A program made the translations under genes and the position numbers. The notes below the pieces were generated by a model, which saw nothing but the letters and a program-made list of their open reading frames with translations, was not told the origin of the DNA and ran no database searches. From assembly GCA_950022655.1 (NCBI GenBank), contig OX465584.1, positions 65,348,722 to 65,412,721 of the forward strand: DNA of 64,000 bases, given 5' to 3'. Positions 1-64,000 of this stretch are shown piece after piece. The DNA comes from Alentia gelatinosa. Taxonomy: Eukaryota; Annelida; Polychaeta; Phyllodocida; Polynoidae. The number at the start of each line of letters is the position of its first letter. Within the stretch, counting starts at the first letter, position 1.

Positions 1-204
1 GGGATATGTCTCTCCTGCCAGACCTTGTGTACTACTTGAAGATTGTGTTATTTCATAACCTTGAAGCCAATTTATCATTTTTTTTATTTCCTTGTCTACT
101 TATTTTTTAGTATAATATAGAACAAATCTACTTGGTTTGAGGCGCACCCAGACTGATACAGTGTGGGATTTAACCCGACCAACTCCGGTGGCCTGTTTAC
201 TAAT

Positions 205-1853
205 CCAGGGCCCTGTTTTTCAGTCACGACATAATCGGCCAACGATAGCCTAAGACATCTCTGCGATTGGAAGACTGTTTGGAAGACACAAAATGGCGGC
301 TGTACTAAAGAGAGTATCGTAGTGCGCCACGTGAGATCGCCGTTAAATGGGTGGGATTTTTAAAACCTGCTAAATTGCCAAAATAAGCTTATTCAAGGTT
401 CATGTTGTATAAACGTATCTCATCAATATAAAAATGAAATTATTTGGTGCATCTTTTGATAGTCTTTCTTTCCAACATAGGGTTTTGTAGAGCTCTGAGG
501 AATTTTTCCTTCCGAAAATCAACAAAAACTGTGATTTTCTAGTGATTTTCACTTAGTTCAAAATCTAGGAGACACAATTTTGAGCCAATTGTATTTATTA
601 ACATGTTTAAAGCATACGTCATGAGAAGTGTAGACAATATAATTTTGAAAATTGGTAAAAATATTAAAATGGTGAAAAATATCTAGGACCTTCAAATTTT
701 CCAACATAGAGCCCCATAGAGCATGTTGTTCAACACCCCGACTTTCAGTGGACAATACTAATGAAATATATTGAGAGAAATCAAGTTTCCTTTATTGTAC
801 AATGCTGACAAGAATCCTGGCTGTGATACCTGAAAGTTTCAACACAATCGGATTATCCATTCTGATATCAGAACATTATGATTCCATGATAATATTTTTC
901 CAAAAAATGGTGTGTTGGACCACACATCTCTAAAGGATGTATAAAAGAAACAATAATCATAATGGAATAACAAATATTCCTGCTTATATTAAGTATCCCT
1001 ACCACTCATGAATACCAAGGTTGATTTTTTTCTAAATGAAAAAATATACTTTTTATGGTTCAAATCTGAAAACATGTTGTCCGACACCCTAGGGTGTCGG
1101 ACAACATGCTGTATTATAAGTTATGATTTTGGGGTTGTTTATTATCAGTAATTGAGTGGTTTGCTTTGTTAAATATAGCTTATTATCACTTCATTTAAAA
1201 TATAAATGATTATAGCCTCAAATATTATTTTTCTCATTGTTTTGAGCAATACTATTACCATGTTGTCCGACACCCCTCGTGTTGTCCGACACCCCTGTGT
1301 TGCCCAACACCCCAAATATGGTTCAGAGCTGTTCATTTAAATGTAATATATGATAAAGGTATTCTGGGTAAAATATAATGTGTGTCACCATGTAATATTA
1401 GTCTTTCTTAAGTTATAAGCATTTATAACATTTCTTGAAATTTCAAATATTTAGGGGATTGGACAAACTTATATATATAAGAGGCCAGTGTACCCTCCCA
1501 TCTCCCAAGAAATTCAAACGCCAATATCTTCGGATTGGAGATGGGGATCTTCTTCATATTTGGTACCATTATAAGTTATATGTATCCCTTAATTTCATTG
1601 CTTAATTCTAACGGGAGGTGAAGTTGCGCATTCTGTACGACATGTCCATAGATGTCTTAGGTCTAAGACACTTTGGAAGACATTTTGAACCAGGTGACCC
1701 TAAAGATGTCTTGTCTATAGTATACCTGGCTGCAGCCTAAGTGTCCTTGAGGGACAATCCTTGGCCGATCTCAAAGATGTCTTATCTATAGTACACTGAC
1801 AGCTGTAGGATGTCTTCCATATAGGATGTCGTGACTAAAAAACAGGGCCCAGG
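205..1853. mobile_element. 1.65-kb non-autonomous TIR element
   Basis: The left end begins ccagggccctgttttt at 205 and the right end (1826-1853) is its reverse complement with about three mismatches over 28 bp; both continue into a TCACGACAT motif. The interior has no long open frame and is AT-rich, so the copy would need a transposase from elsewhere. A block at about 1510-1640 resembles 15585-15725, inside another TIR element with a similar GGGCCC-containing end, so the two belong to one family. No clear target-site duplication was found. Superfamily not assigned. Confidence 0.7.
1080..1315. repeat. TTGTCCGACACCC motif cluster with short palindrome
   Basis: The motif ttgtccgacaccc recurs at about 1078, 1262, 1280 and, diverged, 1298. 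At 1080-1112 it forms a perfect short palindrome around accctagggt. A related 'ttgttcaacacccc' lies at 725. The cluster lies inside the 1.65-kb TIR element. Function unknown. Confidence 0.5.
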
Positions 1854-2742
1854 ATGTATCGTAGGGCTGGACGGCAAGATCTGACTCAAGATGGACGAAG
1901 TTTGGTACGATCAACGTCAAATATTGTTTCATAAATGAGATCGTTTCATAAAATCCCTCTTGGAAATTGTCGCAGATGCCTCTTCAGGATAAATCCCTTG
2001 AACCTAAGCCTGAGGTCCGATAGACATGGGACAATTTCTACGATATATCCTGGATTATTCAAAGGGCCACATGTCCGAGGAAGTGTTGAATGAACTTACA
2101 ATCATTCAGCTCCTCCAGACCCTCTTTTCTGTCTTTAAATGATGGACATTCCCTTCTCTTCCACCATAACCAGCCATTTTGTTAAAAAACCCACTGAATA
2201 CAATTAAAATCACAACTTATAATATTGTATTATAAAAAAACAAGCTCAATATACGACAGCCCTATGGGTGTCCTTGGTGTAGGAGCATTTTAGACGACTT
2301 AGGAAAATTTGGAGGACAAAGGAGAGTTGCATGATACATTTATTCAACGACTTGTCAAAGGATGCATGAGATCGTATCCTTGAACTCTCCTAGATCTAAG
2401 ACCAAATGGCTTATACAACAACATTGGCCTAGGACGATCAGCGGACAATTTCTATGATTTATCCTGGATTATTACACGGCCCACGGTATCGTAGCTCAAC
2501 GTAGACATGGGAACGTTGCCAATCTAGTCAACAGTGGACTGTACTAGAGTCTAGGCGATAACATGGAACGACGGGTCTCTTACCAAACACTTCCTGTTTG
2601 CAGTGTTTTCCCGATGTCATACTTGGCCACACATCAGTGCGCTTGCATTTCCAGCAAATAACAAACGATACCCATCTCCACATTACCGCTCCCCTGTACA
2701 CCTCCCGCACCCGTTACGGTGTGCCTTTATCTACGTGTGATG
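1854..2742. other. Non-coding stretch with a 40-bp direct repeat
   Basis: No coding signal is seen. A segment of about 40 bp starting ggacaatttctacgat at 2031 recurs with few changes at 2443, both followed by 'atcctggattatt' and a GGCC. These may be ends of another degraded repeat. The rest shows nothing recognisable. Confidence 0.4.
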
Positions 2743-4711
2743 CCACACCCCGTACCACACCCCAGTGCACACCGCACCCCCCGTACCGCACACCACACAC
2801 CGCACCCCGCACACCCCGTACCACACCCCAGTGCACCCCGCACACCACACACCGCACCCCGCACACCCCGTACCACACCCCAGTGCACACCCCACCCCGC
2901 ACACCACACACCGCACCCCGCACACCCCATACCACACCCCAGTGCACCCCGCACCCCGCACACCACACACCGCACCCCGCACACCCCGTACCACACCCCA
3001 GTGCACACCCCACCCCGCACACCACACACCGCACCCCGCACACCCCGTACCACACCCCAGTGCACCCGCACACCGCACACCACACACCGCACCCCGCACA
3101 CCCCGTACCACACCCCAGTGCACACCGCACCCCGCACACCCCGTACAACACCCCAGTGCACCCCGCACACCACACACCGCACCCCGCACACCCCGTACCA
3201 CACCCCAGTGCACACCCCACCCCGCACACCACACACCGCACCCCGCACACCCCGTACCACACCCCAGTGCACCCCGCACCCCGCACACCACACACCGCAC
3301 CCCGCACCCCGCACCCCGCACACCCCGTACCACACCCCAGTGCACCCCGCACCCCGCACACCCCGTACAACACCCCAGTGCACCCCACACACCGCACACC
3401 ACACACCGCACCCCGCACACCCCGTACAACACCTCAGTGCACCCCGCACCCCGCACACCCCGTACCACACCCCAGTGCACCCCGCACCCCGCACACCCCG
3501 GAAAACCCCCCAGTGCACCCCACACACCGCACCCCGCACACCGCACCCCGCACACCCCGTACCACACCCCAGTGCACCCCGCACCCCGCACACCCCGTAC
3601 CACACCCCAGTGCACCCCGCACCCCGCACACCACACACCGCACACCACACACCGCACCCCGCACACCGCACACCACACACCCCGTACCACACCCCAGTGC
3701 ACCCCGCACCCCGCACACCCCGTACCACACCCCAGGGCACCCCGCACCCCGCACACCCCGTACCACACCCCAGTGCACCCCGTACACCGCACACCACACA
3801 CCGCACCCCGCACACCCCGTACAACACCCCAGTGCACCCCGCACACCGCTCACCACACCCCGCACCCCGCACACCCCGTACCACACCCCAGTGCACCCCG
3901 CACCCCGCACACCCCGTACCACACCCCAGTGCACCCCGCACCCCGCACACCCCGTACAACACCCCAGTGCACACCGCACCCCGCACACCACACACCGCAC
4001 CCCGCACACCCCGTACAACACCCCAGTGCACCCCGCACACCGCACACCACACCCTGCACCCCGCACACCCCGTACAACACCCCAGTGCACACCGCACACC
4101 ACACCCCGCACCCCGCACACCCCGTACCACACCCCAGTGCACCCCGCACCCCGCACACCGCACACCACACCCCGCACCCCGCACACCCCGTACAACACCC
4201 CAGTGCACACCGCACCCCGCACACCACACACCGCACCCCGCACACCCCGTACCACACCCCAGTGCACCCCGCACACCGCACACCCCGTACCACACCCCAG
4301 TGCACCCCGCACACCGCACACCCCGTACCACACCCCAGTGCACCCCGCACACCGCACACCCCGTACCACACCCCAGTGCACCCCGCACCCCGCACACCAC
4401 ACACCACACCCCGCACACCCCGTACAACACCCCAGTGCACCCCGCACCCCGCACACCCCGTACCACACCCCAGTGCAGCCCGCACACCGCACCCCGCACA
4501 CCGCACCCCGCACACCCCGTACAACACCCCAGTGCACCCCGCACCCCGCACACCCCGTACCACACCCCAGTGCACCCCGCACCCCGCACACCCCGTACCA
4601 CACCCCAGTGCACCCCGCACACCGCACACCCCGTACCACACCCCAGTGCACCCCGCACCCCGCACACCGCACCCCGCACACCCCACCCCGCACACCCCAC
4701 CCCTGTACACC
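2743..4711. repeat. C-rich minisatellite, about 2 kb
   Basis: Tandem array whose core is cgcacaccccgtaccacac followed by cccagtgcacc, with inserted variable numbers of the sub-motif ccgcaccccgcacacca. Units vary in length by gain or loss of the 'caccccgca' sub-repeat. Because no unit contains a stop in several frames, very long open frames occur on both strands. Their products are pure His/Pro/Thr/Arg or Cys/Gly/Val repeats and are not credible proteins. Confidence 0.95.
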
Positions 4712-4799
4712 TGGAGAGGCGGTCTCCTCTATCATCCCCGCACCTACCCTCACGCCCACGCGCTGTCTCCATTCTACCACACCCTTCAAACGCATCCAC

Positions 4800-4863
4800 A
4801 TCCAGGGTCTCTGTCTCTGTGTGTCTGTGTGTGTCTGTGTGTGTCTGTGTGTGTATGTGTGTG

Positions 4864-4894
<31 letters not shown>

Positions 4895-5515
4895 GTCTGT
4901 CTGTCTGCCTCTGTCTGCCTTAATCTCTGTGTATCTGTCTGTCTGTTTTTGTCTGTCTGTGTCTGTCTGTGTGTGTCTGTGTGTGTCTGTGTCTGTGTCT
5001 GTCTGTCCCTGTCTGTCTCTGACTGTCTGTTTGTCTCTGTCTGTCTCTGTCTGTCTCTGTCTGTCTCTGTCTGTCTCTGTCTGTCTGTCTCTGTCTGTCT
5101 GTCTGTGTCTGTCTGTTTGTCTGTGTCTGTCTGTGTCTGTCTATGTCTGTCTGTCTGTGTCTGTCTGTGTCTGTCTGTCTGTCTCTGTCTGTATGTCTCT
5201 GTCTGTCTGTCTGTCTGCCTCTGTCTGTCTTAATCTCTGTGTGTCTGTCTGTGTCTGTCTGTCTCTGTCTGTTTCTGTCTGTCTGTGTCTGTGTCTGTCT
5301 CTGTCTCTGTCTGTCTGTCTGTCTCTGTCTGTCTCTGTATGTCTGTGTCTGTCTGTGTCTGTCTGTGTCTGTCTGTGTCTGATTGTGTCTGTCTGTCTGT
5401 GTCTGTCTGTCTGTGTCTGTCTGTGTCTGTCTGTCTGTCTGTGTCTCTCTGTCTCTGTCTCTCTCTCTATGTCTCTGTCTGCCTCTATTCTATCCCATCC
5501 TGGTATCATTTCAAA
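4800..5515. repeat. (TGTC)n microsatellite with TG interruptions
   Basis: Almost pure TGTC/TCTG repeat with GTGT interruptions over about 700 bp, following the C-rich minisatellite after a 90-bp gap. Open frames here encode only Cys/Val/Ser/Leu runs and are artefacts. Confidence 0.95.
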
Positions 5516-5559
5516 CTGTAAAGTGTCCACATCCAGGGCCTCTGTCTGCTTCTGTCTGT

Positions 5560-6615
5560 CTTAATCTCTGTCTATCTGTCTGTCTCTCTATGTCTCTCTA
5601 TGTCTCTGTCTGTCTGTATTCTACCTGGTATTGTGTCACCACAATACATAATCCACATTCAGGGCCTCCCTCCATATCTGTCTCTATCTCTCTCTGTCTA
5701 TCTCTGTCTGTCTGTCTCTATCTCTATCTGTCTGCCCCTCCCTGCATCAGTCTCTCTCTGTCTATCTATGTCTGTCTGTCTCTATCTCTATCTGTCTCTG
5801 TCTATCTCTATTTGTCTATTTCTGTCTCTGTTTCTGTCTGTCTATGTCCCTATCTCTATCTACTTCTGTATTTCTGTGTCTCTACCTCTGTTTCTCTGTC
5901 TGCCCCTCACTGCATCAGTCTCTCTGTGTCTATCTCTGTCTGTCTGTCTCTATCTCTATCTGTCTCTGTCTATCTCTCTTTGTCTATTTCTGTCTCTGTT
6001 TCTGTCTGTCTATGTCTCTATCTCTATCTACTTCTGTATTTCTGTGTCTCTACCTCTGTTTCTCTGTCTGCCCCTCCCTGCATCAGTCTCTCTCTGTCTA
6101 TCTCTGTCTGTCTGTCTCTATCTGTCTCTGTCTATCTCTCTTTGTCTATTTCTGTCTCTGTTTCTGTCTGTCTATGTCTCTATCTCTATCTACCTCTGTA
6201 TTTCTGTGTCTCTACCTCTGTTTCTCTGTCTGCCCCTCCCTGCATCAGTCTGTCTCTGTCTATTTCTATCTGTCTGTCTGTCTCTATCTGTCTCTGTCTA
6301 TCTCTCTTTGTCTATTTCTGTCTCTGTTTCTGTCTGTCTATGTCTCTATCTCTATCTACTTCTGTATTTCTGTTTCTCTACCTCTGTTTCTCTGTCTGCC
6401 CCTCCCTGCATCAGTCTGTCTCTCTCTGTCTGAATCTTTATGTCTGTCTCTGTCTCCCTTGGTTTCTGTCTGTCTGTCTCTCTTTGTGTATCTCTTTGTC
6501 TGTGTGTGTCTCATACTCTGCCTCCCTGTGTCTTTCTACCACTCTCTCTGTCTTTCCTTGTCTCCCTCTCTATCTCACTTTGTATATTCGTGTCCCTCTG
6601 TCTCCCTCTGTCCAT
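5560..6615. repeat. TCTG/TCTA compound array with a longer period
   Basis: Degenerate tetranucleotide array that also has a higher-order unit of roughly 160-180 bp, marked by the recurring segment ctgcccctccctgcatcag at about 5731, 5900, 6068, 6229 and 6398. Open frames on the + strand are by-products. Confidence 0.9.
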
Positions 6616-7933
6616 GTACACCGGGGAATTGGACGCCTTGAGCCTTTTACCGTTTGAGCCCGCTGTCAGCGCGAAAAAGTGGACGCCTTGAGCCCACCCT
6701 GTGGATGCCTTGAGCCTACCCCATTTTAGTTCCGATTGGCGGGTTAGGGTTAGAAAAGGGTTGGATAAGGGTTAGGGTTGTATATATATGACAATTAACC
6801 AGTATAAGTGCACTTTTCAAAGTTTTTACATCTAGAATCTCAAGGAAACCAAAACGGGGTAGGCTCAAGGCGTCCACAGGGTAGGCTCAAGTCGTCCACA
6901 GAAAGGCTCAAGGCGTCCAGGGCTCAAATCGTCTGTCTCTATCTCTATCTGTCTCTGTCTATCTCTCTTTGTCTATTTCTGTCTCTGTTTCTGTCTGTCT
7001 ATGTCTCTATCTCTATCTACTTCTGTATTTCTGTGTCTCTACCTCTGTTTCTCTGTCTGCCCCTCCCTGCATCAGTCTCTCTCTGTCTATCTCTGTCTGT
7101 CTGTCTCTATCTGTCTCTGTCTATCTCTCTTTGTCTATTTCTGTCTCTGTTTCTCTCTGTCTATGTCTCTATCTCTATCTACTTCTGTATTTTTGTGTCT
7201 CTACCTCTGTTTCTCTGTCTGCCCCTCCCTGCATCAGTCTGTCTCTGTCTATCTCTATCTGTCTGTCTCTATCTCTATCTGTCTCTGTCTATCTCTCTTT
7301 GTCTATTTCTGTCTCTGTTTCTGTCTGTCTATGTCTCTATCTCTATCTACTTCTGTATTTCTGTGTCTCTATCTCTGACTACCTCTGTTCTCTGTCTGCC
7401 CCTCCCTGCATCAGTCTGTCTCTCTCTGTCTGAATCTCTATGTCTGTCTCTGTCTCCCTTGGTTTCTGTCTGTCTGTCTCTCTTTGTGTATCTCTTTGTC
7501 TGTGTGTGTCTCATACTCTGCCTCCCTGTGTCTTTCTACCACTCTCTCTGTCTTTCCTTGTCTCCCTCTCTATCTCACTTTGTATATTCGTGTCCCTCTG
7601 TCTCCCTCTGTCCATGTACACCGGAGAATTGGACGCCTGGAGCCTTTTACCGTTTGAGCCCGCTGTCAGCGCGAAAATGTGGACGCCTTGAGCCCACCCT
7701 GTGGACGCCTTGAGCCTACCCCATTTTAGTTCCGATTGGCGGGTTAGGGTTAGAAAAGGGTTGGATAAGGGTTAGGGTTGTATATATATGACAATTAACC
7801 AGTATAAGTGCACTTTTCAAAGTTTTTACATCTAGAATCTCAAGGAAACCAAAACGGGGTAGGCTCAAGGCGTCCACAGGGTAGGCTCAAGTCGTCCACA
7901 GAAAGGCTCAAGGCGTCCAGGGCTCAAATCGTC
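5945..7933. repeat. Large tandem duplication, two copies of about 1 kb
   Basis: Copy 1 ends at 6933 and copy 2 spans 6934-7933. Landmarks are offset by exactly 1000 bp: 'tccatgtaca' at 6611 and 7611, 'ggctcaaatcgtc' at 6921 and 7921. Copy 1 is about 11 bp shorter near its start. Each copy holds the TCTG array plus the foldback module. Near-identity indicates a recent segmental tandem duplication. Confidence 0.9.
6618..6933. repeat. Foldback module with GGACGCCTTGAGCC repeats (copy 1)
   Basis: The left arm has repeated ggacgccttgagcc motifs ending in ctaccccattttag; the right arm is the inverse, with aaacggggtaggctcaaggc and further ggctcaaggcgtcc motifs. Between the arms is a stretch with ggttagggttag and gggttagggttg, telomere-like TTAGGG words separated by degenerate spacers. 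Terminal repeats made of short direct repeats are typical of foldback elements. Confidence 0.75.
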
Positions 7934-7985
7934 CCGGGCTCAAGGCCTCCATAAACCGTACACCCACTGCCTACTCTACCCCTGG
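7618..7985. repeat. Foldback module (copy 2)
   Basis: Second copy of the GGACGCCTTGAGCC foldback module, carried by the 1-kb tandem duplication. It differs from copy 1 at a few bases (for example ccggagaatt instead of ccggggaatt) and its right arm continues further, with 'cgggctcaaggcctcc' to about 7950. This suggests copy 2 keeps the original right boundary. Confidence 0.75.
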
Positions 7986-8149
7986 TTTGTAGGTATCACT
8001 TTATCATTTCCATATTGAGAAGTTACGGGTTCATATCTGTATTGAATTGCGAGGTGTTCATATCACTAAGCGCTTCGTAAACGTGAAATACGATGTTTAG
8101 TATTCAGTCAACGGGTTCTTGATAAAGACCTGTTTGTATTATCGAGCTG

Positions 8150-8912
8150 GTCTGTAGGGAGGAATCCACTTTATTATCTATCGTATACAGAGACCCCATT
8201 GATAATGTATGGGGACTCAGCAAACCACGGCCCATTATCTATTATCCATCGTATACAAAGAGCCCATTGGAAATGTATTGGGACTCAGTAAACCACGGCC
8301 CATTATCTAATATACATGGTATACAGAGACCCCATTGATAATGTATGGGGACTCAGCAAACCACGGCCCATTATCTATCATCCATCGTATACAAAGAGCC
8401 CATTGGAAATGTATGGGGACTCAGTAAACCATGGCCAATTATTTATTATCTGTCGTCTACAAAGACCCCATTGATAATGTATGGAGACTCAGTAAACCAC
8501 GGCCCATTATTTATTATCCATCGTATACAAAGACCCCATTGGAAATGTATGGGAACTCAGTAAACCACGACCCATTGTATAACACCTGTCAGATACCATG
8601 ACTGTGGTGGTATTCGGATTCAAACCTGTGGTATACGGCCTCGAAGCCATGGTATACGGAAAAATAGTCCCTTAGTGCTATAGAGCAAAAAAAAAGTCCC
8701 TATTCTTATACTCTTCAATACTGGGTTTAATTCATTTGAAAAGATGAATAATAATTGCAACAGAGGATGATTATGTGGGCAGGCAGCTTTGTAAACCACT
8801 CGAGGTTCGAGTCATAATACATCCGCTAGCACTCATGCATTACGACGCTTTAACCCCTTGTCGTTTACGGCCGCCTGTCCTCAAAACCATCGATCATTGT
8901 CTATGCATATAT
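8150..8912 (-). mobile_element. Foldback/MITE-like element, family H1 (minus orientation)
   Basis: The hairpin at about 8767-8901 and the segment 8575-8700 (CTGTCAGATACCA, TGTGGTATACGG words) are the reverse complement of 11561-11970 and 54915-55307. All three share a palindrome with arms reading GTAAACCAC...GTGGTTTAC, then a tail ending in GTATACGATGGATAAT. In this copy the tail is expanded into a tandem array (8165-8575). There is no coding capacity. Confidence 0.75.
8165..8575. repeat. Tandem array of about 67 bp derived from an element end
   Basis: About six imperfect copies of a unit containing atcgtatacaaag, ccattg.aaatgtatgggg and actcagtaaaccacggccc. The unit equals the terminal segment of the H1 family, single-copy at 11900-11965 and 55240-55300 in reverse complement. 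The array therefore arose by amplifying a transposon end. Confidence 0.8.
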
Positions 8913-8993
8913 ATTCATCTATATAATATCTCAATATAATGGATGTGATCGAGGGCAGCATTATGCAAACTTTTTATATCACACACAAACCTC

Positions 8994-9699
8994 TTAAGCC
9001 CAATGCCCATCTACCGATTTCGGAACATTCATGTACCTTTGTCGGCGACAAACGGACGGTAATTTGTCTCACCCAAGGCATCCTAAGAGGGGACTCCCAC
9101 CTACCACGATAGGCCACGACATGCTTCCCGATCGCTACGATTTGAAATGGCGAAATCGTGACCTATCGGGAGGTCCCCGAATCGTAGACCTCTGTCGTGA
9201 TCCCATCGGTGAATCATACGCGCTGACCACGATATCTTCCCGATAGGCTACGATACCCAACGACAGGCTACGAAATTTCCAACATGTTGGAAATTATTGG
9301 GACCTCTACGATTGGCGTTTTTATCGCAGCCTATCGTGACCTGTCGTGGACGGAATCGCAGAAACCTGTCCCACCTACCACGATTTTGGCTGACCTCACG
9401 CTAGAATCGGAATGGTGTCGGGAAGGCCATCGTAAGGCCAATCGGGACCAGAATCGTGGTAGGTGGGGGCAGGCTTTAACTGAGTTGGCTGTAGTCGGTA
9501 GATGTAGGACAGCTAGGCAAGGGTGAGTCACCGATTAGTAGACCGATTTGCTTAGGACTAATATCCAGCACCCCATCTCCTCAATGTCCACCGGTCGAGC
9601 GAAGGGTTACGTAATTTGCCTACGACCAGTTGACAGACTCCTATACGATTTGGTAACTAATCGCTCGACCCTGAATCGGTAGATGGGCATCAGGCTTTA
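8994..9699. mobile_element. TIR element with 26-bp ends, interrupted
   Basis: Left end ttaagcccaatgcccatcta (8994) and right end tagatgggcatcaggcttta (9680-9699) are inverted repeats around CCGATT/AATCGG. Related copies lie at 19668-20058 (opposite strand), 23264-23665 and 23681 onward. This copy is interrupted by another element at 9087-9476. No transposase is encoded. Confidence 0.8.
9087..9476. mobile_element. Nested 390-bp MITE with TAA target duplication
   Basis: Ends ctcccacctaccacgat (9094-9110) and atcgtggtaggtggggg (9453-9469) are inverted repeats. TAA flanks both sides (9084-9086 and 9477-9479). Uninterrupted relatives read 'atcctaac.gagt' at the same place, which supports precise insertion with a 3-bp TAA duplication. 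A 3-bp TWA duplication is typical of PIF/Harbinger elements, so that superfamily is inferred. The interior contains many CGATAGG/CCTATCG inverted words. Confidence 0.7.
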
Positions 9700-10610
9700 G
9701 ATGACAAGTGTGCAATTACTCAACGTTCTCCGGTTCCTTGGAGTCTCATTCTCAGTGATCTCTGACCCTCATAGATGTCAGTTGTCAACAAGGTACATAT
9801 CAGCGACTGACAAATAATGCAGTCTCAGCTAGGATTTAGTAGCAGGGAGTGTTTTTAACGGTGTCACTGTGCCCCATCCTAGTTTTCTATAGCCGTGAAT
9901 CATTTCGAGTTTCCCAGCGCATCCGATATATCGTCATAAAAGGAAGTTCACTCAGCATCGGAATGTTACATAGAGCTTGTTTACTCAGAAGTTATCCAGT
10001 CTTGTTTCGTCTTGGGATATTTGGTGGGAAATATTTGAGGTGATCTTGTAGTCTTACATTTTGCTCTCTCTGGTTTCGGTGTCTATTCTTCAGATCAATA
10101 AAGGAATTTCTAATAGAGATACCGAGAGTATAATGTATAGATAACTACAATATACGGTTTAGATAGCTGCAATACAATGTATTTGTAATTACAATATAAT
10201 TGATGTATTCATAATTACCACATAAGGTTTAGATAATTACCACACAAGGTGTAGATAATGTATCTATAATTACAACACAAGCCATGTACATGTAAGGGTC
10301 TAGCAGTGGTTCTTTCGCTCTCCGAAAGAGGGCGCGGGATGTCGGTCCCTGTTGTGTAGTGATTCCGGTGAACCTGCACACGGGGCCACCTGGATTAGGT
10401 AACTCGGCATATATATAGGCCGGGCTCACAGTGGGTTGACAGGCATTCTTGTATGTTCTCTCTGAGAAGAGTGAATCCTTGGATCCTCGTTTGCTGGGTT
10501 CTCTGAACCCTCTCAGTGGTCAGGTGAGTCCAGTACTCTGGTATCTGGATTAGCCTCCCCGGCTTTACTTGGCACACCTGTGTCAAGGTACTGTACTTTG
10601 TGTGTTGAAT
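9700..10610. other. No gene seen; degenerate 'tagataattacaa' repeats
   Basis: No coding signal. From about 10125 to 10290 the sequence is a degenerate repeat of words such as tagataattacaacacaagg. Similar words recur at 11405-11520, so this repeat family flanks the CpG-rich candidate exon on both sides. Confidence 0.5.
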
Positions 10611-10639
10611 GGGGCCAATCGTCGAGCTCTTTCCCCACC

Positions 10640-10932
10640 ACGTAGCGACCATGGAATAGAGAGAAGCGGGAAACGGGCCGCGGACAACGCCGCGGCCTCA
10701 TTAACATACCCGTTGCGGCGTTCTGATTAGTCGGCGCGTCACGAGATTGTCATGTGACCCGTGTTGTCGTTTGTACGGCCGGCTGCGTTCGATGTTTGCA
10801 CATCGCCCGTTCGTGTCGGCTTCACTTGGGGGTTACTACGTGTATTTCCACGCACTTCCTGTGGAGTTTTTCGATCAGAACAACTCTAAACATGGGGTTT
10901 GTGCAAACCCCACTGCCAAGTTCGTTCAGAAC
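10640..10932 (+). promoter_or_regulatory. CpG-rich candidate promoter
   Basis: A locally CpG-rich stretch (cgccgcggcctcattaac, ttgcggcg, gtcggcgcgtcacgag) is followed by an E-box-like gtcatgtgac at 10749-10758 and then by a potential first coding exon ending in a canonical splice donor. No TATA box is evident. The role as a promoter is inferred from composition and context only. Confidence 0.3.
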
Positions 10933-10948
10933 ATGGAGGAAACCCAAG
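10933..10948 (+). CDS. Candidate first coding exon (5 codons + 1 nt) with donor
   Basis: An ATG in favourable context (aacATGG) at 10933 opens five codons (M-E-E-T-Q) and is followed at 10949 by GTGAGT preceded by AAG, a consensus splice donor. It sits just downstream of a CpG-rich stretch. No further exon was recognised in the window, and an AATAAA at about 11219-11226 could instead mark the 3' end of something short. The longer open frame 10747-11103 through the donor has no recognisable domain. Speculative. Confidence 0.2.
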
Positions 10949-11099
10949 GTGAGTGTGGTTCTTCTTACCTTGCTGGAAGTCGCCAGCCCGGTGTTGTGTT
11001 TGACTTGACAGTCCCACTATCACGTCCTGTCACTGTGTACATTATCTTGTTGAAGCTTCGTCAACCCGATATGTTAACACCGCGTGTTCACACGGTGTG

Positions 11100-11520
11100 G
11101 TAGGGGCGTTGCTATGTCTTGTTGAATCAGTCAACCTGAGTAGCTCGTCTGACATTTTCGCATCAGAAGGTACTGTACTTTGGTTGTGATCTAAACTGGA
11201 TCACTTCAGGAAGTGGCAATAATAAACATCCATTGTTTTTTCAACTTGAGGAGCCTAGTTTTGTGTAAATAGGTTTTTCCTTATACTTACCAAAAATATT
11301 GAATCAACCTTTGTAAGTGTACATAGAGTGGCATATTGCTGGGAAGACATACAATCTTTCAGAGGGGTAGGCTATCCTCAGTAAGGCCAAAGCCAGTGAC
11401 CGCTACACTACAATATAAGGTATAGATAGCGTCTTTATAATTACAACACAAGCCATATAACATTCCAATACAAGGCATAGTCTCAATACGAGGTACAGAC
11501 AACTACAATATACAGTATAG
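11100..11520. other. No gene seen; degenerate repeat at the end
   Basis: Apart from an 'aataataaa' word near 11219 and the degenerate 'attacaacacaagcc' repeat at 11405-11520, nothing recognisable is present. Confidence 0.4.
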
Positions 11521-11534
11521 GGAAACTAGTTCCT

Positions 11535-11970
11535 GGTGGAAGAATCCCAAGGGTATACATAGACAATAATCGATGGTTTTGTGGACAGGCGGCCGTAAAC
11601 CACGAGAGGTTGATGCGTAGTAATACACGACCACCAGCGAGTGTATTACGACGTCAACCTCGAGTGGTTTACAGAGCCGTCTGTCCACAAAACCATCGTT
11701 TGTTGTATATATTATCCATATTCTCCTATAAATTAAACCCAGTTATTGCCATATTAAAAGGTACAACAATAGGGACTATTTCTTTGCTCTATAGCACAAA
11801 GGGACTAATCTTCCCGTATACCATGGTTTTGAGGCCGTATACCACAGGTTTGAATCCGTATACCACAGTTATGGTATCTGACAGGTTTTATATAATGGGT
11901 CGTGGTTTACTTAGTCCCCATACATTTTCAATGGGGACTTTGTATACGATGGATAATAAAACAAAAGGAT
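11535..11970 (+). mobile_element. Foldback/MITE-like element, family H1 (plus copy)
   Basis: Contains an imperfect palindrome at 11563-11706 whose arms are gatggttttgtggacaggcg and its complement, with a stem reading gttgatgcgtagtaatacac. The tail carries cgtataccacaggtttgaat, ggtatctgacaggtttta and a terminal gtatacgatggataataaa. Homologous to 54912-55307 and, on the other strand, to 8150-8912. Non-coding. Confidence 0.75.
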
Positions 11971-12492
11971 AACGTAAGTCATTTATATACCAAGGCTTTC
12001 ACGTAGGTAAATAACTGCAAGCATCGTCACCAGGTAGTTTCATGATTCTTTCAAGAATAATTTGTTTCTCTCTTCCTATCTACCTTGAGTATTCATAATG
12101 ATTGTGATTTGTAGAATTGGCAGGAGGAATCGGAGTAAGACTTTGAGAATATATTGAGGGCTTACAATAATTGAATTTCATATGAATACTTTTGTTTTTC
12201 TTTCTTTGTTCTAACACCAGTAAGGACTGACACTGAAACTGACCCTTAAGAGAAATTATGGGTGATATTGTCCTCAAAATATAGTAGGTACTACTGGCAA
12301 TGAGAGAAAGAGAACCTGCATTACATGAAGCATGAACTCTGGATCACTCCAAAATTTGACTGAACTGAATAAAATCTCATTTAAAAAAGAGAAAAAAATG
12401 GTGATTTGTTGATCGCGAATCACTGGGACAGCCATGTCAGCCATTGTTCAGTAATTTCCACTTGTATACTTCTTGCATGTTGCATTTTACCC
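11971..12492. other. No gene seen
   Basis: AT-rich sequence without open frames of interest, repeats or recognisable RNA genes. Confidence 0.4.
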
Positions 12493-12728
12493 GGCATTTA
12501 CACTAGACCATTATAGGCAGCGATTCTTGAACCTGACGACTTTCAGCCGTGAAAGTCTAGAAATCGTCTAATATAAACGCCAAAAGCGTGGCGATTGCAG
12601 ATCGTCTGATTACGCAATAAAGCACCACCTCACGACTATCAGACACGCTCTGATGCTGGCGACTATTTCAAGCCGCCTTGAATTAGTCGTCTAGATGGGC
12701 AGCGACTCTATGTCGTCAGTGTAAACGC
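12493..12728. mobile_element. Small TIR element, 236 bp
   Basis: The left end gcatttacact (12493) is inverted at the right as agtgtaaacgc (12718-12728). The next bases are also partly complementary (ggcagcgattct / agcgactctatgtcg). Internal words such as gcgattc, gtcgtct and gacgac recur in both orientations. It resembles a short MITE; superfamily unknown. Confidence 0.5.
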
Positions 12729-13064
12729 TCACATATATTCTGAGGCTGACAACCTTTGCGGTGGACATTGCCAACACCAGCTTGACCATCTACAGTTGCC
12801 ACATATTTATTCCTCTAATGTAAACACTGGGTTAGCTTTGATGTGATGGGTCCAGCCAGCGTCTTCTGGTGAACCTTGGTATGAAAGCACCAGCCTTGGT
12901 ATGTTCAAATGTGCATTGTTTCTGTGTTGTTTTAATCATTTCTGAAATATTAATGAGGCGATTTGCATGTTTAACCTACTAAATCGAAGTTTGAATACGA
13001 TAGAACATACAATGCAATTACTGAACTTTTTCCGGAGATAATTTAAAAGGGTATCATAAACGTA

Positions 13065-13362
13065 TTATTATATACCTGTGTTAGTATATCCTACACATAC
13101 GGCCCGCTTCTAGCCATGTCGTATTTATATCTGTGCGACACCTAGGTGACGTACGGGGTATGTATGTGGCGTACGGGGCATGTACGACAGCGAAATAAAA
13201 AAAACTCGCCCATAAGCAAAGTTAGAAATTGGATATTTTAACTTATATAATAATACGAAAACAGGGTTACTGTGTCTGTACGTGATAAATATTTGGTCAA
13301 TTTTACCGCGTATTCATAACGTACAGCCACAGTAACCCTGTTTCCGTATATTACTCGCATAC
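13065..13362 (-). mobile_element. Hairpin element, family F
   Basis: A palindrome at about 13245-13362 has arms aatacgaaaacagggttact and agtaaccctgtttccgtat. The adjacent 13065-13190 block (ttattatatacctgtg, tacggggtatgt) is the reverse complement of 18715-18835, next to the related hairpin at 18549-18711. Both are copies of one element type with TTATTATATACCT-like ends. Confidence 0.65.
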
Positions 13363-15288
13363 ACTTAGTAATCTAATGCTATAGAAAACGTCGCTATATT
13401 GGTGTCTGGTCAACTTTTCCGCATCTATGAAGCTAGTCTCATTTAAGGCGTAGCGGAAAAAGCCCTATTTCAATATTATACAAGATGATTAACAATGCAT
13501 AAAATAGGAAACAAATGAAGACAAATCTGAATCGAAAAATTAAGGTAGGCATGTTCATTTTTGATTTTGAGATCAATTTTATGACAATAATATTCTAATG
13601 GAGTATATAGAAATAAAAAACGGGGTTTATATAGTATAACCCATGTAATTTTCTTGAAACTAGACCACATAATGTAGTACATGTTTATGTATAATATTAC
13701 CCGTTAGATTTTTCAAATGTATGTCATTGAATTTGTTTTGATGGAATTGCAGAAAACTGTATTTTTTAGTAAATTCCCTATACAGAACAAACTAGGAGCT
13801 AATGATATTTCCATTTCCAATGGATGAGCGCGGTACTTCTAAAGTACAATTCTCTCACATAATTAACACCTTGATAATAGAACTATTTGCAAACATTATG
13901 GCTTCATCCAAATCATTCTTCCTGTATCAGGAGTTTGTCTGTGGGCAGGAAGAGCACAAGGGTGAATAACTGGTCAAACAGGTTGGCTCTGTGCCATGTA
14001 GGGAATCTGTCCCATCAGATTCAGATAGTTAGTGAAAGAAGTCAGTGAGTAGTTGTGGGGGTGGGGGTGGGAGTGGGCAGGGGGAGGGGGTTGGTCTGTC
14101 GTTTACTAAAACAACAAGGTGAATAACTGGTCAAACGGGTTTACTGGCTCTGTGCCATGTGGGGAATCTGTCCTGTCAGATATCAGTATGCTCAGAATAT
14201 CAGTGTGTCTGATTATACTGTATTTAGGTCTGTCCCATCAGATTTGAAAAAATGAATTCCACATTTAGTCATTATCATCATCTGATAGTTTCCTTTTCTA
14301 GTAGCAGACAATAGTATCCATAACTAAGTTTTTGGCAGGATTGATATAGTGAATCATTTATCCCCAAAAAGACTAAAAACAAAAAGATCTATTTCTAGGA
14401 ACCAGATCGGTTGTAGGGCAGGGGTATGGTGAAGAAGGGATACTGGGCACCTGATCCTTTTACCAGGCCTTTATAGTTGGTGCATGGATAGTGAAGGGAT
14501 AGATTTTTAGCAGTATGCTGAAAGCTTGTGTGAGCATTCTAACCCCTAGATGACGTATATGAGCGCGATTTCCCGAGCTCAACAAATGAAAATACAATCC
14601 TACTTATTGGGCTAGGTCAAACTAGGCAAAATTGGATCATTTGTTTTTGGAATATACCACAAAGAACCAACTTAAATGGATAAATGTGAAGGTGGCCCCA
14701 CTGTGAACTGAAAAATATGCCTTTAACGGTTCTTGTCCATGGGAAGTCCCCAACAAGCCACTGTGTGCACAGAGAGGGTGACCGTCCCACCACCTGGTGT
14801 AGAAAGAGGGAGTCACTCCTAGTCCTAGACTGGTTCCCTGCCCAAATGAAATAAGGGACTGGTAACTACTTCTTACGTAATGGACCTTGAACTGACAGTC
14901 ATGCCAAGTCACTTGGCTCTACATAGACTTGCTCAAGTTTTTTGTTCTTCTCTTATTTTTTATTAGGTCATGGATCCAAACATTACATTCGGTTGTTTAA
15001 TCCAGGCTAGATCAACATGTCAATTTAAAAGTGTTACAATCAGCAATCCTGTTGTACTGGCTGTAAGGAAGGTTGGCCTGCAGGTCTAATACAAGTCCAG
15101 ATTAAATGAATGAAATAAAAAGAAAAGGATACAGAGACTAAGGCCAGTAAAGGCTCTACAGTCTCAGTCTTCCAATATGGCACTCTCCCAGCAGATCTTC
15201 TGCGGAAGTAGAGTACAGGAACTCTGCTAGGAGAGTGCAATAAACGGAAGCGTTACCCATAGTGCACCAAAAGAAATGGAACCCGTTA
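13363..15288. other. No gene seen; one local duplication
   Basis: Nothing coding is recognised. A segment of about 60 bp containing ggtgaataactggtcaaac at 13962 is repeated at 14119 ('gtgccatgt.gggaatctgtcc' is shared), flanking a G-rich stretch at 14054-14090. The rest is AT-rich unique-looking sequence. Confidence 0.4.
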
Positions 15289-15946
15289 CCAGGGGCCCGT
15301 TTCAATAGAAAGGGCCTCACTATCTGGTTAGTGACATGATTAGTGACCCCAATAGTGATATGAATAGCAGAAAAAGTTAGGTCTCATTGCAAAAGGCATG
15401 TTACTGTAGGGGAGGTGTGTCAGTTCACTGTTGGCAACATCGTGACATTGCTCCCTGGGCCTGACAATGGATGGTGTTAGTGCTACCGGGAACAAGTGCT
15501 GTTAAGGTGAGGTCACCGCATAAATTATCGACTGCGCTTGAGTAATTTTACAATGGCCACCAGAGCAGCATTTTCTATGACAAAATTCAAATGTGAATAT
15601 CGTTGGATTGCATCTGCCGATCTCCTTCATATTTGGCATGTTTATAAGTTGTATGTATTCCTAACTGGGGTTAAAGTTTCATAGCTTAATTCATATCGGA
15701 AGTAAAGTTATGTGTTTGTGACATCAAAAGCGAGAGGGTATACCCTCTCGCTATTTAAGACACTATAGTGACCCTTTTAGTGACTGGACAACAGTCTTCT
15801 GAAATGGTACAAGCCACTATTTGCGCCTGTCTGCTACCCTATGTCGCAAAGTGGGTTGTCACTAATGTACTGCAATGCAAACTGCCGCTATTGTGTCGCA
15901 GGACACAATAACGGACGTCCTACAGGCTATTGAAACTGGTCCCTGG
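15289..15946. mobile_element. TIR element, 658 bp, related to 205-1853
   Basis: Left end ccaggggcccgtttcaatag (15289) and right end ctattgaaactggtccctgg (15927-15946) are imperfect inverted repeats. Internal segment 15585-15725 (cttcatatttggca, tataagttgtatgtattcct) is similar to 1510-1640 of the 1.65-kb element. Repeated TAGTGAC words lie near both ends. Non-autonomous, with no open frame of interest. Confidence 0.65.
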
Positions 15947-17160
15947 CCTATAATGTGACTAATGTTACGATTCCATTCCAAACTGCTGAGGTAATTTTCA
16001 CTCTGTCTTCCGACTGTACATAAACATGTGATGTAATTTTAGCCGCCATACTGCTTCCGGGTATGGAATTCTGTGCCTCAGTAGCTTGGAAGCCTGGCCT
16101 AGCTAGACTATAGGTAGGTAAAGGGTTCCATTTTTATGATTCATTATTGGTAACGCCTCCTGGTTCCCCTGTCATCCGCTAGAGGGCTCGGCAGAACTAG
16201 GTGTATGACAAGCGGATACCAGCCAAACCACTAGGCTGGTTCCCGGGGTATCCGCTAGTCACGGGCGGGCACCAGCCAAAGATGAAGCATGGTTGAAGGT
16301 CGTGCCTGTGGAACCTGTTACCTGCCCCTTATTTTTTATGGGCGGGAACCAGTCTAGTGCCTCAGCCACTAGACTCCAACCCTTGTTAAGCTGCCTTGCT
16401 GCCTCCAAGTGTCGGTGAAAGAGACTATCTTTGTTGTACTTATATTCAAAATATACACGCATGGACATAAAAGCATTGGAACACTGGCTTAAAAATTAAG
16501 AAATGACCCGCTATCCAAGCATAGGTCCAGGTCACATAAAACATCTGCTGGGAGAGTAAGAGACACTTCCAGGTAGTGGGTCAAGGAGCCACAGTTTAAA
16601 CCCAACCAGAGCTAACGTAGTGTAGCTCTGGTGTCCAGTGTAATGTTTGCACTGACAGAGAGACTAAGAACAACGAGTGAGTTCCATGAAAACACACTAG
16701 GAGGCGCCTCGACGCTATTCTGATTCCTCTTTTTCCCACCAGGTGACTCTAACTGTCGATGAATTCACGGCTTGGTCATATGGAAGAGTAAGGTTGAATA
16801 CTGAATGTTTATCATCTTCAAGTAGGGCATGATGTGGTTAAAACACATCTTATCGATGCATCTCATATTGTTTACATGTCTTTTTGAAAAGGCATTATTA
16901 CTGTTATAATTCTTAGTGCGAAAAGAAAACTACACAATGTCTTTTTTCGATCATATATGTATTCCCTAGTTCAGCTGCATAGAAGATGATGAAGTTATTT
17001 GAAGGTTTACAAATTCTACATCAATAGCTTGAGAGACTTTATGTGAACATAATTCCATGCTCTGATCACGAAAAAACTTACTTTAAAAGTGGGAAAAAGG
17101 CAGGTACCTACATATAATATGGTTTAGATTTGAATCTGAAAAGGTAAACAGAAAAATCTC
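15947..17160. other. No gene seen
   Basis: Contains short inverted words near 16195-16265 (acaagcggatacc / ggtatccgctagt) that may be a degraded repeat. No coding, RNA or other regulatory feature recognised. Confidence 0.4.
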
Positions 17161-18548
17161 CACTCACCATCACTCACCACCATACACCACACCCACCACA
17201 CACCACACCACACACACCCACCACACACCACCATACACCACACACCACACACCACTCACCACCATACACCATACACCACACACCCACCACCCGTCACACA
17301 CACCCACCACCACCACTCACCACCATACATCACACCACACACCACACACCACACACACCCACCACCACCACTCACCACACACCACACACACACACCACTC
17401 ACCACCATACACCACACACCACACACCACTCACCACACACCACATACCACACACCACTCACCACCATACACCACACACCACACACCACACACCACACACC
17501 ACACACCACACACTCACCACCATACACCACACACCACCACACACCACACACCACACATCACATACCACACACCACACACCACACACCACACACCACACAC
17601 CACACACCACACACCACACACCACACACCACACACCACACACCCCCACCACTCACCACACACCACACACCACACACCACAGACCACCACACACCACCACA
17701 CACCACACACCACACACCACACACCACACACCACACACCACACACCACACACCACACACCACTCACCACACACCACACACCACACACCACACACCACACA
17801 CCACACACCACACACCCCCACCACTCACCACACACCACACACCACACACCACAGACCACCACACACCACCACACACCACACACCACACACCACACACCAC
17901 ACACCATACACCACACACCACACACCACCACACACCACACACCATACACCACACACCACTCACCACCATACACCATACACCACACACACCACACACCACA
18001 CACACCACACACCACACACCACACACCACACACCACCACCACCCACCACACACCCCCACCACCACACACCACACACCACACACCACACACCACACACCAC
18101 TCACCACACACACCCACCACCACACACCCCCACCACTCACCACACACCACACACTACACACCACACACCACACGCCACACACCACACACCACACACCATA
18201 CACCACACACCACACACCACACACCACACACCACACACCACACACCACACACCACACACCACACACCACACACCACTCACCACACACCATCACCACACAC
18301 ACCCACCACCACACACCCCCACCACTCACCACACACCACACACCACACACCACACACCACACACCACACACCACACACCACACACCACACACCACACACC
18401 ACACACCACACACCACACACCACACACCACACACCATACACCACACACCACACACCACACACCACACACCACACACCACACACCACACACCACACACCAC
18501 ACACCCCCACCACTCACCACTCACCACACACCACTCACCATTCACCAT
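17161..18548. repeat. 10-bp satellite (ACCACACACC)n
   Basis: About 1.4 kb of near-perfect 'caccacacac' repeats with interspersed ccaccactcac and accatacacc variants. Open frames on the minus strand give only Val/Cys/Gly/Trp repeats and are artefacts. The array resumes at about 19297 after an insertion of hairpin elements. Confidence 0.95.
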
Positions 18549-18711
18549 CATATACGGAAACTGGCTTACTGTCTTCGTACGTCAAAAATACGCGGTGAAA
18601 TTTTGATTACATACATTCCGATACCGTAGGCAGAGGGATGTATGTGATCAATCATTTCATCAAGTATTTTGATGTACGTAGACGGTCAGCCTGTTTCCGT
18701 ATTATTATATA
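18549..18711. mobile_element. Hairpin element, family F
   Basis: Imperfect palindrome with arms atatacggaaactggcttac (18551) and, complementary to it, ggtcagcctgtttccgtatt (18684-18703). Inner arms are cgtacgtcaaaaatac and gtattttgatgtacg. The following segment, 18715-18835, matches 13065-13190 in reverse. It is inserted at the edge of the 10-bp satellite. Confidence 0.7.
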
Positions 18712-18828
18712 CCTAAAAAAGGCACGTGATCACATACCCCGTACGGCACAGTGTGACATAAGGGTATAAATACGCCATGGGTAGGAGCGGGTAGTATATC
18801 TAGCTCATACAGCCACAGGTATATAATA

Positions 18829-18995
18829 ATAGAGGGAAACTATGTTCCGGTGAGCAAAAGTTCAAAGTTACGAGGTAAGGGTTGGAAAAATTACTGCCCA
18901 AGGCCTTGGCCGCGGGCAGTAATTTTTCCGAGCCTTACCGAGTAACTTTTACTTTTTCTTACCAGTACTTGGTTTCCCTATTCCTAAATACCTTC
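18829..18995. mobile_element. Hairpin element, family G (copy 1)
   Basis: Palindrome with outer arms agagggaaactatgttccgg and ggtttccctattcc, inner arms ggaaaaattactgccc and gggcagtaatttttcc, and a GC-rich tip (aaggccttggccgc). It is the same family as 48621-48785, in opposite orientation. Non-coding. Confidence 0.75.
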
Positions 18996-19075
18996 AAATT
19001 GCATTAGAAATAGAGATTTTCCTACCTGCGATAGTCCAAGAAGCAATGATCACCCTTATCGAGTAACAGCAACCG

Positions 19076-19213
19076 CTATGTTTTTGTCCCGGCCGTTCTC
19101 TGGCCGTGTCCCGGCCGATTCATAGCAACTATGCTTGTTGCTATGTGTGTTGCTATGCGACAGCGTCGCGGCGACGTCATAGTGTTTACATTTTTCAGCC
19201 TGGGACAAAAACG
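19076..19213. repeat. Short foldback around GTCCCGGCCG words
   Basis: Inverted ends tgtttttgtccc (19079) and gggacaaaaacg (19202) enclose repeated ggccg and ttgctatg words. This may be a degraded MITE; nothing else supports a class. Confidence 0.35.
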
Positions 19214-19296
19214 TCAGCCTCGATACATAACATATAATTACTGTACCCCTAGCAGCGGTATGTAACTATAGATAGTTCAGAAATGGGTATATAGGA

Positions 19297-19412
19297 ATAC
19301 ACCATACACCACACACACCCACCACCACTCACCATCACACGCCACACACCCCCCCCCCCCCCCACACCCCCCACACCCCCCCACACACACCACCCACCAC
19401 CCATACGCTGCT
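19297..19412. repeat. Remnant of the CACCAC satellite with poly(C)
   Basis: Resumption of the 10-bp satellite (ccatacaccacacacac) followed by a run of about 15 C and cacaccccc repeats. The 750-bp hairpin-rich block 18549-19296 therefore interrupts one array. Confidence 0.8.
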
Positions 19413-19667
19413 ATCGCCCGCTCCCAGTTTCCTGACCGCCGCGTAGGGATACACGATGGATGGCCGACTCACCGCCTCGCGCACTAATTTCCGGCGTCTC
19501 TGTGCTGTCTGACGGACTACTTTTGTGTGGCGGAGGAGAGGCGGTCAGGCGGTCAGGTGATAGTTCTCTGTATTAATCCGCAGGGTAGTGATCTGGTGTC
19601 GGGACAAATTGGTGAATTCATCACAGGCATACACTGAGGCTGGGTTTTCTTAGCTGTTCTATGATGG
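19413..19667. other. No gene seen; short GC-rich stretch
   Basis: 19405-19570 is moderately CpG-rich with inverted words (tgaccgccgcg / cggaggagaggcggtcagg). No element or exon can be defined. Confidence 0.3.
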
Positions 19668-20058
19668 TAAGTCCAATGCACATCTACCAATTCGGGGTTG
19701 AACGATTAGTTCCCAAATCGCAGAGTTGTCGGTGAACTTGTCACAGGCAAATTACTTAACCCGTTGGCCACTCAAATTGGGTGTATTTCTAACGTGCCAT
19801 TGTCACCAACTGGATTTATCAACATGTTTATAAACTTCTTGCAAGCTATTTAGGAACATCAACCGACAACCTGTCAGTGACAAAAGAAAATCTCAAGGAG
19901 GGGGTTCATTAATCATTTGCTGACCCTTGCCTAGCTGTCCTACATCTACCGACTAGGGCTGACTCCGTTAGGATGCCTCGCCTGAGACAAAGTACCTTTC
20001 CTTTGTCACCGATAAAGGTACATCAATGTTTCGAATCGGTAGATGTGCGTTGGGCTTA
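19668..20058 (-). mobile_element. TIR element of the 8994-9699 family
   Basis: Left end taagtccaatgcacatctac and right end tagatgtgcgttgggctta are inverted repeats, matching the family ends at 8994 and 9699. Internal words such as gtcctacatctaccgac, gttaggatgcctcgcctgag and aaaggtacatcaatgt are reverse complements of those at 23280-23390. Non-coding. Confidence 0.75.
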
Positions 20059-20538
20059 TCGTGTACTCTGCATGTCTTCTTCACCATCTCCTTCATTCAC
20101 CCAGGAACAAATAATCTCTCATAATGTTTCCAACGTATCCTTTTCATCATGTTCTCTCTAAAGGGCACAATCGACCAGGCCAATTTCTCACCCAATCAAT
20201 TGTTCCTGGGCCCTTAAGAGGAAGCCCACGTATTGCAATTTATTTAATTCTGATAATGATAGTTTAATAAATGATCATTTTCAAAGATTTGAGAAATTCT
20301 AGGGAATCCGATAATAATGGGCGATTGTCTGGCTAAGGAATCGGCTACGGTCGGTCCAGTGGAACGCCCCCTTAGGGCGAATAAAGTAATATTTTAAGTT
20401 ATTATATATCTAGAACATTTTTATGAACAAATACAACTCGATCGACTGCTGCCTAAATTCGGTTTGATGTAAGCTTTATTTGAAAATATGTACAACGTTT
20501 CGGCTTCTTAGTGGGATATCAAATATTTACATTTTGGG
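20059..20538. other. No gene seen
   Basis: AT-rich, with no coding signal. 'tacaacgtttcggcttctta' at about 20491 resembles half of the ACGTTTCGG...TCATCAGG motif discussed at 24923, but the second half is absent. Confidence 0.35.
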
Positions 20539-20667
20539 TGTCTGTCTCTGTCTGTCTCTATGTACCTGTCTCTCTCTGTCTCCCTTTCAGTTTGACTATA
20601 TCTGTCTATTTCTGTCTTTCTCTTTATTTCTTCGTCTCCCTGTCTCTCTCTCTATCGTTCTCTCTGT
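20539..20667. repeat. TCTG/TCTC microsatellite
   Basis: Pyrimidine-rich gtctgtctctgtctgtctc-type repeat of about 130 bp. It ends at the boundary of the TIR element starting 20668. Confidence 0.85.
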
Positions 20668-20892
20668 CTCTGTCTTTATCCTACCCCTAATAAAAAACCG
20701 CCATAGACTTAACATAAGGATATTTATATGTGGCAAGCCGTGACATAAAGTGTTTTTTATGCCACTAGAGTAATAACAATCTTGACCAATCAGAGAGCAG
20801 GATGTCAGCTACTATGAACAAAAAGTTCTGTTGGTCCTTAACTCAATATTCATCTTTTAGTAATACAAAAGCATAGACGGGGTAGGATAAAT
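20668..20892. mobile_element. TIR element, TTTATCCTACCCC family, 225 bp
   Basis: Ends tttatcctacccc (20668) and ggggtaggataaa (20880-20892) are perfect inverted repeats of 13 bp. The left side carries catagacttaacat, a word shared with 54690, 63630 and, diverged, 59279. A second full copy is 59251-59479. End fragments occur near 47306-47325 and 59130. Non-coding MITE. Confidence 0.75.
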
Positions 20893-20900
20893 ACGGAACT

Positions 20901-21033
20901 GAACTCGATTTAGACTTGGTCAGTGTCTATGCCACTCTGGTCAGGTCTGCTCCTCACTACACTCGGCTGCGCCTCGTGTAGTAATACGCGACCTTCCCGT
21001 CGTGGCATAAACATTGTCAAGTCTAACTCTCGT
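20901..21033. mobile_element. Hairpin element, family C (copy 1)
   Basis: Palindrome with arms agacttggtcagtgtctatg and, complementary to it, gcataaacattgtcaagtct. The tip is cactcggctgcgcctcgtg with a gtagtaatacgcgacc shoulder. Same family as 46928-47076. It directly follows the TTTATCCTACCCC element. Confidence 0.75.
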
Positions 21034-21500
21034 TTTGTTTCTACTAATTCTCTCTCTATCTCTCCCTGTCCCTTGATATATCTGGCTACGCCTGTCTCTT
21101 TCTCTCTGTCTCTGTGTGTTTTTCTCTCTCTGTCTTTATCTCTTCCTCTCTCTCTGTCTCCCTCTGTCGTTCTCTCTGTCTCTGTCTTTCTCTCTCTGTC
21201 TCTCCCTGTCCCTTGATATATCTGGCTACGCCTGTCTCTTTCTCTCTGTCTCTGTGTGTTTTTCTCTCTCTGTCTTTATCTCTTCCTCTCTCTCTGTCTC
21301 CCTCTGTCGTTCTCTCTGTCTCTGTCTTTCTCTCTCTGTCTCTCCCTGTCCCTTGATATATCTGGCTACGCCTGTCTCTTTCTCTCTGTCTCTGTGTGTT
21401 TTTCTCTCTCTGTCTTTATCTCTTCCTCTCTCTGTCTCCCTCTGTCTACCTTTGTCCTTCTCTCTGTCTCTCTATCCCTATTAATCCCCATATATGTCTG
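21034..21500. repeat. Pyrimidine array with a 140-bp higher-order unit
   Basis: TCTC/TCTG repeat containing three copies of a 140-bp unit marked by ccttgatatatctggctacg at 21072, 21212 and 21352. Open frames are Ser/Leu/Val repeats only. Confidence 0.9.
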
Positions 21501-21905
21501 TCTATCTCCCTCTATCCTCATCTCTTGGAGGTTAGGTATTGAATACTGGGTGTCGAGTGATATATATTTAGTGGTGGTTTTTGTTCAAGGTGTGTAGTGC
21601 AGGGTTATGCCGCTAGGTGGCATTACTGGGCCAGGCTGAGGCCATAATGTAAATAATTCACCTATTCATAGAGGTATAAGCGGATGGAATGCGCTGTCCT
21701 GTGAGACGCAAATGGCAGAATCGGTTGCTCAGTTCAAGTGAATGATCAAAGCAAATTAGGATCTATTTATTTATGCGTAATGACCCTACAAGGCGTATCC
21801 CACTATCACGATTTGAGCCTCCGACACACTACGATAGCCTTACGACAAGCGTTCCGATGAAAAAAATGAAATTTTTATCGGAAGGAACGAGTCTAGCTTT
21901 CACGA
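21501..21905. other. No gene seen; partial repeat
   Basis: Contains 'gccgctaggtggcat' at 21610 (CTCF-like word), and at 21795-21860 a fragment with cccactatcacgattt and cactacgatagccttacgac that resembles the interior of the 9087-9476 MITE. No coding signal. Confidence 0.4.
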
Positions 21906-22380
21906 TGGTCTTCCTCTTTCTGTGTCTTTCTCTGTCCTTCTGTCTTTGTCTCTGTCTCTCTCTCTGTCTTTCTGTATCTTTCTCTCTCCTTCTCTCTTTG
22001 TCTCTCTCTCTCTGTCTTTCTTTCTCTTCCTCTGTCCTTCTCTCTTTGTCTCTCTCTCTGTCTTTCTCTCTCTTTGTCTCTCTCTGTCCTCTTCTCTTTG
22101 TCTCTCTCCCTCTGTCTTTCTCTTTCTGTATCTTTATCTGTCCTTCTCTCTTTGTCTCTCTCTGTGTCTTTCTTTCTCTTCCTCTGTCCTTCTCTCTTTG
22201 TCTCTCTCTCTGTCTTTCTTTCTCTTCCTCTGTCCTTCTCTCTTTGTCTCTCTCTCTGTCTTTCTCTTTCTTTCTCTTCCTTTGTCCTTTTCTCTTTGTC
22301 TCTCTCTCTGTCTTTCTCTTTCTGTATCTTTCTCTCTCCTTCTCTCTTTGTCTCTCTCTTTGTGTCTTTCTCTTTCTGTA
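21906..22380. repeat. TCTTTCTC/TCTG pyrimidine array
   Basis: Long polypyrimidine repeat of ctttctctctttgtctctct-type units, with a loose period of 50-60 bp. Open frames on both strands are artefacts (Ser/Leu or Arg/Glu/Lys repeats). Confidence 0.9.
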
Positions 22381-22877
22381 AAGCGGCCAGCACTTGATGG
22401 TGCACATATTAACCACAAACAAACTGATTGTGATGCATCAAGGATTTGCACCACTATTCGCTAGGTCAATACGTTATGTTGCACACAGAAGCAGCGTGCT
22501 TAGCCTAGACCCTAGTTCCCCCAGGGAATATATGAGCGGCACATTCCCCTAATAAGCCTGATATTGGAGGTGGAAGTGGAGTATTGATTTGCCGGCTCTT
22601 GTTTGTTTGTTCTGTTTTGCTGCCAATACACCTCGCACCTTGCAGAACGGCATGCAGTGTGGGGGAACTGAACGGGTTGCGGCCACCCCTCTCATAAGTG
22701 TTTTATATAGTACGGGCAGCCTAAGCAATTAAATTGTTTTCTCTCATCCTCATTATATTCATCTAATAAGCAACAATTATGTTCATGACAATGATGTTAC
22801 GAGCTTTATGTATTTCACTGGAAAATCTTCCAACTTTTGAAAGAAGTGAATAAAATTATTTTTAAAAAGATCAAAAA
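22381..22877. other. No gene seen
   Basis: No repeat, RNA or coding feature recognised between the pyrimidine array and the hairpin element. Confidence 0.35.
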
Positions 22878-23160
22878 ATCTCACACTCTCTAAGTGGTAT
22901 TCTGTACAAGATTCTCACTACGCTCTATGGGAGAAGAATTCTTAGCGAACTAGGCTTAGAGCCTTGGTAATCCACTGGTACACAGTATTCCTGCTAGGTG
23001 GCATCATTGAGATTATAGGAATCTTTGGGTTGCATTGATGTACGTCTTTAGCACGGGAGGCAGGTTAATGGATTCTCAAGGCTCTAAGCCTAGTTTGCTA
23101 AGAATTCCTCTCCTATAGAGAAAAGTGAGAGTACAGAATACCACTTAGAGAGTGTGAGAT
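22878..23160. mobile_element. Foldback element, family K (parent of the 60-bp array)
   Basis: Imperfect palindrome of 283 bp. The left arm begins atctcacactctctaagtgg and the right arm ends ccacttagagagtgtgagat; inner arms include gaattcttagcgaactaggc and gcctagtttgctaagaattc. The terminal segment (about 60 bp, including tattctgtacaag.ttctcactacg) is the unit of the tandem array at 53591-54552. A half copy lies at 24575-24765. Non-coding. Confidence 0.85.
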
Positions 23161-23263
23161 CTTATGAGAGGGGTGTTACGGCCTCACTCAGCCAAACAGT
23201 ATTTATTTTATTTTATTATTTTCATTTGTTTATTTAGACTGGGAGAGCTCCGGCGGTTAGCCC

Positions 23264-23665
23264 TTAAGGCCAATGCACATAGATCTACCGATTCGGGAAC
23301 ATTGATGTACCTTTGTCGGCGACAAACGGACGGTAATTTGGTTTAGGCGAGGTATCCTAACAGAGTCAGTAGATGTAGGACAGCTAGGCAAGGCTACCCA
23401 GCGATTAGTGAACCACCTCCTTCAGACGTCGGTTTGTCGCTGACAAGTTGTTGTTTTTGCCCTCCCACAGCGATTAGTGGGAGGGCAAAATCAGTGTGGG
23501 TATATATTTCGGTAGGTGAAGACTGCTTCCTTAGGACTAATACCCACCAGCCCCTCTCCTCAAGGGCCGCCAGTCGAGCATGGGTTACGTAATTTGCCTG
23601 CGATTCCTATACGATTTGAGAACTAATCGTTCAACCCTAAATCGGTAGATGGGCATCCAGCTTTA
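23264..23665. mobile_element. TIR element of the 8994-9699 family
   Basis: Left end cttaaggccaatgcacat and right end atgggcatccagcttta flank internal words shared with 8994-9699 (ttcggaacattgatgtacct, gtcggcgacaaacggacggt, gtcgagc..gggttacgtaatttgcc). It lacks the nested MITE found at 9087, so it shows the empty site. Non-coding. Confidence 0.75.
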
Positions 23666-23680
23666 GCCATTATGGGTAAC

Positions 23681-24565
23681 CCTTAAGGCCAATGGCTGTC
23701 TACCGATTCCGGAACATTGATGCACCTTTGTCGGCAACAAACGGACGGTAATTTGTCTCAGCCAAGGCATCCTAACGGAGTCGGCTGTAGTCAGGAGATG
23801 TAGGACAGCTAGTCGTCAGGGTGCATAATCGTATATCTGTCTGTAAATATAGACCGATTTGCTAAGGACTAGTACCCACCATCCCCTCCACTCTCCAAGC
23901 AGATATCCTGCGCTCGACTTCCTGTGGTCGCTTTGTATCTCTGCCCCAACCTGCCTGTTTGGGCTCAAATCTGGCCCATACGCCAGTTTTTCAATTATCC
24001 TAAATTATGAGAGATTTGCAGGGTATTTTGTGTTCTACATGTAAATAGAGATGCACATATTTATATGGTAAATAAAATACTCTCATTTCTATCATTATTT
24101 ATGTCAAACCAGACACAGCCTCTGGGATTACTTTCTACAGTGGAAAGCAACTCATGTGTTACAGGGCTTTGTTTTGTCAATAATGCCATGTGCTCCTCTG
24201 AAGGAACAGTCTAATCAACTGTGAATTCCCATTATAAAATGGTTTAAGTCTGAAAAAGAAACAGGTGGACTGTCTGTGAAGTTCCTTTAATAATTCCCAT
24301 ATTTCCATACTCATGATATGTGGGTTGTTTGACTTGTATAACTTTTGACAGCTGCCTTGTTTTGAATCTGAAATCTTGGCTGGTTCCCCCTGTACTTACT
24401 GGATACCCTGAGAACCAGCGTATGACGTCACTGGGTTGGGGCAGAGATTAAGCCAGCGCTAGCGCCACGAAAGATCTGGGGGGAGAGTGCATCCCCTCTC
24501 CTCGATGGTCGCCGGTCGAGCGAGGGGCTACGCAATTTGCCTACGACAAGTTGACCACTGGCCTG
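23681..24565. mobile_element. Second TIR copy, interrupted by another transposon
   Basis: Starts cccttaaggccaatggctg at 23681. The family sequence stops at 'ccatcccctc' (23888) and resumes at 'catcccctctcctcgatgg' (24490), continuing to about 24562 (ctacgacaagttgaccac). The interruption is the element 23889-24489. The right TIR is missing. Confidence 0.7.
23889..24489. mobile_element. 601-bp TIR element with 9-bp target duplication
   Basis: The ends cactctcc (23889) and ggagagtg (24482-24489) are inverted, and catcccctc is duplicated on both sides (23880-23888, 24490-24498). The interior (cgacttcctgtgg, gtatctctgcccc, ttggctggttccc, gcgctagcgcc) is homologous to 51174-53062. A 9-bp duplication would fit a Mutator-like class but this is only inferred. 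Non-coding. Confidence 0.7.
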
Positions 24566-24574
24566 CCTACCGTG

Positions 24575-24765
24575 CTAAAGAGGTATATTAATGCAACCAA
24601 AGATTCCTATAATCTCAATGATGACACCTAGCGGGAATACTGTGTGCCAGTGGACTCCCAAGGCTCTAAGCATAGTTCGTTAATAATTCTACTCCCATAG
24701 AGTGCAGTGAGAACCTTATACAGATTACGACTAAGAGAGTGTGAGACCTCATGAGAGGGGCGCAC
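24575..24765 (+). mobile_element. Partial copy of foldback family K
   Basis: Matches the second half of 22878-23160 and the flank beyond: gcaaccaaagattcctata, caaggctctaagcatag, agagagtgtgagac and ctcatgaggggcgc-like words follow in the same order. The palindromic partner arm is missing. Confidence 0.6.
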
Positions 24766-24922
24766 CAGATTAATGTTGGTGAGACTATTTAAATAACTGC
24801 GGCAGTGCAGTTACAATGGAATTACTTTAAATAGTAAAGATTTAATCACATAACCAACAAACACCGCTAAATTAGTTTTTTAGATTTATTGTACAGTTCT
24901 TGTTTGGATACAATTGATTATC

Positions 24923-25215
24923 ACGACACAACGTTTCGGCGTTTAATAAACCTTCATCAGGTGTAAATATTCAACTTTTTAAGTGATAAAGTACATTTCT
25001 TCAGCAATTTCTTTATGGTTACCGTGGTAACTTATCAACAATTTGTAGTTTGAATGAAAGTGATTCCTGGGGTCCATTACTGAGTGTCTTCCCATGTTTA
25101 CATTGATTCTTTTAAAAATTGAATTCGTATTAACTGGTAATTCTTTCAAATAATTAACGACATTAATGACAACACTGCCTGATGAAGTCTTATTAAATAA
25201 GACGAAACGTTGCAA
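24923..25215. ncRNA. Inverted pair of hammerhead-like motifs (Penelope-type?)
   Basis: On the + strand, ctgatga at 25179-25185 is followed by the stem gtctta/taagac and then gaaac at 25204-25208. On the minus strand the same order (ctgatga, stem with ggttta/taaac, gaaac) reads from 24960 down to 24933. CUGAUGA-stem II-GAAAC is the core of the hammerhead ribozyme and is known in terminal repeats of Penelope-like retroelements. Here an extra A follows CUGAUGA, so cleavage activity is uncertain. No GIY-YIG or RT coding sequence is seen between them. Probably a fragment. Confidence 0.4.
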
Positions 25216-25489
25216 ATACCCAACCCAATCGTCCTCTATCTTGATGTATCTTTATCCCCAATAAATCATTTATACTTAGGGTATTAGCTTGTCTGGTTTT
25301 ATGTGGAACTTTTTCAACAAACCAAATAATTAACTATAAAATGGAATAATTATGTGTAAGTTACATGCTGGTAGTCCATTGGGAGTTAAACAATTTATTT
25401 CTTATACATATATCAATAAATATTGTGATATGATTTTGGTTATAGTTATTTACTTGATAATTCCTTGTTTGTACAGTTCCCTCCCCATC

Positions 25490-26673
25490 CATTAATATTA
25501 ATTAATTTAAGATGTCCCCCAGTTGTTGGCACGGCTCACCTATGATATTATTAGTTTATTTAAGATGTCCCCCAGTTGTCGGCACGGCTCGCCTATGATA
25601 TTATTAGTTTATTTAAGATGTCCCCCGATTGTCGGCACGGCTCACCTATGATATTATTAGTTTATTTAAGATGTCCCCCAGTTGTCGGCACGGCTCACCT
25701 ATGATATTATTAGTTTATTTAAGATGTCCCCAATTGTCGACACCGCTCGCCTATGATATTATTAGTTTATTTAAGATGTCCCCCAGGCATGGCTCACCTA
25801 TGATATTATTAGTTTATTTAAGATGTCCCCCAATTGTCGACACGGCTCACCTATGATATTATTAGTTTATTTAAGATGTCCCCCAGTTGTCGACACGGCT
25901 CACCTATGATATTATTAGTTTATTTAAGATGTCCCCAGTTGTCGGCATGGCACACCTATGATATTATTAGTTTATTCAAGATGTCCCCCAATTGTCGGCA
26001 CGGCTCACCTATGATATTATTAGTTTATTTAAGATGTCCCCCAATTGTCGGCATATGATATTATTAGTCTATTTAGGATGTCCCCCAATTGTCGGCACGG
26101 CTCGCCTATGATATTATTAGTTTATTTAAGATGTCCCCCAATTGTTGGCATAGCTCACCTATGATATTATTAGTTTATTTTAGATGTCCCCCACTTGTCG
26201 GCACGGCTCACCTATGATATTATTAGTTTATTTAAGATGTCCCCCACTTGTCGGCACGGCTCACCTATGATATCATTAGTTTATTTAAGATGTCCCCAGT
26301 TGTCGGCATGGCACACCTATGATATTATTAGTTTATTTAAGATGTCCCCCAGTTGTCGGCACGGCTCGCCTATGATATTATTAGTTTATTTAAGATGTCC
26401 CCAGTTGTCGGCATAGCTCACCTATGATATTATTAGTTTATTTAAGATGTCCCCCAATTGTTGACACGGCACACCTATGATATTATTAGTTTATTCAAGA
26501 TGTCCCCCAATTGTCGGCACGGCTCAGCTATGATATTATTAGTTTATTCAAGATGTCCCCCAATTGTTGGCACGGCTCACCTATGATATTATTAGTTTAT
26601 TTAAGATGTCCCCCAGCTGCGGCACGGCTCACCTATGATATTATTAGTTTATTTAAGATGTCCCCAGTTGTCG
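25490..26673. repeat. 53-bp satellite, left part (about 22 units)
   Basis: Tandem unit of about 53 bp: cacctatgatattattagtt, tatttaagatgtcccc, cagttgtcggcacggct. Units differ by point changes and small deletions. The array is cut at 'agttgtcg' (26673) by the Ngaro element and resumes at 31540 with 'gcgcggctcgcc', in register, with no target duplication. Confidence 0.95.
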
Positions 26674-26846
26674 TCTACCTTAAAATATACGATAATAAGG
26701 TTATATATTTCCTCACCGAATACACCAGAGGGCAACACTGTACATCGCCCGTATTCTAACGCTAGGTGGCGCTGGGTGTTACCGCGCCTCCATAGATCCA
26801 GCACTGCCGAACCAAGACGGAGTGTTGAGCTTTGTGAAATTTTTTA
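26674..26846 (+). repeat. Ngaro split repeat A1
   Basis: Begins tctaccttaaaatatacg and ends in gctttgtgaaattttt. It is repeated as A2 at 31224-31397 with about two substitutions. It contains gctaggtggcgctgggtg, a CTCF-like core word. Confidence 0.92.
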
Positions 26847-26891
26847 TCGGTGTAAATCTGCAATTAGCGGTGCCATCCGATTGTATTTCCA

Positions 26892-28085
26892 ATGGCATCG
26901 CGACAGAGATACTGTGCTACGTGTAAAACACGACACTATAAACCAACGGGAGCCAAATGTCCTACGTTATGGAAGGATGACGATAGTGAAGCAGCTACCC
27001 CAGACACACGACAGAGCGGTCGCCATGATGGACTATCGCTAAGGACCCAAATGTTAGGCGTCTACACCAACATGTCCAGTCGAATGAGCAGTCTAGAAGA
27101 GTCTATACAAGCTATCGCCAACTCCCTGAATCCCAAAGAAAAAGGCACAGGATAAAGGTCTACAAAGGTCGACGAAAAAGCAAGCACATCCAGAGACGGG
27201 CAGCCAAGCGCGGTGAAAACCGATCAACAGCGGTCGCGGGTGAGTGACCATGATATTACCTCAGGACAGGACAACAAGGTTGACCCAAAGACGTCTACGG
27301 TGTCCAGTAGACGCAAAAGTATCACAAAAGTTGTCGCTTCAGAAGAGTCCTCAGCTGAGGAGGATGGTGCTAGAGCGACAAGAAAAGTGAGACGATCTAG
27401 TCGCCACGTGCGATCTATATCCAGGAGCAGAAGGGAGTGGTCATCCGAGACGGACTCAACCGGGTCTACTACGGAGACGAGTTCAGAGGAGGATAAACGA
27501 CATCGACGTAAATCGAAACACGGATACGGGGCATCGCGAGATGCCAAACGCCGTAGGAAAAGAAAAGAGCGCAAATACGACATAAAACGCTTTTTAAGCA
27601 AAGAGGAGCGATCAAAGCAAATGACATTTGAGTTATTGATCAATTTGCTTACCCAACTATCAATGGAACTCATGGAGGATGGTAAAGATATCAAGGGACT
27701 TCTGCGGCATATAGCCTTTCTGACGGAAAAGGCAGACACCCGCACGTACACGACAGCTGCCTTGGTAAAATATGACATAGAAGTAAGGAGAAAGGCAGTA
27801 AAAGAGGGCCTTTCAGCCTTCACAGCGGGCGACCAGGAACTTTCTACACGTTTCCTAGGAATGGAAGCAACTTGAGATGTAGCAAGGAAAAAGGCCCCAT
27901 CAACGATCAAAAAAGGCCCAACAAAGATCAAAGGAAAGGACGGTAAACCGTTATTATGTATAAGTTATCAGGAAGGGACCTGTACCTTCAAGAACTGTCG
28001 TTATGACCATAGATGCGCGGCATGTGATGCCGAACATCCCAAATGTGAATGCGATGCCTTCAAAAGACTGAAAAGTTCTAAATGA
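26892..28085 (+). pseudogene. Ngaro gag-like ORF1, broken by in-frame stops
   Basis: One continuous reading frame from the ATG at 26892, interrupted by TAA at 27153-27155 and TGA at 27873-27875, ending at TGA 28083-28085. The N-terminus has a C-X2-C-X3-H-X6-C arrangement (residues near 8-23), then a basic, Ser/Arg-rich middle (27213-27580) and a helical segment. After the second stop, 27957-28058 encodes a Cys/His-rich CCCH-like zinc finger (CISYQEGTCTFKNCRYDH), which is common in gag proteins of DIRS/Ngaro elements. Presumed role: a nucleic-acid-binding structural protein. The frame stays open and conserved in character across both stops, so the stops look recent. Readthrough cannot be excluded. 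Confidence 0.75.
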
Positions 28086-28226
28086 AATGAGGTTACACAG
28101 GTATCAAAAGACGATGTATCAGAAAACGATTGTCTAGAAAACGAAAGTATATACCAATGTGAAACGAGTTGTAAGGTTGAATATCCAAACGTAAGTTTAC
28201 CAAATCTTTATCGTCAGGACCAGATA

Positions 28227-30163
28227 ATGGATGGTTTTGTTGAAATTGATAAAGATTATCGGAGTAAGAAACCCGACAGTAGTAAACAGGATAGTAGTAT
28301 AGGAAAATTATGCTTTAGTCACGATGTATCAGCATCTGATCACGGTGTTGGCTCAAAAAATATCGTTCATTTCTGTGAGTGTGAATCTTGCGATAAAGAG
28401 CATGGAAATGTGACTATTTGTCATGGTTGTACAACCGATACTTGTAAAAGTGTATCACAAACCGAAAGTTATCGTCTTTGCATTGACGCAGGTTATGGTT
28501 TTCATTACCCCGTTTTCTATTCATGTACAGAGGGCAGTTGTACTTGTTCTTATACTTTTAACGGTGAACAAATACAATTACTACCATGCAGGTTTGCCTC
28601 AGCTATATTATCGTTGGAAGATCCCTCCGATAATGCCTGGTTTGTTTTCTCAGGAATTTGTAGAGGTTTTGATATCTTAGACCCAAGTAACCAAACCAGA
28701 TACTACCGTGAAAACTATGATTCTATTGAATCGGAACCGTTTTACGGAGAAATGTGTGACAAGATCAAAAAAGAACTCGCAGAAGGAAAGGTATCAATAG
28801 CGAATTCAGTTCCAGAATGTGTGCATTCGTTAGGAGCAGTATCAAAAAAGGATGGCTCGCTCAGACCCATAACAGATTGTAAACGCCCGGAAGGACTAAG
28901 TATCAATGCTAATATGGACTCAACAGTATCACGTTTTAGATTCAAAAACATAGATATGGCAGGGGAGTTGATAACTCCTAATGGTTTCTGTGGTATATCG
29001 GATATAAAGGATGCTTACCGAGCGGTCCATATTTCCCCCTCGCATCGAAAATATCAGGGTTTTTCTTGGCGTTTCCCAGAGGGTGAACGAATTATTTTTT
29101 CTGATAATCGTTTATGTTTTGGATCAAAAAGCACTCCTTTTATTTTTAACTCGATATCGGACTTCGTGGTAGAATGTATTTTGGACAAGGTTATACATGT
29201 TGTATAAATTATCTAGACGATTTCTTCGTTACTGGTCCCGACCACAAAAGTACCACAGATACTCAGACGGTTCTAAATAACACTTTAAACCTGTTGGGCT
29301 TCGAAATCAATCAAAACAAACTGGTAAAACCGGCCCAAAAGGTGACTTTCCTGGGCATTGATATAGACACTACCAAGATGGAATTTTCTCTTCCAAAAGA
29401 AAAAGTAGATAGAGCCAAAAAGGAAGTTAGCGACTGCTTAACGAAAAAATGGATATCTTACAAGAGTTTTGAACGAACAGTAGGCTACCTAGCACATTGC
29501 GCAACCATTATCTATGGCGGACGCACATATATGCAAGCCAGTTATGAATTTTTGAAAAAACACAAAAATCATAGACGTTTCATGCTCACAGATGAAGTTA
29601 TCGCTGACTTAAATTGGTGGAAGTCATTTATCGGAATATTCAACGGTAAAACTATGATTGTAAAACAAAAAGAAACAGACTTTCTGGTTACTGACTCCTC
29701 AATGTATGGATTCGGCGCCTTTGTTGATAACGATTTTATGTTTGGATCATGGGATAATAGCACTCCCACATGTAGACACACTGAAAGTTGCCCAACCATG
29801 GACAATTTTGACAATATAATAACAGTTCTTGAACTTTGGCCAATTGTCAAATCTTTTTCCAGGTGGTTGAATCGATTTTCAAACAAAGTGATACACGTCT
29901 ATACAGACAATACCCAAGTAAAATCGATGTTGCGCTCTGGAAAAAGCGCTAACGTTTCAGCTATGAAATGGCTGAGAGAATTGTATTGGATGTCAGCCTT
30001 ATACAATTTCCGTATCGTATCTCATTACATCCATACCACAGATAACATTTTCACAGATGCATTGTCTCGATTAAACTCTAATTCCCACGCTGATATCGCT
30101 AGGAAATGTATAAATGATTCCACAATACCATGTTGCTTTTTCAGAACGACAGCTCTACCTTGA
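28227..30163 (+). pseudogene. Ngaro reverse transcriptase-RNase H, frameshifted
   Basis: Two overlapping open frames encode one polyprotein. The first, 28227-29207 (326 codons, same frame as gag), has a Cys-rich N-terminal part, then RT motifs KKDGSLRPITD and the motif-A aspartate in SDIKDAYR (residue 259). The second, 29174-30163, begins just before the catalytic YLDD (its residues 13-16). It then carries RNase H with likely acidic residues D174, E220, D245 and D295 (TDSS, LELW, YTDN, FTDALS). Motif A and motif C lie in different frames that overlap at 29174-29207, so a frameshift mutation or programmed shift separates them. The C-terminus overlaps the recombinase ORF by 50 nt. The gene makes cDNA of the element RNA. 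Confidence 0.85.
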
Positions 30164-31097
30164 GAAAAAATCCATGGATCTAAAAATGGCAGGATGGGCA
30201 GATTCCACCTGGATCACAAAGAAATCGCAATGGAATCGATTTCTGAACTTTTGCGAGGACTATGAACTATCGCCGTTACCGGCTACTACCGATACAGTGT
30301 GCTTATATATCGCTTATCTGTCAGATTTTCTATCGTACTCCTCTATCACCAATTATATAAGTGCGATATGGTCTTTTCACGAGTTTTTTGATGTACCTCA
30401 CCCCCCAAAATCGTCTTATCAAATGAAAATGACCATGAGAGGTCTAAAACGAAAATTGGGCAATAACCCCAAGAGGTCTGAGGTTATTCTTCCGTCTCAA
30501 TTCTCATTGATTTATCACAATTTATGCCTTAAAATTGACCAGGACTTGATTTTCTGGTTTGCAGTGTGCTTATCATTCAGATGTCTACTAAGGAAATCGC
30601 ACGTTACAGCCTCTGTTCATACTTTATTATTTTCTGATCTGAAATTAACAGATTATGGTTTTGAGTTATCAATTAGGTCTTCAAAGACCATACAATATAA
30701 AGACCGGGTCTTGTATATCCCGGTAGTTCGTTCGAACTCCTGTTTATGTCCAGTATTTATATGGGAAATCATCTCGAAACGATATTTTCCCTCAAACTCG
30801 GATCCTCTGATTCCTAATGGTTTTTCTCCACCCAATTTCTGCGCTTATGATTACAAGGTTTTTTACAAGCGTTTCAAACTAGAATGTAACCGAATAGGAC
30901 TGAGAGGCAAGTTTACCCCTCATAGTCTAAGGAGAAGTGGAGCTACTTTTCTTTCATCCATGGGGATACCACTCCACAAAATTAAAGACATGGGCGATTG
31001 GCGCTCATGGAGTGTATTATTGTACCTCAAAGACACTATGGATCACAAGTTGATCAGGGATTATTCGATTGCTAAAGAGTTATCAAAGTATAGTTAA
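30114..31097 (+). CDS. Ngaro tyrosine recombinase (integrase)
   Basis: An intact 327-codon frame. The N-terminal half (residues about 20-125) is the all-helical core-binding domain. The catalytic half contains the box-I arginine in LLRKSH (R160), a lysine in the beta-hairpin region (about K191), box II HSLR (H270, R273), then W296 in GDWRSW and the nucleophile Y304 in LLYLKDT. This R-K-HxxR-W-Y set is that of tyrosine recombinases in DIRS-order retrotransposons, which integrate a circular cDNA without target duplication. The start overlaps the end of the RT/RNase H frame; another upstream start by coupling is possible. All catalytic residues are present, so this protein could still be active although the partner genes are broken. 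Confidence 0.9.
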   Translation: MIPQYHVAFSERQLYLEKKSMDLKMAGWADSTWITKKSQWNRFLNFCEDYELSPLPATTDTVCLYIAYLSDFLSYSSITNYISAIWSFHEFFDVPHPPKSSYQMKMTMRGLKRKLGNNPKRSEVILPSQFSLIYHNLCLKIDQDLIFWFAVCLSFRCLLRKSHVTASVHTLLFSDLKLTDYGFELSIRSSKTIQYKDRVLYIPVVRSNSCLCPVFIWEIISKRYFPSNSDPLIPNGFSPPNFCAYDYKVFYKRFKLECNRIGLRGKFTPHSLRRSGATFLSSMGIPLHKIKDMGDWRSWSVLLYLKDTMDHKLIRDYSIAKELSKYS

Positions 31098-31105
31098 TGG
31101 GCTTG

Positions 31106-31223
31106 CCGTGTGTTAACTCAATTAGCCACGAGTAATCCGCCAAGTAATACTCTGTTGTGTTATAATTAACCTATTATACTATTGTTTATATATCATACTT
31201 AGTGCTATTCGCACAGTAATATG
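31106..31223 (+). repeat. Ngaro split repeat B1
   Basis: 118 bp from ccgtgtgttaactcaatta to cgcacagtaatatg, beginning nine bases after the recombinase stop. Identical to B2 (31422-31539). It directly abuts A2, so the B1-A2 junction mirrors the junction of a circularised B2-A1 end. Confidence 0.93.
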
Positions 31224-31397
31224 TCTACCTTAATATATACGATAATAAGGTTATATATTTCCTCACCGAATACACCAGAGGGCAACACTGTTCATCGCCC
31301 GTATTCTAACGCTAGGTGGCGCTGGGTGTTACCGCGCCTCCATAGATCCAGCACTGCCGAACCAAGACGGAGTGTTGAGCTTTGTGAAATTTTTTTA
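31224..31397 (+). repeat. Ngaro split repeat A2
   Basis: Copy of A1 (tctaccttaatatatacg start), followed by a 24-bp spacer (about 31398-31421) before B2. Confidence 0.92.
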
Positions 31398-31421
31398 TTG
31401 TTATTGTTATGTGAAATAAAT

Positions 31422-31539
31422 CCGTGTGTTAACTCAATTAGCCACGAGTAATCCGCCAAGTAATACTCTGTTGTGTTATAATTAACCTATTATACTATTG
31501 TTTATATATCATACTTAGTGCTATTCGCACAGTAATATG
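31422..31539 (+). repeat. Ngaro split repeat B2
   Basis: Identical to B1. It ends at 'agtaatatg' (31539), after which the 53-bp satellite continues with gcgcggctcgcc. Confidence 0.93.
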
Positions 31540-31980
31540 GCGCGGCTCGCCTATGATATTATTAGTTTATTTAAGATGTCCACAGTTGTCGGCATGGCTC
31601 ACCTATGATATTATTAGTTTATTTAAGATGTCCCCCAATTGTCGACATGGCTCACCTATGATATTATTAGTTTATTTTAGATGTCCCCCACTTGTCGGCA
31701 CAGCTCACCTATGATATTATTAGTTTATTTAAGATGTCCCCCAATTGTCAGCACGGCTCACCTATGATATTATTAGTTTATTTAAGATGTCCCCGAGTTG
31801 TCGGCGCGGCTCACCTATGATATTATTAGTTTATTTAAGATGTCCCCCACTTGTCGGCGCGGCACACCTATGATATTATTAGTTTTTTTAAGATGTCCCC
31901 CAATTGTCGGCACAGCTCACCTATGATATTATAAGTTTATTTAAGATGTACCCCAGTTGTCGGCACAGCTCACCTATGAT
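31540..31980. repeat. 53-bp satellite, right part (about 8 units)
   Basis: Continuation of the 25490-26673 array after the Ngaro element, ending at 'cacctatgat'. Same unit and same type of variants. Confidence 0.95.
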
Positions 31981-32994
31981 TGAGAGGGAGCCGCTTCTAT
32001 GTCTGGGGGTTAATCTGATCCAGTTCTGGACATGTCCTGGCACATGCAGCCAGGACCCGTGGCAGAGAACGTGGATGTGATTGCTTTTGATATCTATGTT
32101 CAGGTGTCATGGGTAACTTTAGCCAGTAGCTTCTGTACACGAGAGAGGTGTTTCCAAGTCCTGGTGTAAGCTTACTCCATGCCCCACCTAACAATCCCTG
32201 GTAAATAGAACAGATGAGAGTTTCATAAAACCCGGCCAGCCTTTGTAAATGAAAATAAGGACATGAATATTCATAAGGTTGCATTAAAGCTTACGATTCG
32301 CTTGAGAAGTAATAACGCTTTTCAGTGGCGCCATCTGTGGTAGAACTTTAGAGGCAGTCGACTGCATTAGAACTAAATGATACCAGGGTGAGATACTATA
32401 TGGAAACAATAACGGAGACAGGGATTTGCCGTAGGAAAAAACTGTCTAGCTTGCTATTTGTAGATTGTGTATAGTTTTTTTATCATCTGATGTTTAAAAC
32501 TATTGTTATCAGTTAATCTTTATATACGTGTAATACGGCGCTACCATCTGCAGACTAAAACTCCACCAATAATGATCACATTATATATGAGTCGGTCAGT
32601 AGTTCTTGGGAAAGGTCAGTGGTATATATAATCTCACCGACTTTTGGTTTAAAATGGCCATCAATCATTCAATGCACTTCATTGCATAATTTAGAAAAGA
32701 AATTCAATGTCCATTTCTGTTTCCACCTGACGATAATTGCACTAAATGTGTCATAAAATCAGCCGCAATGCAGAATGCAATGATGGTGGTCATAATCGAT
32801 AAGTGGGAAAGCTACATAACACAAAGTTAACACCCCCGATTAGAGATAAATTTCCAGTTTTTCTATTATTCAATTATAATTTATTTGTCAGTCAGCGCAA
32901 GCATATTCTAAAAAAGAGCAAAAGGGAACCAGATGAAAGAAGTAAACGACTGATTCTATTTCGATTTTTTGCATTTTCAAAGTAGCACTCTCAT
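31981..32994. other. No gene seen
   Basis: About 1 kb between two satellites. No coding, RNA or repeat structure recognised; AT-rich in its right half. Confidence 0.4.
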
Positions 32995-33942
32995 CCATCT
33001 CACTGTCACACAGTAACACCCCCTCCCCTCCCATCTCACAGTCACACAGTAACACCCCCTCCCATCTCACAGTCACACAGTAACACCCCCTCCCCTCCCA
33101 TCTCACAGTCACACAGTAACACCCCCTCCCATCTCACAGTCACACAGTAACACCCCCTCCCCTCCCATCTCACAGTTACACAGTAACACCCCCTCCCATC
33201 TCACAGTCACACAGTAACACCCCCTCCCATCTCACAGTCACACAGTAACACCCCCTCCCATCTCACAGTCACACAGTAACACCCCCTCCCATCTCACAGT
33301 CACACAGTAACACCCCCTCCCATCTCACAGTCACACAGTAACACCCCCTCCCATCTCACAGTCACACAGTAACACCCCCTCCCCTCCCATCTCACAGTCA
33401 CACAGTAACACCCCCTCCCATCTCACAGTCACACAGTAACACCCCCTCCCCTCCCATCTCTCAGTCACACAGTAACACCCCCTCCCCTCCCATCTCACAG
33501 TCACACAGTAACACCCCCTCCCCTCCCATCTCACAGTCACACAGTAACACCCCCTCCCATCTAACAGTCACAGAGTAACACCCCCTCCCATCTCACAGTC
33601 ACACAGTAACACCCCCTCCCATCTCACTGTCACACAGTAACACCCCCTCCCATCTCACAGTCACACAGTAACACCCCCTCCCATCTCACAGTCACACAGT
33701 AACACCCCCTCCCATCTCACAGTCACACAGTAACACCCCCTCCCCTCTCGAACTCACACAGTAACACCCCCTCCCATCTCACAGTCACACAGTAACACCC
33801 CCTCCCATCTCACAGTCACACAGTAACACCCCCTCCCATCTCACAGTCACACAGTAACACCCCCTCCCCTCCCCTCTCACAGTCACACAGTAACACCCCC
33901 TCCCATCTAACAGTCACAGAGTAACACCCCCTCCCATCTCAC
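32995..33942. repeat. 31/36-bp satellite, left part
   Basis: Tandem unit tcacagtcacacagtaacac plus cccctcccatc (31 bp), with a 36-bp variant having an extra 'cctcc'. The array stops at 'atctcac' (33936-33942), where the LINE begins, and resumes at 41570 with the same 'atctcac'. Minus-strand open frames are repeat artefacts. Confidence 0.95.
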
Positions 33943-34139
33943 GTCTATATCATAACCATAACCATAATGACGTCAGAGTGAGCGGGGTTGGTTTGTAGTG
34001 GCAGCGCGAGGAAATAAGTGAAAACCAACAAATATTGAATCTGTAAGTACTGGAAATGCAGTGGAGAAGTCTATGAAATAGGCAAGAACAAGTGGAAATA
34101 ATCGAGAAGTCAAGAAAATAGCTGAAAATAGGCAAGAAA
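33943..34139 (+). promoter_or_regulatory. LINE 5' UTR, presumed internal promoter
   Basis: Begins with short ataacc repeats (cataaccataaccataatga), then a CRE-like tgacgtca at 33968-33975, and an A/G-rich leader up to the ORF1 ATG at 34140. LINEs need an internal promoter at this place; the specific role of the CRE-like site is inferred. Confidence 0.4.
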
Positions 34140-36923
34140 ATGGAGAAAAACTCACACCGGTGCACAAGGTCTTCAGCCGACCAAACGGCAGACATCTTGT
34201 CAACAAAGCCGATCGACCCGGGACAGGAAAGTTTGAAAGCTCCGCCTGAAAAACAACAAACACAAGGTAAATCAAATACATTGACAAAAAATACAAATAA
34301 CATTGAAAGTAATGATTCCAGCGATGAAGACAACATACCGCTTAGCCAATTACTACATGTAATGGGAGCTACGGGAGGAGATGTAAACAAGACGGGGCAG
34401 GCGAAAATAGGGGAGAAGGCTCCAGACACTAAGAAGAATGAAAGGGAATCCCCTGGGGAACAGATTAAGACTAAATCGGATAATATCAACAAACCAAACG
34501 AAGATCTATCAGACAGTATTATGATTGTGGATAGTCAGAGTAATGATCAATGTACAAGTAAAAATGAAAACAAAGATGAACCGACAGAGACAAACAAAAA
34601 TCAAACCGGGAATGAAAGTAATACAGCAATAGACGAAAATCCGAAAGACTCAAACGTGAAAATAACAAAAGTACCCCCAGTCAGAAAACCACGAGTTAAA
34701 AGATGTAGATCACATAGCACTGAATACTGCGAACTGGGAACAAAGATATCACCTCCAAATAAAGTACTAAACAGAAGACCTATAAAAAACTATATTGCAC
34801 CAAAACTAATCACAGTACCTGAAAATATGCTAGGGACCTGGATGGAACAAATGGGACAACATATGGAAAGTATAATAGAAAAGGTGCATACCAAGATGGA
34901 CACTCTAACTACAACACTTGAAGACACTCGATCAGATCTAAACATTTTTCAAAGAAGGGTAAACGAAAATGTAGAGAATCTAAATATCAAGCTAAAAGAA
35001 ACACATAAAGAAGTCTCAAGTATCAAAAAAGGAGTGAAACAAAGTGAAGAAAAACTAGATACGATGATGAATGAAACAAAGGTGGAAATAAAAAACGTGA
35101 AACGAAATCTAATGGAACAAATAGAAGAGCTCTCTGACAAGGTGATAAATACAAAAGACGACACAAGATATATCAGGAAACAAGTTGAAGAAAGTAGAAA
35201 CCACTTTGATGAAAAAATGAGAGTAGTTGAACAAGAGTTAGTTGAAATCAGAGAAAGCAATGAGAAGGAAGCTAGTGAACAAAATAGCAACTACAGGGAA
35301 ATGAGTAGAGAAATAAAAAACCTACGAGACGACATGGTAAAAAAATCAAATGAGATGACACAATTAGGAGAAAAAAGTGAAAAAAATCTAGACGAACTAA
35401 CTGAAAGGATGAAAAAGGCTCTTAGGATGGCTCAAGATGAAGTAAATGATATCTCTGACACCGTACACAGACATGACATGGAATTAACTCAAAATAGAAA
35501 TAACCCACAGCAAAATCAGTTGACTCTAAATGATAAATATTACTCACCAAGACGTCTGAACGTGTATGTAGAGGGAATGCGTGAGTCTTTTAATGAAGAC
35601 CCCTACAAAACTGCGATGCTTGTTCTTCATGAGATCTCTGATGAAATATCAATGGCTGACATAAACTTGGCACAGCGAATTAGAGGGCGTGACCGCAACA
35701 CTCGAGGAAATCCAGCTCTACTCATCTGTTTCACCTCTGTAAGGATCAGAGATTATGTTCTGAAAAACAAACGAAAACTCAAGGATAGTGAAGGTTTCGA
35801 AAACATATATTTAAATGCAGACGAAACACCTGAAACGAGAAAAGCGCGGAGCGTTGCTCGAAATGCGGCTAACTACTGCAGACAAAGAGGTTATACGACT
35901 ATCTTAAAGGGACCAGAATTTTGCATACAAGGCACATGGTATAATGGCTACAACACTCAAAACATCCCAGATGACTTGCTACCGTGGTCCTCCACAAAAG
36001 ACCCAACACAGAAACTACGAAATTACAATAGTACACTACAACGCCAAAAGGTCTGGGAAAATTTAGTGACAATACCAGAAGAGGAACTTGACAAGGGAAA
36101 CAAAGAATCATTCGAAAAAATACAGGTAGCACATGATAGAAATACAGAAACGGATGTTGTTAAGGAAACTGAGCGTATACAAAATGAACAAACAAATATA
36201 AACAACAATGAACAAAAAGTGGACTCACCTAAAGAAAATGACACAGTAACGGTACATGCCTTACTCACCCAGACCACACCCGAGACTGCTGAAAATACGG
36301 TGAATGACGACCCGACTATAAAAATAGTGCAACCTGAGAAACCGGGTGAACCAGGAATCCAACAAGGAATAAGGCCAACAAAAGCTGGACTTGTGTTTCG
36401 GGGGGCTGATGCCTTTTTAAGTAATTTCCATCGTGCGACACTTAAATATAATGGAGTAATATACACAACATCAGAACAATGTTTTCAGGCTGAAAAGTGT
36501 AGGCAAAATGACAGACCGGATCTGCTACTAGAAGTAATGCAAAACGAGTCTCCGCTGCGTTGCAAAAGGATAGGGGACCAATGTGAAGTAAATCTTGCCT
36601 GGATAAATAACAGAGAAGCAATTATGAAAAACATTGTGGAAACTAAATTCAGGCAAAACCAAACTCTGGGAGAAAAACTTATACAAACCACCCCACACAA
36701 CATAATAGAGGGGACCAAAGACCGATTTTGGGGAGGAGGCCAATCAATGGAGGACAAAGAATATGAAGTAGGTAGATATGGAGGAAGAAATAGGCTAGGA
36801 GAAATCCTGCTGGAGATAAGAACTGAATTAAAAAGAGAACAAGCGTGTAAAGCGCTAAAGGTAGTAACCCCCAAGGCGGTAACAAGTGCTGAACTTCAAC
36901 ACCAGGTGGAAACTACGGTATAA
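34140..36923 (+). CDS. LINE ORF1: coiled coil + RRM/CTD-like + NADAR domain
   Basis: 927 codons. Residues 1-230 are acidic, polar and probably disordered. About 230-450 is a long coiled coil rich in Glu/Lys heptads, expected to trimerise as in other LINE ORF1 proteins. About 470-550 (LNVYVEGM...LAQRIRGRD) looks like the RRM of L1-type ORF1, followed by a CTD-like stretch (IYLNADETPETRKARSVARN) to about 615; together these should bind the element RNA. After an acidic linker, about 751-897 is a clear NADAR domain: LVFRGADAFLSNF, SEQCFQAEKCR (E779), a W..R..IM..IVETKFRQN segment, FWGGG (W864-G867) and a G.NRLGEILLEIR end (G882-R894). NADAR proteins act as N-glycosidases on ADP-ribose-related compounds, and some reverse ADP-ribosylation of guanine. 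Fusion to a LINE ORF1 is unusual. Role in the element inferred. Confidence 0.92.
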   Translation: MEKNSHRCTRSSADQTADILSTKPIDPGQESLKAPPEKQQTQGKSNTLTKNTNNIESNDSSDEDNIPLSQLLHVMGATGGDVNKTGQAKIGEKAPDTKKNERESPGEQIKTKSDNINKPNEDLSDSIMIVDSQSNDQCTSKNENKDEPTETNKNQTGNESNTAIDENPKDSNVKITKVPPVRKPRVKRCRSHSTEYCELGTKISPPNKVLNRRPIKNYIAPKLITVPENMLGTWMEQMGQHMESIIEKVHTKMDTLTTTLEDTRSDLNIFQRRVNENVENLNIKLKETHKEVSSIKKGVKQSEEKLDTMMNETKVEIKNVKRNLMEQIEELSDKVINTKDDTRYIRKQVEESRNHFDEKMRVVEQELVEIRESNEKEASEQNSNYREMSREIKNLRDDMVKKSNEMTQLGEKSEKNLDELTERMKKALRMAQDEVNDISDTVHRHDMELTQNRNNPQQNQLTLNDKYYSPRRLNVYVEGMRESFNEDPYKTAMLVLHEISDEISMADINLAQRIRGRDRNTRGNPALLICFTSVRIRDYVLKNKRKLKDSEGFENIYLNADETPETRKARSVARNAANYCRQRGYTTILKGPEFCIQGTWYNGYNTQNIPDDLLPWSSTKDPTQKLRNYNSTLQRQKVWENLVTIPEEELDKGNKESFEKIQVAHDRNTETDVVKETERIQNEQTNINNNEQKVDSPKENDTVTVHALLTQTTPETAENTVNDDPTIKIVQPEKPGEPGIQQGIRPTKAGLVFRGADAFLSNFHRATLKYNGVIYTTSEQCFQAEKCRQNDRPDLLLEVMQNESPLRCKRIGDQCEVNLAWINNREAIMKNIVETKFRQNQTLGEKLIQTTPHNIIEGTKDRFWGGGQSMEDKEYEVGRYGGRNRLGEILLEIRTELKREQACKALKVVTPKAVTSAELQHQVETTV

Positions 36924-37039
36924 CAAATTGCGCATGACAGGAAAAGTTGCTTGTAGCCGCCATCTTGATTTATGGATACATGACTCAAAGACCTGCCACT
37001 GAAGAATAGTACCTAAATCCGGATATAAATGCAACAAAA

Positions 37040-37708
37040 ATGAATAACACCTGGCCTTATTATTTGATAATTGGAGACTCACGGGCGCGACATCTACAAC
37101 CCATCATCAACGAGCTAAGAGGACCGGATTGTAAGGTTATATATATACCAGGGGCGACTGTTCAAGAAATCACGAATGCAGCGGTGCGTGAATTGAGGTA
37201 TGTAAAGGCCCTCGGACATAACTACAGAGCTATATATACTATTGCAGGTATAAATAACATTACCCAACGATTAATTCGACCTGTGCGGATCTCAGTCAAG
37301 CCTGTAAGTGCTAATATCCTGATTGAAGAACTTTTAACTGTATATGAGGATTTCTGTTTAGCAATAGCGGCCATGGATCCAATGTGCGAAGTCGTCATCG
37401 GTTCCATATATGCCCTAGACCTACGAGTTGCGAACCGTCGTATGGGAAGGAAGCACAAGGACCAAGATAAACTAGAGGTAGTGGTAAAGGCCGTAAATGA
37501 GGGGATTACTAGAATCAACACAACCCATCAGCTGTACACCCCCTACATAGGACGTGAAATACATCGGAATGTGCGGAACGAGCCTACGAGACACCTCTAT
37601 TATAAACTATTTGACGGAACTCATCCAGATGAACGATCCCAAAGAAACATAGGAAGACTATTAAGCATGTGCATTGACAAGAATACCCAGTATGGACGTC
37701 ATAACTGA
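37040..37708 (+). CDS. LINE accessory ORF: SGNH-type hydrolase/esterase
   Basis: 222 codons, 116 bp after ORF1 and in a different frame. The SGNH blocks are visible: IIGDSRARH near the start (nucleophile S14), YIPGAT (G38), AGINNIT (G70, N73) and FDGTHPDERSQRNIG (D192, H195). This is the Ser-Gly-Asn-His set of the GDSL-like esterase fold. Esterase domains are known in ORF1 of some CR1-like LINEs, and SGNH hydrolases occur in some Ngaro elements, where their job is unclear. Lipid or acetyl-ester cleavage and membrane association have been proposed for such domains. Here it is a separate ORF rather than a fusion. How it is translated (reinitiation, spliced or internal entry) is not visible. The size fits a minimal SGNH domain. 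No signal peptide is seen. Confidence 0.85.
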   Translation: MNNTWPYYLIIGDSRARHLQPIINELRGPDCKVIYIPGATVQEITNAAVRELRYVKALGHNYRAIYTIAGINNITQRLIRPVRISVKPVSANILIEELLTVYEDFCLAIAAMDPMCEVVIGSIYALDLRVANRRMGRKHKDQDKLEVVVKAVNEGITRINTTHQLYTPYIGREIHRNVRNEPTRHLYYKLFDGTHPDERSQRNIGRLLSMCIDKNTQYGRHN

Positions 37709-38420
37709 AACTATGTAAGAACTATAAGAGAGAAAACTGTTTGAGTAGTCAAGGGCATGAATAATCATCTACGACTATAACTAAGTCAACAGACAAGTAC
37801 TATTACTAAAATATGTGTTCATAAGAACCAAACAAGACAGTAATAACTCTCAGGAAAGCGTATATATTTAGAGTATTATCATTTAATATAGAATAGCCTG
37901 AAATGTAGTTTGGAAATGTGTTGTTAATCACAAAAGTTTAATGATATAAGAAATGACTACTCTGTTCCTTCTCGCTGCTACTACACTACACCCTAATTAT
38001 TCTAAATTTTGAATTATTATTCTATTATGGGTATTTTTGATAAATGTATTAATATGTGTTACTTGTTCTGTGTTTTCACATGTAACTATGCTGATATGGA
38101 ATCTAATGATCCCATACCGGCTCCATTGACGATATATATGCTATATGGTCAATGGTGTTTGCACCCTTTTGTTATTTTTGAAGTCAGGACTTTCAATATA
38201 TATTGGATTACGATGTATCTGATATTAATGTTTATCCCTGAAATCAAGACACAAGACATATCTTTGAATATGAATTACTTGACAATATTTTTTCAATCCG
38301 ATAAGCAACTGCAAATATGTATGACATCAGTTATGTTTTATAAAATTGTGTTAAATGTTTATATTTCAAGATTATTTCAGAAAATACACAGACATATGTC
38401 GAGCTTAAGAGGGCTACATT
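37709..38420 (+). other. Long inter-ORF spacer in the LINE
   Basis: 712 bp, AT-rich, between the SGNH stop and the ORF2 ATG. It contains an open frame of 156 codons (38009-38479, frame of the SGNH ORF) that overlaps the start of ORF2 by 59 nt and encodes a hydrophobic, Tyr/Ile/Met-rich sequence with no recognised domain. This could be chance, a membrane peptide, or a region for internal translation initiation. Spacers this long are uncommon in LINEs. Confidence 0.45.
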
Positions 38421-41327
38421 GTGACAACGTATGGCAACGATGGACTTATAAACCTCATGATGTCATACATAAATCCTGATCAACTAAATGCAAGTAAAGG
38501 ATTGAAGATGGTAACGATTAACATAAGAAGCATGTATAAGAGACTAGATGATTTTAAATTGATTTTCAGAAATATTGACCTTATTGCAGTTACTGAGACC
38601 TGGCTGAATACTAAATATTCGGCTGACATGCTAAACCTACCTAATATGAGTATATATAGAATGGATAGACAATATGAAGAAAAAAAGAAGGGGGGTGGAG
38701 TAGCTTTATATCTAAATCGCAAACATGTACAATTCCTGATTGAATATCCTGATTTATCAATGTCCACAAAAGAAATTGAAGTTTTAGTGTGCACTATAGA
38801 GAACCCTAATCACAAAAAACTTTTAATTATATCTGTTTATAGACCACCTGGGAAATATGTCCAAGAATGTTATGATTACCTTGAAAAATTAATAGATGAT
38901 CAGCGCTTTGAACAACACGAAACATGGATTTTAGGAGACTTAAATGTCAATAGTACAAGTACTAACTGCCCAAAAAACAAAATCATGAGAGATTTTTTAC
39001 TTAATAATAATTTAAGTCTATTAAAAACCAAACCAACTTTTTTGTTCAAAACCGGAAGTAGCACAATAGATCATATTTACACTAATAGCAAGTTTGTCTT
39101 AGAAAGTGGTAATCTAAATTATTATGTTTCTGATCATGTCATCATTTATGCTATAAGAAAAAAACTGAAAGAAAAGATTATAAGAAAGTTCATATCTTTT
39201 CGAAATCAGAAAAAATTAACCGAGGAAAGTTTAACAAAAAATTTCACGAAAGAATGTTTTAAAAAATCTAGTGAAACGGAAAACTGTGAATCTTATCTAG
39301 CATTTATCGAAAGTACCCTAGACAAACTAGCTCCGGTAGTAACAAAGCAGATGAAATCTATAGGCGGAGAAGAAGTGAGTATCTTAGTATCAAAGAAGAT
39401 CGAAGAACGAAAACAAATTCTTAATGACCTAGCAGAATGTACAGACCCAACTATTAGGAGACCAAGACTCAGAAGAGCACGAAGATTAGGTAGAGAAATT
39501 AGTCTTGGACTAAGACAAACGAAAGCAAAAAGAGTTCATGAGAACCTAAGAATCCACAAAAATAGCCCGAAAAAATTCTGGAGAGAAATAAATAAAATCT
39601 GGATAAATGACAATCAGCTGAAATCAAATTTTCCAATAAAAAAGGGCGAAATTCTAAAAGATAAGTGCAATGATTTAAACAAATATTTTATCAATATCGG
39701 AAGGGACAATCCACATCAAGATGATCCACCAAGACCAAGTGAGGAAGAAGAAGATGAAGACTATGGTGGTACCCAAGACGATCTGGACCTTATTTTGGAG
39801 CAGACAAATGTGGATGAAGTGGTAAAAACCGTAAAAGGGTTAGACAACAATAAAAGCACTGGCATGGTCAAAGTAAATGGGTACCTATTGAAACGAATAT
39901 TACTAAGAAATCCAGATATTATTGTAGACATGATAAATGATTGTTTTAAGACCGGCTTATTTCCAGATGTATTGAAAAAGGGGACAATAACACCAATTCC
40001 CAAGGAAGGGGACCTATCAATGTTTACAAATTGGCGGCCTATTACTGTTCTAAATTTGATGTCCAAAATTTTTGAAAAAATTATTCATAAACGTCTACTT
40101 GATAACTTTACGAAACTAAAAATAATATCTGACAAACAATTTGGATTTTTACCTGGAAGGTCTACGGCACAAGCAATTTTCTCAGTGATAACAGCACTAA
40201 CAAGTGCCCTAGATAGAAAGAAGATAGTATCAATAGCTTTTTTAGACTTTCGAAAGGCATTTGATTCGGTAAATCACAATTTACTTATAAATAAACTATT
40301 TGAATATAATTTTAACAATAATACTCTTCGACTAGTACAGAGTTATTTAAGGAATCGGGAAGTAAATCTTAAGCTAGGTGATGTAATTTCGGACTTTATG
40401 TGTACAAAATGTGGTGTTCCTCAAGGGTCAGTACTTGGCCCTTTATTATTTTTGATATTTATTAATGATATAGTTGATATTCCTTATAGCTCACTGCCGA
40501 TCCTCTATGCTGACGATATTGCTCTCCTTACCTTTGGTGATACTCAGGAACAGGTTACTCTACTTCAACGGAATAGCCTGGAATTAGTCTATCAATGGAC
40601 AGTTAAGAACAAAATTCGATTAAACTATGGGAAAACAAAGATCATGTGGTTTGGTAATATACGAGGATTAGATAAACAAATGGATATAGAAATAGGAGAA
40701 AATACCATTAAAGCTGTAAGTAAGTATAGGTATCTAGGACTAGTAATAGACAACTGTCTGACGTTTAATGACCAATATAAAAGGATGATTAAAGACTTTA
40801 ACCAGAAACTTTTTAAATTTAGGAAAGTACGATATCTACTAAACACAGAAGCGAGTATAAAGCTGGTGAAACATATGTTACTGCCTTTGATTGAGTATGC
40901 TGATCATGTGCAAACATTGATGACTAAGGATAAGAAACAAAAACTCCAAACCCTAGTAAATAAAGCATTACGCACTGCGATAGGGAGAAATGCCAAGGAT
41001 ATTAGTAATTATGATTTATATTCTCTCTGTAAAATAAGACCACTACATATGAGACGTGTGAATCACTTACTGAATCTGATAAAATGGTGGACAAATGAAG
41101 AGCAACATGTGTATGATAGCAAGACAAAGAGAACTAGAAGTGAAGAGAAGATTAAAATTAAACTCCAAAAACCAAGAACTGAACGATTCAAAAACTCGCC
41201 TCTGTACGTGGGATGCAAGTACTGGGATCGTCTTCCGGTCCAACAACAGCAAAAGCCGTATGGAGATGCCTTTAAAGCTAATCTTAAAGAAGTAATGATG
41301 TCAATGGATATACTTGATGAAACTTAA
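38421..41327 (+). CDS. LINE ORF2: endonuclease and reverse transcriptase
   Basis: 968 codons. Residues about 29-245 are an apurinic/apyrimidinic-type endonuclease: TINIRS (N34), VTETWL (E59), SVYRPPG, GDLNVN (D173, N175), STIDHIYTN (D217, H218) and SDHVI (D238, H239). This domain nicks the target to prime reverse transcription. The RT spans about 470-760: NWRPITVLN, FGFLPGRSTAQA, FLDFRKAFDSVNH, GVPQGSVLGP and YADD (Y696-D699, the catalytic pair). A C-terminal helical region (LPLIEYADHVQ onward) typical of CR1-like and related LINEs runs to the end. There is no RNase H and no CCHC knuckle. Frame intact and all catalytic residues present. The start chosen is the first ATG; the endonuclease begins about 28 residues later. 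Confidence 0.94.
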   Translation: MTTYGNDGLINLMMSYINPDQLNASKGLKMVTINIRSMYKRLDDFKLIFRNIDLIAVTETWLNTKYSADMLNLPNMSIYRMDRQYEEKKKGGGVALYLNRKHVQFLIEYPDLSMSTKEIEVLVCTIENPNHKKLLIISVYRPPGKYVQECYDYLEKLIDDQRFEQHETWILGDLNVNSTSTNCPKNKIMRDFLLNNNLSLLKTKPTFLFKTGSSTIDHIYTNSKFVLESGNLNYYVSDHVIIYAIRKKLKEKIIRKFISFRNQKKLTEESLTKNFTKECFKKSSETENCESYLAFIESTLDKLAPVVTKQMKSIGGEEVSILVSKKIEERKQILNDLAECTDPTIRRPRLRRARRLGREISLGLRQTKAKRVHENLRIHKNSPKKFWREINKIWINDNQLKSNFPIKKGEILKDKCNDLNKYFINIGRDNPHQDDPPRPSEEEEDEDYGGTQDDLDLILEQTNVDEVVKTVKGLDNNKSTGMVKVNGYLLKRILLRNPDIIVDMINDCFKTGLFPDVLKKGTITPIPKEGDLSMFTNWRPITVLNLMSKIFEKIIHKRLLDNFTKLKIISDKQFGFLPGRSTAQAIFSVITALTSALDRKKIVSIAFLDFRKAFDSVNHNLLINKLFEYNFNNNTLRLVQSYLRNREVNLKLGDVISDFMCTKCGVPQGSVLGPLLFLIFINDIVDIPYSSLPILYADDIALLTFGDTQEQVTLLQRNSLELVYQWTVKNKIRLNYGKTKIMWFGNIRGLDKQMDIEIGENTIKAVSKYRYLGLVIDNCLTFNDQYKRMIKDFNQKLFKFRKVRYLLNTEASIKLVKHMLLPLIEYADHVQTLMTKDKKQKLQTLVNKALRTAIGRNAKDISNYDLYSLCKIRPLHMRRVNHLLNLIKWWTNEEQHVYDSKTKRTRSEEKIKIKLQKPRTERFKNSPLYVGCKYWDRLPVQQQQKPYGDAFKANLKEVMMSMDILDET

Positions 41328-41570
41328 TTTAAAAAAAAAATATCACGAGATATACAGAATAGAAAGTTCATAAGAACTAAATCGCTTAACTTTAACTTTA
41401 ACTTTAATTGTATGGTCCTGTGATGATCTTGTTTGTACTGTCACTATCGTTGTCCTGTTATGTCCGTATCTTGTGTATATGTGACTCCAAAGTGGAAGAA
41501 CACCCCTGGATGGTGAACTTTGTACGTCGTGAAACCTTTTCATTGAATAAAAAAAAAAAAAAAAAAAAAA
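41328..41570 (+). terminator. LINE 3' UTR, AATAAA and poly(A) tail
   Basis: 243 bp after ORF2 including an ctttaactttaactttaac repeat (41393-41408), a polyadenylation signal aataaa at 41546-41551 and an A run to 41570. The tail joins directly to the duplicated target atctcac. Confidence 0.85.
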
Positions 41571-44057
41571 TCTCACAGTCACACAGTAACACCCCCTCCC
41601 CTCCCATCTCACAGTCACACAGTAACACCCCCTCCCCTCCCACCTCACAGTAACACCCCCTCCCATCTCACAGTCACACAGTAACACCCCCTCCCCTCCC
41701 TCCTCACAGTAACACCCCCTCCCCACTCACAGTCACACAGTAACACCCCGTCCCATCTCACAGTCACACAGTAACACCCCCTCCCCTCTCACAGTCACAC
41801 AGTAACACCCCCTCCCCTCCCATCACACAGTCACACAGTAACACCCCCTCCCATCTCACAGTCACACAGTAACACCCCCTCCCATCTCACAGTCACACAG
41901 TAACACCCACTCCCCTCCCATCACACAGTCACACAGTAACACCCCCTCCCATCTCACAGTCACACAGTAACACCCCCTCCCATCTCACAGTCACACAGTA
42001 ACACCGCCTCCCATCTCACAGTCACACAGTAACACCCCCTCCCCTCCCATCACACAGTCACACAGTAACACCCCCTCCCATCTTACAGTAACACAGTAAC
42101 ACCCCCTCCCATCTCACAGTCACACAGTAACACCCCCTCCCCTCCCATCACACAGTCACACAGTAACACCCCCTCCCATCTCACAGTCACACAGTAACAC
42201 CCCCTCCCATCTCACAGTCACACAGTAACACCCCCTCCCATCTCACAGTCACACAGTAACACCCCCTCCCATCTCACAGTCACACAGTAACACCCCCTCC
42301 CATCTCACAGTCACACAGTAACACCCCCTCCCCTCCCATCACACAGTCACACAGTAACACCCCCTCCCATCTCACAGTCACACAGTAACACCCCCTCCCA
42401 TCTCACAGTCACACAGTAACACCCCCTCCCATCTCACAGTCACACAGTAACACCCCCTCCCCTCCCATCTCACAGTCACACAGTAACACCCCCTCCCCTC
42501 CCATCTTACAGTCACATAGTAACACCCCCTCCTCCCCATCTCACAGTCACACAGTAACACCCCCTCCCCTCCCATCTCACAGTCACACAGTAACACCCCC
42601 TCCCCTCCCATCTTACAGTCACACAGTAACACCCCCTCCCCTCCCATCTCACAGTCACACAGTAACACCCCCTCCCCTCCCATCTCACAGTCACACAGTA
42701 ACACCCCCTCCCCTCCCATCTTACAGTCACACAGTAACACCCCCTCCCCTCCCATCTCACAGTCACACAGTAACACCCCCTCCCATCTCACAGTCACACA
42801 GTAACACCCCCTCCCATCTCACAGTCACACAGTAACACCCCCTCCCATCTCACAGTCACACAGTAACACCCCCTCCCCTCTCACAGTCACACAGTAACAC
42901 CCCCTCCCATCTCACAGTCACACAGTAACACCCCCTCCCATCTCACAGTCACACAGTAACACCCCCTCCCCTCCCATCTCACAGTCACACAGTAACACCC
43001 CCTCCCCTCCCATCTTACAGTCACATAGTAACACCCCCTCCCCCCCATCTCACAGTCACACAGTAACACCCCCTCCCCTCCCATCTCACAGTCACACAGT
43101 AACACCCCCTCCCCTCCCATCTCACAGTCACACAGTAACACCCCCTCCCATCTCACAGTCACACAGTAACACCCCCTCCCATCTCACAGTCACACAGTAA
43201 CACCCCCTCCCCTCTCACAGTCACACAGTAACACCCCCTCCCATCTCACAGTCACACAGTAACACCCCCTCCCCTCCCATCTCACAGTCACACAGTAACA
43301 CCCCCTCCCCTCCCATCTTACAGTCACATAGTAACACCCCCTCCCCCCCATCTCACAGTCACACAGTAACACCCCCTCCCCTCCCATCTCACAGTCACAC
43401 AGTAACACCCCCTCCCCTCCCATCTTACAGTCACACAGTAACACCCCCTCCCCTCCCATCTCACAGTCACACAGTAACACCCCCTCCCCTCCCATCTCAC
43501 AGTCACACAGTAACACCCCCTCCCCTCCCATCTTACAGTCACATAGTAACACCCCCTCCCCCCCATCTCACAGTCACACAGTAACACCCCCTCCCATCTC
43601 ACAGTCACACACTTACACCCCCTCCCATCTCACAGTCACACAGTAACACCCCCTCCCATCTCACAGTCACACAGTAACACCCCCTCCCATCTCACAGTCA
43701 CACAGTAACACCCCCTCCCATCTCACAGTCACACAGTAACACCCCCTCCCATCTCACAGTCACACAATTACACCCCCTCCCATCTCACAGTCACACAGTA
43801 ACACCCCCTCCCATCTCACAGTCACACAGTAACACCCCCTCCCATCTCACAGTCACACAGTCACACCCCCTCCCATCTCACAGTCACACAGTAACACCCC
43901 CTCCCATCTCACAGTCACACAGTAACACCCCCTCCCCTCTCACAGTCACACAGTAACACCCCCTCCCCTCTCACAGTCACACAGTAACACCCCCTCCCAT
44001 CTCACAGTCACACAGTAACACCCCCTCCCATCTCACAGTCACACAGTAACACCCCCT
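41571..44057. repeat. 31/36-bp satellite, right part (about 2.5 kb)
   Basis: Same array as 32995-33942, resuming after the LINE. It mixes 31- and 36-bp units. Blocks of 36-bp units recur (for example around 42450-42780, 42960-43140 and 43260-43580), each with the variant 'cttacagtcacatagtaac', which shows higher-order duplication. Minus-strand open frames are artefacts. Confidence 0.95.
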
Positions 44058-44730
44058 CCTTCCTCCAGTCCTCCCCGGTTCCTCACTGCCCGCCCGGCCG
44101 GTAGGTGGCAGCAGTACCCGGCCCTGGAGGCTGCAGGAGGAGCGTTCGTCGTGGCGGGAGAGTTCTGCAGAGAGCAGGGCGCGCGGGAGTCGCTGTGAGG
44201 AGGAGCGCCGAGCATTGTCGTCTGCCGCGATTTGATTGTACAGACAGGGCGGGAAGGCGGGTCCGTGCCTTGTGGTGTGTGCCAGCCCTGGAGGATCTAC
44301 TGGAGATTGCCTGGCAGCGGGCGGCGGGAGGCATACCCCTACTGGAGGTACCGCTAATCGGGTACGTTCACATCTTCACTCACACCATCAGAAGGCTCGT
44401 CCGCCATCACAACCCAACCAGCGTGATACGGGCCCCATAGAGCATAACCCGGTCTACAGTGGTGAGCTGAGGGTAGGACTCGAACACCCCTCACTGCACA
44501 CCCACCCCACGCCTGTGGTACCCGCACAGCACGGCACAGGGACCAGTGTGTGAGTGGTGTGTATACGCATGCGTGCCCTGGAGCGTCTCAAACACCTGTA
44601 TGGACCACACGCGCGCGACACCACCTAAAGGTGATCTCCGGGATATCTAGCCGCTAGAGGGCAGCAGCTGTCATCCACGCACGGAGCGTACGTAGTGACT
44701 GTGAAGTCGTCTTCACCGAAGGTCAGTCCG
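44058..44730 (+). promoter_or_regulatory. CpG-rich island with CTCF-like sites
   Basis: Strong local rise in CpG (cgcccggccggtaggtgg, gcagagagcagggcgcgcgg, acacgcgcgcgacacc). Two words match the CTCF core: ccggtaggtggcagcag at 44098-44114 and ccgctagagggcagcag at 44651-44667. An NRF1-like cgcatgcgtgc lies at about 44566. Donor-like sites (gtgg|tgagct near 44461, gaag|gtcagt near 44719) could close a first exon. The open frames (44105-44440 and 44236-44553) show no domain. A promoter or non-coding first exon is plausible but unproven. Confidence 0.35.
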
Positions 44731-44756
44731 CATGTCATATCACTTATTTATAATGT

Positions 44757-45165
44757 TTACATTACCATTTATTACCCACCTAATACGGAGTCTCCATACT
44801 AAGACTATGAAGATTACAGATCGCTACTGAGTAGAATACAGACCTCCGGAATCTCCTAGGAGAATACGGATTATTTAGATGAAAGTAGTCCCATTGAGAT
44901 GAAAGTAGTCCCTTCTTAACTATGTTGAAAAGTTTTCTAAAGATCATATTTATTGCTTAAATCTAAAAAATAAGTGAGTAATAAATACAACATTACCATG
45001 ATTTCGATCTGTGTGGCCGTATTCTCCTTGTAGTTGACCCTACGCAATACTCCTCGCTATCGCTCGGAGTATTACTACGCGTCAACTACGCGGAGAATAC
45101 GGCCACTCAGATCCAAATCATGGTAATATTGTGTATTTATTGTCCACCTAATGCAAAGTGTCCAT
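44757..45165 (+). mobile_element. Hairpin element, family E (copy 1)
   Basis: Left end acattaccatttattaccca is followed by cctaatacggagtctccat. A palindrome at 44989-45130 has arms cattaccatgattt / aaatcatggtaat and ggccgtattctcc / ggagaatacggcc, with a tip ctcgctatcgctcgg and shoulder attactacgcgtcaac. Copies lie at 57818-58173 (opposite strand) and 58288-58840. Non-coding. Confidence 0.8.
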
Positions 45166-45469
45166 ATATAAGACATGGGCAGCGTGTATATTGATACATG
45201 AAGCATATGGATATGTTATATGTATGCTCCTGGTTGCAAACGGATATCGTTCATGCTACAGCGTATGGGGAAATGTAGTGCATATGAAAAATTGTGCACA
45301 CATACTTCAATAAAAAAAAATTGTGAAAAAATGTATTAATTGGTTTCCTTGGAGTCATTCTACACAAAATCTTCGCATCTGATTTGATATTCTTATTGAC
45401 ATTACGCGACAGTTCCTCGGAGCATACGGCCGTATGTCTCAAAACTAGTCAATATTGTCTATTTATGGA
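45166..45469. other. No gene seen
   Basis: AT-rich, with a poly(A)-like stretch near 45311. Nothing recognised. Confidence 0.35.
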
Positions 45470-46170
45470 GATGTCATGTATGGGGTTGTATTTGGCTGAC
45501 ATGTATGGGGTTGTAATGTATTATTTTTTACAGGGTTGTCATGTTTGGATTGTCATGTATAGGGGGTCATTATGGGATTGTCATGTATGGGGTGTAATTA
45601 TGGGGTGTCATTATGAGGTTGTTACGTATGAGGTTGTCATGTATGGGCTTATCATGTATTGGATTGTCGCATATGGGATTGTCGCATATGGGGTTGTCAT
45701 GTATGGGGTTGTCATGTATGGGGTTGTCATGTATGGGGTTGTCATGTTTGGGTTGTCATGTATGGGTTGTCATGTATGGGTTGTCATGTATGGGTTGTCA
45801 TGTATGGGTTGCCATGTATGGGTTGTCATGTATGGGTTGTCATGTATGGGGTTGTCATGTATGGGTTGTCATATATGGGGTTGTAAAGTATGGGCTGTCA
45901 TGTATGGGTTGTCATGTATGGGGTTGTCATGTATGGGGTTGTCATGTATATGGGGTTTTCATGTATGAGTTGTCATGTATGGGTTGTCATGTATGGGGTT
46001 GTCATGTATGGGGTTGTCATGTATGGGGTTGTCATGTATGGGGTTGTCATGTATGGGGTTGTCATGTATGGGTTGTCATATATGGGGTTGTCATGTATGG
46101 GGTTGTAATATGGGTTGTCATGTATGGGTTGTCATGTATGGGGTTGTCATGAATGGGTTGTCATGTACAG
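45470..46170. repeat. 15/16-bp minisatellite (GGTTGTCATGTATGGG)n
   Basis: About 45 imperfect copies of ggttgtcatgtatggg with 15- and 16-bp variants. Open frames of Met/Tyr/Gly/Cys/His repeats on the + strand are by-products. Confidence 0.95.
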
Positions 46171-46927
46171 AGTCAAGGGAAATTTTCATGAACACAGATA
46201 TAGGGGACCTTGGTTATCCTCCTGCCGACCGACTTTCTGTAACACCTCTTTGACCGACTTCAGGACCAACAACACAAAATATCAACCCCGAAATCAACCC
46301 GGATCGAATCTATCGGTCGGTAGTGCCAAGAAATACTACAAATCGGTACAAAGATCGGCCAGTGTCTCTCTACATTTTCAATTTCCATCGAAGTTGGAGA
46401 AAAGTGCTTAGAATACCAGTCAGATGTTTCAGTCATATTTATCAGAATTAAACTGAACGGTGGAGATTGGTGGGTGCAATGTTCTCGTCCAAAAAGAGGT
46501 TTAAAGACAAAAGCTGGTAGGTATCGCAGTGCCCTCTATACCTACACTCAGAACTAAATTTTACACAGATGCTCTCATCTGGTTCCATGAAAATATTACA
46601 GTTTCTCATAGACACCAATACATCAGATGGCCTTCCCATAGAAGTTAGCACGGTGACATAGCATTTTTTTAGCATTTTAAGCAATAGAACATCAGTGTCA
46701 TCTAGCAACAAAGTCAAAATACTGCAGTTTCCATAGACACCAATAGTTAAGCACTTATCTTTTCAGATGGCCTTCTCATAGAAGTTAACATGGTGACATG
46801 CCTTTTTTTTTGCATTTTTTATTTGCTGATAAATGAAACTTATATTGTACAGAGTTATTTGCAAAAATCAATAGAGTTCAGAAATCACCCAACTACCAGC
46901 ATTTGTCGCTCTTCATACATAATTAGT
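46171..46927. other. No gene seen; local duplication
   Basis: A segment with catagacaccaata, cagatggccttc.catagaag and ggtgacat occurs at about 46607 and again at 46732. No coding signal. Confidence 0.4.
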
Positions 46928-47076
46928 AGAAACCAAACAAGAGTTAGCCTTTTCAATGTTTATGCCACAATGGACAGGTTGTGTATTACTACACGAGGCG
47001 TTAGCCGAGTGTAGTGAGTAGCAGACCTGACCAGAGTGGTATGAACATTGACAAGGCTAACTCGATTTTGGTTTCG
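46928..47076. mobile_element. Hairpin element, family C (copy 2)
   Basis: Palindrome with arms agaaaccaaacaagagttag and, complementary, ctaactcgattttggtttcg. Inner arms are caatgtttatgccac / gtggtatgaacattg. The tip is acgaggcgttagccgagtg and the shoulder gtattactacac. Opposite orientation to 20901-21033. Confidence 0.75.
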
Positions 47077-47779
47077 TATTCATCCTACCTCATCTCACAG
47101 ATATACAGAGAAAACTTTGTAATTATCCATGTTAGTAGCGTGTTGACACTCATCGGAGGATGGCCGTGTTTATCAATGCTGCCGGATCTACTTTCATTAC
47201 CTTGTCCCTGATTGGTGCATTTTATTATTCACTTCACTGCATAAATAACACTTTATCCAACGCTCCGTCAAATACACTGAGTCAATGTTAAACCTATGTT
47301 TTTTTTTATTAGGGGTAGGATAAAATGGATTCTACACCTTGAATATGTATGGAGATTTTCAAGACAAGGGACAATACGCTTTGTTGTGATACACTGTAAG
47401 GCTATTTATTCTTACTAACATGCAAAGGGCTTTCCATTATATCCATCACATCGTTTGCCATTTAGAAAATTGCTTCTGCCAGACAGAACCAACCTTTCTT
47501 ACCAGTATACTGAGGCAAGTTGGAGAAGGGACATGATGTTAAAATGATGGATTTGGCCATTCTGAGTGGCGCCCAATACTGCAGTAATATCTCACCCCCT
47601 TCCCTCTTAAACCAGTTTCTGACAGAAGGGCTATCAGTCAATGCATGCCACCAGCAGGGGGGTGTTTCATAACAACCACTCATTCATCATCCACTCATTA
47701 ACGCACCCCCCCCCCCCTGAGACAAATCTAAAAATAAAACAAAACATAAACAAAACTACCACAGCACTAATTTGCAAAG
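47077..47779. other. No gene; end fragment of the TTTATCCTACCCC family
   Basis: At 47306-47325 ttattaggggtaggataaaa matches the end of the 20668-20892 family, and 'aatgttaaacctatg' before it corresponds to the family's internal word in reverse. A run of about 14 C lies at 47706-47719. Otherwise nothing. Confidence 0.45.
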
Positions 47780-48070
47780 AAGCGCTTGTTTATTGGAGCT
47801 TGCGCGCTGGGCTTATCTTCATTAAGACAAACGGGTCGCTGGGGCATGCGCAGTAAGCCTTTCAAACCGCCCTTTTCAGCGCCCCCTTTCGGAGCCCCTC
47901 CTCCTCCTCCTCTCTCGCCGCCCTCAAAGAGGCAGATATCGATTTTATTGATTGGAGCAATTCAAACAGAGAAGGAAAGGAGCCAGGGCCTGCCTGTGGG
48001 AGCGGGCCGGCCAATATGGCGATGTCAAATCGATACCCGCCTGGGTTATTGTGTGAGAGGGTGATACGTT
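47780..48070 (+). promoter_or_regulatory. Candidate TATA-less promoter (NRF1- and YY1-like sites)
   Basis: Contains gcatgcgca at 47844-47852 (NRF1-like), a CCAAT-like ggccaata at 48009 and aatatggcg at 48013-48021, which matches the YY1 core often found just downstream of start sites. Local GC and CpG content rise (gcgggccggcc). No coding exon could be recognised downstream. The assignment rests on motif clustering only. Confidence 0.35.
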
Positions 48071-48500
48071 ATTAATTATACGCGTTAATTATACCTGTTA
48101 CCCACCATGGCCATGCACACTGTCAAACAGGGGTAGGCGGATGATGTGTGTCTTTTATACAGATGTGAAAGGTGATGCGAAACTGCCGATGGTTTTCATC
48201 GCCATGGTTACCGGGAGAACGGAGAGGGGCATTATGGGAAGGGGGCTGTCATACGAACTGGAAGCCGAGAAGGTCCTTTAGGGCGCAAGTCATTGTCCGT
48301 GGTTTGTTTGTGAATCCTAAATGAATGTTTCTTGTCGCATTATTCCACCGGTCCATCTTCTCCATAAACCAGCTTATCCCTTCTCGGCAGACGTTTCCCC
48401 GACCTTCCCTTCCCTGTCCTACCCCGCCCATTCCTATTCCTATATACCTATGAGCGAACAACCTATGATTACTTAACGCTGCTGGGGGTGGAATAACTTT
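48071..48500. other. No gene seen
   Basis: No coding, RNA or repeat structure recognised. Confidence 0.35.
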
Positions 48501-48582
48501 TGTTTACTGCCCAGGTTGAAATTACTGCCCAGGTTGACGTTTACTGCCCAGGTTGACGTTTACTGCCCAGGTTGACGTTCAG
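48501..48582. repeat. Four copies of a 20-bp unit
   Basis: The unit tttactgcccaggttgacgt is present about four times in tandem. It shares the word tactgccc with the hairpin that follows. Confidence 0.85.
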
Positions 48583-48620
48583 AGACATTCGGTTTTTAAC
48601 GATATTAGCCGACAATTGAA

Positions 48621-48785
48621 GGTATATAGGAATAGGGAAACCACGTACCAGTGGAAATAAGTCAAAGTAACTCGGTAAGGCTTGGAAAAATTACTGCCCG
48701 CGGTTACGCCTTGGGCAGTAATTTTTCCAAGCCTTTCCTCGTAACTTTGACTTATTCCCACCGGAACATAGTTTCCCTCTATTCT
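48621..48785. mobile_element. Hairpin element, family G (copy 2)
   Basis: Palindrome with arms ggaatagggaaaccacgtac and, complementary in part, ggaacatagtttccctctat. Inner arms are ggcttggaaaaattactgcc and ggcagtaatttttccaagcc, with a tip cgcggttacgcctt. Same family as 18829-18995, opposite orientation. Confidence 0.8.
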
Positions 48786-49310
48786 TCTCTGCCCTTCCCT
48801 ACCTTTCCCTTCCCTGTTCCTCCCTGTCTCTCCCTGTCCCTCTTGAACCTGTCCTTCCCTGTTTTTCCCTATCCTGCCTTTTCCTGCCCTTCCCTTTCAT
48901 GCCCTGTCCTTGCTGCCCTTCCCTGTCCTTACCTGCCTATCTCTGCTATTTCATAACCTGTCCTTCCCTGTCTTTGCTTGTTTGTTTTTTGTTAGGGTAG
49001 ATTAACGTTCAATAAGTTCTATTAGACTTCATTCCCCGTCCTACCCTATCCTGTCCTTCCCTCTCTTTCCCTGCCCCTTCATGCCCTTTCCTGTCCTGAT
49101 ATTCCCTGCCCTTACCTCCCCTTCCCTTCCTTTACGTTCCCTGCCCTGCTTTTCCCTGCCACGTCTTTTCCTTCCCAGTCCTCCCCCTCCCTATCCTTTC
49201 CTGCTCTGTTCTGCCCTTCCCTACACTTCCCCTTCCATGCCCTTTCCTTCTCTGCTCTGCCCTTCCCTGCCATTCCCAATCATGCTTTTCCCTACCATTC
49301 CCCTGCCTGC
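48786..49310. repeat. Degenerate CCCTTCCCTGTCC array, left part
   Basis: Pyrimidine-rich degenerate minisatellite of cccttccctgcc-like words. It is interrupted by a TIR element at 49311-49605 and resumes after it. Open frames are artefacts. Confidence 0.85.
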
Positions 49311-49605
49311 CACTGCGCAAAAAACACCAGTTTATTCATATATACGCCATTGCTTAAGTGCATGTATCGGCTGTATATTGACACGTTTCCTCTTCTATAC
49401 GTCAGCGTAATGGCTGTATTTGCAGCAAAGCGTATATGAAGAGAAATATTGTGTGCGGGACATGTATATATGCGGTTCGTATATATTTTACACGACTATA
49501 GATGAGGTGTATACACAACGGAAAATAGGACTACCTTGTATATGCACAATCATACCTACATACGCCGGGTGTATACATATATAAACTGGTGGTTTTCGCG
49601 CAGTG
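49311..49605. mobile_element. 295-bp MITE with 35-bp TIRs
   Basis: The left end cactgcgcaaaaaacaccag (continuing tttattcatatatac) is inverted at the right end as ctggtggttttcgcgcagtg (ending 49605). It is inserted in the pyrimidine array, with TGC on both sides as a possible 3-bp target duplication. Internal ATATAC words are numerous. Non-coding. Confidence 0.8.
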
Positions 49606-49830
49606 TGCCCTGCTTTACCCTACCCGCCCTGTCTCTCCTGCCCCTTCAGGCTCCTCTTGCCCATCATTTCCTCCCTGGCTTGCTCATCCCTGCTCTTCCC
49701 TGTCCTGCCCCTCTCTGTCCTACACTTCCCCTCCATGCCCTTCCCTTTTCTCCCCTTTCCTGCCCTTCACCTGTCTTTTCCTTCCCTACTCTACCCTCCT
49801 CCCCTTTCCTGTTCTGTCACTGTGGCCGAA
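49606..49830. repeat. Degenerate CCCTTCCCTGTCC array, right part
   Basis: Continuation of the 48786-49310 array (ccctgctttaccc, cctgcccttc words). Confidence 0.8.
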
Positions 49831-49834
49831 CGGA

Positions 49835-50525
49835 CGACATTGTTTGTTGTTTTCAGCAGACATCATTTTGGCATTGTTTTCAGTGGAAGATATTTCGGCA
49901 GATGACATTTCGGTGTTGTTTTTGGCAGACGACATTTTTGGTTAGTTTCGGCAGATGACATTTCAACATTTTTTTCGGCAGTCATCATTTTGGTGGTGTT
50001 CTCGGCAGACTACATTCCGGTCTTGTATTCGGCAGATAACATTTTGCATTGGTTTTGGCAGGCAACATTTTGGCAGTGATAACTTTCAGCAGTATTTTTA
50101 GCAGATATATTTTCGGCATTGTTTTTCTGCAGACAACATTTTTAAGTTGCTTTCGGTAGACATCATTTTGAGGTTGTTTTTGGCAGACAATTTTTCAGCA
50201 TTGTTTTGGGGAGACAGCATTTCGGCGGTCCTTTTAGCAGACTACATTTTTGCATTGTTTTGGGGAGATAACATTTTGGTGTTGTTTTTGGCAGAGAACA
50301 ATTTGGTGTTGTTTTTGGTAGATAACATTTTGGGTTACTTCGGCAGAAGACATTTCGACGGTGTTTTCGGCAGACGACATTTCGGCATTGTTTTCAGCAG
50401 ACGACATTATTAGGTTGTTTTTGGGCAGATTTTTGGCCTTGTTTTTCAGCAGACGACGTTTCAGCATTGTGTTCGGCAGACGACATTTTGGCCTTGTTTT
50501 TGGCAGACGACTTTTCGGACTCGTT
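49835..50525. repeat. Degenerate GGCAGACGACATTTTGG minisatellite
   Basis: Units of about 25-35 bp such as ggcagacgacatttcggcat followed by tgttttc. Copies are well diverged. Open frames on both strands (for example Ser/Ala/Glu/Asn repeats on minus) are by-products of the repeat. Confidence 0.85.
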
Positions 50526-50705
50526 TTCGGCCCGTAATGCGGCGATTGGCGCCTCCGTCCCGCCAACCGTTCCCGCGCGTTTTCCCCTGCGTCGCAGCCG
50601 ACCAGCCATGCAAGTTTGATGAGTGAGTGGAGAGAGGGAGGCACGGGAGGGGGCTGGAGGCGGAAGGTGAGGCTACGCGGGCCGGACGAGCCAGCTGGGG
50701 CAGTA
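50526..50705. promoter_or_regulatory. CpG-rich stretch, weak promoter candidate
   Basis: Local CpG enrichment (aatgcggcgattggcgcctc, ccgttcccgcgcgttttccc, ctgcgtcgcagccgacc) with an inverted CCAAT (gattggc) and an E2F-like ttcccgcgcg. No exon recognised on either side. Confidence 0.25.
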
Positions 50706-51173
50706 TAGTAAAACGGGCTTAATCACTTCACAATAACATCACATGCTGGATAATATGAAGTAACGTTTGCGAAAATTGACCCTCCCCCCCCATGCCGTAA
50801 AAACCTTTTTGAACCCTGATTGGGGTGACGGATTTTAGTGTAACCCCCACAGGCGTGGAAATTCTTCTTTGTTTTGTTTTTTATATATTATTGAGTAACG
50901 CCAACAAACAATGATGACCATTATAAAAAGTAAAAAGGAAACATCAAAAATCATTTAAAGATCATGATTATACAGTACATTGTTAAATATTATTTTACAA
51001 TGATCTTGGGAATATCTGGGAGCTATGGGGTTATGATATCACATGGCTAGAACAATGGAAATCAATAAGTATGTGAGTACTGGAGGCAGTACTTTAATTT
51101 TACTTAGTGTACCAGGCATTGTATAAGTCATATAGTATACTGTCCATTGCACAGGTCGTATAGTATACAAGGG
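50706..51173. other. No gene seen
   Basis: AT-rich, no recognisable feature. Confidence 0.35.
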
Positions 51174-51674
51174 ACTCTCAAAGCATAGATCCTGTGCTTC
51201 ACTTCCTGTGGCCACTTGTATCTCTGCACCGACCTGCCTGTTTAGGACAAAATCTATCCCATCCGCTATTTTTTCATATATCCTAGATTCTGAACACTTT
51301 GAGGGGTATTTTGTGTTTTACTTGTAAATAGAAATGCATATATTTGAATGGTAAATAGTATGCACTGATATTCATTATGTCAAGCCAAACATAGTCTTAG
51401 GGATTACTTTCTTCAGTTGGAAGAACTTCATGTGTTGCTGGGTTTTGTTTGTCAACATGACATACATGTGCTCATTCGACCGGGCACTCTAGTCAACTGT
51501 GGATTTTTTTTTAATTATTTTTTTTATTTCAGTAAGTTACATTGGCAGTCTGCTATCGTAGCAGGTTTTATATGCCGCACAAGGTCGTTGTATAACAAAT
51601 ATACAGGTTCCAGTTTTACACAGACACAATCGACTCTGTTAGTCCAGAGTTGTGAACAATAATCAGGTATTTAT

Positions 51675-51981
51675 GAAGGAAGGTCGCATGCATAAATTTA
51701 AGTATTTAGCTCAACTGTGGGAGACAGTCCAATAGGGGGGAGTGTGGACCTTTGGGGGGTAGGCAGAACTAACTGCAAATACTGTTTTGATGTGTCTGTC
51801 ATATTGTCTTGTTATGTTTTGTCCTGTATGAAAATAAAATAATTGAAAAAAAATGGGGAGAAGAAATAATATTCCATGGGTGAGATGTGACACATGTATT
51901 TTCGAAAATCTGTAGAAACAAGTTGAAAATAAAATATTCTCCACAATAAAAAAAAAAAAAAAAAAAAAAAAAAATAATAAT
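51675..51981 (+). mobile_element. Poly(A) retrocopy with 17-bp target duplication
   Basis: Flanked by perfect repeats aataatcaggtatttat at 51658-51674 and 51982-51998. The inserted 0.3 kb ends in a long A run (about 51950-51974) and then an AAT tail. An internal stretch with gaaaataaaataattgaaaa is reminiscent of a LINE 3' end. No open frame. Either a SINE/LINE 3' fragment or a processed transcript, inserted by target-primed reverse transcription. Confidence 0.8.
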
Positions 51982-52470
51982 AATAATCAGGTATTTATCA
52001 GTACAATGAGATGAGATGAGATGTAATATGCAGCTGGTTATTACTGATCGTCCAGTATTCAGCGTACAGAGCCAGGTCCAGCATCTGACATGTCTTGGCG
52101 TTGACAGGTTATGAGTAGTTTGGTATGGTTTCCTGTTTTACAGTAACGATAAGTAACATATGTAATTCAAGGAAGTAAATGATCAAGTGCGCAATAAGGC
52201 CCTACATCTAGCTTTAATATTTTTCTTGTACAGGTATGCTGATTCTGTGTTTTGGACTTCAGTTTCATATTATACAGTATTTAAAGCTGAAAAAGAAAAC
52301 AGCTGGTTTGTCTGTGAAGCTCATTTAATAATTAAAGTATTTCTCAACTCATAGAATATCAGCTGATTGAGTCTCATGACTTTGTACAGTTACCCTGTTA
52401 CCTCTGAAATGTTGGCTGGTTTCCCATGTCTAACCTTGGATACCCAGGGAACCAGCATTGGGTTGAGGCA

Positions 52471-53004
52471 GAGGAGGTGTGAAGCGTAGCGCCCCCTATC
52501 GTTTTGGCATGGTCTCAAATGACAGCTGAATGCGGATTCCTCTGCTAAAATAGGCTAACTGGTAAAAGCTATTACATACAAACTATTAGAGCTTTATCCA
52601 AAATCTTTTCAGATATTGATAGAGTGAAATCTAATGTACTCCAAACCACAATAGAGCTCAATAGAGCTCCATGTTTTGTGCCTGTTTTGTGTCGTGGAAT
52701 ACAACCTTTTTTTTCACAAATTCCAATGTTCAACCTACGACAGGAATCCTTAGCCATAGCACAGGTATATGACATGTGTATCACTAAATAGGCCCATGTC
52801 TTAGGTTTTTAACAATGATTTGTTTATCAAAATCGGCCTATTATTCATGACACAAGAGCTATTTGCATTTTGCATGTTTTGGTGTGGGCTCTTCTCAGAG
52901 CTCCTTCCCTCTTGCTGGCATGTTTGAAAGTGGCACTGTGAGGCAGCCGCGATCATATATATGACCCAAGTCACTATAGGGGGCGCTGCGCTTCACACCT
53001 CCTC
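52471..53004. mobile_element. 534-bp TIR element with 29-bp inverted ends
   Basis: The left end gaggaggtgtgaagcgtagc and its continuation gccccctat are repeated inverted at 52976-53004 with one mismatch. The direct repeat gggttgaggca occurs at 52460-52470 and 53007-53017, a target duplication of up to 11 bp. The related element at 24440 has only one copy of that sequence. Non-coding. Confidence 0.8.
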
Positions 53005-53089
53005 TGGGGTTGAGGCAGAGATTAGTAAGCGCTAGCGCCGGGAAAGATGTGCTGGGAGAGTGTAGACCAGCCATTGTGCTTGCCGTACA

Positions 53090-53330
53090 TTAACCCCTAA
53101 TGTTCCATAGTGTCTTACCTGCCCATCCCCCCCTCGCTCTGTTAAATCCTGCTGGCTTCCCACCAAGGCCTTTCTCAAGGTCATCCCCACCTCCCCCTCT
53201 CTCCCCTCCCCCTCACCAACCCCCTCTCCTCCCTCTCCCCCCCTCACCACCCCCTCACCACCCCCTCACCACCCCCTCACCACCCCCTCACCCCCACACC
53301 CCTACAGGGCCCTGCCAACTCTCATCCTCC
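53090..53330. repeat. C-rich low-complexity stretch
   Basis: Includes ctccccctctctcccctccc and five tandem ccccctcacca units (about 53235-53295). Confidence 0.8.
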
Positions 53331-53590
53331 CATTCACTGCTTTGATCGGCATTTTGAGGTCACCGGAATGGAATTTCAAAAAGAAACAGGTTAAAACAGA
53401 AGTCATAACGATGAAGGAAAGGACAATAACAGCGAGGTTAAAAACTAGGACGGTGATAAAAGATAAACGGCGTCAGATCGTGTGGAGGTGAGAGTGGGGG
53501 GCAGATGCAGTGGGTGTGGCGGGGGGAAGCCATGCTTTCAGGGAGACTGCAGGGGAGGCGGGGTATGGCCAGGTACCACGCAGTCGCGCA
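53331..53590. other. No gene seen; A/G-rich lead-in to the array
   Basis: Purine-rich sequence (aggacggtgataaaagat, gggggaagcc). No feature recognised. Confidence 0.35.
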
Positions 53591-54552
53591 CCCCTCTCAT
53601 AAGATCTCACACTCTCTAAGTGGTATTCTGTACAAGGTTCTCACTATGCACCCCTCTCATAAGATCTCACACTCTCTAAGTGGTATTCTGTACAAGGTTC
53701 TCCCTACGCACCCCCCTCATAAGATCAAACACTCTCAAAGTGGTATTCTGTACAAGGTTCTCACTACGCACCCCTCTCATCAGATCTCACAGTCTCTAAG
53801 TGGTATTCTGTACAAGGTTCTCACTAAGCACCCCTCTCATAAGATCTCACACTCTCTAAGTGGTATTCTGTACAAGGTTCTCACTATGCACCCCTCTCAT
53901 AAGATCTCACACTCTCTAAGTGGTATTCTGTACAAGGTTCTCCCTACGCACCCCCCTCATAAGATCAAACACTCTCAAAGTGGTATTCTGTACAAGGTTC
54001 TCACTACGCACCCCTCTCATCAGATCTCACAGTCTCTAAGTGGTATTCTGTACAAGGTTCTCACTACGCAACCCTCTCATAAGATCTCACACTCTCTAAG
54101 TGGTATTCTGTACAAGGTTCTCACTACGCACCCCTCTCATAAGATTTCACACTCTCTAAGTGGTATTCTGTACAAGGTTCTCACTAAGCACCCCTCTCAT
54201 AAGATCTCACACTCTCTAAGTGGTATTCTGTACAAGGTTCTCACTACACACCCCTCTCATAAGATCTCAGACTCTCTAAGTGGTATTCTGTACAAGGTTC
54301 TCACTAGGCACTCCTCTCATAAGATCTCACCCTCTCTAAGTGGTATTCTGTACAAGGTTCTCACTACGCACCCCTCTCATAAGATCTCACACTCTCTAAG
54401 TGGTATTCTGTACAAGGTTCTCACTAGGCACTCCTCTCATAAGATCTCACCCTCTCTAAGTGGTATTCTGTACAAGGTTCTCACTACGCACCCCTCTCAT
54501 AAGATCTCACACTCTCTAAGTGGTATTCTGTACAAGGTTCTCACTACGCACC
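53591..54552. repeat. 60-bp tandem array, 16 units, from foldback family K
   Basis: Sixteen units of exactly 60 bp: cacccctctcataagatctc, acactctctaagtggtattc, tgtacaaggttctcactacg. The unit is the terminus of the 22878-23160 foldback element plus its flank. Four-unit (240 bp) and two-unit (120 bp) blocks are themselves duplicated (53641-53820 versus 53881-54060; 54301-54420 versus 54421-54540). A 377-codon open frame exists only because 60 is a multiple of 3 and the unit lacks a stop in that frame. Confidence 0.95.
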
Positions 54553-54654
54553 ATTCACTACTACAAAACAGTCCCCAAAATTTGTTTGGGACTGAGGGTG
54601 AGCCCTTTGTCGGGGTACTACTCTACTCAATGAGCTGAATGCGTTTCGCTAAAT

Positions 54655-54909
54655 GATCTCACCCCTGGTATTTCTTTCCAATAGACTTAACATTGGGATC
54701 TCATATCCAACGCCCATTGAGTATTTCGGAAAGATATTCAATGGGGGATAATGTCACGAAGGTTAGCCCATTAGTCAATGTGAAGGGTTAGATAAATTCA
54801 GAAACCTATTCAAGTTTAGGGTCAGAGCTTGATCCCATCTCATTTGAATCGCTACATAATGCATGTGGCTTCACCGTGTGAATTGCTACGCGATTCAAAC
54901 TGGATGAGA
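54655..54909 (+). mobile_element. TIR/hairpin element, family D (copy 1)
   Basis: Homologous along its length to 63612-63862: tctcacccctggtatttctt, caatagacttaacat, atatccaacgcccat, gcccattagtcaatgtgaag, then a hairpin (54840-54909) with arms tttgaatcgctac and gctacgcgattcaaa and the tip gtggcttcaccgtgtg. It is followed by an inserted H1 element (54912-55307), after which the family sequence appears to resume (aaactttcataggtttcctc). Confidence 0.75.
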
Positions 54910-54911
54910 TA

Positions 54912-55307
54912 CATAGACAATAATCAATCGTTTTATGGACCGGCAGTCGTAAACCATGAGAGGTTGATGCCTAGTAATACACGAGCACCAGCGAGTGTAT
55001 TACGACGTCAACCTCGAGTGGTTTACAGAGCCGCCTGTCCACAAAACCATCGTTTGTTGTATTTATTATCCATCTTCTCCAACAATTTAAACCCAGTTTA
55101 TGCCATATTAAAAGGTACAACAATAGGGACTATTTCTTTGCTCTATACCACAAATGGACTATTTTTCCCGTATCCCATGGTTTTGAGACCGTATACCACA
55201 GGTTTGAATCCGTATACCACAGTTATGGTATCTGACAGGTTTTATATGGTTTACTGTGTCCCCATACATTTTCAATGGGGGCTTTGTATACGATGGATAA
55301 TAAAAGG
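54912..55307 (+). mobile_element. Foldback/MITE-like element, family H1 (third copy)
   Basis: Near-identical to 11561-11970. Palindrome at 54915-55060 (arms ccggcagtcgtaaaccatga and tggtttacagagccgcc) and a tail with cgtataccacaggtttgaat and gtatacgatggataataaaa. It seems inserted in the family-D element. Confidence 0.75.
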
Positions 55308-55565
55308 TCTGTCTGTAAACTTTCATAGGTTTCCTCTGCAGTAGCAGGCGTCTAGAGTGGTACGAGGTGTGGTATTGTTGGTGATCCTATCAGCAGCAGC
55401 AGCACTCGTTGTAGTACTTAGTAGAAAATCTAATGAGGGGTTAAGTCCCAGGGGTACCATCTCCCTACTCTATACAAACCCACTACCGTAGTGGGGCTAG
55501 TGATGGTAGATGGTAACACAGGTGGAAGTGGTGGTCTGAGTTGTGGTAGTGTGGCTGTAGTGATG
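55308..55565. other. No gene; right end of family D then unique sequence
   Basis: The first 40 bp resemble 63870-63905 (aactttcata.gtttcct). The rest shows tggtggt-type low complexity only. Confidence 0.4.
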
Positions 55566-56165
55566 ATTCCTATTGGTTATAGAGGAGGTTGTTCGGTGTT
55601 CTTTTAGTGGAGATTTGTCGGTTTCATGTTAGTGAAGGTTGTTCAGCGTTGTTTTAGAGGATGTTGTTCGGTGTTGTTTTTGTTGAGGTTGTTCGGTGTT
55701 GATTATGTGGAGGTTGTTCGGTGTTGATTTCGTGGAGCTTGTTTGGTGTTCATTTTGTTGAGGTTGTTCGTTGTTTATTTCTTGAGGTTGTTTGGTGTTC
55801 ATTTTGTGGAGCTTGTTTGGTGTTGTTTTTGTTGTGGTTTTTCGGTTTTGTTTTAGCGGATGTTGTCTAGTGTTATTTAAGTCAAGGTTGTTTGGTTTTG
55901 ATTTTGAGGAGGTAGTTCAGTGTTGAATTTGTGGAGGTTGTTCGGTGTTGATTTTGTGGAGGTTGTTCGGTGTTGATTTTGTGGAGGTTGTTTGGTGTTG
56001 ATTTTGTAGGGCTTGTTTAGTGTTGATCTTGTGGCAGTTGTTCGGTGTTGATTTTGTTGAGGTTATTTGTTGTTGATTTTGTGGAGGATTATAGTTTGGT
56101 GACTTTTTTGTGGAGATTGTTTGGTGTTGTTTTTTACCCGAGGATGTTTATAGTTTGGTGTTGAT
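55566..56165. repeat. About 25-bp minisatellite (GTGGAGGTTGTTCGGTGTTGATTTT)n
   Basis: About 22 degenerate copies of ttgtggaggttgttcggtgt plus tgattt. Copies at 55920-56000 are the most alike. Confidence 0.9.
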
Positions 56166-56234
56166 TTAATGGAGGTTTATAGCTTGGTGGTGCTTTTGTG
56201 GTAGTGTGATAGTGGTTGAATAGTCTTCTTGGCT

Positions 56235-56860
56235 CTAGCAGAGCAGTGTGGTTTGGTGTCAATTGTTTTGTCTGTGGTTCTTGTTTGTTGGTGCTCATAC
56301 TGCTGATTGTTGAGTTCTCTACGTGGTTCAGTGTCGGTGGTTGTTGTTTTGTTGATGCTCATACTGGTGATTGTTGAGTTCTCTACGTGGTTCAGTGTCG
56401 GTGGTTGTTGTTTTGTTGATGCTCATACTGGTGATTGTTGAGTTCTCTACGTGGTTCAGTGTCGGTGGTTGTTGTTTTGTTGATGCTCATACTGGTGATT
56501 GTTGAGTTCTCTACGTTGTTCGGTGTCTGTGGTTGTTGGTTGTTGGTGACCATACTGGTGATAGTGGAGTTCTCTACGTGGTTCGGTGTCTGTGGTTGTT
56601 GGTTGTTGGTGGCCATACTGGTGATAGTGGAGTTCTCTACGTGGTTCGGTGTCGGTGGTTGTTGGTTGTTGGTGGTCATACTTGTAATAGTTGAGTTCTC
56701 TACGTGGTTCGGTGTCTCTGGTTGTTGTTTAATGATGCTCATACTTGTAATTGTGGAGTTCTCTACTATTTTGTTGGTGGTCATACTGCTGATTGTTGAG
56801 TAGTCTACATGGTTTGGTCTTAGTGGTTGTTATTTTGTTGTTGCTCATACTGCTGACAGT
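56235..56860. repeat. 60/63-bp minisatellite
   Basis: About nine units containing gttgagttctctacgtggtt, cagtgtcggtggttgttg and tgctcatactggtga. The 60- and 63-bp period keeps frames open on both strands; those frames are not genes. Confidence 0.9.
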
Positions 56861-56929
56861 AGTCTAGGTTTGGTGTCAGCGGTGCGATATGGCATCTCCC
56901 ACTGCCGGGAGGCGTTGTTTTGTTTCAGT

Positions 56930-57420
56930 ATTGATCTGTCGGTCCTGCTTACTCTACCCCACCCCCTCACTCACCAACACCCTCACGCCTTACCTCCTCA
57001 CCCCCCTATGTATACACATATCACACTCAACAGCCCTGGAGATGTAGAGGCACACCCCCACCCCTTACCATATCACCCTGTACCCCTCCATATACGTACA
57101 CACAACATACTCCACAACACTGGATGTACAGGTATAAAGCCACACCCCTTACTTCCTTACCCCCTCCCCCTCCCCATGTATACGCACATCACACTCAACA
57201 ACCCTGGGGGTATAGAGATACATGCTATTATTACTTACCCTTCAGCCCTCCCCCCCCCCCTTACACATACGAAGCCTTCACCACACAACCCTGGATGGAA
57301 AAGATTACAGATACATCCCTTCTCCATCTCCCTGTATGAATACACACATAACAGCCCACATAACCCTGGATTTACAGGTATTTATCCCACCCCTGGTACA
57401 GGTTGTGCCATTGAGTTAAC
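56930..57420. repeat. Degenerate 'cacactcaacaaccctgg' array
   Basis: Loose tandem repeat of about 60 bp with the words tatacacatatcacactcaa, caaccctgga and tacaggtatagagacac, plus ccaccccttacc. Isolated units recur at 58185-58260 and 59145-59240, separated by hairpin elements. Confidence 0.75.
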
Positions 57421-57664
57421 GTTGAAATAAAATACGCCACGCTCACCTACATAGAGTGTCAATTCTCTGCCATTGCAGTGGCGGAGAATCTATGCATGGT
57501 GCGACAAATGAACGTCGCGGAAAAGAAAATAGTTCTGGCGCCATTGTCTGAACTGCAGCTGCAGCAACAATAGTTCCGGTGCCATTGTTTGAACAATTCA
57601 ATACATGATTATATTATTGCTTAAAATCACCTGTAAGGTCCGTGTTGGGGGTGAGATAAAAACA
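57421..57664. other. No gene seen; short duplicated phrase
   Basis: 'gttc.ggcgccattgt.tgaac' occurs twice (about 57531 and 57574). Nothing else recognised. Confidence 0.4.
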
Positions 57665-57806
57665 GAACCGCTTTCGAAACATATTTTGAACCACTACGCT
57701 CACTCGTTTGGATGCTCCGTATCATCACTCAGCTACGCCTCGTGACGATTACTACGCATCCAAACTTGTGGCGTAGTGGTTCAAAATACATTTCTAAAGA
57801 CAGTTC
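57665..57806. mobile_element. Hairpin element, family B
   Basis: Palindrome with outer arms gaaccgctttcgaaacatat and atttctaaagacagttc, inner arms ttttgaaccactacgc and gcgtagtggttcaaaa, a stem tttggatgc / gcatccaaa, shoulder attactacgcatcc and tip cactcagctacgcctcgtg. Non-coding. Confidence 0.75.
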
Positions 57807-57817
57807 TGCTTAAATAT

Positions 57818-58173
57818 GCAATATTTCCATGATATCGATCTGAGTGCCCGTATTCTCCATGTAGTTGATGCGTAGCAATACTCTGAGCGATAGCGAGGAG
57901 TATTACGTAGTGTCAACTACAAGGAGAATACGGCCACACAGATAGAAATCATGGTAATGTATTTATTACTCACCTTTCGAGTAATTGTATCTAGTATATT
58001 ATTAGAAATTCGACCCAAGCGCTGTGCTTTGATTATATGAATTAGATCCAATAACGCCCGTCAGGTCGCCGAAAAAGCCGTATTCTCCTAGGATATTCCG
58101 GAGGTCCGTTTTCTACTCAGTAGCGATCTTTAAGCTCCATAAGCTTAGCATGGAGACTCCGTACTAGGTGGGT
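57818..58173 (-). mobile_element. Hairpin element, family E (copy 2)
   Basis: Opposite orientation to 44757-45165. Palindrome at 57820-57960 (ttccatgatatcgatctga / agatagaaatcatgg; stem gtagttgatgcgtagcaata) followed by gtattctcctagg, gtagcgatct and an end ggagactccgtactaggtgg gtaataaa. Confidence 0.8.
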
Positions 58174-58287
58174 AATAAAGAGTAGCCCCCACCCCTACAC
58201 ATAGAAAACCCACATGATACAACCCTGGAGGTTTATTTAGATACATCCCCACCCATCATTACCCCTCTACCCCCTCCCTACATATAT
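58174..58287. repeat. Isolated unit of the 'caaccctgg' array
   Basis: cacatgatacaaccctggag and tagatacatccccaccc match units of 56930-57420. Probably a piece of one formerly continuous array cut by element insertions. Confidence 0.55.
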
Positions 58288-58840
58288 TTATTACCCACCG
58301 ATTATGGAGTCTCCATAGGGAATGTATAAGGCACCTGGAATTAGCTACCCAGAGATTTTGGCATGTCAGAATCTCCTGCAAGAGATTCCCGAAATATAGT
58401 CCTCTCCATAATGAGGTTGAATCGTCATGTACTTCGAAATAAGTTTCCTGAATGTTCATTCAGTGCTAATTATCTAGAATCAATCATAGTAATCTCATTT
58501 ACCATCAGAAACCACTGTCATAACACACTTTGCATGCTAAAAGTACAGGTTAATAGTGAACTATATTATTGGTGTAAGTCTACAGGGAATTACTGCCACA
58601 CTTGACAGTGCTGTGATGTCTGGAACTAAATGGTTTACAGAAACTTTTTAATTGCAACAGATTTGTAGGTAGGTAATGAATACAATAACAACTGGTTCTA
58701 CATATAAATGACTGTAATCTCCTCGTAGTTGACAACATAATATCCTCGCTAATCGCTTGGATACTACTATGCATCAACTACTCGGAGATTACGGCCATTC
58801 GTACACAAAACCAGTCATTATTGTGTATGTATACTATTGT
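58288..58840 (+). mobile_element. Hairpin element, family E (copy 3, diverged)
   Basis: Starts tttattacccaccgattatg with gagtctccat as in the other copies. The hairpin at about 58690-58830 has the stem cgtagttgacaacataatat / atactactatgcatcaacta and the tip cctcgctaatcgcttgg. The middle 300 bp differs from the other copies. Confidence 0.65.
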
Positions 58841-58987
58841 AAAACTGGATGAGTTTTAATCTTGACCACCATATGCCACAACTGGAGTTTGGCAAAGTAA
58901 CTTCATGACGCGAAGCCGAGTGAAGTCCGGAGCCAAAACTCCAGGAGTGACTTGTGGTGGCCAAGATTAAAACGAATCAGTTTTTGA
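58841..58987. mobile_element. Hairpin element, family A (copy 1)
   Basis: Palindrome with outer arms gagttttaatcttgaccacc and ggtggccaagattaaaacg, a stem actggagttt / aaaactccag and tip ttcatgacgcgaagccgagtg. Same family as 59494-59590. Confidence 0.75.
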
Positions 58988-59144
58988 TTTTATGCTAGTA
59001 CGTCTCCTCGATTTTGGAATATTACGTGATAACAATTCTGTATGCCATTGGTAGCATATAAAACTCTGTATGCCAGTCAGCGTGGCATATGGAAACTCAA
59101 TGTTGAGCCTTTGGGATTTTATAATAGGGATAGGATAAACATAT

Positions 59145-59240
59145 CATACTCCCCCAACCCTACATCTACAGGATTACAGGTACACCCCTCAACTTCCCTC
59201 CCTACATGCACACATCACACTGCACAACCCTGGATGTCCA
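59145..59240. repeat. Isolated unit of the 'caaccctgg' array
   Basis: ctccctacatgcacacatca and cacaaccctggatgtccagg match the 56930-57420 array. Confidence 0.55.
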
Positions 59241-59250
59241 GGTATAGAGA

Positions 59251-59479
59251 TTTATCCTACCCCTAATATAAAATCCCATAGGCTTAACATTGACTTTCCG
59301 TATGCGCCCGTATGTCGCATACGGATAAAAAATCGCTCTTAGGAGCATTAAAAAAATGGACCAATCAGAGATCAGCAGCTGAAAGCAAGGAGAGCTATAT
59401 GGAGGACTTCAGAAAGTTTTTATCGTGTTTTTTGTTATTTTTTCACATAGAAATATCGTTCACAGGGGGTAGGATAAAA
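59251..59479. mobile_element. TIR element, TTTATCCTACCCC family (copy 2)
   Basis: Ends tttatcctacccctaa and gggggtaggataaa are inverted. Internal cccataggcttaacattg corresponds to the catagacttaacat word of 20668-20892. The element is about 228 bp, the same size as the other copy. Non-coding. Confidence 0.75.
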
Positions 59480-59493
59480 TCCAAACCTTATTC

Positions 59494-59590
59494 GTTTTAA
59501 TCTGGGCTCCCGTATGCGACTCCTGGAGTTTTGGCTCTGGATATCACTACGCCAAACTCCAGTCGTCGCATACGGGATCCAAGATTAAAA
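59494..59590. mobile_element. Hairpin element, family A (copy 2)
   Basis: Palindrome with outer arms gttttaatctgggctcccgt and acgggatccaagattaaaac, and inner arms cctggagttttggc / gccaaactccag around ctctggatatcactac. Directly follows the TIR element 59251-59479. Confidence 0.75.
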
Positions 59591-59930
59591 CTCATCCGGA
59601 TTTACGATAGCACCCCACCCCTTACCACCTCTACACCCCCCGGTGGGAGAGGATAATACCCACCAACAGGTGAGACCCACCCGTGTACCTCACCCTGCCC
59701 CCCTCACCCCCCCCCCCCAGACACACACACCCAGACGTCGAGCGGGCTCCCTGGAGGCGTTCTCATCCAGGGCCGAGTGGGGAGGATCTCATGTCGATCT
59801 CCTGGGTGGAGATCCACGGTCTCTGCCCCGTCCCAGGCCTTCATCATAACCGACCCCCGGGCCACCCCGCCTGGACACGGGGAGTCGGGGTGAAGCATCC
59901 CGGACCCACAGGAGGGATGCTGGAGAACTC
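59591..59930. other. No gene seen; GC-rich lead-in to the 32-bp satellite
   Basis: Contains a poly(C) run (59707-59717), ccaccccttaccacctctac and GC-rich sequence without a recognisable exon. Open frames here have no domain. Confidence 0.4.
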
Positions 59931-61800
59931 GACCCCAATCGAACTCGACCTGTACAAAACTTGACCCGAATCGAACTCGACCTGTACAAAACTTGACCTG
60001 AATCGAACTTGACCTGTACAAAACTTGACCCGAATCGAACTCGACCTGTACAAAACTTGACCCGAATCGAACTTGACCTGAATCAAACTTGACCTGTACA
60101 AAACTTGACCCGAATCGAACTTGACCTGTACAAAACTTGACCCGAATCGAACTCGACCTGTGCAAAACTTGACCCGAATCGAACTTGACCTGTACAAAAC
60201 TTGACCCGAATCGAACTCTACCTGTACAAAACTTGACCCGAATCGAACTTGACCTGAATCAAACTTGACCTGTACAAAACTTGACCCGAATCGAACTTGA
60301 CCTGTACAAAACTTGACCCGAATCGAACTCGACCTGTGCAAAACTTGACCCGAATCGAACTCGACCTGTACAAAACTTGACCCGAATCAACTTGACTTGA
60401 ATCAAACTTGACCTGTACAAAACTTGACCCGAATCAAACTCGACCTGTACAAAAATTGACCCGAATCGAACTTGACCTGTACAAAACTTGACCCGAATCG
60501 AACTCGACCTGTACAAAACTTGACCCGAATCGAACTTGACCTGTACAAAACTTTACCCGAATCGAACTCTACCTGTACAAAACTTGACCCGAATCGAACT
60601 TGACCTGAATCAAACTTGACCTGTACAAAACTTGAACCGAATCGAACTTGACCTGTACAAAACTTGACCCTAATTGAACTTGAACTGTGCAAAAATTGAC
60701 CCGAATCAAACTCGACCTGTACAAAACTTGACCCGAATCGAACTTGACCTGCACAAAACTTGACCCGAATCGAACTTGACCTGTACAAAACTTGACCCGA
60801 ATCGAACTTGACCTGAATCAAACTTGACCTGTACAAAACTTGAACCGAATCAAACTCGACCTGTACAAAACTTGACCGGAATCGAACTTAACCTGTACAA
60901 AACTTGACCCGAATCGAACTTGACCTGTACAAAACTTGACCCGAATCGAACTTGACCTGTACAAAACTTGACCCGAATCGAACTTGACCTGTACAAAACT
61001 TGACCCGAATCGAACTTGACCTGTACAAAACTTGACCCGAATCGAACTTGACCTGAATCAAACTTGACCTGTACAAAACTTGAACCGAATCGAACTTGAC
61101 CTGTACAAAACTTGACCCTAATTGAACTTGAACTGTGCATAAATTGACCCGAATCAAACTCGACCTGTACAAAACTTGACCTGAATCGAACTTGACCTGT
61201 ACAAAACTTGACCCGAATCGAACTTGACCTGTACAAAACTTGACCCGAATCAGACTTGACCTGAATCAAACTTGACCTGTACAAAACTTGAACCGAATCA
61301 AACTCGACCTGTACAAAACTTGACCGGAATCGAACTTAACCTGTACAAAACTTGACCCGAATCGAACTTGACCTGTACAAAACTTGACCCGAATCGAACT
61401 TGACCTGAATCAAACTTGACCTGTACAAAACTTGACCCGAATCGAACTTGACCTGTACAAAACTTGACCCTAATTGAACTTGAACTGTGCATAAATTGAC
61501 CCGAATCAAACTCGACCTGTACAAAACTTGACCTGAATCGAACTTGACCTGTACAAAACTTGACCCGAATCGAACTTGACCTGTACAAAACTTGACCCGA
61601 ATCAAACTTGACCTGTACAAAACTTGACTCGAATCGAACTTGACCTGTACAAAACTTGACCCGAATCGAACTTGACCTGTACAAAACTTGACCTGCAACA
61701 AACACAATAAGAAGAACTCCATCCGACCTGACCGTGACCCAACCCAAAATAAACTCTACCCGCTAGAAGAACTCGACCCAAACCAAACTTGACCTGTACA
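59931..61800. repeat. 32-bp satellite (CGAACTTGACCTGTACAAAACTTGACCCGAAT)
   Basis: About 58 units of 32 bp built from the half-unit cgaacttgacctgtac and its relative. The variant gaactgtgc recurs at 60682, 61130 and 61482, spacings of 448 and 352 bp, exact multiples of 32, so blocks of 14 and 11 units were duplicated. Minus-strand open frames are artefacts. Confidence 0.95.
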
Positions 61801-62095
61801 AAACTTGACCTGCAACAAACTCAAGGTTCCCGACCTGACCTGACCCGAAGCAAAATAAACTCTACCAATTAGAAGAACTCGACCCCACCCGACCTGAACT
61901 CCATCAGACCTGACCCAAAATGAACTCAACCCGACCCGAACTCAACCTAACCTGACCTGAAACAAACTCGACCCATCATAAGAACTCGACCCGAAACGAA
62001 CTCAACCCATGAAACTCGACCCATATTGAACTCAATCCATTTGAAAAACTGGACCAATACCAAACTTGACCAATTTTAAATCTTCCCAACACAAG
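61801..62095. repeat. Diverged edge of the 32-bp satellite
   Basis: Words such as gaactcgacccgaaac and aactcaacccgacc continue the satellite theme with strong divergence, as expected at an array edge. Confidence 0.75.
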
Positions 62096-62245
62096 TATCT
62101 TATTATAACTGTGGATAAATACTATATTTAACAGTGAGTATGTTATATTGGCCTCAAATGTGATCTTCTCTGGGGAAGAAATCTAACTGAAAACCCTATG
62201 GTTAATGCTATCCCTAATCCTCTTTATGATAGACGGACAAAGTTG
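62096..62245. other. No gene seen
   Basis: Short AT-rich stretch without recognisable features. Confidence 0.3.
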
Positions 62246-62780
62246 GCTCTACTATAGGCTGGTTAAGAGTTCTCTATGATAGACCAGCTGAAATCTTCTT
62301 TTAGATAGACCAGTCACAGCTCTCTATAATAGACCGGGTAAAACCCTCTTTTCCATAGAGTGGCCAAAGTCCTTCTTTTCATAGACCAACCAAAGTTCTC
62401 TCTATGTTAGGCCGGTCAAATTCCTCTTTTCAATGTACCAGTCAAAGTCTGTGATAGACCGACAAAAGCCCTCTTTTCAATAAACTGGTCAAAGTCCTCT
62501 TTTCAATAGACCAGCTGAGGCCCTTTTTTTGATACACCGGCCAAAGCCCTCTTTTCAATAGACTGACCAAAGTTATCTTTTCAAGAAACCAACCGAAGAC
62601 CTCTTTTCCAATAAACCGGCTAAAGCCCTCTCTAAGATAGACCGGCCAAAGCCCTCTTTTCGATAGAGTGGCTGAAGACCTCTTTTCAATACACCGGCTG
62701 AAGGTCTCTTTTCGATAGACCGCCTGAAGACCTTTTTTCAATAGACCGGCCAAGCCCTCTTTTCAATAGACCGGCCAAAG
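62246..62780. repeat. 25/26-bp degenerate minisatellite (CTCTTTTCAATAGACCGGCCAAAGC)n
   Basis: About 20 diverged copies of ctcttttcaatagaccggcc plus aaagc. Open frames on minus are by-products. Confidence 0.9.
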
Positions 62781-62849
62781 CGCGATGACTCTATGAAGGA
62801 GCCGGCTGTGCTGCCCTCTGGTGGGCAAACGTTTACGTAATTGGCTGAT

Positions 62850-62870
62850 GGGAGTGCGCATGTGCAATGA
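62850..62870. promoter_or_regulatory. NRF1-like site
   Basis: tgcgcatgtgca at 62855-62866 is one base from the NRF1 palindrome. Isolated, with no exon nearby. Confidence 0.2.
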
Positions 62871-62877
62871 ATGATGC

Positions 62878-63395
62878 AGACGCCTCGCCCCTCCCTCCCT
62901 CCCTCCCCCTCCCTCCCCCTCCCACTCCCCCTTCCTCCCTCCCTCCCTCCCACTCCCCCTCCCTCCCCCTCTACCTCCCTCCTCCTCCCTCCCTCTCTAC
63001 CTCCCTCCTCCTCCCTCTCCCTCCCCCTCCCTCCCCCCTTCCCCTCCCTCCCTCTCTACCTCCCTCCTCCTCCCTCTCCCTCCCCCTCCCTCCCTCCTCC
63101 TCCCTCCTCCTGCCTTTCCTCCCTCCTCCCTCCCCCTCCCTCCCCCTCCCTCCCCCTCCCTCCCCCTCCCTCCCCCTCCCTCCCTCCCTCTCAACCTCCC
63201 TCCTCCTCCCTCCCCCTGCCTCCCTCTCTCCCCCTCCCTCCCTCCTCCTCCCCCCTCCTGCCCCCTCTCTCCCTCCCCCTCCCTCCCTCCTCCTCCCTCC
63301 TCCTCTCCTCCCCCTCCCTCTCTCTCCCTCCCTCTCTCTCCCTCCCCCTCCCCCTCCCTCCCTCCCCCTCCCCCCCCCTCCTCCTGCCCTCTCAC
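62878..63395. repeat. Pure polypyrimidine CCCTCCCTCC tract, 0.5 kb
   Basis: Almost uninterrupted C/T on the + strand (G/A on minus) with ctccctccccctccctccc repeats. The minus strand has repeated runs of three or more G separated by single A, a strong G-quadruplex and triplex-forming pattern. Open frames are Pro/Ser/Leu artefacts. Confidence 0.9.
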
Positions 63396-63611
63396 GGGAC
63401 CGCGCCGCCTTTGTCCGTTGCCCTGATTAAATGCAAATCTCGGCGCCTCGTTCATGGACGCACCATTTGGTATCAGCACCGCGGGGAATGGACGCCAACA
63501 CAAGACGGCAATCGGATTATCATCCCTCCTTGTTTTTATTTGCCCGATTCACGCTCAGATACCGAGTCTGTGTGCCTGCGACCAGCGGCCGGGCTGGAGG
63601 GATCGTCCACT
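63396..63611. other. No gene seen; octamer word
   Basis: Moderately CpG-rich; contains the octamer-like atgcaaat at 63431. No exon or element recognised. Confidence 0.3.
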
Positions 63612-63905
63612 TTATCTCATCCCTGGTACTTCTTTCTCCATAGACTTAACATAGGGAACTCGTATCCAACGCCCATGAAATATTCAGGAAAAATGTTCAA
63701 TGGGGGATTATGTCACAGATGATAGCCCATTAGTCAATGTGAAGGGTGAGATAAATTCAGAAACCCATTCAAGTTTAGGGACAAAGCTCGATCCTATTTC
63801 ATTTAAATCGCTACGTAATTCACAGGCGAAGCCTTGTGAATTACTACGTGATTCAAACTATATGTGGGAAAGGCTCTGCCCTGAACTTTCATAGTTTCCT
63901 TTAAG
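63612..63905 (+). mobile_element. TIR/hairpin element, family D (copy 2)
   Basis: Matches 54655-54909 in order: catccctggtacttctttct, catagacttaacat, tatccaacgcccat, gcccattagtcaatgtgaag. The hairpin at 63800-63860 has arms aatcgctacgtaattcac and gtgaattactacgtgatt and the tip aggcgaagcctt. The sequence after it (aactttcatagtttcc) corresponds to 55318, showing that copy 1 was split by an insertion. Confidence 0.75.
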
Positions 63906-64000
63906 TTGGGGATAGTCCACTGTAGGGACCTTCCACTGTAGAGATCGCCCGCAGGAGGGATCGTCTTCTGTAGGATTCGTCGGTAATAGGGATGGTCCTC

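Follow-up and report, generated by a model that had tools for sequence, protein, structure and literature searches.

A YbiA-type NADAR domain in ORF1 of an intact LINE from the annelid Alentia gelatinosa

Tx1 elements belong to the L1 superfamily of LINEs. In the oyster Crassostrea gigas, Tx1 LINEs carry a NADAR domain of the YbiA family in ORF1, and the published passages that treat them call its role unclear (PMC12477816). The same source describes brown-algal Gypsy elements that have captured a NADAR, although these are LTR elements and the domain lies in Pol rather than in ORF1. NADARs are also embedded in the polyproteins of animal RNA viruses, including annelid and bivalve picornaviruses, and sections of one study argue that they target host ADP-ribosylation (PMC9503650). 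In ZfL2-1-type LINEs, an SGNH esterase is encoded upstream of the EN-RT ORF, where it constitutes ORF1 (excerpts of PMC3905857). NADARs reverse guanine ADP-ribosylation, and a YbiA-type oomycete NADAR hydrolyses guanine-ADPr (parts of PMC11543638). Clams have a DNA ADP-ribosylating activity on guanine, for which the excerpts of the report give no purpose (PMC11209040). The original prediction for the present locus invoked both activities, in line with these sources. The specificity study of NADARs describes their eukaryotic roles, those in animals among them, as unclear.

The 64-kb window (i.e., the whole stretch of A. gelatinosa DNA analysed, 64,000 nucleotides of contig OX465584.1) holds a structurally intact LINE (Table 1). 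Endonuclease (EN) and reverse transcriptase (RT) in ORF2, a poly-A tail, a target-site duplication, and the lack of LTRs mark it as a non-LTR element; LTRs are taken to be lacking because blastn of the LINE against the window gives the self-match only. The length of the target-site duplication is approximate because the flank is repetitive. An Rfam scan of the window at gathering score returned no match, and a tRNA search of the window found none.

Table 1. Features of the LINE insertion, in positions of the 64-kb window
Feature	Position	Strand	Remarks
Target-site duplication, 7 bp	5' copy 33936..33942; 3' copy 41570-41576	+ (5' copy)	
Whole LINE insertion, ~7.63 kb	33943..41569	+	Inside a 31/36-nt minisatellite present on both flanks; junctions read
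ORF1, 927 aa	34140..36923	+	N-terminal region, coiled coil, RRM-like/CTD region, linker, NADAR
Coiled-coil-like region, residues 228-464	34821..35531	+	Residues 228-445 without proline; heptad signal
RRM-like plus CTD region, residues 474-614	35559..35981	+	
Linker, residues 621-744	36000..36371	+	Fast-evolving, internal control; dN/dS 0.92 vs sister copy over 104/124 codons
NADAR domain, YbiA type, residues 758-898	36411..36833	+	
Glu779	36474..36476	+	E43 of oomycete NADAR; Glu in 122/122 aligned NADARs
Lys786	36495-36497	+	K50 of oomycete NADAR; Lys in 118/122 aligned NADARs
Asp813	36576..36578	+	Departure from family, which has pyrophosphate-contacting Arg79 here
Glu857, Asp861, Trp864	36708..36731	+	E125, D130, W133; E-D spacing shortened to 3 residues
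Middle ORF, 222 aa, SGNH-esterase-like	37040..37708	+	GDSR, GINN, DGTH
ORF2, 968 aa, endonuclease + reverse transcriptase	38421..41327	+	Box GVPQGSVLGPLLF, YADD; mechanical GTG start
AATAAA running into poly-A tail	41546..41569	+	End of LINE

The heptad power of the ORF1 coiled-coil-like region is matched by 1 of 1000 shuffles. The region that follows is tentatively labelled RRM-like, and the whole presumably resembles a type II (L1-like) ORF1 with its coiled coil, RRM, and CTD. Pfam and PDB searches of the RRM-like part gave no Transposase_22, L1 ORF1p, or RRM match, and its predicted structure is mostly below pLDDT 60. When four L1-type ORF1s were compared with Pfam at E 10, the 25 of 30 families listed were mostly coiled-coil ones, and Transposase_22 was not among them. 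In a protein search with residues 465-927, none of 5560 candidates reached E 0.01; this search was insensitive, since the protein P0002 turned up in another. A third protein search yielded P0003 only, and relatives of ORF1 and ORF2 were not found in viral contigs.

A NADAR domain at the end of this ORF1 had been predicted from the sequence alone, and the profile comparison bears it out: the region scores 89.7 bits against PF08719 (curated cut-off 35.1) and 92.8 bits against TIGR02464 (cut-off 73.7), and the domain has the NADAR fold. A chance match is rejected on the profile and fold evidence. Seven of the eight ADP-ribose contacts of 8bau that were checked are kept (E779, K786, W821, R825, E857, D861, and W864), so the predicted conservation of key residues, E779 and W864 among them, also held. 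The Glu43 and Lys50 equivalents, whose roles in the oomycete enzyme are covered by parts of PMC11543638, are largely conserved over the NADAR superfamily and are present here. Glu857 places the domain in the YbiA subfamily, which is defined by having Glu at the E125 position instead of Asp or His (PMC11543638, in part). According to the same study, the E. coli C7 NADAR is impaired in guanine-ADPr hydrolysis when K95 (the K50 position) or D171 (the E125 position) is changed and when Gln is placed at the E43 position, whereas Ala at that last position matters little in vitro; no variant altered at any of these three positions rescues cells. The window domain differs from the oomycete NADAR (8bau) and E. 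coli YbiA (2b3w) in its fusion to ORF1, its 3-residue E-D spacing, and its Asp in place of Arg79. The last position does not strictly define a NADAR, because it varies within the family (R or K in 93/122); among LINE-type NADARs, R or K occupies it in only 11/27, vs 22/30 others. Judged from the residues, the altered Arg79, R93, and Asp861 places may reflect another ligand, or a loss of activity in some NADARs.

The middle ORF scores weakly on its own against Pfam, below the cut-off (E=0.17), and, of its GDS, GxN, and DxxH blocks, GINN departs from GxND. Its homologue L127 (related at 3e-20) passes PF00657 with 25.7 bits vs a cut-off of 23.6. Among 15 ORFs homologous to the middle ORF, 2 are without DxxH and 4 without the GxN[DN] pattern; a single-sequence structure model is unusable (pLDDT 41). 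As in ZfL2-1-type LINEs, the esterase-like protein is encoded upstream of EN-RT, but there it is ORF1, whereas here it forms a separate ORF behind a coiled-coil/RRM-like/NADAR ORF1 (PMC3905857, excerpts). The window RT scores 70 bits vs human L1 and 72 vs R2, and its box, GVPQGSVLGP, is not of L1 type. An L1-type NADAR LINE of the same genome (L129) scores 374 bits vs L1 and 64 vs R2, with the box GTRQGCCLSP. Membership of the window LINE in the Tx1/L1 superfamily is rejected on the RT scores and the missing L1-type box. Going by its RT motif, the element may belong to the Jockey/CR1/L2 superfamily; a text search of the literature for the RT box found nothing.

In the 1.23-Gb assembly, all 150 NADAR matches scored (the best 150 of 3136 candidates, and thus biased to intact copies) lie above the Pfam cut-off, and 4 of them have a stop inside the domain. 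Twenty stretches were read: 15 are window-type LINEs (ORF1 with NADAR, SGNH-esterase-like ORF, EN-RT), 4 have an L1-type RT, and 1 is a host-like LRAT gene. LINEs of both RT types in this assembly share the ORF1 architecture with NADAR, as a rule with an SGNH-esterase-like ORF after it. The original prediction had considered the fusion in a single element; it extends to these LINEs, and the basic phenomenon is already in print for the oyster Tx1 LINEs (PMC12477816, in part). The oyster and window LINEs share a YbiA-type NADAR in ORF1. The oyster elements are labelled Tx1, whereas the window RT is not L1/Tx1-like, and the oyster passages are silent on an SGNH ORF, on tests of selection, and on a shared cassette. 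Relative to those passages, what is new is a NADAR LINE with an RT that is not L1/Tx1-like, a companion esterase ORF, a cassette in two LINE superfamilies, and evidence of selection. Outside the NADAR itself, 118 NADAR loci from bacterial and viral collections (38/38 genome loci and the best 80 of 100 viral ones) gave no tblastn match at E 1e-3 to ORF2, the SGNH ORF, or ORF1.

Most likely, ORF1p tethers a putative ADP-ribosyl N-glycosidase to the ribonucleoprotein (RNP) of the element. By analogy with LINE-1, ORF1p would bind the element's RNA and multimerise, so that the NADAR would ride on the RNP. There the domain, a predicted N-glycosidase, would strip ADP-ribose from the element's nucleic acid, most likely from guanine if it resembles characterised NADARs. 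Host-imposed ADP-ribosylation would block translation, reverse transcription, or integration, and the NADAR would undo it. We give this counter-defence reading slightly under an even chance. It would be comparable to the role proposed for viral NADARs, which are also embedded in a protein of an animal genetic parasite, though of positive-strand RNA viruses rather than retrotransposons (PMC9503650, in part). If the domain is active, it would implicate nucleic-acid ADP-ribosylation as a host defence against retrotransposons and provide a concrete substrate to seek, and the LINE offers a direct test with the linker as its internal control.

Selection appears to preserve the NADAR domain. dN/dS was computed on one pair, the window LINE vs its nearest copy (L147, ~4% diverged, the sister copy decayed). 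Over residues 745-900 it is 0.06 (12 synonymous, 3 nonsynonymous changes), whereas in the linker 5.5 synonymous and 18.5 nonsynonymous changes give the value in Table 1 (Fisher p=0.0011 for the contrast, one pair); the ratio is 0.07 for the coiled coil, 0.18 for RRM-CTD, 0.11 for the SGNH ORF, and 0.07 for the ORF2 piece. As had been predicted, the domain is thus probably not a dead passenger. A functionless capture is disfavoured to the point of being hardly credible by these values and by prevalence, the fusion being found in 46 of the 47 ORF1 places listed, and most active-site columns are kept across very divergent families; what speaks for it is that the test of the exact family is a single pair and that the NADARs have diverged far (mean raw identity 33.5% between the two LINE types vs 31.5% to bacterial and phage NADARs). 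Retention of the domain within ORF1p for binding ADP-ribose, a nucleotide, or RNA, and not for catalysis, seems distinctly improbable. It would suit the replacement of the pyrophosphate contact by Asp813, the His or Asn at the Asp861 place in 3/27 LINE-type NADARs, and the Glu or Gln at the R93 place in 5/27; moreover, mutations of conserved residues in SNA-3 may abolish its function through effects on structure, according to its authors (PMC9303266). Against this, the window domain retains the equivalents of Glu43, Lys50, and Glu125; all 27 LINE-type or LINE-like NADARs have Glu at the first and third of these places, and 26 have Lys at the second, where P0002 has Arg. The substrate might instead be an NAD derivative, either a small molecule or an RNA end (cyclic or linear ADP-ribose signals, ADP-ribose-1''-phosphate, or NAD-type 5' ends), the domain blunting a diffusible host signal or maturing the element's RNA. 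NADARs are N-glycosidases on riboflavin intermediates, and it has been proposed that they process RNA and counter soluble signals (PMC9503650, PMC9303266, both in part); LINE-type NADARs are also relaxed at the Arg79 position. Yet the domain is not a free enzyme but part of ORF1, which presumably packages RNA, and this speaks for nucleic acid or the RNP as substrate. We regard the NAD-derivative alternative as possible but rather unlikely.

The distribution of the domain suggests that LINE superfamilies have exchanged an enzyme-bearing ORF1; earlier work describes exchange of PHD and esterase ORF1s (PMC4120745, in part). As a tentative proposal, on the doubtful side when taken whole, a movable ORF1 cassette (coiled coil, RRM-like region, and NADAR, plus the SGNH ORF) may have passed between superfamilies because host defence includes ADP-ribosylation of retrotransposon nucleic acid; the NADAR would be a dedicated eraser, the LINE counterpart of the NADAR antitoxins in bacterial DarT systems, which hosts would have recruited into LRAT-domain genes. 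Separate gain by L1/Tx1-type and window-type LINEs, with the shared cassette as convergence rather than exchange, we consider unlikely. The NADAR in a brown-algal Gypsy Pol indicates that NADAR-bearing retroelements arose more than once (PMC12477816, in part), a clade of window-type NADARs without the L1 type is not rejected (p-AU 0.22), and raw identity between the types is low, as given above. Against separate gain stand the 3-residue E-D spacing (27/27 LINE-type or LINE-like NADARs vs 0/30 others), the homology of the window RRM-CTD to that of L1-type ORF1s in the same genome (hhalign 98.5%, E=3e-15), and SGNH remnants homologous to the window's downstream in 2 of 4 L1-type loci. In a 53-row tree, the long-branched NADAR L119 falls among LINE NADARs and the LINE-type rows do not form one clade, though a single clade is not rejected (p-AU 0.29). 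With L119 left out, a later tree, which also counts against separate gain, unites the LINE-type NADARs with the host-like ones in a single clade (98/92, bootstrap not settled). P0002, whose RRM-CTD region is also homologous to that of the window (E=2e-10), is not joined with the window NADAR in the first free tree of 122 rows; on 40 of those rows, a tree joining the two is better by 31.9 log units (p-AU 0.908). Its raw identity averages 35.4% to bacterial/phage rows vs 32.3% to LINE rows, and after LINE rows were added it lies at the base of the LINE-type clade.

The LINE, about 7.63 kb long and embedded in a 31/36-nt minisatellite, encodes ORF1, a 222-aa middle ORF and ORF2, in that order. 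The bases ATCTCAC precede its 5' junction, and an identical seven-base copy lies behind the poly-A tail. The original prediction that a NADAR domain is fused to ORF1 is judged real, the domain scoring 89.7 bits against PF08719. Upstream of NADAR, ORF1 contains a heptad-rich stretch without proline and a region that we take to resemble the RRM plus CTD of LINE-1 ORF1; no domain library (Pfam, PDB) gave a match naming RRM for this region. By itself the middle ORF has a weak Pfam score (E=0.17), but its homologue in L127, a locus of the same assembly (blastp 3e-20), lies above the PF00657 cut-off, with a PF13472 match of 2.8e-7 just below cut-off; we therefore call the middle ORF SGNH-esterase-like.

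Features of the LINE and its surroundings (window positions)
Feature	Position	Strand	Remarks
ATCTCAC, 5' copy	33936-33942		
ORF1	34140-36923	+	927 aa
NADAR	36411-36833	+	residues 758-898
Residue 813 place	36576-36578	+	Asp
Middle ORF	37040-37708	+	blocks GDSR, GINN, DGTH
ORF2	38421-41327	+	endonuclease and RT domains
ATCTCAC, 3' copy	from 41570		
Retroelement	28086-31097		
Tandem arrays and long repetitive frames	2562-5564, 17087-18629, 31531-32033, 45462-46152		

A PF08719 profile search over the 1.234-Gb assembly yielded 3136 candidates at first look, of which the 150 best were scored. All of these exceeded the cut-off, and in four the match contains a stop; because the window's own domain is absent from this set, 150 is a minimum. 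The top match, at 1402-2127 of locus L119 (242 aa, 3e-50), is probably the host's own NADAR gene. In a search with whole ORF1, the best 49 of 4353 candidates were scored, and their 62 matches join into 47 places including the window. The same ORF1 architecture, which the original prediction proposed to seek in animal genomes, recurs in this assembly: in 46 of the 47 places the match covers the RRM-like part as well as NADAR. Relatives lacking NADAR may exist outside these best-scored candidates.

Twenty loci (L127-L146) were picked from the best 150 matches to spread ORF lengths rather than at random, and L128/L140 and L132/L134 are near-identical. Fifteen are LINEs with an RT of the window's type, some with broken frames; the box GVPQGS or GIPQGS is found by pattern in 13, and L138 and L146 have RT matches without it. 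The RRM-like part is detected by tblastn in 12 of the 15, and directly behind ORF1 all carry an ORF of 177-279 aa with GDSR or SDSR, the DxxH block being missing in two and the GxN[DN] pattern in four. Four loci have a second kind of RT, with GTRQGCCLSP and FADD in L129, L131 and L144 and a FADD piece only in L133; ORF2 frames reach about 1270 aa in L129 and L144. The L129 ORF2 matches human L1 ORF2p nearly full length at 374 bits (64 versus R2). Window ORF2 scores 70 bits versus L1 and 72 versus R2, and for L128 ORF2, R2 but not L1 is listed at 1e-5. These four L1-superfamily LINEs with NADAR in ORF1 fit the report of oyster Tx1 elements (PMC12477816). No RT match was found in L145. At L135, SGNH ORF, endonuclease and RT pieces of the same kind flank the element on either side (205-366 and 8594-10000), which suggests neighbouring or nested insertions.

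Several comparisons bear on whether the two LINE types share one cassette. Upstream of NADAR, ten window-type and four L1-type ORF1s align over 140 columns in hhalign (98.5% probability). Two L1-type loci have SGNH remnants behind ORF1, lacking the start in L133 and broken in L144, whereas none were found behind that of the other two, L129 and L131. The Glu857-Asp861 spacing is three residues in 27 of 27 LINE-type or LINE-like NADARs, a set that includes the LRAT proteins P0002 and L145 and several near-identical rows, versus four or five in 30 others; L119 lacks this loop. In an earlier set of 117 rows with both residues aligned, three-residue spacing occurs only in the window and P0002. In a 52-NADAR tree, the 23 LINE-type and host-like rows group together, apart from the 29 rows of bacterial, phage and metagenome origin (98/92), and L1-type rows nest among window-type rows (97/86), both with unsettled bootstrap; a topology that unites the window-type rows on their own is not rejected (p-AU 0.22). 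Adding L119, which has a long branch, makes the one-clade topology second to another, though it is still not rejected (p-AU 0.29). Sampling in these trees was confined to LINE-type, host-like, bacterial, phage and metagenome NADARs. The alternative, a question apart from function, is that NADAR was gained separately by the two LINE types. Speaking for it and against exchange, NADARs of the two types share a raw identity (mean 33.5%, 84 pairs) barely above that between L1-type and bacterial or phage rows (31.5%, 116 pairs), and P0002 is nearer the bacterial and phage rows (35.4%) than the LINE rows (32.3%). The RTs of the two types are about 5 changes per column apart in a 16-row tree, and RT groups within window-type elements broadly parallel NADAR groups. 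Two separate gains seem unlikely.

Eight ligand contacts of the oomycete structure 8bau, set out in PMC11543638, were compared with the window NADAR, K75, Y84 and D86 lying outside the comparison. Seven are retained: E43/E779, K50/K786, W89/W821, R93/R825, E125/E857, D130/D861 and W133/W864. E779 and W864, which the original prediction had named as likely key residues, are both among these. In an alignment of 122 NADARs, Glu occupies the Glu779 column in all rows and Lys the Lys786 column in 118; at the Arg79 column, 93 have R or K. PMC11543638 defines the YbiA subfamily by a Glu at the E125 position. The window has Asp813 in place of R79, the pyrophosphate-contacting Arg. This place is relaxed in LINE-type NADARs, of which 11 of 27 have R or K there, versus 22 of 30 others, and the ligand may have changed.

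L147, the copy nearest to the window element, shows decay: some of the linker (residues 621-744) and most of ORF2 are missing or unaligned, one stop lies in the ORF2 piece and one TAA is flagged in the ORF1 match. The NADAR differs from that of L147 at 3.2% of bases, with 12 synonymous and 3 nonsynonymous changes (V773L, T850S, I856V) and a Nei-Gojobori dN/dS of 0.06; the linker has 5.5/18.5 and 0.92 (Fisher p=0.0011, linker rounded to 6/18). Values elsewhere are 0.33 for the N-terminal 227 residues (14.5/19.5), 0.07 for the coiled coil (18/6), 0.18 for RRM-CTD (9/6), 0.11 for the SGNH ORF (20/8) and 0.07 for the ORF2 piece (31/9). Among 20 ORF1s only two pairs have usable dS. NADAR dN/dS is 0.07 in L128/L140 (5 changes only; preceding stretch 0.26) and 0.16 at dS 1.1 in L133/L144, where the preceding stretch, at 0.07, is more constrained and so unsuitable as a neutral control for L1-type elements. 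The window NADAR is apparently under selection, its exact family offering one pair with a built-in control, the linker.

The LINE ORF1 carries an intact NADAR with low dN/dS. It would be delivered on the element's RNP by ORF1p and act catalytically on ADP-ribosylated nucleic acid, as counter-defence; this whole chain is tentative, falling just short of an even chance. For NADARs of animal RNA viruses, including annelid and bivalve picornaviruses, PMC9503650 favors the proposal that host ADP-ribosylation is their target, and DNA ADP-ribosylation on guanine is described in six clams (PMC11209040). Action on soluble or RNA-end NAD derivatives is doubtful, though deserving some weight. A role in binding only, for which the Asp at the R79 place speaks and against which the kept E43, K50 and E125 equivalents do, is rather improbable. 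A NADAR without function is highly improbable given the contrast with the linker, which supports, in one pair, the original view that the domain is no dead passenger.

NADAR in a LINE ORF1 is, as a kind, already in print: PMC12477816, which describes NADAR in brown-algal Gypsy Pol, gives one sentence to ORF1 of several C. gigas Tx1 families, calling the role unclear and suggesting RNA processing. Among the listed NADAR-domain, YbiA-transposition and DUF1768 literature, no title or abstract opening names a further retrotransposon NADAR. SNA-3 is described in PMC9303266, and ORF1 types, ORF1 exchange and the LINE esterase in PMC4120745 and PMC3905857. PMC11125620, on NADAR specificity, calls what NADARs do in eukaryotes, including animals, unclear. 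As far as these searches show, the window-type LINE, its SGNH companion ORF, the cassette in two LINE superfamilies and the selection evidence are new.

P0002 (1386 aa, source ena), from the protein search, pairs an LRAT domain with two parts that match window ORF1 in the same order, one RRM-like (28% at 2e-10, z=16.4 versus 2000 shuffles) and the other a NADAR at the C-terminus (34% at 2e-21). At L145:873-3992, a frame of 1040 aa encodes LRAT together with a NADAR bearing the LINE-type loop. Both are repeat-rich and apparently host-like. The simplest reading would be recruitment of LINE ORF1 pieces into LRAT genes, the raw identities of P0002 being less clear. Another protein, P0001 (1280 aa, source lgn), contains NADAR, a YAcAr (SLOG) domain and an ASCH stretch that scores below threshold, presumably a conflict-type architecture concerned with NAD derivatives.

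Elsewhere in the window lie 14/15-nt and 53-nt tandem arrays and long repetitive frames, the LINE occupying another array. In overlapping frames the tabulated retroelement encodes fragments of an RT, an RNase H-like fragment and a tyrosine recombinase (phage-integrase) domain, and we take it to be of the DIRS/Ngaro-like class.
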